Of a DNA stretch of 64,000 bases, positions 1-64,000 are shown in pieces; position 1 is the stretch's first letter; every line of letters begins with the position of its first letter. This DNA is from Eucalyptus grandis (taxonomy: Eukaryota; Streptophyta; Magnoliopsida; Myrtales; Myrtaceae). Position numbers and translations under genes: made by a program. Location: positions 2,118,001-2,182,000 of the forward strand of contig NC_052617.1 of assembly GCF_016545825.1 (NCBI RefSeq). Reading direction: 5' to 3'. The notes beneath the pieces were generated by a model, which ran no database searches, was not told the DNA's origin, and saw nothing but the letters and a program-made list of their open reading frames with translations.

Positions 1-29
1 TGAACACCCGTGCTATCACCAACCATGAT

Positions 30-560
30 ATGAATGACGTATTGTACAACTTTGTTACAAGATTCACAGGAAGCCCGAAGCACCGGTGGCAATCCCTTTC
101 GAACAAGACCAAACTTTCATTTCGATGTCACCCACTTTCAGCCATGCTATCACTCGTTATATCATGTCTTCGTGGGAAAACCCGGGGATCTCATAGAGAT
201 AAAAAAGAGAGAATTTTTCGGGAAGGCGATGCTGCTCCCTCCGGAGGAAACATCTTGATAAGCATTTTAAGGTAATGCTTCAAACCTTTTATCGTAGGAG
301 CAGAACCAAATCTGAAGCATGTTTTCCTTACTTCCATCCCAAAAGAACTATCCCATGGTTGAAAGATCATTCTCGGGAAAACAAAGGCAGATACGAATGT
401 TCCCTTGGGAGAAATACAGCAAGAGATCCACATATGTCTAGAAGAATTATGCTTAAAGCGCGTAATGGTGCAAACATACATCACGATGACAAACATCTAA
501 AAGAAGCCTCGCTCCCCGACAAGAGTTGAAGATCAAATGCTCCAAAAAAGACTGTGATGG
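30..560 (+). pseudogene. Caulimovirid coat-protein-region remnant
   Basis: This stretch lies immediately upstream of the zinc-finger segment, where the coat protein of caulimovirids is encoded. No frame stays open for more than about 80 codons, and open segments switch frame around 275. I see no diagnostic motif. The assignment rests on position only. Confidence 0.35.
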
Positions 561-563
561 AAC

Positions 564-806
564 ATGTGGCAAGTCCTCCCGCAAAAGAAACACTACAAGA
601 AGTTTTGGATAAAGAAATCCAAACACGGCTCCAAGCACTTCCGAAAGAAGAAGAAATGGCGATACCTACGCAAAAGAAAGGATCGCACAAGCCACAAAAA
701 ATCGAATCGTTGCTACATTTGCAACCGTAAAGGACATTTTGCCAAAAGTTGTCCTCAAGCGAGAAAAGGTCGAATCATCTTATCCATCATATTGAAAACG
801 AAATAG
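564..806 (+). pseudogene. Caulimovirid coat protein C-terminal segment with CCHC zinc finger
   Basis: The segment is very rich in Lys and Arg (several KKK and RKR runs) and then carries a zinc knuckle reading CYICNRKGHFAKSC, matching C-X2-C-X4-H-X4-C. In caulimovirids this motif near the coat protein C-terminus binds pregenomic RNA. The following frame, from about 749, overlaps its end, as expected for the boundary with the protease/RT polyprotein or for a frameshift inside a single polyprotein. Confidence 0.7.
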
Positions 807-1741
807 GTATTTCTCTTGAGAATGATGATATTGAATCCTTATTCTCTCGCGATGAAGAACCATCCGAACAAACTCTTTGTGCCATTCCCTCTTACCAAAC
901 TTCCGGAAACCGAGTCGGACTCGAGTCCGAAGATATTTTTCATATATCACCATCATCCTCGAACCAAACTTTGACATATTTTCAAGCCAAACTCATTGTC
1001 CACACTTCCCAGTCAAAATCCTCACCTCAAAGTTTGCCAAACCTATCACCTGTCATTGCTCTCATTGACACAGAGCAAGTTGTTCAATTCTTGACACCAA
1101 AATTCTGCCTCGAAGAATTTTGGACTCCCTACGTCCGATACTTCACCCCGCATCGGAGACACTTTCTCCACAAATGTCGGGACTACTCTCGTAACTATCC
1201 GTTCTTCCCGCAGTGCTCCATAACCGCAAAAGTTTTTGGATCTAACCTTCCCAATAAAGACCTAATAATTGGGTGGGACATTATGACTCAAATCTCCCAA
1301 ACTCAGATTATTCCCGGAAAAGGTCTTAGGCATAAAGATCAATTCTCTGAATTTGTCAATATCCGAGAGACTCTTTTCTATCCAAATGAGTCTACTAGAT
1401 CCGATTATGCAGAAGTTATTGGAATCTTGCTCGAATCCCATGCAGAATTTGCTCAAAAGTGCCCTCATCCTTTATGGCAAAACCCGAGTTCTTTGTTCGT
1501 CTTCCTTTTTTTGAAGAATGAAGACATAAACCCGACCAAGGCAAGCCATATGGGAATGAAGCCGGAACATTTAGTTCTAGCTCAAAGGAATGCTCGGAAC
1601 TCTTGCAACAAGGCCTTATTGAAGTTTCCGACTCACAATGGGCTTGTGAAGCCTTTTATGTCAATAAACGTGCCGAGCAAAACAGAGGAAAATGAGACCG
1701 GTAATCAATTACCAACCTCTCAATCTTTTCCTCCAAGATGA
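749..1741 (+). pseudogene. Caulimovirid protease region and start of the RT domain, frame broken
   Basis: An acidic linker is followed by ALIDTEQVVQFL at about 1055-1090, which corresponds to the retropepsin active site ALIDTG; the Gly is replaced by Glu. A downstream IIGWDIM stretch fits the second conserved part of such proteases. The frame loses RT homology near 1590-1690, where another frame takes over, so at least one frameshift separates protease from RT. The altered active site suggests a dead protease. Confidence 0.65.
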
Positions 1742-3203
1742 TAAATTCCCTTTACCATCTAGAGACTCTCTTTCAGATGGTTTAACCAAGGCCCACATCT
1801 ATTCCAAATTCGACCTCAAAGCCGGATTTTGGCGCTTGGGCATCCATCCCGAAGACAGATCCAAAACAGATTCTCGTATCCCGAACCAGCATTTCCAATG
1901 GAAAGTTCTTCCTTTTGGCCTAAAAGTAGCACCATCCCTTTTCCAAAAGGCCATGTGTCGCATTTTCCAACCAATTCTAGCAAGCGCGGCCGTATACATC
2001 GATGATATCCTGCTCTACAGTCCTGATGAGCAGTCACATTGTCAACTCCTTGAGCAGTTTGCAGAAATTATAAAAAAGCATGGTATTATGCTTTCCCAAA
2101 GGAAGATGAATATTGCCCAGACAGAAATTGAATTTCTTGGTATGCACCTTAGCAAAGGTACATACTACCCAGGGTCGCATATAGCTCAAGAACTATTGAA
2201 GTTTCCTCAGGACAATTTCACAACAAAGCAAGTTCAGCAATTTCTTGGGATAATCAATTATCTTAGGGTCTTTGTCCCAAATATTGCGAAACTTCTGATC
2301 CCTTTGCAATCCATGCTAAAGAAGAATTCCCCACCTTGGGGAAAAACTCAGACCAAAGCAGTAGCAGAACTTAAGGAGATTATGCAAAATCTCCCACCAT
2401 TACAAATACCATCAACAGGCAAAAGAATTCTTCAAACTGACGCCAGTGATGAATACCGGCAGTTGTCCTCTTTGAAGAACTCGATGGTAAGAGACTCCTC
2501 TCGTGCCCATAAAAGTGGAAAGTTTTCCCAAGCTGAAATGCATTACCATTCTACTTTCAAAGAAATCTTAGCAATCAAAAATGGAATCAAAAAATTCGAG
2601 TTCCACCTCATTGGCCACCATTTTCTGGTAGAATTAGACATGGCATCTTTCCCTCAGATGACCAAGTTTAAACAAAAACAGATTCCAAACTCCCAATTGC
2701 TTCGATGGGCTGAATGGTTTTCAAAATATTCCTTCGAAACTAAGCATATTCCTGGAAAGAAGAATGTGCTTGCTGATTTCTTATCAAGACCAAAGGCACC
2801 AGCCGAGATCAACATGTATATCAAAAGGCCAGCGTTCCATATGCTCAACCATGGAGTAAAATACAAAATTGAGAACATCAGGGATTTGCAAAGCTGGAAA
2901 TATCCCCAAGAGATTATTCAACAAATCCAGAACGACAGCCTCACTGAAAATTTGGAGAACCTCATGTGGCAAAGCCATACAGACCTATTCAGGTTCAATG
3001 GAGGTTCGATTCTCTATCCTTTTGGGTTAAACATGAATTATCCATTCATTCATCCTCTTATCTGGAAAGAAGATGATTTTCCCCTAACAGCTCAAACGTT
3101 ATTATGGTACTTAACCAATAAGTACCTAATAGCCTTTGAAATCCCAACCCGGAAGATTCATTGCGAACCTCACAAGGATATTCTTGCTCGGAAGAAACAT
3201 TGA
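1692..3203 (+). pseudogene. Caulimovirid reverse transcriptase and RNase H
   Basis: The 503-codon frame has the RT palm motifs: KMRPVINYQPLN at the start of the visible domain, FDLKAGFWRL (codons about 40-50), LPFGLKVAPSLFQ and the catalytic YIDD box at 1995-2006 followed by ILLYS. RNase H begins near QTDASDEY at about 2433-2456 and ends near ADFLSRP at about 2780. In the virus these copy pregenomic RNA into DNA. The start codon is internal, since RT homology begins upstream in another frame. Around 2455-2500 the expected RNase H sequence is disturbed, consistent with local indels. Confidence 0.85.
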
Positions 3204-4020
3204 AAAAGAATGTGATAGAAATCTTTTAGAATTTCTAAATTGGTTCTATCATCCTACATGTTGGAAACAAGACTTGGAAAAAAGAACTGAGATCCATGAC
3301 ACCGAGATCCTCGAAGTCCATACCATCCTATTTTTCCGACGCCCTTGGAATTTTTAAAAATAATGGTAGTATTCTTGATGCACCTCGGAAATAGGAACTA
3401 CGACTTACAAACCTAATCGAACAGCCGAGAATCCCGGATTCATAAATCTTATCCTAGATCTGTTCGAATTTGTGAACGGAATATCGAGAACTCCAGAGAA
3501 TCCTATGCCGGAAAACAAAACCATTCCCGAAGACGTTTGGAATAATGCACCCACTACATGGGATCATTATGACCTAGCACCGAGGCTAGGAAGCACCGGG
3601 ACAATACGAGACAAGCATCATCATCCCAAGAGCCTGAAATGACAAACGAAGACGACATTGTCCAATCCACCCAAGACCCCTATGCACGCTTTGGAGGACC
3701 TCTGTCCCAAGACCCCTACGAACAATTCCAAAGCATGGACACATCCTTTTATGCAGAACCATCCAACTGGCCTCAACCAAGGATTGTTAACCTTCAGCAA
3801 GATGAAGATACAAACCGGGCTGAAGAAGAAGCATCACATTTGGCTCATGAACAAGCATCCTCATCACGAAGGCTGAATCGATCCTCTCACCAGAAGACCT
3901 TGAAGCCCTTGAACAAAAATACGAGGCACATCTCCTAGAAGAAAACTCGGATGATTCGGTTTGCCTACAATGCCCGAGACGGACGAGACCGTTGAGTCCG
4001 TACATTTTTCACTTTGTAGC
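3136..4020 (+). pseudogene. Caulimovirid region downstream of RNase H, no recognisable domain
   Basis: Short open segments occur at 3136-3357 and 3639-3938. The second is rich in Gln, Glu and Ser. In some caulimovirids the translational transactivator or a protein of unknown function lies here. I see no diagnostic motif, so the assignment is by position. Confidence 0.3.
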
Positions 4021-4174
4021 AAATCACTGTTCACTTTTCTTGTAGCACTAGGCTAGGGAAAGTACTCACGCACCGTCTTTGTTCATATGTGTTCGAATAA
4101 TTCCCTTTCGGTGCCTGTTTGTTCCGGACCCGTGAGCTAGGTCCCTATGAGTGTCCTTGTGACCTCTTATTGCC

Positions 4175-4182
4175 TATATAAG
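4175..4182 (+). promoter_or_regulatory. TATA box of a caulimovirid-like pregenomic RNA promoter
   Basis: TATATAAG is followed by a purine-rich stretch (gcaaggaggg) and sits downstream of the last coding remnants, where caulimovirids place the promoter for terminally redundant pregenomic RNA. The context cctatataaggcaagg resembles known badnavirus and caulimovirus promoters. Whether it is active cannot be told from sequence. Confidence 0.55.
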
Positions 4183-4365
4183 GCAAGGAGGGTGTAATGT
4201 TTGAGCGAGTCCTCAAGTAAAGTGTGTGCTTTGTGAAAATCTCCATGGCTTTCTAAATCCCTTCTCTTCTCCAGCCTGGTAGGATTTCGCAAATTTGCCA
4301 TGTCTGGTTCTCTTCTGTAAGGTTCTGTTGGGATAGTGGCGAAAATGGATGTCTGTGGTGGCGGA

Positions 4366-7014
4366 GATTTCTCATGCAATCAGAGTTTTTCAGCAAATTA
4401 AATCAGAGAATGGCTAATTTGGCTCGAGAAATTAGTAGGCCCGCTTTTAGTCATGCTTTTGGGACTAAAGTTGGTTCTATTGACAAGTGAAGATGTGAAT
4501 TGAAGTGTGGTGACATTGGATTAATTTTATGGACTTCAATTTGATTCAATTGGAAGAGAATCGAGTGGAATTGAAGAAGTTGTTGTACAATAATTTTATG
4601 TCCCGGCGGAAAATGAAATTGAACCCATTGGAAAAGGTTGTGGAGGATTGGCTGAGTGGAATGTGATGTCATCTTAGGTCATGGTAGTTGGGGCAAATGA
4701 AGAAGAAGTTGACAAGTGGAGGGTTGAGATCTAACCCCAAAAAGGTGGGCTATCAACATCATCTTTTTCATTTGAACTTGGAGGAGAGAGAGAGAGGAGA
4801 ATTGGCCGGTTGAACTAGCAACCCTTCGTCCGACCTTCACCCGCTCGACGCTGCTGCACGTCGCCGTGCCGCTCGTCCGCACGCGAGGCTCCACTCGCCA
4901 GTCAGTCGTCGCATCGCCTCCACCCGAACTCCAGCGCCGTTGTTGCTCCTCGCCAACCGCTTGCTCACCATTCGCCACCACCGTCGGGCCAGGGAGTCGC
5001 CGCCAGCCTCCGCTCGAGCAGTTGCCGCCCCTCTCCGTCGTTCCTCTGCCCGAACTAGTACCAGATCAGCCCCTTCTCGGCCTCAACTAGCAGCTCGCCG
5101 AGTGGGTATTGCAGCCCGGTTTTGGCCCATTTTGGCCGGCTTCCTGACCCCAAATGCTTGGCCTGCTTTGAGGAAAGTTGTTCCCCTCGGCGTCCCCGTC
5201 CTTTTGGTCCGCTCGGCTCACTAATCCGGTGAGTTTAGTTCACTAAATCTCTATTAGAGGGTTAATTATGCTTTAGGTGTGCTTAGCTTAAGTTAATTAA
5301 GCTTAGGTGGTTAGTTTCATTTATTTAAGTATAGATTAGATTGAGGTATTTAATTAACTTAAAGTGTGTATAATTTAGGGCTAAGTAGGTTATTATTAAT
5401 ATAAGCATTGATGTGACTTAAAGGAATTTATTTTTTATTTAAATAAATGTTTCGAAATTATTGAATTATTTAATAATATATTATATTGCGAAAATTATTA
5501 AAATATTATTATTTAATTAATTTTCGGAATAAATTTAATTATTTATTAAATTCTGAAAATTATTTCGGGACCTTATTTTCTCAGAATTTTGCGTTGATCG
5601 CTGTTGTGTATTCGGATTTTGAAATTGATGGTTGGATATTATAAATTGAGTGTGGATTGTGAAAATTATGGATATTATTATTTAATTAATTTTCGAAATA
5701 AATTTAATTATTTAATAAATTCCGAAAATTATTTCGAAACCCTAAATTCTCATAATTTCGCGATGATCGCTGCTGTATATTCAGATTATTAATTTGATGA
5801 GTGGATATTGCAAATTGAGTGATGATTTGTGTAATTGATTACTGAATTGTGAAACTGAGTGGTGATTGTGAGAAGTATATAATTTCTTCATAAAATCCCG
5901 AGTGTCAAGCTTGACACCGAAAATGGATTTTAAGTATTATATCAAGCAGTGGGGTTTGAAAAAGAATGGTGTTAGTTTTTCTGGTTCGAATCCGATTGTG
6001 TACCCATTCACACAACTACTTTCTTAGATGTTTTTAATATGAAGAAAAATGGCCGCGATCACTATTTTAAGTGGAAGCATTGAGTGAAACGCAAAGTGTC
6101 TTGGGGTCGAGTATGATTTTGTTGTGTGATAATTAAGAGAAATTTTTCTTGGGCTGTTGAGCCGGACTTGCCCTTATATGGGATGCCCACGTAGTGGTTG
6201 CGGGTCGCAGTTGATTCTGGGCCCATGCTCCTTCGGGAATGCCGTCGAGGTACTGACGAAGCCGTGCTCCAAGATGGTGAGACAATGCTTGGCTATATGC
6301 CAGTAGATAGCCGAACTGCGAGTAGGCTATGCCCTTGTGTGGCAGTGAATAACAATTGGAATGCATGTTGAGTGTTATTGACAGGTCGGATTATGGGACG
6401 GAATCGTGTGCCATGGTTTAGGACGTATCATAACGATTTGGTCTTATAATCCGGACTCCTGTGGTTGTTCGAAATGATATTGTTGGCATTCCAGTGGTTT
6501 AAGTTCCTATTACTATCTATGATTGAGTGATTTGAATTGTGCTAACTTGTAGGAAGGAACTGAGGCAAGGTAAATCCTCTGTGTGGTGTGGCTAGGCCAC
6601 CTTTGGGCGTATTTTCTTTCTAATAGGGGTTTAGGGGATTGAACTTGTTGAGACAATATCTCACCCCGTTGTGGGCCAAAATTTTAGGACCGTAGATGGT
6701 GGAACCCCTGGAGGCTAATCAATCAAAAGTGGGATCGAAGAGCGAGTCCGACTAGTGGTCATAGGACTGATCCCTTTTGTAGGCTGCCCCTTTTTGGTAT
6801 ATATGTAAACCCTAGTGTAGTTACCTTTAAAAGCATGTTTGCTTATGAAAGAGTTGGTTTCCTGCTTTCCTATCCCGTGAGTTTTTGTCAGAGGTTTTAT
6901 AATACGTTCCGCTTGCGCAATAATAAATGAATGTGGTCAGGCGACACTACAGGGAATGTCGCATTTGCATGACCATAGCGGGATGTTGGCGCACTCGAGG
7001 ATCGGGGCATGACA
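4366..7014 (+). mobile_element. 5'-truncated LTR (solo) of the large Gypsy family
   Basis: The sequence aligns by eye with the LTRs at 15716-18613 and 22725-25572, starting about 585 bases inside them and ending with the same terminal gacA at 7014. It shares the tgtggtgacattgg and cttgcgcaataataaa blocks. The first part of the LTR is missing and the caulimovirid lies directly upstream, so the junction at about 4355-4366 is a rearrangement or deletion point. It carries only one unit of the 59-bp repeat that occurs three and two times in the other LTRs. It looks older than they do. Confidence 0.8.
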
Positions 7015-7097
7015 ATTATTGTTTCTTTTGTGATGCGACAAAAAGGAGGAGAAAATGCAAAAAAAAAAAAAAAAAAAGCAAAACACTAGATGAAGAT
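7015..7097 (+). repeat. Sirevirus-like polypurine tract and A-rich segment
   Basis: A tract aaaaaggaggagaaaatgc is followed by about 19 adenines. Purine tracts of this type are found upstream of the 3' LTR in Sirevirus-type Copia elements. It is interrupted by the solo LTR that begins at 7098. Confidence 0.4.
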
Positions 7098-8334
7098 TGA
7101 TGATGCTAGTATGAACACCTAAGAAGAGGTGAATAGGTATTAAAAAGAAATCTTAACAAATAAATGCGGAATAAAATAAATTGCAAGCAAAGTCTGAATA
7201 AGGATTAGAGTATGATAAACGAGCCACCAGATTTCTGGTAGATGTTCAGAATATGTTATGCGATGAAACGGACTTCTGAAATAACCTGTAAGTATGCAAT
7301 AGACTTGAAGAAGAGTTAAGAGAAGAGAATGTTGCATACGAAATTTATAGTAGTTCGGTTTATATCAAGCCTACGTTTACTCTCCCATGCTAACAGCCTT
7401 CTGGCTAGATTCCATTATATGATCAATAAAAGATTACAACTTTGAGTGCAAACACTTAGTGATAGATCGCACAATCTCGCTAAGTCACTCTTTTGATATT
7501 TCTCTCATGATCACAAACGTTTAAGCTCATGAAAGACAAGTGTATGATTGAAGTTCGCTTGGACTTTGGAATTATAAATTCTACGTTCCGTCTCTTACTT
7601 ACTCATCGGTCCTTGATCTCCTTAAATACTCCTCCACTTCCAAATTAGCCGTTGGATAGTATCTAAAGGATCGTCCTCCAATCTACCCATTGGACAAATC
7701 TATATCAAGAAGATTTAGTAGCCGTTGAGTAACAAAAGCAGAATCTCAAATTGATTATGATCGCTCATACAAATAGAATCTTCGTTTCCATAAGTAAAGT
7801 TTCTTCATTTAGAAAGTTCTTGTCTTCAAGATCCAATTGTCAATCAATTAGATTGAGTCAATCAAATCTATCTTGATGTAGAATCCAAACTAGATCACTA
7901 GCCATTATACATTTTGGGCTTATGTTACGTTCTGTCAAATTGTCACATTCTGAACATGCTTCGTTCTGAATCTACTATATTTTGAACTTGTGTCTCGTTA
8001 TGGACCTTGTCACGTTCTAGACTTGTATCTTGTTTTATATGTAAAGTCTGAGAGTGTTCTATCTGAAGTAGAGTATGAGTGTCTTCCGTTTGAAATAGAC
8101 TTTACAATATGGACGTAAGTCTGAACATATTCTGTTTCTGAACATATTTAGCCTTAAAGTCTGAACATAGTCTGAATAAGTTCAACTTCAGCATATAGTC
8201 TATATTTTGGTTCTTTCAAGTATATCCTTTACACGTCCTATTATCTGCATAATCTATTACTCAACCATTAAACATGTTAATAGTCTTTGATTTATTTTGT
8301 CATCTTCAAAACATCATAAGTGATTTCCCTAACA
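7098..8334 (-). mobile_element. Solo LTR, Copia type, TSD AAGAT
   Basis: The segment starts TGATG and ends CCCTAACA (reverse strand TGTTAGGG-like start), with the direct repeat AAGAT at 7093-7097 and 8335-8339. It is homologous to the solo LTR at 25813-26916: both share gctagtatgaac, the gtttaagctc block, and the end catcataag-gatttccctaaca. No internal coding region is attached, so it is a solo LTR left by recombination. It is inserted in an older Sirevirus-like element, whose sequence resumes at 8335. Confidence 0.85.
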
Positions 8335-8339
8335 AAGAT

Positions 8340-9375
8340 CTTTTGTGATCTTGCTCAGGAGAAGCTATATAAAAATATGAAGTTTTCTTAAATTTATTCT
8401 TATCTTGAACTTCTTTAATCAAAGTTTCTTTGCAAATCTTATTCACTTTAATTAGCTCGATATTCTATAAGAAGTTTGTAATTATGTTTACTATATCAGC
8501 AAACATTCTTATAGAATTCACATTGCGCCTTATCTAAAATCTTGCTTTCAATAGAGCTATTTGATTATTAAATATTTTCAAAATCTTTTGTTAAGTTCTG
8601 CTCGGAAAGTTTTGTTATCATAAAAAAGATGGAAATTGTTAAGGAAATTTCCCAAATTGATTTTGACGATTGACAAAACTTATCCGGAATAAAGACTTTG
8701 ATTCTTATAACAAGTATTTTTCAGGTAGAAAGTTTGATGGGATCATATGTTATCAATTAAAACTAGAATCGTGACTTGAATATTTCCTTCCTTATGTGTT
8801 CTGTCAAATGGTTAGGAAGGAAATAATATCCTCGTGCAACGGCTAGTAACGATGGATTGAATTCCTACCATATTTATAAGGAGTTTCAAAAGGAAAGTCT
8901 TCCTAATATTTATTGGAGATTCAACTTTCTTGTAACAATGTATTTGAGGCAAAATATACTCGATTTATGGAAACTCAAACTGCTGGATGGGTGGTAGATA
9001 TTATGAGAAGCATCAATCTCAGCGATGCTGAAGCAATCGGATTTTCTCAACTAGATCCAAGTGAATGGGTATACTGGCTAGATAAGTCCTCTTGGAGATA
9101 TGTTTAACAGTCAACTTTGATTAGGAGGAGTATAAGAGGAGGTTTCGAAGCTGAAGGAAGAGAATTTGTATTCAAGAGAATTGAAGTTTTTAATTCCAAA
9201 GTCTGAAGAGTGTTTTGTGATCTTATACTTTCGTCTGCATGAGCATTATTGTTTAATTATTTAGAGGTTAAGAGTGTGTAGGGAGTTATACACACAAGCT
9301 TAAGTGCTTATAGGTCATATATTGTAACCTCTGATCGGTTCTTATTAGTAAATTCCAGCTGATAGGCCGTAGCGT
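8340..9375 (+). mobile_element. Sirevirus-like Copia remnant: 3' untranslated part and partial 3' LTR
   Basis: An LTR-like start TGTTAAGGAAATTTCCC at 8638 follows a purine-rich stretch. Downstream, the block ggttcttattagtaaattccagc and a gataggccg motif at about 9340-9370 are typical of the late part of Sirevirus LTRs. The far end is missing or replaced at about 9375 by another repeat family. A 64-codon open stretch at 8913-9107 is inside the LTR and has no recognised homology. Confidence 0.5.
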
Positions 9376-9690
9376 GAGAGAGGTTTCTCGCAAACTCACT
9401 GATGCCCACCCATTGAAGCCAATGTTTCACGTAAGTGTTAGCCTAGCTTCTCGTGACCACATATCAATTATTATTTGATCATTTGGGTCATGATTGGTGC
9501 TTTCTCTCTTGTACAAAGTCTATCTACAGCAATAGTGATTAGTCAACGATTCTCAATCTGAATTGTTTTTCTCTCATTTGGGTATTTAATCCAATCCTAT
9601 TTAATAACTAGCAATCATTGCATAAGGCGTCACCTCTCAGGCGCATCTTGGTTTGACTTTGGGAGATGTAGCCATTTTCTCAGTGATTTT
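9376..9690 (+). repeat. Dispersed repeat shared with 28590-28860 and in part with 59220-59350
   Basis: The blocks gaaactcac-type, tgcccacc-cattgaa, ggtcatgattggtgct and cattgcataagg recur in the same order at 28590-28860 in diverged form, and the last part again near 59220-59350. There is no coding potential. Together with 10670-10920 and 11650-11760 it marks a flank duplicated along with a BAHD gene. Confidence 0.6.
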
Positions 9691-10660
9691 CAATGAAGGT
9701 GTATTTCTGGAAAGCAGGTAGCGTTTGGACTTTTGATTTTGATGAATACTTTATAAAACAACTTTGAAGTTCAAATAGGAAAAGGAAAAAATAATAGAAA
9801 AAAAAAACAAAAAAAGAGAGGAAGTCAACTCGATGACCACAGGCAGAGAGGGTAGGTAAGCGTTGACCGGTGACCATAGACCGCCGGCCAGGCAACCCGC
9901 ATGCAACAGAGCTTAGGCAAGCAAAGCTCAGCGACCGGCGAAATAACTCAGCGAGACAAGCGTCGACTAACCACAACAAAGCTAGACACAGCTCGGCGAA
10001 GCCCAACACTCGCACATCTGCGAAGGTCGATTGTTTTTACAGAGCTCAGTGAAGCTCGGAGCCCCTAGGCGAGGGCCGTGAGGTCGAGCAAACCCCAGGC
10101 AAGTGAATCAACACTGAGGTCGCGCGACTTCGAGCTTCGCATATCTGGCCTTCTGACCATCGGGCTTCCTAGATTTAGCTTTTCGACACCCATGCAAACC
10201 TAGGCAAGTGCTGCCGAGGTCGCACAAGCCAAGCAAAGCAACGCCTGATGCCGTACGATCTCAAGCGAGCCAGATATCCACTCTGGCATCACGCAAGCGA
10301 GGCTATGGGTAGCCGAGGCCACATGACCCAGGCGATGCAACGCCGATGTTGTGCGACCCCTCACCGGCATCCGTCCAACTCCCAGCTCTAGATCTGCAGG
10401 TTGGAGATGGACGGCGCGAAGGCAAGACTGAAATAATGAAATATAAGTAGGGGCAATTTTGAAAGAAAATAATTCATTAACCTCAAATTCAGTTTTTCAA
10501 AAATGATGAAAATTTAAGGTAGCCTGCCTTGGGTTTTCAGCTTTGCCCACACTAGTATTTACCTTAGGTGGTCCAAAAGAAAATTACCGAACACCTCTGC
10601 TTTTTTTCCCATGAGACTTTAAAGGTCAAATGTCTATTGGAAAAGCTGAACAAAACTCAC
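9690..10660. repeat. GC-rich repetitive insert without recognised genes
   Basis: This segment is absent from the paralogous flank at about 28860-28915. It has an A-rich stretch at 9780-9815 and then about 600 bases of imperfect gcgaggtcg/caagc motifs with no long frame. The ends near 9700 (ggtgtatttctgg) and 10590 (accgaacacctctgc) may be degenerate inverted repeats, which would make it a transposon. I could not define a target-site duplication. Confidence 0.4.
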
Positions 10661-10923
10661 CCTAAGTATATGTAATTTCTCATCCAATCTTATTTTACAA
10701 CTTATCCAAACAACCAAATGACAACTTGAGTTATGACCGAGTCTTTGAAATTTGGATTTAATGACATAAGATTAATCGAGTCTGATGAGTTCTCGTAATG
10801 TTTATCTTAACTCACCTAATTTTTCAAATACTAAAAACACGGTTTTGACTCAATTTGTTTAGAGGAAACAAGAAATGACAAAAGTAGAGACAAAACGACA
10901 AATTAGAGCCAAGAAATCACATA

Positions 10924-11646
10924 GGGGCTGCATGTTTTCGTTTCTTTTTTTCTGTTTAAGACAGAAATTTTGTTTTTTTGTTTCGGGAACAAAAAAAGAA
11001 CAGAAACGCGTTTGTTTGCGTTTTTGTTCAAAATCTGATTTTTTGTTCTCGGAACACAAAAAGAACAGAAATGAGAAACAAAAAAAAATTGTTTCTTGTT
11101 CCATAAACACTTTTGAAGAAACACTTCTTCTCTCTCTTCTCTTTTCTTCTTCTTTTCTTCTTCTTTTTTTCTTTGGCCGGTCGCTGGCCTCGGCCATGGC
11201 CGGCGACCGGCCGTCGAGGGCCGGCGACGCTGTCGAGGGTCGGCGATGCTCGGCCTCGCCAAATCTGGGCGAGGCCAAGCTCGCCCAGCGGCCGGCGAGG
11301 CCGAGCCTCGCCCAACCACGGCGAGGCTCGGCCTCGGGGGCCGATGAGCCTCGCTGTGGCTGGGCGAGGCTGCCGCCCCATTGGCCGATCGCGGAGGCCG
11401 GCGACCGGCCGAAAGAAGAAAAAATAAAAAGAAAGGAAAAAGGAAAAAAAAAAAAATTTAAAAATTAAAAAAAAAAAAAAAAAAAAAAATGATATAAATT
11501 TACCAAATGTGTTTCTATTCATTTTTATTACCGGAACAAGTTTACCAAACGCATCTTTCTGGTCAAAAATTGTTCCCCCGAAACAGAAACACTTTTTTCT
11601 ATTTACGTTCCATGGAATTTTTAACGAAACGTTACCAAACGCGCCC
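10924..11646. mobile_element. Non-autonomous DNA transposon (723 bp), TSD ATA, with empty-site paralogue
   Basis: The ends are imperfect inverted repeats of about 21 bases: GGGGCTGCATGTTTTCG on the left, and on the right the reverse complement of GGGCGCGTTTGGTAACG. ATA is duplicated at 10921-10923 and 11647-11649. The paralogous site at about 29131-29137 (gatcataatac) has a single ATA and no insert, which confirms the boundaries. The interior has a GC-rich core (gcgaggc motifs) between T-rich and A-rich arms, and the opposite-strand open frames there are composition artefacts. A 3-bp TSD fits Harbinger or CACTA; the superfamily is unresolved. Confidence 0.75.
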
Positions 11647-11759
11647 ATAATATCTTTGTAAAATCCTCTTTTTTTTTTTTTATCGTTCGCCCCTGTAAAT
11701 AGGATAGAATAGTTCGTGTAAAAACTATGAAAGTTTCAATATCGCAATCAATTGAAAAG

Positions 11760-12840
11760 TTTTTTTTGGGGGGGAGGGATTGCTCAAACGTCGTTGGCCG
11801 TGGCAATCCCATCAAGGGAGGCACACGTCCAAGAGAAATTGAATTTTTACAATGTTGATTGTCAGTGTATAACAAGATTTGACTTTTATTAACAATTTTA
11901 TAGGGTGTGAATCTAGTCAAGATAAAAACCATATATGGTACGATCTGAAATCCAATAATTTTACTATATCACCATTTGTGAATCACATCAATAGAACTGA
12001 CTATTTTTAGAACCTATCATGTCTTATTGTATGGCATGAATCACACATCAGTGTAAATGAACACGAAATATACAAAGGGAGATGATAAAAATCCCTTATA
12101 ATTTACTGCCAAAGAAACCACAAATGCACGATTGAAATTAACCTTCATCAATCAATCCATGATTATTGTAAGATCTAAATTTTAAACAGTGTATGAGTTT
12201 ACTATAGCATTACAAAACCATAGGTTCACTATGATGAGAAGTATACACAAGTTGTAGCAACATCGATGAAATAAACCAGCTAGCAAATGCCTAATTTAGT
12301 TAGAGAGATAACATAATTACATCTTTATAATTCCAAAAAGTATGGTATTTCAACTCTCCCGATAACTTCGTTTTTATTTACTTACTCTCTTTTTTTATTT
12401 ATTTTATTTATTTCCTTTTAGCGAAAGGCTCCAATCATTCTCAATTAGAGCTAATTGTCGATGCGTTTGCCAATTAGGTTTCGATTTTAGAGGGCCGTGC
12501 CGAGCATATGCGTCATTTCACGAAAAGAACCATTCGCGCTTGCTTAGTAGTTCATCAATTTTCCCTCGGGACATCTTGTGTCACCGTCTAAATCACAAAA
12601 CGATGATATGAGTACGCTCCTTCACCGTCTAAATCGGCTTAATTAGCATAATACGTTTTATTTTGTTAACAAATAGGAATGGCATAAAAAGAGAGAATTG
12701 GTCCGCATTCCATGCTACTGGCGCATGCTTACGTCGAGAAGTAAAGTCAATTTTATTAAAATTCCATATCCAACAACGACGTCTATTCCTCCTTGCGTAA
12801 GGGCGTTGACTCGACTTGCCCATAGCTACCGCGATGGCCC
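11760..12840. other. AT-rich 3' flank of BAHD copy 1, nothing recognised
   Basis: I see no gene, RNA or clear element. The first part resembles 29160-29235 (cgttcgcccc and gtttcaatat blocks), continuing the duplicated flank. The rest is AT-rich intergenic DNA. Confidence 0.4.
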
Positions 12841-12846
12841 TCCGAC

Positions 12847-13728
12847 CTACGAAACCGTCACGGCGGTCATGAACTCAGCGTCGTCTTCGAGAACTGCCAT
12901 CTTCTCCGGTGACAGGCAGATCTCGAGGTCGATGCTCCCGCCTCCGTCGCGGCCCGGATAGCCCGAGACCTTGCCGTCGAACTTGTTCCCGTGCCCGCCC
13001 TGCAGAGCCACGGCCTTCCCCAGTCCGAACTCGTTGCCGTACATGTTGAACCGCGGTGAGCCCCACATCATGATGTTGCACGGATCGAACATTCTGCCCA
13101 CGTGGTACATATGTGGGCTCTTTATCCACTCCCCGTTCCACTTCCGCAGCTTCACGTCGTTGTGCTCGGCCACTGTTGCATGCAGTTGCCGTGCCGCCCA
13201 CCCAGGGCCTCTATCCAGCAGCTCCCCCACCGTCGCTGCCGTCCTCAATGGCGTGACCATGTTCCCATAGTATTCCGGTGGGACTGGGGGCTCCAGCCTG
13301 CCCCGGTTGTTCACGGTCATATAGCAGCTTGAGATCTGGTCAGGCGGGAGGCGGCTCGCACGCGTGATGCACCGCCATACATGGGCAGTCAAGGACTGGA
13401 AGGATGAGATATTGGTGGTGCCGCATTGTCGGTTTGCCTCTCCCTTGAGCCCCGCGATGGCATCAGTGGAGAAGTGAAAGTTAATCGCTCCTTGAGCTCA
13501 GGGGCGTCGGGGTGGGCGAAGAACGATGATGGGTCGTTCATGTTAGGCAGGCTGACAGAACCAGGGTGGTTCTCTGGGAACCACCGGGTCAGGTTCAGGG
13601 GACGCGACAGCTGGACGACATCAGCGGTGCCTTTCTCTTGCGCTTGGAAGATCTCAGACCACGAGTTGAAGAAGTGCCAGAAGGAGGAGCCGTCGCCAAC
13701 AACATGGTTCATGGAGAGCCCGATGAAG
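12847..13728 (-). pseudogene. BAHD acyltransferase copy 1, C-terminal piece
   Basis: This is the largest piece of a BAHD acyltransferase (acyl-CoA dependent, usually cytosolic) whose coding region once ran from an ATG at 27178-27180 to a stop at 12847-12849. It contains the catalytic HXXXD motif as NHVVGDGSSFW (about 13683-13712) and the structural DFGWG-type motif as NEFGLGKAVAL (about 13005-13035). Downstream wording such as GGGSIDLEICL matches the At3g50280/EPS1-like subgroup. A net 2-base insertion near 13480 shifts the frame between the two motifs. A hAT-like element cuts the gene a few codons before HXXXD. Further pieces lie at 15687-15715, 25573-25812 and 26917-27180. No introns are seen in any copy. 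Confidence 0.9.
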
Positions 13729-15686
13729 TAGGGGTGTCAAGAACCGAACCGAAAACCGAACCGAACCGAACCGAAAAAATCGGTTTTTTCGGTTCGGTTC
13801 GATTTTCGGTTCGGTTCTCATTAAAAACCGAAATATCTTTTATCAGTTCGGTTTTTATCGGTTAACCGAACCGAACCGAACCATCTTTTATCGGTTCGGT
13901 TTATTCTTTCCCGTCCCGTCAGTCCCGACTGTAGGTTTTACTCAGTCTCGACTCTGGCCCTTTCCTCTCGTCTCGTGTCTCCTCTTGGTCGGCTTGGAGG
14001 TGCAACGGTGACGGCGGCAGGGACTGCGACGGCGACGGCAACCGATTGAGGGACAGAGCCCCTCTTCCTTCTGCGACGGCGCGCGCTCTGCTTTGGACTG
14101 GGGGGCGGCCAAAGTCTCTCCTTCATCACTTTACACGCTGTTTGGCTAAGACCAAACAAAAATCTCCTCCTCCTCGTCTTCTGCTACCTTGGGAAACCGC
14201 AGCGCAACCCCACCCTCTCTCTCTTTCTCTCGTAAAGGTGACTGCTTTTCTCTCGAATCTTGGTTGATGGTGATTCTTGCGTGCAATTCTTGCGCATCGG
14301 GTGTGTCAGAGGGTCGTCAGATTGATGAATTTTGTGGGTGGAGTTCAGCTTGACATTCAGCTGGACTAATCAGATGAACTGGGCTCTACTTTCGTTTTGT
14401 AAAAATTGCTTTTTGTCCCCTGGGCAGGGAGTTGATTTTGGAATTATGGGATTTGAGTATGCTGGCTATGCTTGTGGTTTCATCCGGTGTCGATCTCTTG
14501 CTTGCTCTGTCCACTTTATTGCGGCTTATATGCCAAAGTCCCCTACAGATTAAAGAGTTTAGGGAAACTTTTGTTTGATGACGAGAGGCTCTTGTACATT
14601 TGATGGACAGAACATCATGAGCAAATTCAGGCTTTAGATGGAAGTTCTAATGATGGCGGTGGATTTTTACAGCTTTTGGGCAGTTCCTTCTAATTCTTGA
14701 ATCATCAGACTGCATAAACTGGTTTTTTTTTTTGCCCCTCAAAGCAGCTTGGCAATGCAAATATTAGGGGATCAACTATACTTGTTTGAGGAGTGGCAAT
14801 GCAAATATTAGGGAATTTGTAGTGGATCATTCTTATGTGTTTCTCCTGTAAGGGCTCATATATACTTCAAAGGCTCCTGTATATAGGCTCGTCTGGGTAC
14901 TTGTTATTCCTTTGGTAACAGAAGCTCTAGAGGTAGACGGAGGCAGTATCATATAGCGAAACATTCTTACTATCTGTGATTATAGCAGTGCCAACCTCAC
15001 ACTTAGTGGGATAAGGCATAGATGGTGGTGGTTGTTACTGGTGGTAATAGCGCCTATATGAAAAGCGTTTGATTATATAGTTTGTGACATGATTGTCATT
15101 GTCTGTAGTGATTTCTGAGCTGTTTAGAGCGGAGTAAGGAAATTGTTCCTTAGGAGGCTAACAATGAATTTTCTCTCATTCTTGGCCATTATTGACTATC
15201 TTGTAGGGTCATTCGGTGACAAGGAAGCTTGGCTCAGATGGCAAGGTGGACGCAGTGCAAACCTTGCACAATCATCCTTTGGTACTTTGCTTGGATCTGA
15301 TTTATCCTTTTGTGTGGATATTTATGTGATGGATGCAAGTACGACTAATGGGAGGAATGTATCAGATGAACTTGCTGGTTTTGAAGAAGCATGGAAAAGT
15401 AGTGGTAATGGGCCTTCACCTGGATGGAGCTTTGATTATGATTTGCAGCAGAAAGGAGGTAAGCTTTAATTGGCTGGAAACCATGGATTATCTCAAAAAA
15501 CTAGAGAGAACGTCAATCAATGCTTCAAGGAGCTTATGTAGAAGGTAAGCTGTCCTGAAAAAAAAAAAAAAAAAAAAAAAACCGAAACCGAAACCCAAAA
15601 TTTGAAAACCGAAAAACCGAACCGAACCGAACGGTTCGGTTTGGAAATTTTCTCTAACGGTTCGGTTCGGACCGTTTACACCCCTA
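13729..15686. mobile_element. hAT-like element carrying exon-like sequence, TSD CGATGAAG
   Basis: The ends are TAGGGGTGTCAA and its partial inverse TTTACACCCCTA. The 8-base duplication CGATGAAG lies at 13721-13728 and 15687-15694; an 8-bp TSD is the signature of hAT transposons. Just inside each end are runs of aaccgaaccg and its complement, giving long subterminal inverted repeats. No transposase is present. The middle (about 13930-15556) looks unlike a MITE and resembles a host gene: a pyrimidine-rich leader-like part, exon-like open segments and an A-tract of about 22 near 15557-15580. Confidence 0.85.
15143..15469 (+). pseudogene. Exon-like fragment captured by the hAT-like element
   Basis: A 108-codon open stretch lies inside the transposon. 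From about 15208 it follows an acceptor-like tcttgtag, and near 15459 it reaches a donor-like ggaggtaag. The encoded segment contains KEAWLRWQGGRSANLAQS and NGPSPGWSFDYDLQQKG, which look like ordinary conserved protein. I do not recognise the parent gene. The likely explanation is a host exon picked up by the element, as in Pack-type transposons; chance is possible. Confidence 0.45.
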
Positions 15687-15715
15687 CGATGAAGAGGCCA
15701 TCGGCAAGCTCAATG

Positions 15716-18613
15716 TGTGACATCCCGATTTTCCAATTCTATCTTCAATAAATTGAGACGGGCATTTCGTTGGCACGCATATAGTTCATTTCCTTGAGTC
15801 GGCCACTCATGTGAAAACTAGTCTATCAGGTGAAGCCGTTAAGAAATTCTAATGCATCAGACTCGAGAATTTGACCAGGAAGCGATCTTTCGATCGAGCT
15901 AATCTACAAGGGTCATTGCGGCACAATTAAAAATCGATTAGAGATCGGAGATAGGTCGACTCGACAGAGGCATGTGATCAGGTGTGGGTGATTCCACCAG
16001 ATCGCACAATTCTTGTCGATCGGCACTGGACCGACTTTTCTGTCGATTGGGTACCATGTGTTCGTATTTCAAACCTTGAGATTACCCCGACAACCGAAAG
16101 TCGCCAATGTTTCAAAGATGTACATTGTGGCTTGAGATGATCCACCACAGGTCAAATGCATGAAAATTTCTAAAGGCTACCCGGTAGGTTAGGCCGCGCT
16201 AGTATCGTGCCAAAGTGAAATTAACCGTGGAATTGAGATCGAATTCAGAAATTGGAAGTCTAGGTGTGTCACAAATCATTTTAGGAGTATTGACTCATCT
16301 TTGGAAGATTTTTCATGCAAGCCAAGTTTTTCGGTAAAATAATCAAGGTATGGTTAATTTGGTTCGGAAAATTGGTAGGCCCACTTTTGGTTGTGCTTTT
16401 GAGATCTAAGATGGTTCTATGGTCAAGTGAAGATGTGAATTGAAGTGTGGTGACATTGGATTAATTCTATGGACTTCAATTTGATTCAATTGGAAGAGAA
16501 TCGAATAGAATTGAAGAAATTAATGTACAAAGTTTCATGCCTCGGCGGAGAAGGAAATTGCAACCATTGGAAGAGGTTGTGGAGGATTGGGTGAGTGGAT
16601 TGTGTTGTCATCCTAGGTCATTGTGGGCCACCTTGGTTGGATGAAAGAAAAAGAAAAAAAAAAAAAAAAAGGAATAGTCCCATCTCTCTCTCTCTCCTTC
16701 TCTCTCCTCCCTCCCTCTCTCCCGTCGCCTCTCTCCTCCATCTCCATGGTGTGAAGACCAGAAAAATGCAGAGAAGAAGAAGCTACAGCCATGGCCGTCC
16801 GCTCCTGCTCGCACGCCGTTCGGCCGTCGCCGCCGCCGCGCGTCTGCCCCGCGCCGCTCGCACGTCTCCGCCTCTCGCCGCCGTCGTCCCTGCTCACCCT
16901 CGTCTCCAGCAGCTTCGCAGGCCAGCACAAGCCGCGATTCAACCACCTCCGGCCACCGTGAGGCCTCGCCTGGCCACCGCCTCGCCCGTCCGAGCCACCG
17001 CCGAACTGTCGCCCCGTTCCTCTACCCAACCGACGCTAGAATCGCTCCTTCTCGGCCCCAAACAGCAGCTGGAAAAATGGGTTTCTCAGCCCAATTTTGG
17101 CCCGTTTTGGCCGCCTTCCCGAGCCCGGATGCTCGGCCCGCCTTGAGAAAGGTTGTTCCCCTCGGCATCCCCGTCGTTTTGGTTTGCTCGGCTCGCTAAT
17201 CCGGTGAGTTTAGCTCACTAAATCTTGATTAGACGGTTAATGATGCCCTAAGTGTGCTTAGTCTAAGTTAAGTAAGTTTAGGTGGTTAGATTAGTTTATT
17301 TGGTTGATGATTAGATTAGGATGTTTAATTAAGTTAAGGTGTGTTTAATTTAAAGTTAAGTATGTTTGTTTTAATATAAGCCTTGACGTGACATAATAGG
17401 GTTTTATTTTTTATTTACTTAAATGTTTCGAAATTCTGGAATTTTTAATAATATATTATATTACGTAATTATTAAAATATTATTATTTATTAAAAAAAAC
17501 TGAAAAATTATTTCGACCTTATTTGCTTAGAATTTCGTGGCCGATCCATTTGTTGTGTATTCGGATTATGAATTTGATAATTAGATATTACAAATTGAGT
17601 GATGATTTGTGCAATTGATTATTGAATTGTCGTGTGCTAGTGGAAAGACTTATATTAAATAGTGGCTAGGCCAATTGGACCCTTATTCTTTCGCTAGAAA
17701 TGCCGTCAAGAGAGTGATGTGGCTCGGGTCGTAGTAGAGGCTAGGCCAACTGGACCCATGCTCCTTCGGGAATGCCGTCGACGTAGTGACGAAGCCGTGC
17801 TCCAAGGGGGAAGACGATGCTCCTTCGGGAATGCCGTCGACGTAGTGACGAAGCCGCGCTCCAAGGGGGGAGACGATGCTCCTTCGGGAATGCCGTCGAC
17901 GTAGTGATGAAGCCGCGCTCCAAGGGGGGGAGGCGATGCCTGACATTAATGTTAGAAGATAACAGAACTGCAAGTAGGCTATGCCCTTGTGTGGCAGTAA
18001 ATAATAATTGGAATGCGTGCTCAGTGCGACTGTGATTTATATGAAAGTGATGGCGTTCCAATTGTTTGAATTATTATTACTACCTGAGATTGTGTGATAT
18101 AATTTGTGTTAATCTGCAGGAAGGAATTAAGACGAGGTAAGTCTTTTGTGTGATGTGGCTAGGCCACCCGAGGCGTATTTTCTTTCTAATAGGGGTTTAG
18201 GGGGTTGAACTTGCTGAGACATTGTCTCATCCCGGTTTGGGGATTACAATTTCAGGTCCCTGGTGGACGGAGCGGCTAGATAGCTTTGGTTGGCCTTGAG
18301 GAGTTGCGGAGGTGAAGTCATAAGGATTGGAGAACGTGTCCGACTTATAGGTAGTAGGACAGTTCCTTTTTAAGAGTCAGTCTTTTGTAGACTTTTGGCC
18401 GTTGACCAGCTGTTTGTAATTCTGTTGAATTATGAAAGTGTTATGTTGTGGTTTTGCTTCCTGCTTTTCTATCCCGTATTTCATTGTCAGAGGTTTTATA
18501 ATACGTTCCGCTTGCGCAATAATAAACGAATGGGGTCGGCGACACTACCTGGGAATGTCGCATTTGCATGACCATGGTGGGATGTTGGCGCGCTCGAGGT
18601 TCGAGGCGTGACA
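15716..18613 (+). repeat. 5' LTR of the Gypsy element
   Basis: The LTR is 2898 bases, running TGTGAC to GTGACA. It contains a GC-rich, pyrimidine-rich block (16680-17160), an AT-rich block (17400-17600) and three tandem 59-bp units at 17760-17937. By eye it is a few percent different from the 3' LTR at most. The 183-codon open stretch at 16595-17146 is Pro/Ala/Arg-rich and recurs in both LTRs, and I do not treat it as a gene. Confidence 0.9.
17760..17937 (+). repeat. Tandem 59-bp repeat, three units, in the 5' LTR
   Basis: Each unit begins gctccttcgggaatgccgtc and ends close to gacgat. The three units differ by single bases and by the length of a G run. Matching arrays have two units in the 3' LTR (24778-24895) and one in the truncated LTR near 6228-6290. 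Confidence 0.9.
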
Positions 18614-18625
18614 TCCCCGTTTAAG

Positions 18626-18637
18626 TGGTATCAGAGC
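18626..18637 (+). other. Primer-binding site, initiator tRNA-Met
   Basis: TGGTATCAGAGC is complementary to the 3' end of plant initiator tRNA-Met and lies 12 bases after the 5' LTR. It would prime minus-strand DNA synthesis. Confidence 0.85.
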
Positions 18638-18928
18638 ATGGTTTGTGCATGGAGTGATAAGGTGCGATGAGTCATGGGATAGTTAGTAGGAAAGGCTTTT
18701 AATATGCTGATGCATGTGGGTGATAGCTGATTGGTAGCTTGTTTGTGTGGTCACTCATATTCTAATCAGGTATTGGAATCGGAAAACAGGTGTCTATAAA
18801 GAGCCTGTAGGATGAGTGACTCGGAGTGGAGAACTCCTTGGAGGAGGTCGATAGAACCTATAGCTCAGGGTAGGATGCTAACAATAGTTGGTACCTGAGG
18901 TAGAGCGCAGGCTTAGACCAGCGCGAGT

Positions 18929-19700
18929 GTGAGAGTACCGCTGCAAGTCGGTACTGAGAGTGTAGCAGCACCGAGCGATCCTAGGTTTGATGGGATCGTT
19001 CAGGCGCTAGTGTTCTTTAGGAAGCATTTTGGGTCAACAAGCTCAGGACCGAGCCGCCGCTGTTGCCATTGTTTTTACCGTTGCTGGTGTTGTGAACGTT
19101 GTTGTTGCCATGCCTGTTGAGGCCCAATCTGGAGTTGTGATCGAGGATCAAGCCACCGTATCTGAGTCAAAGTTCAATTTAAGCAGAAATGGAAATCGAT
19201 TGGGGGAAATGCCGATGTCAAAAGAAAGGTGCCCCATTTCACCTAACCGGAAGAGTAAAATTGGAAAGTTAGTGCTCAACTCGATCGATGGGTGTCGTGT
19301 CTGTAAGAAAGGACATGGATGTGCCCCATGCTATAAGAGGGAAAGAACTTGTTACAGGTGTCGCCAGTAAGGTCATTTGATCAAAGATTGCCCGTATAGG
19401 CAGATGGAACCACAGCTGTTTCTGTCACCGCCGTTGATAAAACAGAACAGAGGAAACGTGCTTCGAGACATTTAATGAGGTACTTGGAATGACCTAGTGC
19501 AAGGAAGGGTGCATGATGTCACTTGATGGGAGGTAGAGGACTCACCGATTTTGTGCCGAGTTTGTGGAAAGGAGGCATGAGTCAGCCTAGTGTCAAGGTA
19601 AAAAGGGAGCATGATTTGAATGTGGCCAGCACGGCCATCAGGTTAGGAACTGTCCACGTAAGTCCATGAGAGCGTAAGTACCGTTACTGCAGATAGGATG
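18929..19700 (+). pseudogene. Gypsy gag remnant with zinc-knuckle fragments
   Basis: An open segment from about 19029 contains HGCAPCYKRERTCYRC. The last Cys pair starts a CCHC knuckle that continues through an in-frame stop (about 19368) into GHLIKDC. A second Cys-containing stretch follows near 19555-19660. Gag packages element RNA. Several stops and shifts make this copy inactive. Confidence 0.6.
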
Positions 19701-20229
19701 CCACTAGGATGGCTAGAAGAGCATGAATGGGTCGACCAAGCATCGACCAAGGGAAGAATGTTTTTGAGATGTTCTTATCAGAGTAGTGCAGTAGAATTTT
19801 CAGTAAAGGTTGTAGGATTTTGGTTGTGGTAATAAAGTAATAGAAATATGAATCTCTAGCTATAGTTGTACTTGAAGAGTTTGCTTAAGTATGACTTGGA
19901 AGTCATTTATAAAAAGGTTTGGCTCAAGGAGCTTTCAGTTGTTTTGAATCGTAGTAGCGATATAATTCAGTTTCTTTAGTTAGCGTGCGAAAGTTTTGAA
20001 TTACTGAAAGTTTGAAAGGATCTTCAATCATTGTTTTTCGTCACCAAAGATGACTTGGTTCTGGTTGTTGGTTACTGAATCTTCATGGCAACTGTAATGG
20101 ATGCGTCAGTTGAGGAGCTGAATATGGAGAACATAGCCGTGGTACGAAGCTTTTCGAGGTATTTTCTGAAGAATTGTCGGGTTTGTTGCGAAAAGAGGAA
20201 TAGAGTTCGTGATTGAGTTAGCACCTAGA

Positions 20230-20900
20230 ACGAGCCGTCCCTAAGGCTCTTTATCGAATGGTGTTACTCGAGTTAAAAGAACTGAAGGTGCATATGCAGG
20301 AAGTGTTGAATAGGGGATTCATACGTTCCAGTGCATCACCTTGGGGAGCACCCGTTCTATTCGTGAAGAAGAAAGTCAGTTCATTGCGTTTGTACATTGA
20401 TATTCTTCAAGATCGACTGGAGGTCAGGGTATCATCAGTTGAGGATCAGGAAGAAAGACATACCGAAGTTAGCATCTCGCACTTGATATGGCAGTTATGA
20501 GTTCATTGTAATACTGTGTGGTTTGATGGACACCTTAGCTGTTTGTTTGGGTTTAATGAGCAGAATATTTATTGGGTACTTGGACTAGTTTTGTGATCAT
20601 GTTCATTGAAGTTAACCTGGTGTGTTCGAAGAGTGCTAACGAGCACGAGAGACATTAGAAAATGATACTTCAAACCTTAAGGACTCTTGAATCTTACGCT
20701 AAGTTTAGCAAGTGCGAGTTTTGGATAACTCGTATTGCGTTCCTAGATCACGTGATTTCAGGCGAAGAAATCTTCGTGGACCCTGCCAGGAATGAAGCAG
20801 TGATTAACTAGCCAAGACCGACAACAGTGATAGGAATCAGAAGTTTTATGGATTTTATCAGGGTATTACAAACAGTTCGTATACGGGTTTTTTAGTGTTA
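20230..20900 (+). pseudogene. Gypsy reverse transcriptase remnant
   Basis: The frame at 20258-20500 contains [16 protein letters not shown] and [16 protein letters not shown], the N-terminal RT motifs of plant Gypsy elements. The catalytic YXDD region expected near 20580-20640 is not intact in any frame. At 20700-20900 the end of RT is visible only in short pieces. Confidence 0.75.
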
Positions 20901-21565
20901 GCATCGTTGTTGACAAGACTATTGAGGAAGGAAGAGAAGTTTGTGTGGACAGGCAAATGCAAGTGTAGTTTTCAAGAGCTTAAGCAGAAGCCGACTACCG
21001 CACATGTGCTGACCATTCCATCTGGTCCTAGGAGTTATGAGATCTACAGTGATACATCGTTTAAAGGATTGGTTGCTTGTTGATGCAGCATGATAGGGTT
21101 ATTGCATACGCGTCCCGTCAGTTGAGATCTTGCGAGTTGAATTACCTAACGCACGTTGTAGAACTCGCAGTAATTATGTTCGTTCGGGGAATTTAGAGGC
21201 ACCATCGATATAGAGAAAGATTCCATATCTTCATTGACCATCAAAGTCTCAAGTGCGTATTCTCTCATAAGAAGTTGAAAATGAGACAGTGTTGCTGGAT
21301 GGAACTCCTTAAGGATTATGACTATGATATTTTGTATCACTCTGGAAAGGTGAGCAAAGTCGCAGATGCATTGAGTCGAGAGTCCTTAGTTGCACAACTG
21401 GTACTCAAGGATTGGATCTTACTCGAGGAAGTCCGAAATTCAGTTTTCAAATCTAAGGTATGCCACCTTTTGAATCTTATGACCACCCTCAGAATTGAGC
21501 CGAAAGTTCAGATCAGAATCAAAACGCTTCAGTTGACAGATTCAGAAATTCAGAAGACTCTATAA
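20895..21565 (+). pseudogene. Gypsy RNase H remnant
   Basis: Open stretches at 20895-21083 and 21275-21565 contain the RNase H start (YEIYSDTS) and the end (MELLKDYDYDILYHSGKVSK then VADALSRES). An in-frame stop and a frame change separate them around 21083-21270, so the domain is dead. Confidence 0.75.
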
Positions 21566-21589
21566 GAGAATGCAGATGAGAGATGTTGA

Positions 21590-22300
21590 TTTTCAGATTT
21601 CTAAAGACAAAACGCTAAGGTTCTGAAGACAATTGTGTGTAATTGACGATACAGAGATTAAAGAAGAGATCTTATGGGAAGCTCATCATAGCAACTTCAG
21701 CGTTGTCCAAACAGTACGAAGATGAGTCAGAATCTACATCATCGGGATTGGTAGATCGGTATGAAGATAGATATCGCCGAGCAAGTTGTAAGTGTTGGAT
21801 GTATCAGTAACTAAGAATTTGGTAATGTAAGCCAGGAAAGCTTTTTCAAGCACTTGAGAGAATCTTGTGCGGGAATGGAAGTATAGCATGATGGAATGCT
21901 ATGACAGACTTATTAAGGAGTCGAGAAGAGTATTGATTCCTTATGGGGTTGTGGTCGACAGATGATCAGAGTCAACTCACTTTAGTATAGCACGAAAAGA
22001 TCTCGATCAGAATAAGTATACCGAAGAGTGTGTATATCATATAATTCATCTGCATGGAGTGCCGGGGATGAATTGTATTTCAAATCTAGATCAGATGTTC
22101 CAAGTTGGCAGAACTTTCAGATGGTTCTTTCTTAAGCAGTGCATAGCAGAGATTGCAGAATTTCAATTGCTGAGATAAAGTCAAAGAAAGAAAGATCACA
22201 AGTCAGGGTCAGTACAGTAGTCAGTGATTGCAGTTGCCAAGATCAGTGTCAGAGTTATATTAAATCTTGATCAGAGGTTCCCAGTTTCAGTAGATCAGTC
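21590..22300 (+). pseudogene. Gypsy integrase region, highly degraded
   Basis: Short segments such as EEILWEAHHSNFS (about 21663-21702) match the zinc-binding region of Gypsy integrases (EILxEAHxSxxS). The catalytic DDE core cannot be followed because of frequent stops. Confidence 0.5.
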
Positions 22301-22724
22301 GATAGATTCTTTTTAATCGGTGCGAGCAAAGTGTATAGGACTTCACAGCCTAGACTCAATCGGTTGAGATCGGATCAAAGATCGAAAATCGCAGTCGAGT
22401 TGGTTCAGGTTGAATCGTTGATTCCGCCGCCTTATCGGTAGACAGTTTGAGACCGCTCGAATTGGTGGAATCTCCAGTTAGCTTCGCAGATTTTGTGTTG
22501 AAGACCTTTGGAATTTTAAGTGGGCAAGTGTTTAGTATTTTGGATCCGAAGTGGTTTGGGCAAGATGCAAATTTCATTTTTGTGATCTTAGCGGGAATCA
22601 TTGGTACAGAAGGAGCAACTTGAGAAAGAGAAGATTATATGAGACGACAATACCCCACCATTTTGAAGAAGAATTTTTAATGGTTTAAATTTCGGGGACG
22701 AAATTTTTATAAGAGGGGAAGAGT

Positions 22725-25572
22725 TGTGACATCCCGATTTTCCAATTCTATTTTCAATAAATTGAGACGGGCATTTCGTTGGCACGCATATAGTTCCTTT
22801 CCTTGAGTCGGCCACTCATGTGAAAACTAGTCTATCAGGTGAAGCCGTTAAGAAATTCTAATGCATCAGACTCGAGAATTTGACCAAGAAGTGATCTTTC
22901 GATCGACCTAATCTGCAAAGGTCATTGCAACACAATTAAAAATCGATTAGAGATCGAAGATAGGTCGACTCGACAGAGGCATGTGATCGGTGTGGGTGAT
23001 TCCACCGGATCGCACAATTCTTGTCGATCGGCACTACCGACTTTTCTATTCGATTGGGTACCCTGTGTTCGTATTTCAAACCTTGAGATTACCCCGACAA
23101 CCGAAAGTCGCCAATGTTTCAAAGATGTACATTGTGGCTTGAGATGATCCACCACGAGGTCAAATGCATGAAAATTTCTAAAGGCTACCCGTAGGTTAGG
23201 CGCGCTAGTATCGTGCCAAAGTGAAATTAACCGTGGAATTGAGATCGAATTCAGAAATTGGAAGTCTAGGTGTGTCACAAATCATTTTAGGAGTATTGAC
23301 TCATCTTTGGAAGATTTTTCATGCAAGCCAAGTTTTTCGGTAAAATAATCAAGGTATGGTTAATTTGGTTCGGAAAATTGGTAGGCCCACTTTTGGTTGT
23401 GCTTTTGAGATCTAAGATGGTTCTATGGTCAAGTGAAGATGTGAATTGAAGTGTGGTGACATTGGATTAATTCTATGGACTTCAATTTGATTCAATTGGA
23501 AGAGAATCGAATAGAATTGAAGAAATTAATGTACAAAGTTTCATGCCTCGGCGGAGAAGGAAATTGCAACCATTGGAAGAGGTTGTGGAGGATTGGGTGA
23601 GTGGATTGTGATGTCATCCTAGGTCATGGTGGGCCACCTTGGTTGGATGAAAGAAAAAGAAAAAAAAAAAAAGGAATAGTCCCATCTCTCTCTCTCTTTT
23701 CTCTCTCCTCCCTCTCTTCTTCCTCTCTCCCGTCGCCTCTCTCTCCTCCATCTCCATGGGCGAAGACCAGAAAAATGCAGAGAAGAAGAAGCTGCGCCCA
23801 TGGCCGTCCGCTCTGCCGCACGCCGTTCGGCCGTCGCCGCCACCGCGCGATGCCCCGCGCCGCTCGCGCGTCTTCGCCTCTCGCCGCCGTCGTCCCCTCT
23901 CACCCTCGTCTCCAGCAGCTTCGCAAGCCAGCACAGGCCGCGATTCAGCCACCTCCGGCCACCGTGAGGCCTTGCCTGGCCGCCGCCTCGCCCGTCCGAG
24001 CCACCGTCGAGCTGCCACCCTGTTCCTCTGCCCAACCGACGCCAGAATCGCTCCTTCTCGGCCCCAAACAGCAGCTAGAAAAATGGGTTTCTCAGCCCAA
24101 TTTTGGCCCATTTTGGCCGCCTTCCCGAGCCCGGATGCTCGGCCCGCCTTGAGAAAGGTTGTTCCCCTCGGCGTCCCCGTCGTTTTGGTTCGCTCGGCTC
24201 ACTAATCCGGTGAGTTTAGCTCACTAAATCTTGATTAGACAGTTAATGATGCTCTAAGTGTGCTTAGTCTAAGTTAAGTAAGTTTAGGTGGTTAGATTAG
24301 TTTATTTGGTTGAGGATTAGATTAAGATGTTTAATTAAGTTAAGGTGTGTTTAATTTAAAGTTAAGTATGTTTATTTTAATATAAGCCTTGACGTGACAT
24401 AATAGGGTTTTATTTTTGATTTACTCAAATGTTTCGAAATTCTGGAATTTTTAATAATATATTATATTACAAAATTATTAAAATATTATTATTTATTAAA
24501 AAAAACTAAAAAATTATTTCTGACCTTATTTGCTTAGAATTTCGTGCTGATCGCTGTTGTGTATTCAGATTATGAATTTGATAATTAGATATTACAAATT
24601 GAGTGATGATTTGTGCAATTGATTATTGAATTGTCGTGTCTTTTGGTGGAAAGACTCGGGTCGCCCCCACACATGAGGTAGTGACTAGGCCAACTGGACC
24701 CTTATTCTGCTAGAAATGCCGTCAAGAGAGTGACGTGGCTCGGTGCCCATTGTAGAGGCTAGGCCAACTGGACCCATGCTCCTTCGAGAATGCCGTCGAC
24801 GTAGTGACGAAGCCGTGCTCCAAAGGGGGAGACGATGCTCCTTCGGGAATGCCGTCGACGTAGTGACGAAGCCACGCTCCAAGGGGAGGAGGCGATGCCT
24901 GACATTAATGTTAGAAGATAGCCGAACTGCGAGTAGGCTATGCCCTTGTGTGGCAGTAAATAATAATTGGAATGCATGCTAAGTGCGACTGTGATTTATA
25001 TGAAAGTGATGGCATTCCAATTGTTTGAATTATTATTACTACCTGAGATTGTGTGATATAATTTGTGCTAATCTGCAGGAAGGAATTAAGACGAGGTAAG
25101 TCTTTTGTGTGATGTGGCTAGGCCACCCGAGGCGTATTTTCTTTCTAATAGGGGTTTAGAGGGTTGAACTTGCTGAGACATTGTCTCATCCCGGTTTGGG
25201 GATTACAATTTCAGGTCCCTGGTGGACGGAGCGGCTAGATAGCTTTGGTTGGCCTTGAGGAGTTGCGGAGGTGAAATCATAAGGATTGGAGAACGTGTCC
25301 GACTTATAAGTCGTAGGACAGTTCCTTTTTAAGAGCCTGTCTTTTGTAGACTTTTAGCCATTGACTAGCTGTTTGTAATTCTGTTGAATTATGAAAGTGT
25401 TATGTTGTGGTTTGGCTTCCTGCTTTTTTATCCCGTATTTTATTGTCAGGGATTTTATAATACGTTCCGCTTGCGCAATAATAAACGAATGGGGTCGGCG
25501 ACACTACCTGGGAATGTCGCATTTGCATGACCATGGTGGGATGTTGGCGCGCTCGAGGTTCGGGGCGTGACA
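22725..25572 (+). repeat. 3' LTR of the Gypsy element
   Basis: The LTR is 2848 bases with the same termini as the 5' LTR. The length difference of 50 bases is largely explained by one 59-bp tandem unit fewer (two units, 24778-24895). The polypurine tract ends two bases before it. Confidence 0.9.
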
Positions 25573-25812
25573 CAATGACCTACGCGGACAGCACGGACAG
25601 GTCGTGGCCGTCGTGGTTGACGGCCTGGTCGTGGTCAAAGAAGGACCAGACGACGGCCGGTACGTACTTAGGGGAGAGGACGTCGGCCAAGGTCATGTCG
25701 AGTGAGGCATGGATGAATCGCGCCCCAAGGCTGTTGGTGCAATCAACGAAGACGGTGTAGAACGGGGGTTCAGTCCGCTTGAGGGTGGCGAGGCGGCCAG
25801 TCAGGTGGTAGA
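25573..25812 (-). pseudogene. BAHD acyltransferase copy 1, middle piece
   Basis: Read on the minus strand, this continues BAHD copy 1 toward the N-terminus. It matches copy A over 32510-32750: the region with FIHAALDM-, FVDCANSPGA- and TLKRTDPPFYT-like wording. It is bounded by the Gypsy TSD CAATG on one side and the solo-LTR TSD GTAGA (25808-25812) on the other. Confidence 0.85.
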
Positions 25813-26916
25813 TGAGAGTGCTAGTATGAACAAAATAAAGGAGTTAGGGAAGAGAATAAGAACACAAGATTTATAGTGGTTCGGCTTAATCCAAGCCTAC
25901 GTCCACTCTCCCACGCTAACAGCCTTCTTGGCTGGATTCCACTATGCAATCAACAAGAGATTACAACTTCGAGTGCAAACACTTAGTAGTAGATCACACT
26001 ATCTCACTAAGTCACTCTTTTGGTATTTCTCTCACGATTACAAACGTTTAAGCTCTCAAGAGACAAGTATATGATCGAAAATCGCTTAGACTTTGGAATT
26101 ATAAATTCTACGCTCCGTCTCTTACTTGCTCATCGGTCAATGATCTCCTTAAATACTCCTCCACTTCCAAACTACCCGTTGGACAGCATCCCGAAGAATC
26201 GTCTTCCAATATACCCATTGAACAGCTCTATATCTAGAAGATTTGGTAGCCGTTGAGTGACAAAGGTAAAATCCCAAATTGATTCCGATCGCCCATACAA
26301 ACGAAATCTTGGTTTCCATAAGTAAAGCTTCTTCATATAGAAAGTTCTTGTCTTCAAGATCCAATCGTCAATCAAATAGATTAAGTCAATCAAATCAATC
26401 TTGATGTGGAATCCAAACCAGATCACTAGCCGTTATATGATTGGGCTTGAGTTACGATTCATCGAATCTGGATATAAAGTCTGAGAGCAATAGACTTTAC
26501 AATGAGTCCGAACATATTTGCTTCGAACAGTTTAGCTTTAAGGTCTCGTACCCAGGTTCGGCTTGAATAGAGTCTATCTTGGTTCGAACTTCAAAGATAG
26601 AGTCTCGTCTTACCGGTTCATCATTCACGTTCGATCAGAATTTGTCGAATGAGCAGACTTCGATGTAGAACAGACTTTGACACGGCGGGCTGCGTCTTGA
26701 CTTTGACACGGCGTCTTCAGACTTTGACACGAAGTCTGAAATCTTCATAATATACTTTGGACATGTGTTACGTTCGGTCTTACGGCCGTCTTCGACTTTG
26801 ATAATATCCTTTACATGTTCTAACATCTGCATGGTCTATTACTCAACTATCAAACATGTTAGTAGCCTTTGATTTATTTTGTCATCTTCAAAACATCATA
26901 AGGGATTTCCCTAACA
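25813..26916 (-). mobile_element. Solo LTR, Copia type, TSD GTAGA
   Basis: The segment starts TGAGAGTGCTAG and ends CCCTAACA, flanked by GTAGA at 25808-25812 and 26917-26921. It belongs to the same family as 7098-8334 and likewise has no internal region. It interrupts BAHD copy 1 about 85 codons from the start. Confidence 0.9.
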
Positions 26917-27180
26917 GTAGAAGTGGGCGAGTGTGGAAGAGAGAGATCGCTTGAGTTTGTCCAAGAAGGAATGGATGAAAGCGGGGCGGTCAAAGCCGGG
27001 GTCAAGGCAGCGAGGAGGGAGGGGGAAGAGGAGGCCCCTTTGGATGTAGTGGATGGGGAGCATGACGAGGTCCCATGGCGGCAAGTGGAGAGGGTGGTTC
27101 GACTGCGGGGGAAGCCGGTGTGGCTTGATGAAACAGTCGGAGATGAGCCGGATGGATGGAAGAGGAGGACGAGGAACCAT
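26917..27180 (-). pseudogene. BAHD acyltransferase copy 1, N-terminal piece with start codon
   Basis: From an ATG at 27178-27180 the minus strand encodes a typical start of this subgroup: RLISDCFIKP, then HLPPWDLVMLPIHYIQ and PRCLDPGFDRPAFI, ending in SSTLAHFY at the solo LTR. The first 85 or so codons are open and agree closely with copies A and C. They are now cut off from the catalytic half by about 13 kb of inserted DNA. Confidence 0.9.
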
Positions 27181-27780
27181 TGCGTGGGTTGCGTGTGTGT
27201 ACTGACGATGAATTGGTCTCGGCTCAAAGGCTGTGCACCTTCCCTTTAAAGACGAGGGGAGAGGATGGTCGGCGGTCGACATTTGAGATTGCGTCCCGCT
27301 AAGATGACCCTCCTCCGTAAGTAATGACAGTCAAACGTGGGCTACAAAAAGTTTTCGATGCAACCGGTCGACTTTCATTTTTCATTCAGACCGGCGAAAA
27401 AAGTACAGATTTCTAGAGAAGGAGGGCCTACTCCCTCTCTCTATCTCCAGCACGTCCCTACCGCGTCCACGTCCCCCTAAAACCCCCCGGGTGCCCGGTC
27501 CCCTCCGCCTCCGCCATCGAGTCCAGTGCCCCCATCGATGGCTATGAGTCATCAATAAACTCCTCTCACGTCTCTCTCGTGAGGAACCATCTCTATCAGT
27601 CTCGGCAACTGCAAGCTCGCCCCTGTCCACGCACTTGAATCGAAGTAGGGCGTCCTTCGGATTTTCACTCTTTATTTCATCTTAAATACACAAAAAAGAA
27701 AAAAAAAAGATTTGGTTTAGTTTACTTAAGCATTTCTATATCAAAAATAGCATTTGGCTACACCAAATCAAAAACAGTTA
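27181..27780. other. 5' flank of BAHD copy 1, nothing firm
   Basis: This is the upstream side of the minus-strand gene. I see no clear TATA element and no open frame with recognisable homology. The stretch at 27380-27630 is GC-rich and unassigned. Confidence 0.4.
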
Positions 27781-27820
27781 TTTAAGATAATCTTCGATGA
27801 ACAACATTTGTCTAGTGTAA

Positions 27821-28010
27821 CCACCGCCCGCAGTGGCGTAGCTGGCTTTGGGCTTCCTCCCCCTCACAAAGGAGAGAAGTTCGAATCCTAGAGGCGTCGC
27901 GTTCACGCGACTCAAACGCGGTTGGGTCTGTGATGGTGGCTCAGTCCGCCCTGGGTTTACGTCTAGGCTGCCGGCCGACGGCGGTTCCCAGGTCATCAAA
28001 AAAAAAAAAA
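27821..28010 (+). mobile_element. tRNA-derived SINE with 18-bp TSD
   Basis: A body of about 175 bases has an A-box-like ggcgtagctgg (27834-27844) and a B box gttcgaatcc (27879-27888), the two parts of a tRNA-type pol III promoter, and ends in an A tail (27998-28010). The duplication aacatttgtctagtgtaa is perfect at 27803-27820 and 28011-28028, as expected from LINE-machinery insertion. The perfect TSD argues for recent insertion. Confidence 0.9.
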
Positions 28011-28028
28011 AACATTTGTCTAGTGTAA

Positions 28029-28590
28029 ATGTTAGTTATACCTTTTGATTTTCACCTTCTTGCCCCCATAGTACTTTTCGCTTGTGACTTATATATTAGA
28101 TGCACTGGTTTTGTTTATAAGCAACAAAAGATTATTTATCTATTATTTATTTATACAAATCTTTTTTAGAAAAATAATGTTTGACTGCACCAGATTATAA
28201 TTTCTTTTTAAAATATCACTCTTACAAACAGTGATATGAATATCTAGTGTGTGTGTGTATATGTATATGGATTACGTCGCGGTGTGATTTGCAACAAAAT
28301 ACCATCGAGTGGGATTTTTGCTTTCTTAAGGAAACTGGACAGGGTAGTCATCCGATTTCCTTAGTAAATGAGTGATCCAGACTACACAATTACTTTTGGT
28401 GCAATAATGGTGCGGTCAACTTATCATTTTCCTAAGATGTAGTGGTCATATCAAAGCCATAATTACAAGCACTTGTAAAGAACTTAAATTTGACAACAGT
28501 ATAATGAGACGAGATGATCCTTTACTCGGACAATAGTATTAACGCGTGGCTAGTGGGGTCACAGCTAATTTTGACCTTAGGCAACGATTC
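28029..28590. other. AT-rich intergenic DNA, nothing recognised
   Basis: No frame, RNA or element could be supported here. A short gtgtgtgtgt-tatatgtatat microsatellite lies near 28248-28268. Confidence 0.4.
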
Positions 28591-29240
28591 TCGAGAGGCA
28601 GTCTCTCACGAACTCATCGGTGCCCGCTCATTCAACCCAAATTTTAACATACAAGCAGCTGCCTAACAAACGAATCGTGAATGTGCTAGCCTGGATTTGC
28701 ACGACCAAATTCGGGGCATGATCGGTGCTGTCTCTCTAGTAGAAAGTCTAGTTGTGGCGCGGATAACTAGCCGACAATTCTCAACTTGAGTTGTTTTACT
28801 GTCATTTGGATATTCGATAGAGACCAATTCGATAAATGGCAATTCATTGAATAAGGCCGGATATCAATCTAAGATGCAAGCACCCAATTTCTGAAAAATG
28901 GGATTGAACATACAGAGTGCACGTAATTTCTCATCCAATCTTATTTTACAGTTTATCCGAATAATCGAAAGGCAACCTGAATTACGAGTTACAACTTCAC
29001 CGTGAATCTTGGCAATTTTAGATTTATGATATAACATTAATCTTTGTATGAAGGTTTTGAGGATCGGTTTATTTGGGCCAAAGAGAAATGTCAAAAGCAG
29101 AAAGAAAATCATGAATTAGAGGCAAGCGATCATAATACTTTACAAAGTCATTTCCTTTCACTGTTCGCCCCCACAAATAAGATTTTTGACTGAAAATGCT
29201 CCAAGTTTCAATATGTTAATCGCTTGAATATTTTCTAGAA
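28590..29240 (+). repeat. Duplicated flank matching 9376-11760, without the inserts
   Basis: Blocks such as gtaatttctcatccaatcttattttaca and gaattagaggcaag-type wording occur in the same order as at 9376-11760. This copy lacks the GC-rich insert (9690-10660) and the ATA-flanked transposon (10924-11646), so it is the empty-site reference for both. Confidence 0.7.
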
Positions 29241-29288
29241 AAACAAAAGCATTCATAGTAAAGGAAGCTAGTATGGACTGCTTATAGG

Positions 29289-29817
29289 TAGGGGTGAGCA
29301 TCATTTAAGGGTAGAACCGGAAACCTGAAAACCGAACCGGTGGGAATGAGGTTTCAACGTATACAAGGTAAGTTCTAGGTTCCAAAAAATGAGGAACCTG
29401 TTTCGATAGGTAAGTTCCAAATTCTTAGTTAGATGAACCTGGAACCTAGAACCTACAACAAGTTTTAATGTTTTTCTTTGTCCATATCTTATGCGATTTT
29501 CCGATATTGCGTGCCGTTCAATGATGAGTTTATAATCTATAAACACTAGTCCGAGTTTTTATTTTATGACTAAGATTTTTACTTTATCAATGGTTATATT
29601 TTTCGTGTGTCTAAATATAAGTTATGATTTGTTAATCGTAATAATTCAAATAAAAATATAGGTGGAACTTGGTAGATCCTAGAATCGGCCTTAGAACCTA
29701 TGACAGGATAAGTTTCGGGTTCTAGAGTATGCAAAGTAACTTTTAGCTTCTATTCCAATGACTAGGTTTCAGATTCCAGGTAGAACCTATACGAGACCTG
29801 AAACTTGCTCACCCCTA
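29289..29817. mobile_element. hAT-type MITE, 529 bp, TSD CTTATAGG
   Basis: The element has perfect 11-base terminal inverted repeats, TAGGGGTGAGC and GCTCACCCCTA, and the 8-base duplication CTTATAGG at 29281-29288 and 29818-29825. It is non-coding. The terminal TAGGGGTG is shared with the elements at 13729-15686 and 40734-41556. Confidence 0.92.
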
Positions 29818-29994
29818 CTTATAGGTCTTTTGCACCTCACACTCCCAACCCATTTCTAACACCCTAGGAGCACACATCCAATAGATACTACACTTTCCTT
29901 AGGAAGGGGCTACGAAAGATGAGACTTAATTGTCAAATTTTTCTAGCTCCGCTCAAACCTTTGCTTTATAAATCTAGGAAACATTAGGAGTGCA

Positions 29995-30740
29995 TTTGGT
30001 AATAATTTTGTTCCCATAAATAATTTTTATCATAAATGATTTTTTCTAATTCTATTTTTCAGAACAATTTCTGAATAAAAGAACGCGCTTGCTAACTACA
30101 CGAAATTTCTATTCTCAAAATAGAAATGTGTTTGGTAGGATTCTTAAATTATTTTATTTCTTTTAATTTTTTAATATTTTTATTATATTTTTCTCCTTTT
30201 TTTCTTTTTCTTTTTCTCTTCTTCTTCCTTCTTCTTTGTGGGCCGATCGCTGGCCACCGAATGAGGGCCGATGAGCTTGCTAGAGGCTCGCCTAGCCACC
30301 ATGAGGCTTGAGCTTGCCCAAGCCGCGCGAGGTCTGCTTCACTGTGGCAAGGCAAGCTCTCTAGCGAGGTCAAGCTTGCCTAGCAACTAGCAAGGCTAGG
30401 GCCGACGAGCCTCATCGTGGCTCGACATCACTGGGGTCAATGACGCTCTTGTGAGGTCACCAGACATGGCCAACATTGATGATCGGCCAAAAGGAAGAAG
30501 AAGAAAAGGAAAGAGAAGAGAAAAGAAAAAATTAGACTTGATTCTAGGAATTATTCTTAGGAATAAGACACAACTTTTTTTTACTTCTTGATTTTAATCC
30601 AAATCTATTCTGGAGGACGAAAAACGAATTTTTATTCCAAGGAATCAGTTATTCTTAGGAATAAGATTTATATTCTTTTCTTGTTTCAATGAAAAGAAAA
30701 ATAGAATCGGTTATTTCCGAGAGTGTTACCAAACAGGACT
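29995..30740. mobile_element. Probable non-autonomous DNA transposon with GC-rich core
   Basis: The left part gagtgcatttggtaat and the right part gttaccaaacaggactt form imperfect inverted ends similar to those at 10924-11646. T-rich and A-rich arms enclose a core of about 250 bases with ctcgcc/gaggc motifs. Only the part from about 30144 onward recurs in units B (52148) and C (54757), so a duplication breakpoint lies inside it. TSD not determined. Confidence 0.5.
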
Positions 30741-31560
30741 TCAATCTCTTACAAAAGGCCAGTCGCCTCACTTTTAGACTCTACATATTTTCGGTTTCAC
30801 GCTCAATCCATAGCATGACCGAAGAATAGATAGGGACACGCGCATGATTCAATTAAATTTGTAATAGTGAAGTTTTCATCCCCGCGGGTGAGCAGAACGG
30901 GGTCCGGCCAAGGGGCACCTCCTCTCACCACATGGATTTATCTATCCTAGGACTCCAGCAGAAGCATCAGCATAATCTGAAGAACTCAACACTAATAAAG
31001 CAGCCCTTCATTGAAGTTTTTTACTCTGGCCGTGACCCAATATGTTCAAAGATTAGTGTTTTATCTTCTGAGGAAAAGTTTGTGTTTTATGTCTTCTTTT
31101 TATCTGGGCGGAATCCATCTTTGGTCCTCGTCAGTGGCATGGAGAGAACGCATCTTTTGGTTCAAGTGGACCCACTGTCTTAAAGCTTCAGACCTTTTCA
31201 TACGAGACTTGCTCTTCTTTGGGAAATCACACGCTCAGTCCATGCCAAACCGTCGTCGTCGATCACCGTCAAACTCGAGCGATTGATGAAGAAATGACTG
31301 CCTTCGAATAAGAAAAGATGAATGGGAGAGTCAGCTGGAGCAAGAGGGAAGAAGAAGAACTGAGAAAAAAAAGGAGGAGAAAGCAAGTAAAAGACAACTT
31401 TGGATAAAATGCCAGTAACTTGAAAAGCGGCATAAGAAAAGGGCCACACTTCAGCTCTTACTTGAAATTTTCCTGGACCAAGCGTACATAGAATGTAAAC
31501 TCATAATTTGTTGAGTCAACTTAAAATTCGTAGTCAAATAACAAATCTTTATTCCTCCAA
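30740..31560. other. 3' flank of BAHD copy A, shared by units A, B and C
   Basis: The block recurs at 52610-53460 and 55220-56080. An 83-codon stretch at 30932-31183 (start MDLSILGLQ) is also open in unit B at 52803-53054, but it is broken by small deletions in unit C. It shows no recognised domain and its differences between copies look unconstrained. I do not call it a gene. Confidence 0.5.
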
Positions 31561-31621
31561 ACTCCCAATGCGTGTTGACTCGACTTGCGCATGACCGCCG
31601 TGTTGACTTTGGGCCTCCCAC

Positions 31622-33009
31622 CTACGAATCCGTCACGGCGGCCATGAATTCCGGGTCAACTTCGAGGAGTGCCATCGTCGTCGGCGGAAGGCAGATCTCG
31701 AGGTCGATGCTTCCGCCTCCTTCGTGGCCCGGATAGGCTGAGACCTTGCCGTCGAACTTGTTCGCATACCCACTTCGCAGAGCCACGGCCTTCCCCAGCC
31801 CGAACTCGTTGCCGTACTTGTCGAACCGTGGCGAGCTCCCCATCATGATGCTGTACTGATCGAACGTCTTGTCCAGGTGATAGACCTGTGGCCTCTTTAT
31901 CCAATCCTCGTTCCACTCCCTCAGCTTTGCGCTGCTGTGCTCCGCTACCGCCGTATGCAGCAGTCGCGCCGCCCACCCAAGACCGCTGCCCAGCAGCTCC
32001 CCACCTTCGCCGCCGTCCTCACTGGTGTGATTGAGTTTCCGAAGTACTCCGGCGAGAGAGGAGGGTCAAGCCTTGCCCGGTTGTTCGCAGCCATCCGGCA
32101 ACCTGTGACCTGGCTGGGCGGGAAGCGGCGGGCGCGCGCGATGCACCGCCATACAAGGGCAGTCAGGGACTGGAAGGATGAGATACTGGTGGTGCCGCAT
32201 TGCCGGTTTGCCTCCGCCTTGAGCCCCGCGATAGCGTCAGCTGAGAAATGGAAGACTCGTTCCCTGAGCTCGGGGGCTTCAAAGCGGGCGAGGAACGACG
32301 AGGGATCATCTGTGTAAGGCAGGCTTAAAGGGCCGGGATGGTTTTCCGGGAACCACCTGGTCAGGGCGGGTGGACGCGATAGCGGAACAACATCAACGGC
32401 GCCTTTCTCTTGCGCTTGGAAGATCTTGGACCACGAGTTGAAGAAGAGCCAGAAGGAGGTGCCGTCGCCGATGGTGTGGTTCATGGAGAGCCCAATGAAG
32501 ACACCATCAGCAAGCTCGGTGACCTGCACGGACAGCAGGGACAGGGTATGGCCATCGTGGTTGATCGCCCGGTCGTGGTCGAAGAAGGACTGGACGACAT
32601 CCGGGACGTAGGCCGGGGAGAGTATGTCGGCCGCGGTCATGTCGAGCGCGGCATGGATGAACCGGGCCCCAGGGCTGTTGGCGCAGTCAACGAAGACCGT
32701 GTAGAACGGGGGGTCGGTCCGCTTGAGGGTGGCGAGGCGGCCGGCGAGCGGGTAGAAGTGGAAGAGGGCGGAAGAGAGGGAGCGCTTGAGCTTCTCCAAG
32801 AAGGAACGGATGAAAGCGGGGCGGTCGAAGCCAGGGTCGAGGCAGCGAGGAGGGAGGGGGAAGAGGAGGCCCTTTTGGATGTAGTGGGCGGAGAGCATGG
32901 CGAGGTCCCACGGCGGCAAGTGAAGAGGACGGTTCCAGCCATCAGGAAGTTGGGGAGGTTTGACGAAGCAGTCGGAGATGAATCGGACGGATCGAGGAGG
33001 AGGAGTCAT
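31622..33009 (-). pseudogene. BAHD acyltransferase copy A, near-complete with one single-base frameshift
   Basis: This is the best-preserved copy: 1388 bases, about 462 codons, close to the usual 430-460 of the family, and intronless. It starts at 33009 with MTPPPRSVRFISDCF. HXXXD is present as NHTIGDGTSFW, its His near codon 177, and the DFGWG-type motif as NEFGLGKAVALRSG, near codon 400. Family enzymes use the His to deprotonate an acceptor OH or NH so that it attacks acyl-CoA. Around 31998 it has four C where copy B has five, which shifts the frame about 65 codons before the DFGWG-type motif. If that is a sequencing error the gene would be intact; otherwise it is a recent pseudogene. The subgroup resembles At3g50280/EPS1; substrate unknown. 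Confidence 0.88.
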
Positions 33010-34055
33010 TGCGAGGGTCGTGTTTGTTGAGACGCGGAAGATGATTGCGCTTATGACTCAGCCCTCACCTTGAAGAGGATGGTTGGTGTTATTTATTTAC
33101 ATGGGGATGCTGGAGCCGTGCAAATCGGTCTATGACTAGTGCACATGGAGTCGTTTGAAGTGGGGTAATGACGACTAGGATAGCATGTCTCTTTAGAATT
33201 TTTTTATTGGGTCAGATTAGAATGGAGCAACAACCCCCATCGGGTAACCCGAAAATCTGAAAATCAGATTGCTCCCACCAACTACCGGACTCTGACGAGT
33301 GCAGAAGCTGCTCTGCGTTTGACTAGTAGACGAGTCTGACTTTTCATCTTATTAGCAAAAGAAAGAAACTAAGGCCAGCTAATCTTCACATCCCTTGCTC
33401 CCCAAGCAATACTAGAGCCTTTTCATTCTCTCTCTCTCTCCCCCACGTTCTGATAAAATATTGAAAACGTTTCCTGCTTTGCTTAGACAACCTCGAATTC
33501 CACCCACACAACCCGCTCCTCTCGGCTTCCAATTGAACTGCCGCTTGTGCTCTGATCATAGCCAAAATGAGATGACAGTAAGGTAGTGCCACAGTTGAAA
33601 TTTGATGATCTTCTGCCGGGCATCGCATCTATCTTTTTGCACATTAGATTTGCATGATTTCATACCTTAGGGGAAGACACTCACCATGGTACTTGCTTAA
33701 ATGGAAAAAAAAAATTCAAAAAGGCTCCTAAAGGGAGGTTGATTTTTGTAAAAGAACCCTTGTAGTGATGCTTGTTTTAAAGAAGTCATGACCAGCAGAC
33801 AACATGTGCGTGTCATGTGCCATTATCCGTGCCATGGATAGGGGCATTTTGCCTCAAATCTTCTAATTTGACACAATAGCACAGGTCACTTACTTGCAAT
33901 TGAGTCAAAATAAATGGCCAAAGTGACCGAAAAAAAAGCTCCAAATTCCGCTTTTGATGAAAGATAGGGTTCTTCAAGTCGACATTAGCACAGCCAGCAT
34001 TATTCACTGCGATCGATTGCAATAATAGAATTTTATTTTTCGAATAAATCATTGT
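33010..34055. repeat. 5' flank of BAHD copy A, shared with copy C (57515-58545)
   Basis: The two flanks agree almost base for base with scattered small indels (for example a deletion near 57897 in the C flank). The conservation reflects recent duplication. Frames at 33386-33628 and 33813-34052 are short and unrecognised. Confidence 0.7.
33088..33101 (-). promoter_or_regulatory. Possible TATA-like element of BAHD copy A
   Basis: On the minus strand, gtaaataaataaca lies about 85 bases upstream of the ATG, a usual distance in plants. The same element is kept upstream of copy C near 57592-57606. Evidence is position and AT content only. Confidence 0.3.
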
Positions 34056-34109
34056 CTAGAACGGTATAGTCAATCAAGAAAATCCAATCCCAGATTAGAA
34101 AGCCATTTT

Positions 34110-35020
34110 ACATCTTTGAAATCTACATTTCTACTTTCTGCAACTTCTTTACCTAAATTTTGTGTTTCCGTTACTTATAAAAACATCAACATAGACAAAA
34201 AATAAATAAATAAATAAATAAAGATCGGAGGGAGGGGATTGAGGATAGTTGGCCGCAAAGATAGTTAAAGACAATGCAGGCTTAAATCATTCATTGCCAC
34301 CGACCATAAATTATAAAGACACTTGAAAGTAGAGAATAGAGAGAGAGAGAGTGAGAGTTAGAGAAAAGACTTTGTCTCCTATGGAGATTGCCAAAATTCT
34401 TATCTTTGATCGACGAAAGCTAGGAGCTACTTTTAGCTGTTGGGATAATAATTGAGATAAAATAGGATAAAGTGAGATATCAAATCTTTTAGATAGTGAA
34501 GGTGGATATATATATCTAATGCTATCGAGTGTTAGGTACAATTTGGGTAAGATTAAAAATAATATAATATTGAATTAAATTATAAAATTAGAAATTCAAT
34601 AAATTAAAAGCTAAGGAAAACTCTAGATCTAGGAACTGTGGCCATCTACCTCCAAAGTGGCCACAATCGAAAACGGTGGCCACTAACATCGCCACATGGC
34701 GACAACACAGATTAGTAAAATCTCAGACCACGACAAAGAGGGTGGGTAGGGGAACTTCAGGCAACTACTAACATTGTCTTTGCATCATCTCAGATTGATC
34801 GAAGTCCGGGTTGTCAGCAATACCAAAGATTTGCAACCTCTTCTTCCCCATTTTCCCCTCTTCCCTTGAGACGTATAACATCCTCCATGGGATTCTAGCA
34901 TCCTTGCAAAATCTGTTTTTTTCACCCACAATATTGATCGCTATGTTAATGAAGTGGCTTAGGTAGAGCCAGAGTTCCAACCGCTGATGTTTGAGGTGGT
35001 GCAAGCAATGCTTCAATTAG
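34110..35020. other. Segment present in block A only
   Basis: Block C passes directly from the equivalent of 34110 to that of 35025 (junction near 61740), so this 0.9 kb was inserted here or deleted there. It holds an aaataaataaat microsatellite (34199-34222) and a gagagagag stretch (34338-34353). No gene is recognised. The shared ttag at the break suggests a microhomology-mediated event. Confidence 0.5.
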
Positions 35021-35536
35021 TTGAACATATGCCTATGTGAAACATCAAAGAGCCAGTCTTGGTCATCACATTCATCAAGTCCATGATCCAAAGAAAAGGG
35101 CACCCAATTGCTAGCGTACAACAACCGGCGATGGGAGAAGAAGAGGGAGGAAGAAGACAATAAGTAGTGACAATTTCATCTCGTCTTCCACCAATTGGAA
35201 CCGAGACAGGAAAAGGAGAAGGCAGACAACGAATCGGACTGGCAAAGTCAAAAGCTCAGTTGGATCCATTTGATGTAGATGCTTACGATCTTTTTCTCTC
35301 TTTTTCAGTTCTTCTTTTTCTTTGAAAAAATCCTTATCTAATCTAAGTTTATCCCACCCCTCCCCTAGATTTTTTATCCGGCGTTTTTATATAGATGTAC
35401 TCGGGTATGTCCGACCACATCAAGCAGCGGATGAAGTTGAGAGACAAGGAGAGATGAGGAGAAGCAAAGAAGACGAGCAAATGAAAAGTGGCATAAGAAA
35501 ACACATTCTCCTCCCCCAAGGCAGGCAAGTGAAGTA

Positions 35537-36239
35537 TGTTGGGATATAATACGCAAAAACGACAGGATTTTGCAATTTACGTCAACGCGAAATCACTAGA
35601 GAAATAAACGAGAAAAATAAGGACACCAGAAATTTACGTAGTTCGGTCTGAGTATCGGTACATACGTCCATGAGGAGAGCCAACAGCAAATAATCCACTA
35701 AAATCGGAGAATCAAAGTTTACAATCGCTCAATCGCTCAAGTGTTTCCCACACCTATATTTAACCCAAAACCCAAAGTGTTTATAAATAAACAACTCACT
35801 TGGATATAAACTAACAGCACAAAATTACCATGTTCAAGTCATACGCCAAAAGAAAAGAAAAAATCTCCAGCTTAGCTCTCTCTCTTGGCAGCGTGCGGCT
35901 TCTCGCAGCTCAGCGGACGTGCGGCTCCTTTCTTCATAGGTCTTCGGCATGCTCTTTCCAAAAAGAAAATAAGACCTTTTATACTTGTGCCAAGGTCAAA
36001 GTTTGACCTAGGCCCACCTCTTTCTCTCTTCCACGTAAAAGTGAAAGACACTTCTTTCCTTTTATTTTTTTCTTTAATATATATATAAAGTGTGCCCAAG
36101 TTCTTGTTTTGCCGGTTCGAAGGAGGAAATCCAAGAAAGAAATTACTTCTTTCTTCTTCATCCGATTTATAATCCGTTTGGGAAAAACTTTATTGACAAA
36201 TTCGGTTTCCAAATTCAAACTCGAGACATTAATTTAACA
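35537..36239 (-). repeat. 3' LTR (by element orientation) of the Copia element
   Basis: The LTR is 703 bases with TG...CA ends. The adjacent attctccaccttagc (36240-36254) is the complement of a polypurine tract, as expected next to the 3' LTR of a minus-oriented element. Confidence 0.85.
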
Positions 36240-36320
36240 ATTCTCCACCTTAGCTCGATGTTTGAAGTCAAGTTATAGTGCTCATCATCCATGCTGCTCT
36301 CCCAACACCCTGACGGGTGC

Positions 36321-36800
36321 TCACTCTCCATAGACGTCAATAGAACTCCAGCAAAGCTCAAGCTTCGCCAAAGGAGCAGACTTAGTCATCATGTTTGATG
36401 GGTTATCTGCTGCAGTAATCTTTTTAACAGTAACAATACCCTTAGCTAAGACATCTTGGATGAAGTGGTACCTGATGTTAATATGCTTTGTTTGCTCATG
36501 ATAAACTGGATTATACGCCAAATATATTGCACATTGATTATCATAGTGTATATCCACACTTTTCTGTTCTAATTCAAAGTCCGAGAGCAAACTTTGTAAC
36601 GATATCGCCTCCTTCGCTACAAAAGTTAGTGCCATGTAATCAGCCTCAGTCGAAGACAAGGCAATGTGATCCTATAAGGATGCTTTCCAACTAATTGCAC
36701 CACCCACTAGCGTAAATACGTACCCTGCTAAAGACCTGCAATCATCCAAGTCACCGACGTGATTCGAATCCATAAAACCAGTGGTCTCATTGTCATTGTT
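36321..36800 (-). pseudogene. Copia RNase H
   Basis: On the minus strand, SSTEADYMALTFVAKEAI, then HYDNQCAIYLAYNPVYHEQTKHI and IVTVKKITAADNPSNMMTK are the standard motifs of Copia RNase H. Upstream, at about 36700-36800, the frame is broken by stops before it joins RT. Confidence 0.85.
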
Positions 36801-36806
36801 GTCCTT

Positions 36807-37690
36807 TCAATATACTATACCCACGTCTGTTGTCCCCTTCAAATATCTAAGGATCCACTTCACAGTTTCCCAATAAGTTTTATCATGACGCTTCATATAA
36901 CGACTAACCACGCTCACAGCTTTTGAAATATTAGTGTACACCATAGCATACATAATACTACCCACGACACTAGAATAAGGAGCACGGGACATATGCTCCT
37001 CCTCCTCCTCAATCTGCAGTGATAATTTATCTAAAAGTTTAAAGTATTTCGCTAAAAGTGTACTTACAAATTTCGCTGACTGCATGTTAAAACGTGTCAC
37101 TATCTTCTCAATATATTTCTTCTGAGATAGACATAAGACTCCTGCAGTCATGTCACGCAAAATCTCTATACCCAAAAAGAATTTTGCGGCACCTAAATCT
37201 TTCATTCCAAATTCAGCATTTAACTGCCTCTTTAGCACATCAATATCAGACATATTCTTAGCCACTATCAGCATATCATCAACATATAAGAGTAGATAAA
37301 TCAAAGAACCATTCTCCAATCTCCTATAGTAAACGCAGCTATCCATCTGACTCTTTCAATAGTTTTGACTAGCCATGAAAGTATCAAAACGTTTATACCG
37401 CTGCCTAGGAGACTATTTCAGCCCATACAAATATTTCTTTAACAAGCAAACATGATCTTCCTTACCCGGAATAGCAAATCCCTTTGATTGTCTCACGTAA
37501 ATCTGCTCTCCAACTCACCATGAAGAAACGCAATTTTCACATCTAACTGCTTTAACTCAAGATCCTGCGAAGCAACTAAGGCAAGTAAAACACGAATAGA
37601 AGTATGTCTTACCACAAGAGAGAACACCTCATTGTAGTCAATGCCCTCATGATGTGTATATCCCTTCGCCACAAGTCTCGCCTTATACAT
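36807..37690 (-). pseudogene. Copia reverse transcriptase in two frames
   Basis: The N-terminal part (37493-37690) reads YKARLVAKGYTHHEGIDYNE and QLDVKIAFLHGELE. The C-terminal part (36807-37346) has the catalytic YVDDMLIVAKN near 37270, then LSQKKYIEKI and VGSIMYAM. A frame break with stops lies between 37346 and 37493, so full RT cannot be made. Confidence 0.9.
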
Positions 37691-38096
37691 CGCTACCTCA
37701 ACACTAGGAATGCCCTCTTTTCGTTTGAAGACTCATCTACTTCCGACAATCTTTTGGCTCTTTGGTACTTTGACCAGCTCCCTTTCTGATTTTGATGGAG
37801 TGATTCCATTTCTTCACTCATAGCCCCTAGCCACTGCGATGACTCCGAATTAGCCATCGCCTCAAAGATGAAGGCTCATCTATCTCCACCTCATCACCTA
37901 CAGTCAATGCATAAGCAATATCTATATAACCATAACGTATTGGTGATTTAATTTGTCTTCTTTGTCAATCGGTGGCTATAGTGTGCTGTGACTTTGCTGG
38001 TTGTTCACTATCACCGACTTCAGGAACTGCAGCTTCATCTGCAGTCTCAACTTTTGTTATCTTCAAGGTCTCCGGAGTCTCCACTTGAAGCTCCAC

Positions 38097-39400
38097 CTAA
38101 CTAATGACACCATGATCTGTCTTCTTTGTTGACTGTGTCTCAGAACTCCTTTGTTGAATTATTGCAGTCCTGTCAAAGATCATATCTTTGCTTAATAGAA
38201 AATCGGGTGATGTAGGAACATTGTACCATAGTCGATAGCCTTTCACCCCATGTGCATAACCCAGAAATATGCACTTCTTCGCCTTTGACTCGAACTTACC
38301 ATCACTCACATGAGCATACGCAGGACATCCGAATATACGTAATCCGGAATAATCAACAGGTTTCCCCGACCATACTTCCTCAAGAGTCTTCCACTCGATA
38401 ACAGATGATGGAGATCGATTAACTAGGTAACATGACATGTTCACTACTTCAGCCCAAAATTCATTACCAAGTCCTGCATGCATCGAGCTCGCTCAAGCAA
38501 AGTTCTATTCTTCCGTTCTGCCACGCCATTCTGTTGTGGTGTCCCAAGTATTGTGCGGTGTCTCACAATACCTTCTTTCTCGCAGAACTTAGTAAAATCT
38601 TTACCACAAAACTCCATGCCATTATCGGTTCTCAAGCACTTGATTTGTTTATCCGACTGCTTCTCAATCAATGCTTTAAATTTCTTGAACTGATCAAACA
38701 TATCATATTTATGCTTCAGTAAGTATACACATACCTTCATCGAATAATCATCGATAAATGTCAACATATATTGGGCACCTCCTTTCGAAGGAACCGAATA
38801 CGGGCTCCAGACGTCTAAATGAATATATTCAACTGGTCGTTTGGTCGAATGAATAGCTATAGTAAACTTAACTCGGTGCTGCTTCCCATAGATGCAGTGT
38901 TCACATAAGTCAAGTTTTCCTGTTTTCTGACTACTCAACAACCCCATTTCACTCAGCATCGTCATACATGCTTCACTCATGTGCCCCAAACGCATATGCC
39001 ATAATTGAGTCAAGTTAGAGTCTGACTCACCTAATGAAGCTGTAGTGGTTCCGGTCACGGTCTCTTCTAGTAGATGATAGAGAGTATTCACTTTCTTTCC
39101 CTTCATCACTATCATAGCACTTCGAGAGATCTTCATTACTCCACCTTCAGCGGTGTACCAACACCCGATGTCATCAAGTGTCCCCAGAGAAATAAGGTTC
39201 TTCTTGAGTTCCAGTACATACCTTACATCTGTTACTGTGCGCACCACCCCATCGTGCATCCAAATCCGAATTGTTCCTATCCCCACAGCCTTACAAACTG
39301 CATTATTCCCTAAAAGAACTTTACCACCATCTGCAGTCTGGTAAGTAGTAAACCAGTTCTTATGAGGTATCAAATGATAAGAACACCCCCGAATCCAGTA
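38097..39400 (-). pseudogene. Copia protease end, GAG-pre-integrase and integrase
   Basis: The long frame 38444-39373 contains the Copia protease tail, the LWHMRLGHMSE...CEHCIYGKQHRVKF zinc-binding domain, and the integrase core residues in HLDVWSP, RTDNGMEF and QQNGVAERKNRTLLE. The next frame (38097-38483) continues as AELWAEA-like and GCPAYAHV wording of the integrase end. One frameshift near 38450-38480 separates them. The core catalytic residues are all present. Confidence 0.9.
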
Positions 39401-39464
39401 TCCATTCGTCTCTTAACGAAGTAGCAGTCACACATAAGACAACTTCTGCATCACTAGTGCTCCC

Positions 39465-40260
39465 CTAAACAACGTTTAGCATTCTGCTTATCAACTTTAT
39501 TTCTCCGCTTTGGACAATGTGCCCCTCCTCGTGACATTCAAAGCACTTCACGCGTCCTTTGGACTTTCTATGGCGTGATTTTGATCTGCTTTTACCTCTG
39601 TTGCTACTAGGCTCTCGATGTTGTTCTCTACCCCGAATCGTCAGTTCTTGCGCTGCTCCTTTCGCCAGACCATCATCTCGCAACTTTCTTTGCCATTCCT
39701 TAGAAAATAAGGCGGACTTTACCTCTTTTGAGGTAATAGTAGTACGCTCTTGCAACAGCAAATCAGTAAAGTGCTCACATGACTCTGGTAAAGAAGCTAA
39801 CAACATCATGCCCTGTTCTTCATCATCGAGTATCTTACCAACGTTCTTCAGATCCAACATGAGTTTATTAAATTCATCTAGGTAGGTTCTGATAGACGTA
39901 CCTTCAATATATCTAAATTGAAACATCTTTTTCAGCATGTACAAGCGATTGTTCAAACATTTCTTTACATAGAGTGCTTGAAGTTTTGCTCATAACGCTG
40001 CGACATCCTTCTCCTCAGCAACCTCTATTAAGACCTCATCCATCAAATTTAACAGGATTATGCTTTTTTGCTTTTTCCATCAACTCTACCCTCTCAGAGG
40101 CTTTCATTATAATCAGCAACTCATCTTCACCAATCAGTGCATTGATCAAACCTTGTGTTGTTAATAAAGCTCACATCTTTATGCTCCATAACACAAAATT
40201 GTTACTCCCGTCAAACTTCTCAATTTTAGATTTCTTCTCAGATATAATTGCAATAACAAA
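39465..40260 (-). pseudogene. Copia gag
   Basis: The frame 39465-39956 reads FRYIEGTSIRTYLDEFNKL, LLASLPESCEHF, then a basic stretch and CFECHEEGHIVQSG, a zinc knuckle whose last Cys is lost. An upstream piece at about 40040-40260 contains the gag start wording KIEKFDGSNNFVLW in a different frame. Gag forms the particle. Confidence 0.75.
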
Positions 40261-40733
40261 ATTTCCAGAAAATAATCAAACAAACAAAAGCTCCAAATCA
40301 CAATCAAGAAATCAAACCCCAAGCTCTGAACGCGGAAATGACAGGATTTTACAATTTACGTCAACGCGAAATCATTAGAAAAATAAACGAGAAAAATAAG
40401 GACACCAGAAATTTATGTGATTCGGTCCGAGTATCGATACCTATATCCACGGTGAGAGTCAGCAGCAAATAATCTACTAAAATCGAAGAATCAGAGTTTA
40501 CAAATCGCTCAATCGCTCAAGTATTTCCCACACATAGATTTAATCTCAAACCCAAAGTGTTTATAAATAAATAACTCACTTTGGTATAAACTCACGGCAT
40601 AAAATTACTGCGTTCAAGTCTTACACCAAAAGAAAAGAAAAAATCTCCAGCTTAGCTTTCTCTCTTGGCGGCGTGCGAAACGTGCAGCTCCTTTCTTCGT
40701 AGGTCTTCGGGGTGCTCTTTACGGAAAGAAAAT

Positions 40734-41556
40734 TAGGGGTGATCGGTTCCCGGTTCGGTCCGGTTCCAAGGTGGAACCGAGAACCGGACCGGGAAAACCG
40801 GTTCCCAATTTTGGGAACCGTGGACCGGACCATCGGTTCCGGTCCGGTCCGGTTCGGTCCAATAGGATCAACACTTTCTTTTTTTCACTAAATAACGACC
40901 ATTCATTAAAGAACGACCATGCTTCGACAATCGATCCACCCGGCTCCCGGGCGATTTAATAAAACTACTCACACGTGTTTTCACGTGCAAAATATTCAAA
41001 CTTCACTTGCGTGAATATTAATCATAATTCATGTGTTTCACTCTTAATATTAAGCATAAAAGCCATGAACAATTTGAGTAAAATTTGTGCTTGGCTTAGG
41101 TTTTATACATAATCTCTCTTCTATGCTTTGAATGTTTAGTCGATGTCAGATTCTTTGAGGCTTGAAGTGCCTTGTCATTTGCAAGTGAGAGGAGCAAGAG
41201 AGAAAGTGAGCATGAGGAACTCCTAGAGCCTTATCCCATATCGAGTAGAAGATAAAACTAACAAATAAGTTTTCTAAGAGCTTTGGCGGTCTCTTGGCCA
41301 CATAAGAGATTGTTACCTTAATTGCAATTCCGATTGCATCAAGTTTCATATATAATATTCATATATTATATGTGTTTATATAGTATATGTATATAAATTA
41401 TATATAAAAATTTAGTCCGGTCCGGCTCGGTCCGGTTGGTCCGTTCCCACCTTGGAACCGAACCGGACCGCCGACCGTGGGAACCGCCCAAAACCGGCCG
41501 GGTCCGGTCCGGTCCGGTCCGGTCCCGATTTGGGTGGTTTCCGTTGCACACCCCTA
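40734..41556. mobile_element. hAT-type non-autonomous element nested in the Copia LTR
   Basis: The ends TAGGGGTG and CACCCCTA match the hAT-type elements at 13729 and 29289, with ggttccggtccgg-like subterminal repeats just inside. Comparison with the other LTR (around 35971) shows the insertion point after aagaaaat. The right flank does not repeat these 8 bases, so the TSD has been lost, probably by a small deletion. No coding capacity. Confidence 0.75.
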
Positions 41557-41814
41557 AAGTACGTGTGCCCAGGTCAAAGTGTGACCTGAGCCCACCTCTT
41601 TCTCTCTTTCACGTAAAAGTGAAAAACACTTCTTTCCTTTTATGTTTTTCTTTAATATATATAAAGTGTGCCCAAGTTCTTGTTTCGCCGGTTTTGAAGT
41701 AGGAAATCCAAGAAAGAAATTTCTTATTCATCCAATTTATAATCTGTTTGAAAAAAAAATTATTGACAAATTCGGTTTCCAAATTTAAACTCAAGACATT
41801 AATTTAACAAAGTA

Positions 41815-43044
41815 TATAGACAATAACACTTCGAAATCAGACAGCGTAGGCGAAGTCATAGGCTCGAAACTCATTCTTGTGACTGACCGAATAAAACCTC
41901 AATACACGTGAAAGTAGATACTCTATAGAGAGAGAGAGGACTTGTTTCGCCAAAGGAAAAATAGCACTTTCTCCATTCACCCTGGGAAGATCGCCCTGAA
42001 AAATCTACTTCTAACTTCGATAGACAGAAGCCCTTTTCTCAAAACCCTACACGCCAATTTCATCCCATTACTTTGCACTTATGCAAGCGGCCATGTTCTA
42101 TACAGAACCATGCTAGTCACTCTAATCAAGTTGAAACGTCGTCTCGCATGCTTGACAATGAGCCTTATATACTATTTATATTCACATGGTTCTGTCTGTC
42201 TACTTAAACTTTTGAATTGGACTTTTTAACACGATATTTAATTTAATTTCATCATATCATGTGCATCCACCGCCCACAGTCAAATTCCACATACCGTGGA
42301 CTTTGTAACAAGCTGCATTATCATGCTCTGACTGATCCACCAGTGAGCATAAACTTTCACCCAGCATCTGAATGATAGATCGAGGAAAACAGAGGTTGCA
42401 ACTTCAGACTAAAGTTCCGAAGGATGATAAACCTTTTCACTGCAAACTAATTCGCCTTACTGTTCTCTGCTCTTCAGGTGTTAAGAATTTACAGGGCTTG
42501 GTGGGGCATGGGTTGCGCAACTAAGGGCTTCCGCAAAGCCATATCGCCCATGCCATAAGAAACAGAAAACATGCTTCCATGAACCAGGCATTGGTACTTC
42601 TTTGCAAATTACGACCAGGTGGAATACATGCTTCTTCTTGGAAGCATTCGGTACATGAAAACATAACAGGTAAGCAATGAACAATTTCAATGATGACCTG
42701 TCTTGCAAAACAACAATATCTACATTCACTCTCAACTAATTGGCTGCTGATTTTGTTTCGCTAACACTTACTTCCGGTCGTCTTTTATTAAACTATGTCT
42801 TGAATTTGAGCCTGCATACGAAACACGTACTGAATCGAAGGATGTAGGTCCGTAGCATACGGACACTTTCCTCAGCGTGGCATATGATAGATGAAGTTAC
42901 ACCCAAGATGGTCATAATTTCTTTTTGATCAACTCTGTGAAGAAAGGCAAGGGAAATTTTCTCTTGAAGACCACGTGAACGTTTCGCTGTTGAAAGGACT
43001 GTTATGCCTGCATCTTTTTTCCCAAACCGTAGGCTTGCTTTATC
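41815..43044. repeat. Continuation of the duplicated block, matching 62237-63456
   Basis: The two copies are very similar. An 84-codon minus-strand stretch (42481-42735; copy at 62881-63135) is open in both, with few changes and no known domain. A segment near 42855-43000 also recurs diverged at 44030-44215. I see no recognisable gene. Confidence 0.6.
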
Positions 43045-43700
43045 ATGATAAAAGATCATCAAAAATCCCAAATTTTATTTAAAAAATAAATTTATCTCAA
43101 AATTTTTTTGTAATACGAAAAATCTTAAATTTTACCAATTATGACATATCTATTACAAACTTTTTTTCGTGATATAAGAAATCTCGAACTTATATCTCGT
43201 GTGACACATTTATCCTAAGTTATAGGGCATTTTGATATTTTACTTTTTTTTTTTAAAAAATTTTCTCTCTTCCCTCCGCCGACCATGATGGAGTCACGGA
43301 GGGAAACAAAAGTCTGGCGAGGGCCCGCCGCCCGCTGAGTTAGGGCCACTCGACGTCGGCGAGGCACCCATCACTTGACGCCGGCGAGGGCTTAGCGAGG
43401 GCACCCATCACTGACTCGGCGAGGCCGCCTTGCTTGACCCAACCGAAGGTGACCCTTGCCCAACGTCGGCGAGGGCGGCCCTCACCAAACTCCGACTTCC
43501 CTCCGCCATGGCCAGAGGAGGGAAGAGAGAGGAAAAAGAAAAAGGAAAAACATAAAGGATAAGACGAAAATGCCTTTAGTAGGATAAATGTATCACGGTT
43601 TTGTAAAATTTGAAGTTTTCGTGTTACAAAAAAAAAAAAAAAAAATTGGTAAATTTGTCACTTTTGACCGAATTTTAGATTTTTAGTGGTTTTTTCCTTT
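43045..43700. mobile_element. Non-autonomous element with GC-rich core, inserted relative to 44236
   Basis: Both ends carry related wording: catcaaaaatcccaaatttt on the left and, inverted, ccactaaaaatctaaaatt on the right. A core of about 250 bases (43270-43510) is rich in ggcgagggc. The local paralogue at 44236 passes from gctttatc to ctttcaagc without this segment, so it is an insertion. A second copy starts near 63457 and runs off the window. TSD unresolved; the superfamily could be Mutator. Confidence 0.6.
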
Positions 43701-44390
43701 TATCTCTTTTGTTTTCTTTCAAGCTACAGGTCGGAATTGTGGACCTTGAAACTAACTGTTTGGTGGCATTTGATGCTGAAAGAGAGCTTTTAGTTTAGTA
43801 TTTTATTTCCTTTCCTTCAACTTGCACAAGTAAAGCTAATATGAAAAGTATATATACGGAGAAGTTGGAAATAGGACTTGAAAAATAAAGATGTGTTTAA
43901 TAATTATTCTATTATTAAAAATAAAAATACAATTTTTCTAATTGTATTCTCAAGATAAATTTCTAAACATAAAAATACGTTTGGAATTATCTTTAAAATT
44001 TTTATTACCGGGATAGAAACCCGCAGCGTATGAACACTTTCCGTAGGGTGGCAGGTGATGGAAGAAGTTACACCCAGGATGGTCATAATTTCTTTTTGAC
44101 CAACTCTGTGAAGAAAGAAAAGGGAAATTCCCCCTTGAAGACCACACGTGAACCCTTTGCCGGTCCTTTAAGTGATGTTTCACTGTTGAAGGGGTCGTTT
44201 ATGTCTGCGTCTTTTTCCCAAACAGTAGTTTTGCTTTATCCCGTTCGGTCTCTTTCAAGCTACAAGCCGGAATTCTGGACCATGGAACTTACTGTTTTGG
44301 CGGCATGCGACACCCACAGAGCTTTTAGTTTGGTATTTTTATTTCCTTCAAGTTGCAATGGTAAAGCTGGACAAGAACGGGCAAGGACGA
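43700..44390. repeat. Partial local duplication of 42830-43850
   Basis: The segment 44020-44370 repeats the blocks at 42850-43040 and 43705-43840 (gtcataatttctttttga, ctttcaagctacag). An AT-rich insert separates the copies. Non-coding as far as I can see. Confidence 0.5.
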
Positions 44391-44830
44391 CAGAAATGGA
44401 TTTTTTTTTTATTCTATTCCTAGATAAATTTTGAGAATAGAAATGCATTTGATACTATTCTTAAAATTTCTATTCTCTAAATAAAAATGCATTTGGCATT
44501 AATCTCAAAATTTTTTAGTCCAGATCATTTTCTTTTAATTATTTAATGAATTTATTACCTTCTTTCTTTTCTTTCTTTTCTTCTCCTTCATCTATCTACT
44601 GCCGGGCCCCATCAAGGCCGAGCCTCGCCGAAAAGAAAAAAAAAAAAAAAGTTACTTGATTCTAAGAATTATTCCAAGAAACAAAGAAACTTTTTTTTTT
44701 TACTTCTTAATTCTGTTCCATGAATAACTTTATTCTAAGAAACAAAAAAGTTACGAAATAGATTTATATTTTTTTTTCCGAAAAACAAAATAATAGGATA
44801 AGGTACTATTTGGTACATTACCAAATAAAA
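44390..44830. mobile_element. Probable element of the 'tttggtaa' family
   Basis: Arms containing gcatttgatact/gcatttggcatt and a right end atttggtacattaccaaat surround a short pyrimidine-rich and GC-rich core (gccgagcctcgcc). The structure resembles 29995-30740. No TSD determined. Confidence 0.35.
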
Positions 44831-45840
44831 CATAACTAATAAACGGACATCTCTTGAGTTTTTGTTCTGCATCCGATTAGAGTATGAGTGTTTGAAGCTG
44901 ATTAAATTCTTGTGGTAAGAATTTTATATAATTTCTTTGTGAGATCGAGACATTATTTCGTAAAAATTATGAGAGTAAAACATCACGTGAGATATCGGAT
45001 GTGATTGGAGATTAGAAAACACTAGGAGCATTTAAGTGCTTGAGCGTAATTATAATCTTCATTGATTTGCTTGTTTTATAGTTGTGCTACTCTTCTTGTG
45101 GATATAGGTTACATTGACCGAATCATATAAATTTGGCATCTATTGTTGTCCACCTTTTGTCTGTTTTATTCGATCAATCGCTTCCACTCATAAAGCTTCG
45201 CATGAATGAAGAACCCAAGTGGATTCATCAAAACCTAACTTTCATTTGCATGGGCAAGTTCCTTCCCTGATAAGGAGACATTGAGAATTAATCCTTTTTT
45301 AAATTAGACTTTATGAAAGTTTATTTCTAAAGAAAAGAAGAGAATACTTGAGAATTTAAGATTTAAAAAAGACTTTACGGTTTATAACCGATATAATTTG
45401 CAAGAAGACTTAAAAGTGTGTGTGTGTGTGTTTTTTTTATGGAATTGGAAAGTACATTTTTGTAATAAAATAATTTAAATAGAAAGCCGTGTGTGTATCT
45501 TTCGGTATTACAGTAGCAAGCAAAAATGCGATAGAATCTTTCAATTTCGATACTCTATACCCGATATTTCGACTTCGGAATTTTTTTAATATTAGATTGG
45601 CCCACCATACAAGTTATCATGATGTTTTACTCTACGGTTTCTAACCAATAATAAGATTTGGCTGAGGATCAATTCAAACACAAAGCATAAAATAAAAGAA
45701 AAACCCATAATTTATCCACTACAGATTGAGAAATAAATCAACTTAATATAAAATTACAAGTCACACAACCGGTAATTTTTCATCCTGATAACTAATGGCT
45801 GTCGACTCGACCGGCACATAACCACCGTGCTGTGTTGTTC
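44830..45840. other. AT-rich intergenic DNA, nothing recognised
   Basis: No gene, RNA or defined element was found. A gtgtgtgtgtg microsatellite lies near 45417-45431. Confidence 0.4.
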
Positions 45841-45847
45841 CTCCGAC

Positions 45848-46874
45848 CTACAAATCCGTCACGGCAGCCATGAATTCAGCGTCAGCTTCGAGAGACGCCA
45901 TCGTGGCCGGCGAAAGGCAGATCTCGAGGTCGATGCTTCCGCCTCCCTCGCGGCCCGGATAGCTTGTGACCTTGCCGTCGGTCTTGTTGGCACACCCACT
46001 TCGCGGAGCCGCGGCCTTCCCCAGGATCCCCAGCCCGAAGTCGTTGCCATACATGTTGAACCGCGGCGAGCTCGACATGATGATGCTGCACGGACCCAAC
46101 GTCCGATCCAGGCGGTACACCTGCGGGCTCTTTATCCACTCCTCGTTCCACTCGAGCACCTTCGCGTTCCCGTGCTCCGCCACCAACGCATGCAGCAGCA
46201 GCGCCGCCCACCCAAGGCCGCCGCCTAGCAGCTCCCCCGCCGTCGTCGCCGCCCTCAACATCGTGACCGGGTTCCCGAAGTATTCCGGCGGGAGAGGGGG
46301 GGTCTAGCCTCGCCCGATTGTTCGAGATCACCCGGCAGCTTGTGACCTGGCTGGGCGGCAGGCAGCGAGCGCGCGTGATGCACCGCCATAGCAGGGCAGT
46401 CAGGGACTGGAAGGACGAGATCTTGGGGGTGCCGCATTGCCGGTTCGCCTCCGCCTTGAGACTCGCGATGGCGTCGGCGGAGAAGTGAAAGACTCGCTCC
46501 CTGAGATCCGGGACTCGGTAGCGGGGGTGGAACGACGAGGGGTCGTCCGCGGAAGGCAGGCTTACCGGGCCGGGGTGGTTCTCAGGGAACCAGCGGGTCA
46601 GGACTGGGGGACGCGATAGCTGGACGACATCGACGTCGCCTTTCTGTTGCGCTTGGAAGATCTCGGACCACGAGTTGAAAAAGAGCCAGAAGGAGGTGCC
46701 GTCGCCGATAGAGTGGTTCATGGAGAGCCCGATGAAGACGCCGTCAGCGAGCTCGGTGACCTGAGCGGACAGCAGGGACAGGGAGTGGCCGTCGTGGTTG
46801 ACCGCCCAGTTGTGGTCGAAGAAGGAATGGACGATGGACGGGACGTACGTCGGGGAGAGGATGTCGGCCACGGT
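45848..46874 (-). pseudogene. BAHD acyltransferase copy 3, C-terminal two thirds
   Basis: The minus strand encodes NHSIGDGTSFWLFFN (HXXXD, near 46700) and NDFGLGILGKAAAP (DFGWG-type, with a three-residue insertion ILG), ending MAAVTDL. A frame change at a seven-G run near 46297-46303 separates them. At 46874 the gene is cut by a Copia element. The rest of its N-terminal half resumes at 52014 and stops at 52147. Sequence is more distant from copies A, B and C than they are from each other. Confidence 0.9.
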
Positions 46875-47368
46875 TGTTGGTAATTTGTTTATAAAACAAA
46901 TGAAGAAGTGCCTTGTCCCACATCAAAAAGATGTGAGTGCCCACGTGGACGACATTTGGCACTAACCAACGATCATTATTTTTATTTATTGAAAATTCGG
47001 ATTTATTTCTTTAAAAAATTAATTATAAAGTCTTATTGAAACAATGCGACTATTCATGAAAAGTTACGATTATTTATTATTTATTATTTATTTAATTCCG
47101 AATTTTTTTGTCTTTTCAACGTAACATTTGAGACGTCTTGTTCATTTTACAACCTATCCCGAAAGGTTGTCTTTATTCTTTTGCAACATTTTGAAGAGTT
47201 GCCTCTATTCGAAAGACAAAGATAAGAAATTTGCCGGTGACCATTAAGCACGCGTTGTGGGGCAAATAAATCTTAAAAAAGTGATATCACGCTCAAAGTC
47301 CGACTTGAGTCATTTCAACGATCTGACTTCATTGTTTCTACCCAATACGAAGCCATATTTTACCAACA
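46875..47368 (+). repeat. 5' LTR of the chimeric Copia element
   Basis: The LTR is 494 bases, TG...CA, and differs from the 3' LTR (51519-52013) by roughly a dozen or so substitutions and single-base indels by eye, which suggests a fairly recent insertion. Confidence 0.88.
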
Positions 47369-47789
47369 ATTTTAAGGATTTATTTTTGCTACAATGAAGT
47401 CAGAGAATCAAAGTCATTACTCAAGACATGGTGATACTAAACTGGTTTGATGGCAACAATTTTACTTGTGTGATTTGATGCAATGCGGTGTGCGCTGATC
47501 ATTTGATGTTTCTTATGTTCCGATCCCTTATCATTTCTATTCTCATTCCAAGACTACGTTGATTGTTGTTCTTAGTTTTGCTCTGAATATATTCCCTGAA
47601 TCCTTTCGAGGAAGTTCTGTTTTGGGCTTGTGAGTGAACCATGCAAGAAATTGGGAGGATGAACTTCACGAATTTTCTTAAGTTTTAGATAGAAGTGGAA
47701 GGGAGTCAATGTGGTCCTGAAGGCATGTTCTTTCCTTTGGAGTTTACGTACTCTACGGCCCTTCTCCAAGCCGTAATCCGATGACCTGA

Positions 47790-48690
47790 AAGTTTCAAAT
47801 GAGTTGGTCCTTAAACTTCCGGTTCCCGAACATACGAAGCACTTCATCTTTGCTATGAGGGAACCCGAGTCGCAGTCTGTGATTTACATGCTCGCCATGC
47901 AGAATTTGTCTGGGATTCCTGCCCGGAACGCTATGTGTTTGATTAGAAGAGAGAAGGGAAACTACCAAACGGCTATAATTGACGTTACAAGTTCCATATC
48001 TTGCGGGGGCCCAGATCATCAAAATAAAATAAAAAATAAAAAATTCGCCTAGCAGAAGACAAGCGTCTATATTTGGCGTCCATGTCGTGGAACGTTGTCT
48101 TGAGGAAGCAGTTGAAACGAGTCCCTTGCCAATGCCGATTAGTAAATCTCGAGGCAACGGGTGGCCGTAAATCTCGAGGCAACGTTTGACCGTGGATAAA
48201 GATGCAAGAGGCCACGTTCGCCATTGCGCGATGCGAGCACCAGACGCATGCAAGTGGACAGGTTCTTTCACTTCCCAACAGGTCTGTTCCTCGATGGCTT
48301 CTAGTCGACGCCAACAATCATCACTCATCACCGTTGGCCAGAGTTTCAAGGAAGATCTACAGGCTCTCTCTCTCTCGCTATTTTTATTTTTTGTGTCCAT
48401 TTTGGTTCTGTCATAAGGGTGTGTTTTATGTCTTTTGTGTGCGCCCAATGCTATGCCATGTCTTGTCTCTGTATTTGATGTTTGGTTTGGGACTCAACAC
48501 TTACTAATCTTGACGGCATCTATTGTGATGGAGAAGACAAGAATGGTGGAATATTGAATTACAGCGTTAATTTCCCGGAGCAAAAGGTGATGAATGAGGC
48601 TCTTGCTCACGATGCGAAATCCATCATGGAAATATCATGCAAGATGGCATCTCATCTTATAAAAACGACTTCGAGGATGTCGAGACTCTG
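47790..48690 (+). pseudogene. Captured host-gene fragment(s), parent not recognised
   Basis: Open segments encode LKLPVPEHTKHFIFAMREPE and SQSVIYMLAMQNLSG (about 47810-47920), and later [20 protein letters not shown] and [17 protein letters not shown] (about 48545-48665). They look like parts of one conserved plant protein of unknown function, separated by intron-like DNA and stops. I cannot name the gene with confidence. No such segment belongs in a Copia element. Confidence 0.5.
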
Positions 48691-48970
48691 ATCATGAGAT
48701 CGAGTGCAAGATCTTTGTTCGGGAGGAGATTTAGCGATCCTTCAGTCCAGAGTAACATGAGGCATTGGCCGTCAAGGGTCATTGCTGGTCCCGGCCTCAA
48801 GCCCATGATTGTCGTCAATTTCAAGGTCGTAAAGAAGCAGTTTGCTGTGGAGGAAATTTCATCCACCCTCCTCACAAAGATGCGTGAGACCCTGCGGCTT
48901 ACCTTGATATGACTATCAAGAATGTGTTGTCCGGGTCCCTGCACACTTCAATAACTCGGTCTCGTCAAGG
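48691..48970 (+). pseudogene. HSP70 ATPase-domain fragment captured in the Copia element
   Basis: The frame encodes [43 protein letters not shown] and LTKMRET. These match in order the HSP70 nucleotide-binding domain (GRRFSD, the PMI segment, the EEISS helix). Past about 48895 the homology continues in other frames (MTIKNV, then a VPAHFN-like stretch), so small indels break it. About 90 of some 650 residues are kept. HSP70 is a cytosolic ATP-dependent chaperone; this piece cannot function as one. Confidence 0.85.
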
Positions 48971-49189
48971 GGCAGTTACATGATGGATTCATTTTTTTTT
49001 TATTTTTGAAGATGCCTTTTAATCTCTTTTCATGGGATTGGCATTTTGGATCCATATCAAGTAGAAGGTACTTTCGCAGGTATGGCCCAATTTTGATTTT
49101 TTATTTTTACCGCCTCGAGGAGTCACATTCTAGATTTGTCTAAATGGCTGCAAAATATGTGAACTCATGGGGATATTGTTTTAGTTATT

Positions 49190-49530
49190 AAAAAAATGAT
49201 TGAATTTGGAGACGGCAGTGTCGGAGAGATCAGGAATGTGGTGGACCATGCGAAGGAATTCATGAAAGGAGCGGCAGAGATGAGCGTGAAGTTGGCCAAG
49301 GGTTGTGGGGACATCGTGTGGCAAACTCTGGCAACGAGAACTCCTTCCTCCCCCAAGTACTTCGGGAGGGACTCGTACGTCATGGGCAGGCTCTAGGGGC
49401 CGTGCGTAAGGACGTTTACGAGATTGGAGCTCTAAGTGAGTACTTCTCGAGGACAAGAAGCCGATGCATGTCTGGTCGGCTGTGTCATTCATCTCTATCG
49501 TGGTCGCTGCAAGTTGGTTGGTGATTCTCT
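49190..49530 (+). pseudogene. Further captured exon-like fragment
   Basis: Open text with conserved-looking wording (IEFGDGSVGEIRNVVDHAKE, FMKGAAEMSVKLAKGCGDIV) continues in a second frame (49303-49524). It may derive from the same unknown gene as 47790-48690. A third open stretch at 49640-49843 is less convincing. Confidence 0.4.
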
Positions 49531-50279
49531 ATCTAAGTTCCTAGTTTGAGCGAGGAAATTATTTGATTGAGAAATGAATCATATCACATTCCGTGCATTG
49601 GTGTTGTTGACCCATTATGGAAAATTTTCTTTTTAACTATTGTTTGATCTTTCTGAGAATGAGAAATTGGAGAATTCGATTGACTGTTCTCTTAGTGATC
49701 TAAAATTCGTAAACATTTCTTTTGGTTTTTCTGTTGACGAATTTGGATACACACAATCGAAAGATCTTATTGAAATGATGAACCATCGTAATAATGGGGC
49801 AATCTTTCGTTCTACCGTCGGTTTGTCTTGGCGAAGCTATTGAAAAATTATTTGTTGTATGCTTCTGTTCTCACATGCTTTTGATTGTTAGGGATGGTGT
49901 ATAAATTGCTAGAATTTATCTATTTACTTATTTCCCATCCTTGTATGGATTTCTGTACTTGGTTTATTATTAATTGGATATGATGATGAAACATACGTTA
50001 TCATATTGGATGCCTCTTAAAATAGTCTTGAAGTGGGGATATTTGAAGGGGACTATGGAGCGAATGTGATTGGAGTCATTAAAAAAAATATATATATCTA
50101 ACTTTCATTTTAAATGAAAGATTTGAGTGAAGTAGATACCTTATTGGGTGTTAAAATTAAAAAAAAAATAGTGGGGTTATCCTTTGAGCCAAAGTGATTA
50201 CATGGAAAGGATGTTGAATAGATTTAAACATCTTGTTTTCAAATATATAAGTACTCCATTTGATTACTAGTGGAGAGTT

Positions 50280-50935
50280 TTTTAATGTGAGTGCTATGGG
50301 TCTTTAATGTATGCGATACATTATACTAGATCTGATATTACTTTTTATATATGCAAGTTGAGTAGATATACTAGTAATCCAATTATAGAACATTGAAAGG
50401 CTATTATTAGAATTTTTTGGTTATTTTAAAAGAACCTAAAATTTGTGATTGTTCTATAATAATTATTTGGTTATATTATAAAGATACACCGATACTAGTT
50501 GGATTACAAGTATGGGAGATGAAACTTCTAGATGGATTTTCACATTACGTGAATGTGTTGTTTCTTAGGCGAGCAAGAAACAAATGTGCATAATTCACTC
50601 AACTATGAAACTTGAATCATTGCTTAGTAGCAAGTGGGAAAGATATTGATGGATTAGGAATTTGTTGTTGAATATCAAATTATGGCCTAGTCCTATGCCT
50701 CTTATTTCTCTATCAACTGTGATAGTTAGGCTACTTTGGTAAGAGCATATAGTAGCACATATAATAGTAAGTCTAGACATACTAGTTTAAAGACATGAAT
50801 ATGTGAGACAATTGATTAAAGATGGTACCATAACAATTGTCTACGTGAGGTCAAGTAATAGTCTTGCCGATCCCTTGACAAAGGCTTTACCAAGAGATAT
50901 GGTAATAATGACCTCATAAGAAACGAGGCTGAAAC
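50280..50935 (+). pseudogene. Copia RT end and RNase H remnant
   Basis: Scattered frames give the late-RT wording VSAMGSLMYAI-TRSDI (about 50288-50330), SRYTSNP, and near 50850-50900 VRSSNSLADPLTKAL, the standard end of Copia RNase H. Stops and frameshifts are frequent. Confidence 0.75.
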
Positions 50936-51518
50936 CATTTAATTGAAATCACCAATAATGGTAACCCGACATTTTTCTAGAACATCACTAGTTATAAGGT
51001 TTAATGGGTAAGAACAAGTTATTGAATGTGATTGTTTGATATTGACGTAGCCCTGATATGAGAAGTCAGTATAGTCTGTTACGTTTTGTAGGTTGGATTG
51101 AATTCTTAATGAAGTATAGTACAAACTTATAATGTGTTGATAGTAACAGAAACACATAGTAGATACTTCACCTATATGAGCTTAGAAGTGGTGCCGCTTC
51201 TTACGAAAGTTAGGGTTGCTTTCTAGAGAGCTCATGAAACAGGATCAAGCACAAGGCCATAATAGTGCGGAGTAATATAGAACTTCTCGTTGAAACAAGA
51301 GGTTAGTGTATGTGTGGTATGTCTGGTTCTATTATATAAAAGTACAAGTTTAAAGCCGAGCTACTTGTCACTTTGATAGGGCTTTGAGATACTTATACTA
51401 AGTAAAGGTTTAACTCGAAAGAGACCTTTATGTATGTATATTAATCTCACGGAAATTTTGGCTGTATATTTCTAACATTTTATTTCTTGTTTTTGTTTTA
51501 TAAACAAAAGTGGGGGAT

Positions 51519-52013
51519 TGTTGGTAATTTGTTTATAAAACAAATGAAGATGTGCCTTGTCCCACATCAAAAAAGATGTGAGTGCGCACGTGACGAGATT
51601 TGGCACTAACCAACGATCATTATTTTTATTTATTGAAAATTCGGATTTATTTCTTTAAAAAATTAATTATAAAGTCTTATTGAAACAATGCGACTATTCA
51701 TGAAAAGTTACGATTATTTATTATTTATTATTTATTTAATTCCGAATTTTTATGTCTTTTCAACGTAACATTTGAGACGTGCTTGTTCATTTTACAACCT
51801 ATCCCGAAAGGTTGTCTTTATTCTTTTTGCAACATTTTGAAGAGTTGCCTCTATTCGAAAGACAAAGATAAGAAATTTGCCGGTAACCATTAGCAACGTT
51901 GTGGGGCAAATAAATCCTTAAAGAAAGTGATATCACGCCTCAAAGTCCGACTTAAGTACTCTAACGATCTGACTTCATTGTTCTACCCAATACGAAGCCA
52001 TATTTTACCAACA
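51519..52013 (+). repeat. 3' LTR of the chimeric Copia element
   Basis: The LTR is 495 bases and near-identical to the 5' LTR, preceded by the polypurine tract and followed by the TSD ACGGT. Confidence 0.88.
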
Positions 52014-52147
52014 ACGGTCATGTCAAGGAGCGCGGCGTGGATGAAGCGGGCACTGTGGCTGTCGGCGCGGTCGACGAAGACGGTGTGGAGGGGGGGGTCG
52101 ATCCGCTTGAGGGTGGCGAGGCGGCCGGCGAAAGCGGGTAGAAGTGG
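52014..52147 (-). pseudogene. BAHD copy 3, remaining N-terminal-side fragment
   Basis: This continues copy 3 from the Copia element with FIHAALLDM-like and TLKRIDPPLHT-like coding on the minus strand. It ends abruptly at ctagaagtgg-like sequence joined to the AT-rich element arm (gtttaatttttt). The first 80 or so codons of the gene are missing. The same join recurs at about 54756. Confidence 0.8.
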
Positions 52148-53460
52148 GTTTAATTTTTTATTTCTTTTAATTTTTTATTTCTTTTAATTTTTTAATACTT
52201 TTATTATATTTTTCTCTTTTTTCTTTTTCTTTTTCTTCTTCTTCCTTCTTCTTTATGGGCCGGTCGCTGGCCATCGAGTGAGGGCCAATGAGCTTGCTGG
52301 AGGCTCACTTGGCCACCATGAGGCTCCAGCTCACCCAAGCCACGCGAGGTCTGCTTCACTGTGGCTAGGAGAAAAGACAAGGAAATAGAAGAGAAAATAA
52401 AATATTAGACTTGATTCTAAGAATTATTCTTGGGAATAAAAACCAATTTTTTTCTATATATTGATTTTATTCCAAATCTATTCAAGAACAAAAAAAATGG
52501 ATTTTTATTTTGAGGAACAAGAAATTTACCAAACAGATTTCTGTTCTTTTCTTCTCCCCGAAAACAAAAGAACAAAATCAGTTATTTCCGAGCGTGTTAC
52601 CAAACAAGCCTTCAATCTCTTACGAAAGGCCGGTCACCTCACTTTTAGACTCTACATATTTTTGGTTTCACGCTCAATCCATAGCGTGACCAAAGAATCG
52701 ATAGGGATACGCGCATGATTCGATTGAATTTGTAATAGGGAAGTTTTCATCGCCGCGGGTGAGCAGAACGGGGTCCGGCCAAGGGGCACCTCTTCTCACC
52801 ACATGGATTTATCTATCCTAGGACTCCAGCGGAAGCATCAGCATAATCTGAAGAACCCAACACTAATAAAGCAGCCCTTCATTGAAGTTCTTTACTCTGG
52901 CCGTGACCCAATATGTTCAAAGATCAGTGTTTTATCTTCTGAGGAAAAACTTGTGTTTTATGTTTTCTTTTTATCTGGGCGGAATCCATCTTTGGTCCTC
53001 GTCAGTGGCATGGAGAGAACGCAGCTCTTGGCTCAAGTGAGCCCACTGTCTTAAAGCTTCAGACCTTTTCATACGAGACTTGCTCTTCTTTGGGAAATCA
53101 CACACGCTCAGTCCATGCCAAACCGTCGTCGTCGATCACCGGCAAACTCGAGCGATTGATGAAGAAATGACTGCCTTCGAATAAGAAAAGATGAATGGGA
53201 GAGTCAACTGGAGCAAGAGGGAAGAAGAAGAACCGAGAAAAAAAAAGGAGGAGAAAGCAAGTAAAAGACAACTTTGGATAAAATGCCAGTAACTTGAAAA
53301 GCGGCATAAGAAAAGGGCCACACTTCAGCTCTTACTTGGAATTTTCCCGGACCAAGCGTACATAGAATGTAAACTCATAATTTATTGGGTATTACGTTAA
53401 GAGATGAGTCAACTTAAAATTCGTAGTCAAATAACAAATCTTTATTCCTCCAAACTCCTA
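52148..53460. repeat. Unit B flank, copy of 30144-31560
   Basis: The same blocks as in unit A appear in the same order: the T-rich arm, the GC-rich core (shorter here), the A-rich arm and the unique-looking flank with the 83-codon stretch (52803-53054). It begins inside the transposon seen whole at 29995-30740. Confidence 0.75.
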
Positions 53461-53514
53461 ACGCGTGTTGACTCGACTTGCGCATGACCGCCGTGTTGAC
53501 TTTGGCCCTCCCAC

Positions 53515-54598
53515 CTACGAATCCGTCACGGCGGCCATGAATTCCGGGTCAGCTTCGAGAGTGCCATCGTCGTCGGCGGAAGGCAGATCTCGAGGTCGAT
53601 GCTTCCGCCTCCTTCGTGGCCCGGATAGGCTGAGACCTTGCCGTCGAACTTGTTCGCATACCCACTTCGCAGAGCCACGGCCTTCCCCAGCCCGAACTCG
53701 TTGCCGTACTTGTCGAACCGTGGCGAGCTCCCCATCATGATGCTGTACTGATCGAACGTCTTGTCCAGGTGGTACACCTGTGGCCTCTTTATCCAATCCT
53801 CGTTCCACTCCCTCAGCTTTGCGCTGCTGTGCTCCGCCACCGCCGTATGCAGCAGTCGCGCCGCCCACCCAAGACCGCTGCCCAGCAGCTCCCCCACCTT
53901 AGCCGCCGTCCTCACTGGTGTGATTGAGTTTCCGAAGTACTCCGGCGAGAGAGGAGGGTCAAGCCTGCCCGGTTGTTCGCAGCCATCCGGCAACCTGTGA
54001 CCTGGCTGGGCGGGAAGCGGCGGGCGCGCGCGATGCACCGCCATACAAGGGCAGTCAGGGACTGGAAGGATGAGATACTGGTGGTGCCGCATTGCCGGTT
54101 TGCCTCCGCCTTGAGCCCCGCGATAGCGTCAGCTGAGAAATGGAAGACTCGTTCCCTGAGCTCGGGAGCTTCAAAGCGGGCGAGTAACGACGAGGGATCA
54201 TCTGTGTAAGGCAGGCAAAAGGGCCGGGATGGTTTCCGGGAACCACCTGGTCAGGGCCGGGGACGCGATAGCGGAACAACATCAACGGCGCCTTTTTCTT
54301 GCGCTTGGAAGATCTTGGACCACGAGTTGAAGAAGAGCCAGAAGGAGGTGCCGTCGCCGATGGTGTGGTTCATGGAGAGCCCGATGAAGACACCATCGGC
54401 AAGCTCGGTGACCTGCACGGACAGCAGGGACAGGGTATGGCCATCGTGGTTGATCGCCCGGTCGTGGTCGAAGAAGGACTGGACGACATCTGGGACGTAG
54501 GTCGGGGAGAGTATGTCGGCCACGGTCATGTCGAGCGCGGCATGGATGAACCGGGCCCCAGGGCTGTTGGCGCAGTCAACGAAGACGGTGTAGAACGG
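53515..54598 (-). pseudogene. BAHD acyltransferase copy B, truncated by assembly gap
   Basis: The copy is nearly identical to copy A. HXXXD (NHTIGDGTSFW, near 54365) and NEFGLGKAVALRSG (near 53700) are present. Compared with copies A and C it lacks single bases near 53559, 53966, 54216, 54232 and 54254, so the frame breaks repeatedly and the C-terminus is changed. It has the five-C run near 53890 that copy A lacks. The N-terminal part would lie in the gap. Many breaks are in or near homopolymers, so base-calling error is a serious alternative to true decay. Confidence 0.88.
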
Positions 54599-54698
54599 NN
54601 NNNNNNNNNNNNNNNNNNNNNNNNNNNNNNNNNNNNNNNNNNNNNNNNNNNNNNNNNNNNNNNNNNNNNNNNNNNNNNNNNNNNNNNNNNNNNNNNNN
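54599..54698. other. Assembly gap of exactly 100 N
   Basis: The round length marks a gap of unknown size. It falls inside a BAHD gene. The two sides resume at nearly the same gene position but match different paralogues. Confidence 0.98.
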
Positions 54699-54756
54699 TG
54701 GAGGGGGGTCGATCTGTTTGAGGGTGGCGAGGCGGCCGGCGAGCGGGTAGAAGTGG
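54699..54756 (-). pseudogene. BAHD fragment right of the gap (copy-3-like)
   Basis: The wording tggaggggggtcgat matches copy 3 (52088-52103) rather than copies A or C, which read agaacggggggtcggt. It ends at the same junction with gtttaatttttt as at 52147. Confidence 0.75.
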
Positions 54757-56080
54757 GTTTAATTTTTTATTTCTTTTAATTTTTTATTTCTTTTAATTTT
54801 TAATACTTTTATTATATTTTTCTCTTTTTCTTTTTTCTTTTTCTTCTTCTTCCTTCTTCTTTATGGGCCGGTCGCTGGCCACCGAGTGAGGGCCAATGAG
54901 CTTGCTGGAGGCTCACCTGGCCACCATGAGGCTCCTCACCTAAGCCACGCGAGGTCACCCAAGCCACGCGAGGTCCGGCTTCACTGTGGCTATTGAGAGA
55001 AAAGACAAAGGAAAAGGAAAGAGAAGAGAAAATAAAAATTAGACTTGATTCTAAGAATTATTCTTGGGAATAAAACCAATTTTTTTCTATATATTGATTT
55101 TATTCCAAATCTATTCTGAAGAACAAAAAATGGATTTTTATTTTGAGGAACAAGAATTTACTTTATACTTCTCCCCAAAACAAAAGAACAAAATCAGTTA
55201 TTTCCGAGCGTGTTACCAAACAGGCCATAAATCTCTTACGAAAGGCCGGTCACCTCACTTTTAGACTCTACATATTTTTGGTTTCACGCTCAATCCATAG
55301 CGTGACCAAAGAATCGATAGGGATACGCGCATGATTCGATTGAATTTGTAATAGGGAAGTTTTCAATGCCGCGGGTGAGCAGAACGGGGTCCGGGCCAAG
55401 GGGCACCTCTTCTCACCACATGGATTTATCTATCCTAGGACTCCAGCGGAAGCATCAGCATAATCTGAAGAACTCCAACACTAATAAAGCAGCCCTTCAT
55501 TGAAGTTCTTTACTTGGCCGTGACCCAATATGTTCAAAGATCAGTGTTTTATCTTCTGAGGAAAAATTTTTATGTTTTCTTTTTATCTGGGCGGAATCCA
55601 TCTTTGGTCCTCGTCAGTGGCATGGAGAGAACGCAGCTCTTGGCTCAAGTGAGCCCACTGTCTTAAAGCTTCAGACCTTTTCATACGAGACTTGCTCTTC
55701 TTGGGAAATCACACACGCTCAGTCCATGCCAAACCGTCGTCGTCGATCACCGGCAAACTCGAGCGATTGATGAAGAAATGACTGCCTTCGAATAAGAAAA
55801 GATGAATGGGAGAGTCAACTGGAGCAAGAGGGAAGAAGAAGAACCGAGAAAAAAAAAAAAGGAGGAGAAAGCAAGTAAAAGACAACTTTGGATAAAATGC
55901 CAGTAACTTGAAAAGCGGCATAAGAAAGGGCCACACTTCAGCTCTTACTTGAAATTTTCCCGACCAAGCGTACATAGAATGTAAAACTCATAATTTATTG
56001 GGTATTACGTTAAGAGATGAGTCAACTTAAAATTCGTAGTCAAATAACAAATCTTTATTCCTCCTAACGCGTGTTGACTC
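54757..56080. repeat. Unit C flank, copy of 30144-31560 and 52148-53460
   Basis: The block repeats unit B with small deletions; for example the 83-codon stretch is broken near 55515 and 55567. No gene. Confidence 0.75.
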
Positions 56081-56120
56081 GACTTGCGCATGACGGCCGT
56101 GTTGACTTTGGCCCTCCCAC

Positions 56121-57514
56121 CTACGAATCCGTCACGGCGGCCATGAATTCCGGGTCAGCTTCGAGGAGTGCCATCGTCGTCGGCAGAAGGCAGATCTCGG
56201 GGTCGATGCTTCCGCCTCCTTCGTGGCCCGGATAGGCTGAGACCTTGCCGTCGAACTTGTTCGCATACCCACTTCGCAGAGCCACGGCCTTCCCCAGCCC
56301 GAACTCGTTGCCGTACTTGTCGAACCGTGGCGAGCTCCCCATCATGATGCTGTACTGATCGAACGTCTTGTCCAGGTGGTACACCTGTGGCCTTTATCCA
56401 ATCCTCGTTCCACTCCCTCAGCTTTGCGCTGCTGTGCTCCGCCACCGCCGTATGCAGCAGTCGCGCCGCCCACCCAAGACCGCTGCCCAGCAGCTCCCAC
56501 CTTAGCCGCCGTCCTCACTGGTGTGATTGAGTTTCCGAAGTACTCCGGCGAGAGAGGAGGGTCAAGCCTTGCCCGGTTGTTCGCAGCCATCCGGCAACCT
56601 GTGACCTGGCTGGGCGGGAAGCGGCGGGCGCGCGCGATGCACCGCCATACAAGGGCAGTCAGGGACTGGAAGGATGAGATACTGGTGGTGCCGCATTGCC
56701 GGTTTGCCTCCGCCTTGAGCCCCGCGATAGCGTCAGCTGAGAAATGGAAGACTCGTTCCCTGAGCTCGGGAGCTTCAAAGCGGGCGAGTAACGACGAGGG
56801 ATCATCTGTGTAAGGCAGGCTTAAAGGGCCGGGATGGTTTTCCGGGAACCACCTGGTCAGGGCCGGGGGACGCGATAGCGGAACAACATCAACGGCGCCT
56901 TTTTCTTGCGCTTGGAAGATCTTGGACCACGAGTTGAAGAAGAGCCAGAAGGAGGTGCCGTCGCCGATGGTGTGGTTCATGGAGAGCCGGATGAAGACCC
57001 CATCGGCAAGCTCGGTGACCTGCACGGACAGCAGGGACAGGGTATGGCCACCGTGTTTGATCGCCCGGTCGTGGTCGAAGAAGGACTGGACGACATCTGG
57101 GACGTAGGTCGGGAGAGTATGTCGGCCACGGTCATGTCGAGCGCGGCATGGATGAACCGGGCCCCAGGGCTGTTGGCGCAGTCAACGAAGACGGTGTAGA
57201 ACGGGGGGTCGGTCCGCTTGAGGGTGGCGAGGCGGCCGGCGAGCGGGTAGAAGTGGAAGAGGGCGGAAGAGAGAGAGCGCTTGAGCTTCTCCAAGAAGGA
57301 ACGGATGAAAGCGGGGCGGTCGAAGCCAGGGTCGAGGCAGCGAGGAGGGAGGGGAACAGGAGGCCCTTTGGATGTAGTGGACGGAGAGCATGGCGAGGTC
57401 CCACGGCGGCAAGTGGAGAGGACGGTTCCAGCCATCAGGAAGTTGGGGAGGTTTGACGAAGCAGTCGGAGATGAATCGGACGGATCGAGGAGGAGGAGGA
57501 GGAGGAGGAGTCAT
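56121..57514 (-). pseudogene. BAHD acyltransferase copy C, full span with several frameshifts
   Basis: The copy starts at 57514 (MTPPP... with a longer Pro run than copy A from a cct repeat) and ends at 56121 (FMAAVTDS), so the span matches a complete 460-residue BAHD protein. NHTIGDGTSFW (near 56965) and NEFGLGKAVALRSG (near 56300) are present. Indels relative to copy A or B near 56393 (2 bases), 56494 (2), 57112 (1) and 57353-57368 break the frame. The upstream GLS is changed to RLS before HXXXD. Dead if the sequence is right. Confidence 0.9.
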
Positions 57515-58545
57515 TGCGTGGGTCGTGTTTGTTGAGACTCGGAAGATGATTGCGCTTATGACTCGGCCCTCGCCTTGTAGAGGATGGTTGGTGTTATTTA
57601 TTTACATGGGGATGACGGAGCCGTGCAAATCGGTCGATGCCTAGTGCACACGGAGTCGTTTGACGTGGGGTAATGACGACTAGGATAGCATGTCTCTTAA
57701 GAATTTTTTATTGGGTCAGATTAGAATGGAGCAACAACCCCCATCGGGTAACCCGAAAATCTGAAAATCAGATTGCTCCCACCAACTACCGGACTCTGAC
57801 GGCTGCAGAAGCTGCTCTGCGTTTGACTAGTAGAAGAGTCTGACTTTTCATCTTATTAGCAAAAGAAAGAAACTAAGGCCAGCTAATCTTCACATCCTTT
57901 TCATTCTCTCTCTCTCTCTCTCTCCCCACGTTCTGATAAAATATTGAACACGTTTCCTGCTTTGCTTAGACAACCTCGAATTCCACCCACACAACCCGCT
58001 CCTCTCGGCTTCCAATTGAACTGCCGCTTGTGCTCTGATCATAGCCAAAATGAGATGACAGTAAGGTAGTCCCACAGTTGAAATTTGATGATCTTCTGCC
58101 GGGCATCGCATCTACCTTTTTGCACATTAGATTTGCATGATTTGGGAAGACACTCACCATGGTACTTGCTTAAATGGAAAAAAAAAAATTCAAAAAAGGC
58201 TCCTAAAGGGAGGTTGATTTTTGTAAAAGAACCCTTGTAGTGATGCTTGTTTTAAAGAAGTCATGACCAGCAGACAACATGTGCGTGTCACGTGCCATTA
58301 TCCGTGCCATGGATAGGGGCATTTTGCCTCAAATCTTCTAATTTGACACAATAGCACAGATCACTTACTTGCAATTGAGTCAAAATAAATGGCCAAAGTG
58401 ACCGAAAAAAAAGCTCCAAATTCCGCTTTTGATGAAAGATAGGGTTCTTCAAGTCGACATTAGCACAGCCAGCATTATTCACTGCGATCGATTGCAATAT
58501 TAGAATTTTATTTTTGGAATAAATCATTATCTAGAACGTTACAAA
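57515..58545. repeat. 5' flank of BAHD copy C, matching 33010-34055
   Basis: Near-identical to the flank of copy A, including the TATA-like gttatttattta element (plus-strand reading, 57592-57606). A 26-base deletion around 57897 and small indels distinguish it. Confidence 0.7.
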
Positions 58546-61500
58546 AGATCTCATTTACTTGGATCAAAGCTAGCGATGCATATTCGAGCATGTCCAAAAT
58601 CGAGGTAGGTCTGCTTTGTTGAATTTTTGGGTTTCGAATTTTGAAATTTATGTTTTACAATTGGGTTGCATTTCATATGGATAATATTGCTAACTTTAAC
58701 TTTGCTGCAAGCTGATTTCGGCTTACACCTGGATTGGTCCTCATTGGTGATGAGAACTCCCGCCGAGCCATCGCTTGCAAAATACAAGATTGATTCAAGC
58801 CGACTCAACAAATTAAAAAAGAGAAGATTCTATTAGGTGTACTGATCATTTTGTGGTTCATACTGTACTACAACTTTTCCCCTGATGAAGTTCATTTTGT
58901 GGTTCATACTGTACTACAACTTTTCCCCTGATGAAGTTGTCGCTACTACAGAGCATTGGATACCATCACCTCCTCTTGTTTGGGAAAAGACCCTTCATTT
59001 CCCTGTACCACGCCCCTGTGTTTCAAGGGGGAAGGCGTCGCGGGGATCCAGGCGAGGTTACCCTCAATTCCCCGTAAGGAGAGTTGTGTGGCCGGGCCCC
59101 TCGTGGGGGTTCCATTTTTATCGAGGGGGAACCCCTCCCTTTATCCTATATGTTTCAGGATATCAAAACCTTTTAAGGTCTTGCTTATGACCAATAAGAA
59201 GATGCGGGGGATTGATGAGACTAACTGCCGGTTGTAGTTCTATTTTGGGACAATGATTGACTGTTGTACTCATTTATTGGAGCATTAGTATGTCTCTTTC
59301 ATTTGGACATTTAATGTCATTCGTAGTTGGCAACCATTGAATAAAGCTGGACATCACTCTTAAATGCATTCAATCATCATCAAATAAAAATATAAGTGCA
59401 TAAAAATCTTTAAAAGTACAGTTAAGTCCTAAAATTTTTAAAATAGGTATAATTATTTTTTAAAACTTATCAAATTGATACAATCAATTTTTTTCTCTTA
59501 TCTTTGTCTAAATTGGTGGACAAAAAATGATAACTTGGCTTTGTTTATCGATTTATCTCTCCTATATAACCATTCACTTAACTGTGTCATCCATGGTGGA
59601 TTAAAACGCCATTATTCCTTCCCCTTTAGCCCTTCAAAATGGTGTCAAATTCATTGAACGATGAGCCCCAAATTGAATGCCTTCAATCGAGTCCTAATCT
59701 CATTGTGGAGAGACAATCAACATTTTGAGGGAACAATGGCATTGTACTCCCTAACTTTGGTTGCACAACCCCAAATTGCCAAATCGAAGAATTGCGACCA
59801 AAAGAATGAGAATGCAAATGTCTGAATCAAGTGGTGTAACTGAGGTCTACTCAAAGCTAACCTATTACGATGGTCTTCAACTGTCAATTCTCATGGTAGA
59901 GATAAGAAAAACACATGAACAAAATTTAATAGTTGTGATAAGTTCAATGGTCTGGATTGCGATGATTTCTTCATGTGGATTAATATGAAGATACTAGATT
60001 GAAAAAGGAACATGATAGTCAACCTCCTTAAAAGGAATCAAGTACTCCATGAATCAAGCCGGGCGAGGCGCAAAGAGATCGACATAAGCTCACTACTAGC
60101 TGAAATCATGACTTAGTTGGCGGGAAGGTTTTAAGTCTTCCATAATTTCTTATTTGGTTGAGACATTTGAGGAGTGAGATTGAGATATCTTTTAAAGGTG
60201 TAAATGAATTAGTGAGTGAATGTAGAGAGCCTTAGGACTCCACAGTTCTGTGTTTTAATGTGAATGTAGGCAATTTTGTTTGATATCAAAACAATGAAAC
60301 TCTTTTGTTTTAAATAGAGTCTCTACATCAATTAAGGTGCTCCATATTAAAAATAATAATAATAATAATAATAATCTACAGAAGCTGCAACCGCTTTGTA
60401 AAATCAAAATCATTACGGTGGAAATCGAAAAAAGTATCATCAACTCTGGCATACAGATGCAATAAATACATCAATCCAAGTCCATGGTCACTGTCTCTAG
60501 TGATCCTGTAGGTTTGGCGTTCAATTGATTCGTAAGTCTTGAGTTTTCCTGGTAGCTGGTCTCCTTCCCTTGATTTTCTGCCTAGCAGCTGCAGCATGCT
60601 TGGGAAGAGTTCTAGCATGAGACGATTGAGGTTGTGATTTGGATTATACAGCAGGATTCTAAAAAAAGATGAGTATCGGAGAGAGTCCGGTATTGATACA
60701 CCATAATTAGTATGATAATCATGGTCCACACATGTTTTGCGGGAACGCGTACAAAAACTATCAATGTTTTCCACCATTGAAATGCTAATTAGTCTAACCC
60801 TCAATATAAGCAAATACCTTCGACATGAATGTTCAAAGAAAACGGCACAGCACAATGTTGTTAACCAGTAAACCTATGAACGGGAAGGAATTGAGTATAT
60901 GTATTTGTTGAGAGCGAGTCATTTCCACTCTTTTGTCCGTCTGCATGAACATAAATTTCGAAATTCCGGTGATATTCATGATTCATGCAGTGACAGCTCC
61001 AAGTGTTAGCAGTGAACTAACAACGCCTCGTTCATGCCATACAATTAATGCCCTCTTTGCGATTTTTTTTTTCTATTTTTCTGTACTGATAAGAAAAGGA
61101 CTCTGTCTGAGTTGTCCATTACTGCATGCAAATTGGAAGTTTAATGTAGAAAGATGGAGCAAACAGGAGCAGAAGTGGAGGGAGAGTGAGTACATATGGA
61201 AAAGAGAACTCAAACCACAAGAAAAGTACCAAGAAAGTCCTAAAAATATTTATCGGTACCAATTTAGTCCAATACCTTTTAATTGGACCAATTTAGTCCT
61301 AAACATTTTCACATTGATATTAATTCAATCAATCCGGACAATTTTGACTGGCCAGTATTGATATAGATGTCAGGGATTGGCTAGATGTTGACGTGATAAT
61401 TTTTAAATTTTTTTCGAAAAATTTATGACTTACAACAAATTGTTATTTTCACATTATCTCAATGACTATTACACTAACAAAGCCAATCAACAACAGTAGT

Positions 61501-61680
61501 AGAAAAACATTTTGGATGGATGGCACTAATCACTTCGGAAATGTAATAACCCCTCGTGATTCAAGTTCGATTTAACACGGAATACTGAAAAAAACTTAAG
61601 CACACTTCAAATTCCAATAAGAAACTTTCAAAAGAAAAATTAAAACCGCTTAAAAGTTTAACCAGCACACCTACCCTTTT
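58546..61680. other. 3.1 kb present in block C but not in block A
   Basis: Block A passes from the equivalent of 58545 directly to that of 61680 (junction at about 34056). The segment has a perfect 46-bp tandem duplication (58846-58937), an unrecognised open stretch (58885-59190), a fragment of the repeat seen at 9376 and 28590 (59220-59350), MITE-like caatttagtcc inverted wording (61240-61340) and an (aat)n microsatellite (60352-60375). No clear target-site duplication was found, so insertion here or deletion in block A are both possible. Confidence 0.5.
60376..60855 (-). other. Unrecognised 159-codon open stretch
   Basis: This is the longest open frame in the block-C-specific segment. It contains LRYSSFFRILLYNPNHNLNR and SREGDQLPGKLKTYESIERQ. 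A cttttttt-ag acceptor-like site lies inside near 60660, so only the part downstream may be exon-like. There is no known domain that I can name, and no homologue elsewhere in the window. Confidence 0.25.
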
Positions 61681-63456
61681 ATAGTCAATCAAGAAAATCC
61701 AATCCCAGTTTAGAAAGCCACTTTACATCTTTGAAATTAGTTCAACATATGCCTATGTGAAACATCAAAGAGCCAGTCTTGGTCATCACATTCATCAAGT
61801 CCATGATCCAAAGGAAAGGGCACCCAATTGCTGGCATACAACAAGCAGAGATGGGAGAAGAGGGGGGAAGAGGACAATAAGTAGAGACAATTTCATCTCG
61901 TCTTCCACCAATTGGAACTGAGACAGGAAAAGGAGAAGGCAGACATCGAATCGGACTGGCGAAGTCAGAGGCTCAATTGGATCCATTTGATGTAGATGCT
62001 TATGATCTTTTTCTTTTTTCTTTCAGTTCTTCTTTTTCTTTGAAAAAATCCTTATCCAATTTAAGTTTATCCCACCCCTCCCCTGGATTTTTTATCCGGC
62101 GTTTTATCCGGATGTATTCGGGTATGTTCGACCACGTCGAGCAGCAGATGAAGCGGAGAGACGAGGAGAAGCAAAGAAGACAAGCAAATGAAAAGTGGCA
62201 TAAGAAAACACATTCTCCTCCCCGAGGCAGGTAGTGAAGTATATAGACAAGAACACTTCGAAATCAGACAGCGCAGGCGAAATCATAGGCTCGAAACTCA
62301 TTCTTGCGACTGACCGAATAAAACCTCAAGACACGTGAAAGTAGAGACTCTATAGAGAGAGAGAGAGAGAGAGAGAGGACTTGTTTCACCAAAGGAAAAA
62401 GAGCACTTTCTCCATTCTCCCATGGGAAGATCGCCCTGAAAAATCTAATTTTAACTTCGATAGACAGAAGCCCTTTTCTCAAAACCCTACACGCCAATTT
62501 CTATCCCATTACTTTGCACTTATGCAAGCGGCCATGTTCTATAAAGAACCATGCTAGTCACTCTAATCATGTTGAAATGTCGTCTCGCATGCTTAACAAT
62601 GAGCCTTATATACTATTTATATTCACGTGGTTCTACTGTCTACTTAAACTTTTGAATTGGACTTTTTAACACGATATTTAATTTAATTTTATCATATCAT
62701 GTGCATCCACCGCCCACAGTCAAATTCCACATACCGTGGACTTTGTAACAAGCTGCATTATCATGCTCTGACTGATAGATAGAGGAAAACAGAGGTTGCA
62801 ACTTCAGACTAAAGTTCCGGAGGATGATAAACCTTTTCACTGCAAACTAATTCGCCTGACTGTTCTCTGCTCTTCAGGTGTTAAGAATTTACAGGGCTTG
62901 GAGGGGCATGGGTTGCGCAACTAAGGGCTTCCGCAAAGCCATATCGCCCATGCCATAAGAAACAGAAAACATGCTTCCAGGAACCAGGCATTGGTACTTC
63001 TTTACAAATTACGACCAGGTGGAATACATGCTTCTTCGTGGGAGCATTCGGTACATGAAAACATAACAGGTAAGCAATGAACAATTTCAATGATGACCTG
63101 TCTTGCAAAACAACAATATCTACATTCACTCTCAACTAATTGGCTGCTGATTTTGTTTCACTAACACTTACTTCCGGTCGTCTTTTATTAAACTATGTCT
63201 TGAATTTGAGCCTGCATACGAAACACGTACTGAATCGAAGGATGTAGGTCCGTAGCATACGGACACTTTCCTCAGCGTGGCATATGATAGATGAAGTTAC
63301 ACCCAAGATGGTCATAATTTCTTTTTGATCAACTCTGTGAAGAAAGGCAAGGGAAATTTTCTCCACGTGAAGCCGTACCCATCCTTTGAGTGACGTTTCG
63401 CTGTTGAAAGGACTGTTATGCCTGCATCTTTTTCCCAAACCGTAGGCTTGCTTTAT
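61681..63456. repeat. Block C continuation matching 34056-34110, 35025-35536 and 41815-43044
   Basis: The order of matches is the same as in block A but lacks the 34110-35020 segment and the 6.3 kb Copia element. At 62232-62246 it retains the empty target site of that element. A (ag)n microsatellite at 62355-62377 is longer than in block A. Confidence 0.75.
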
Positions 63457-64000
63457 CATGATAAAAGATCATCAAAAATCCTAAATTTTATCTAAAATAA
63501 TAAATTTATCTCAAATTTTTTTTGTAACATAAAAAATCTTAAATTTTACCAATTATGACATATCTATTCCAAACTTTTTTCGTGATACAAGAAATCTCGA
63601 ACTTATATCCGTGTGACACATTTATCCTAAATTATAGGATATTTTAATTTTTTACTTTTTAAAATTTTTTTCTTTTTTTTCTTCTCTCTTCCCTCCGCTG
63701 GCTATGGTGGAGTCAGCGGAGGGAAACTGAAGTTTGGCGAGGGCTGCCTTCGCCGACGTCCGGCAAGGGCTGCCCGCCCTGGGCCGGTTAGGGCCACTCA
63801 ACATTTGCGAGGGCACCCTCACTCAACGCCGGCGGGGCCTCGCAAGGGCCGCCCTTGCTTGACCCAGCCGAGGGCGACCCTTGCCCGACGTTGGCGAGGG
63901 CGGCCCTCGCCAAACTCTGACTTCCCTCCACCATGGCTAGCGAAGGGAAGAGAGAGAAGAAGAAAAAAAGAAAAAGGAAAAACATAAAGGATAAGACGAA
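63457..64000. mobile_element. Second copy of the GC-core element of 43045-43700, right end outside window
   Basis: The segment starts with the same gataaaagatcatcaaaaatc and contains the ggcgagggc-rich core (63715-63915). It follows the same flank as in block A, so it was probably present before the block duplicated. Confidence 0.6.

Follow-up and report, generated by a model that had tools for sequence, protein, structure and literature searches.

A Copia-type LTR element of Eucalyptus grandis carries pieces of three host genes that recur on several element backbones

Results

An LTR element interrupts a BAHD acyltransferase gene

The window analysed here is a 64,000-nucleotide stretch of the Eucalyptus grandis genome. 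Positions 46875-52013 are occupied by an LTR element with TG...CA ends, whose two 495-bp LTRs (46875-47369 and 51519-52013, + strand) are 95.8% alike (K2P 0.029). The 5' LTR does not have the ~160 bp that most of the relatives read possess at 47226. A polypurine tract, AAAAGTGGGGGAT, lies at 51506-51518 (+ strand) and is identical or nearly so among the relatives read, and the target site duplication (TSD) ACGGT is present on both sides (46870-46874 and 52014-52018). An earlier note, made from the letters of the window, had reported these LTRs, the TSD and the polypurine tract, and all of them were found.

The TSD is further backed by empty sites. The element sits inside a BAHD acyltransferase gene on the - strand (45882-46869; PF02458, E 1.7e-25), which continues beyond 52018. 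When joined, the flanks align across the insertion point, with small gaps only, to four BAHD relatives in the window: 32063-32761 (85.2%), 56559-57256 (84.7%), 53956-54594 (84.2%) and 25576-25798 (81.0%). In the two alignments printed across the insertion point, these paralogues have a single GCGGT or ACGGT and no element.

The 5' LTR is followed by a leader and a presumed remnant of the start of gag (47370-47480, + strand, delimited by eye), which is kept in this place in relatives. No primer-binding site (PBS) of the type TGGTATCAGAGC was seen in it; by eye, no standard PBS was recognised after the 5' LTR in 9 of the 10 rows compared, which are all but that of L013_14. We also considered the leader as an inverted piece of the LTR and rejected this, as the matches were short and not collinear. 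A scan of viral contigs found nothing.

The 3' part of the element begins with a decayed remnant of the Copia reverse transcriptase (RT) C-terminus and RNase H (50003-50930, + strand). In tblastn it aligned to another of the Copia elements in the window (with RVT_2) as three collinear pieces, the best of which (E 0.002) is weak by itself because of decay. The 3' backbone common to relatives with other cargo begins at 50003-50008. Together these observations bear out the RNase H remnants described earlier and indicate, with the weakness that decay imposes, a Copia-type element. The sole match to an integrase ORF (E 0.051) falls in the hydrolase piece described below, and the region before RT has been replaced by cargo. 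By ORF and Pfam reading, the window element has no intact gag-pol; gag-pol has been lost, and the element is not autonomous. Among the elements examined, none was identified as a helper with intact gag-pol, and L030 has some pol-type ORFs.

The cargo comes from three host genes

Between the leader and RNase H, the element carries fragments of three host genes that lie at separate loci, all the fragments being on the + strand. The first (47692-47958) corresponds to ~30 bp upstream of the start and codons 2 to ~76 of a gene of the PRUPE_2G167200 type, with its parent at C1:755918 (L041), in which no intron is apparent. The match to the uncharacterised Prunus protein is 72% over 63% of the query (E 2.8e-15), and 65% over 75 aa. 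Segment 47721-47958 recurs in other elements. A TraB-like identity for this gene found no support, and the Prunus name is used instead. A short piece at 47941-48002 has three matches at C10:28.8 Mb (86-91%; gene not named), and 48056-48702 holds modules without an assigned gene. Within this stretch, 48464-48675 matches C1:3308186 at 74%; 48369-48711 is also found in L028, an O-FucT-bearing element, there without HSP70.

The second gene is represented by a fragment of the HSP70 ATPase domain (48703-48957, by eye perhaps to 48985), which runs from codon 72 and in the window copy begins at exon 2. Its 5' join falls within the shared letters TGCAAGA (48705-48711). The HSP70 assignment of the earlier note is supported by PF00012 (E 2.4e-9) and by the best PDB chain (E 1.4e-14). 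The third piece (49205-49536, frame broken) matches exon 1 of an alpha/beta-hydrolase gene, with related genes at C10:10669058 and C10:10734404. Direct protein searches found no homologue for this piece, and it was named through the C10 gene instead, to which it is 57% alike over 75 aa and whose downstream ORF contains Abhydrolase_1 (E 9.3e-10). The match continues at 49537-49818 into the start of intron 1, with the donor placed by inference and at least the last 210 bp lying past the open frame of the gene. The HSP70 and hydrolase parents are both on C10, 10 Mb apart.

Host-gene cargo within a Copia element, as proposed in the earlier note, is therefore real. The part ascribed there to an unknown plant gene is indeed host sequence, and represents two genes (the PRUPE_2G167200 homologue and the hydrolase) rather than one; "two unrelated genes in one element" was right as to a multi-gene cargo and understated the number, as three were identified. 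The cargo frames are broken in the window element, and we claim no function for a cargo protein. Pfam returned nothing for the 47777-48052 ORF, a 187-aa ORF of L028, the Prunus protein P0001 or the pieces of L016. A possible RING-E3 nature of the L016 piece is not counted as an identification.

The same cargo is found in six elements on at least four backbones

A genome search, in which the best 40 of 254 candidates were scored so that copy numbers are lower bounds, found all three pieces in six elements on five chromosomes: C6 (two), C11, C2, C4 and C3. Each has its own LTRs, and perfect 5-bp TSDs flank five of the six; of the 9 elements with printed ends, 6 have such TSDs. LTR K2P among the copies is 0.008-0.046. 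This cargo thus recurs in independent insertions that have TSDs of their own, and the condition which the earlier note set for its refutation, the lack of a second copy together with signs of later insertion, does not hold. The cargo moves with the element and did not enter an otherwise normal Copia copy at a late stage.

Over the 15 pairs that six elements allow, cargo segments differ by only 0.5-4.0%, approximately what the time after insertion gives, and alike in coding, intron and unassigned parts. In contrast, the RNase H part POLb (50401-50930) differs by 9.4-16.4% in 13 of the 15 pairs (1.9 and 2.8% in the other two), and placing all six in one POLb clade was rejected (AU test, p 1.05e-57). 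The shared cargo is therefore borne by four or more different backbones. In the POLb tree, L012 groups with L029 and L031, carriers of other genes (support 100/100). Grouping L012 with the window copy and L010 was rejected for POLb (p 3.9e-37) but not for the hydrolase cargo (p 0.50). L009 pairs with L015 (98/95), and L011 with L013_14 (85/90), in both the cargo and POLb trees.

A single swap of backbone per copy is too simple an account of these mosaic backbones, because divergence is low in POLa (49991-50400; 1.5-8.3%) and after pol (50931-51518; 2.1-7.0%), and the four POLb types are not mirrored on the U5 side of the LTR. The earlier note was correct on cargo capture and understated its extent: cargo recombines between backbones, and sister elements hold further genes.

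Sister elements carry spliced gene pieces

Sister elements carry other gene pieces, several of which are exon joins without the intron. L031 does not have the 116-bp GT-AG intron of a C8 gene, nor ~1.1 kb of a C11 gene, with a boundary within 1 nt of GT-AG; L055 is an element without the C8 piece. L017 is without the 82-bp GT-AG intron of a C9 gene, and in L016 (twice), L019 and L020_21 the 586-bp HSP70 intron is missing between the joined exons 1 and 2. Because several pieces are exon joins of this kind, we infer that capture proceeded through RNA. Letters shared at joins are TGCAAGA, AT and ATTTTG. The HSP70 piece of L020_21 is without letters common to the window copy, L016, L019 and L027, and may be a separate capture. 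Across the sampled elements, the matches suggest at least eight captured genes.

An intronless HSP70 gene was considered as the source of the spliced HSP70 pieces. Among the intact HSP70 genes found, the one on C10, which has the intron, comes closest (77-84%); the intact intronless gene L049 (C6:51.87 Mb) is more distant (66-71%). Six matches running through the exon join outside the elements analysed were read, L049 among them. No frame is free of stops in L045-L048 (72.7-76.6%) or in L057 (67-91%), and L057 looks like a further element copy. An intronless parent is therefore disfavoured, though not fully, four matches having been left out of this reading: C8:67.80 and 67.95 Mb (86 and 85%), C6:51.88 Mb (69%) and C10:37.85 Mb (67%).

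Discussion

Dispersed repeats are generally known to undergo gene conversion, and a single capture is conceivable in which all copies derive from one element, the backbone differences reflecting unequal mutation rates or conversion of the cargo after insertion. The agreement of two pairs between the cargo and POLb trees would fit. However, cargo divergence matches the time since insertion in coding, intron and unassigned parts alike, and POLb falls into four types, one of them common to elements with other cargo; we consider a single capture unlikely. We give about the same low weight to capture at the DNA level, in which genomic gene pieces would have been joined into the element by ectopic recombination or during the repair of its broken DNA. 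This would explain the intron part of the hydrolase piece, but not the two introns missing from L031, the one missing from L017 or the HSP70 exon join.

The retained intron sequence would also suit a DNA transposon, inserted into a normal Copia copy after landing, as Pack-MULEs and Helitrons often carry gene pieces (PMC13317346). Against this stand the six insertions with their own LTRs and the five perfect TSDs, as well as the spliced cargo of sister elements, and the 18 inverted-repeat pairs listed include none that encloses 47480-50003. Late insertion of this kind is contradicted by these data, and we regard the explanation as very improbable.

We think it quite likely that a non-autonomous Copia family takes up host RNA by template switching and swaps pieces among its backbones. 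Having lost gag-pol, such a family would persist on conserved ends, namely the LTR with the leader and the 3' backbone from ~50003 with its LTR, and would be reverse transcribed in particles supplied in trans by a helper element. The enzyme would switch at short shared letters to a co-packaged host mRNA or pre-mRNA and then back, which would leave gene pieces within the element. By later switching from one co-packaged element to another, pieces could be built into cassettes, such as PRUPE_2G167200-type gene, HSP70 and hydrolase, and a cassette could be shifted between backbones.

Several observations sit less comfortably with this account. The hydrolase piece retains intron sequence, which points to unspliced RNA or a DNA source, and the HSP70 splice is seen in sister elements and not in the window copy. 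The short shared letters at joins could be due to chance, and cargo similarity could equally be produced by gene conversion once the copies had inserted. It should also be noted that L009-L015 and L011-L013_14 agree in both trees, and that the elements examined yielded neither a helper with intact gag-pol nor a recognised PBS.

The closest known system is Bs1 of maize, an LTR element with pieces of three host genes (PMC13317346; PMC5408686). The window element is likewise an LTR element with three host-gene pieces inside, the parents lying elsewhere (C1 and C10). Unlike Bs1, it is Copia-type, its three-gene cargo was found in six copies that span four or more backbones, and additional genes occur in sister elements; moreover, no chimeric protein is claimed here, as the frames are broken. 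It is best read as a variant of Bs1-type capture that involves several genes and recombination. A maize LTR survey likewise describes full-length elements that contain fragments of host genes (425 elements, 36 of them Copia, from at least 189 captures); in the portion available, and under the conditions applied there, it mentions no element that combines fragments of two or more standard nuclear genes, in contrast to the three genes here (PMC2774510). Judging from Bs1 and this survey, multi-gene LTR elements are rare in the literature cited. Another survey of gene capture lists 672 and 1343 captured genes that, as here, were amplified with the element; its accessible text does not describe cargo moved between backbones, and "intron" has no match in it.

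LTR-mediated retroposition by template switching joins mRNA into element cDNA at short similarities (PMC5408686, citing Tan et al. 2016); here, the cargo would afterwards have been amplified and recombined as a cassette. BARE-2 and Veju are chimeras formed by abnormal template switching, and recombination between elements gives new families, as here (PMC13317346). The difference is that the part exchanged in our elements is host-gene cargo.

One genome holds spliced donors at 92-96% identity, states before and after capture, and one cargo on different backbones, and therefore each step by which LTR elements capture genes at the RNA level and shuffle exons is open to direct dating and testing. 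The element illustrates how LTR elements can pick up and swap gene pieces through RNA. We lean slightly towards a broader view, that this Copia lineage is a standing system for shuffling gene fragments, with constant ends, repeated uptake of host RNA (some of it spliced) and exchange of cassettes among backbones. If so, new multi-gene chimeras would keep arising and spreading.

A chimeric Copia-type element in a BAHD acyltransferase gene

The Copia-type LTR element of the window (WIN, 46875-52013) has two 495-bp LTRs that are 95.8% identical (K2P 0.029), a polypurine tract at 51506-51518 (AAAAGTGGGGGAT) and the TSD ACGGT on its left and right. Its target is a BAHD acyltransferase gene (PF02458, Pfam), whose joined flanks align across the insertion point to four relatives in the window at 81.0-85.2%, with small gaps only. 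Together, these features show that WIN is a clean insertion in the BAHD gene.

Both WIN LTRs lack ~160 bp (at 47226 and 51872) that most of the relatives read have in their LTRs. The window holds a tandem array of BAHD acyltransferase-like genes (12834-13736, 25576-27330, 31609-33057, 45835-52150, 53501-54759 and 56108-57601), with copies 61-99% alike and at least one interrupted by WIN. Also present are a second Copia element of a different lineage (36324-39989, reverse strand; gag, integrase and RVT_2 ORFs), an ORF with RVT_1 and RNase H that is probably a Gypsy-type element (1668-3200, forward strand), and a direct duplication with ~7 kb spacing (16195-18116 and 23201-25075; 94-100% alike in listed families).

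WIN carries pieces of three host genes, all in sense orientation. The first (PRUPE_2G167200-type), at 47723-47947, aligns at 65% (E 3e-23) to residues 2-76 of a protein from Prunus, the single homologue found, which has no Pfam family. The related gene of this genome, at C1:755918, matches at 74%, and no intron was seen there, since the Prunus protein aligns to the locus in one piece. Part of 48056-48702 matches C1:3308186 at 74%. The second piece was identified as HSP70 via Pfam and PDB; by tblastn, 48703-48888 corresponds to codons 72-133, and similarity at the DNA level to a gene on C10 extends to 48957. The third, at 49205-49529, matches exon 1 of an alpha/beta hydrolase gene at C10:10669058, which has an Abhydrolase_1 match (E 9.3e-10) in a downstream ORF and a paralogue at C10:10734404 (DNA identity to the WIN piece 77 and 76%, respectively). 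The hydrolase match continues to 49818. Because the exon 1 frame of the C10 gene ends ~70 bp past the inferred donor, with ~1 kb more before another coding ORF begins, WIN holds 210-280 bp from intron 1, or else from a short transcript that was not spliced. An antisense open frame of 232 aa overlies the cargo (47795-48493, reverse strand), with no family above the cut-off.

The same cargo recurs in mobile copies

A genome search with 48000-50200 gave at least 52 matches (the best 40 of 254 candidates were scored). Among the matches listed, this region recurs at 94-96% on C11, C6, C2, C4 and C3, and partially elsewhere. Twenty stretches were taken from the genome for comparison (L numbers), and five copies (L009, L010, L011, L012 and L013+L014) have LTRs plus all three gene pieces. 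Among nine elements whose ends were read, a perfect 5-bp TSD flanks six (WIN, L010, L011, L012, L013_14 and L017); the L016 TSD agrees at 4/5 letters, the two flanks of L009 do not match, and the ninth element, L028, gave no clear left end. Among the six full-cargo elements, WIN included, LTR K2P ranges from 0.0077 (L012) to 0.046 (L013_14). Copies with the same cargo, their own LTRs and TSDs, and this spread of divergence show that the chimeric element is mobile and moved at different times.

Two copies are themselves interrupted. The C3 copy holds a second element (L013 5388 to L014 4393), whose terminal repeats are 95.9% alike, nested approximately at the cargo/pol boundary. The C1 copy (L020/L021) contains two nested elements (2517-7131 and 7540-17083); one of them interrupts the HSP70 piece and the other the hydrolase piece.

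Cargo and backbone have different histories

Pairwise comparison of the six (15 pairs) gives differences of 0.5-4.0% for the five cargo segments, whereas POLb (50401-50930) differs by 1.9% for WIN-L010, 2.8% for L011-L013 and 9.4-16.4% for the remaining 13 pairs. The LTR U3 side parallels POLb (3.2, 6.1 and otherwise 7.4-14.6%), and BLAST identities are consistent with the cargo, POLb and U3 differences. The POLb tree (18 rows) places L012 with L029 and L031 (100/100) and recovers the pairs L009-L015 (100/99), WIN-L010 (100/99) and L011-L013_14 (100/100). In the hydrolase tree (9 rows), L009-L015 (98/95) and L011-L013_14 (85/90) are still paired, but L012 joins L010 (89/87) and WIN. For groups chosen after the trees were inspected, AU tests on POLb rejected the six as one clade (p 1.05e-57) and L012+WIN+L010 (p 3.9e-37), while the latter was not rejected for the hydrolase cargo (p 0.50). 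The contrast in divergence, the tree conflict and the AU tests indicate that the cargo was moved between backbones. A single swap does not account for all segments, as the LTR U5 side groups unlike POLb, POLa (49991-50400) differs by 1.5-8.3% among the six, and the segment downstream of pol differs by 2.1-7.0%.

Sister elements carry other gene pieces

In L017 and L023, the first-gene and HSP70 pieces are kept, and the hydrolase piece is replaced by part of a CSB/ERCC6-like helicase gene (PF00271, E 1.4e-8; ERCC-6 match, E 7.4e-14; related locus C11:42402137, 86%), after which comes a piece from a gene on C9. L029 and L031 contain pieces of two other genes, one on C8 (Nucleotid_trans, PF03407, E 5.7e-5) and one on C11 (92-96%). 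L028 has an O-fucosyltransferase piece (PF10250, E 2.1e-10), L042 and L043 share the LTR type and have the first-gene piece in another setting, and the first-gene piece is missing from L016, L019 and L020/21, which carry those of HSP70 and hydrolase. Eight genes are thus represented by pieces with a parent locus or Pfam match (PRUPE_2G167200-type, HSP70, hydrolase, CSB-like, C9, C8, C11 and O-FucT); for C9 and C11, where each source shows an intron, a gene is presumed. Between the LTR and the O-FucT piece of L028, a 187-aa open frame (3331-3891, forward strand) with no Pfam match is possibly a further captured gene.

Spliced joins and a probable RNA route

Several pieces lack introns of their sources. 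A GT-AG intron of 116 bp is missing from the L031 C8 piece and one of 82 bp from the L017 C9 piece; the L031 C11 piece lacks ~1.1 kb, with a boundary at most 1 nucleotide from GT-AG. The C10 gene has a 586-bp intron between HSP70 exons 1 and 2, and the pieces in L016 (two copies), L019 and L020_21 read across the exon join without it. Six HSP70 matches through this join outside the elements were compared, with four more left out: the intact intronless gene at C6:51.87 Mb is only 66-71% alike, versus 77-84% for the intron-bearing C10 gene, and the other five have stops in every frame. Four of these five (L045-L048; C3:57.17, C10:32.2, C4:24.7 and C8:63.55 Mb) resemble one another and may represent a further HSP70 lineage, either captured or processed.

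The HSP70 piece of WIN itself starts with exon 2. It adjoins a module that L028 also has, and the letters TGCAAGA are shared at the join. By eye, WIN, L016, L019 and L027 have the HSP70 letters TGTTC and AGAGTAA in common, a difference from both C10 genes that suggests a single HSP70 capture for these four; L020 lacks these letters (by eye). L055 has the flanks of L031, with 33 bp where L031 has the 350-bp C8 piece, and represents a state before the C8 capture. The shared letters at the C8-piece joins are AT and ATTTTG.

Known cases and a proposed mechanism

Bs1 is described with three genes inside (PMC13317346). A maize survey reports 425 intact elements with gene fragments and at least 189 captures and, under its conditions, no element that combines two or more standard nuclear genes (PMC2774510); captured genes are given as 672 in rice and 1343 in sorghum (PMC3726574). 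We found no Eucalyptus case and no HSP70 with Copia capture in the open-licence literature, to which the search was confined, so absence is not proven.

Switching at microsimilarities (PMC5408686) and abnormal template switching together with Bs1 (PMC13317346) have been described. We infer similar steps inside the particle: template switching onto packaged host RNA would capture the gene pieces, and template switching between packaged elements would follow. This sequence of events explains the spliced and unspliced pieces, their internal position and the presence of the cargo on several backbones.
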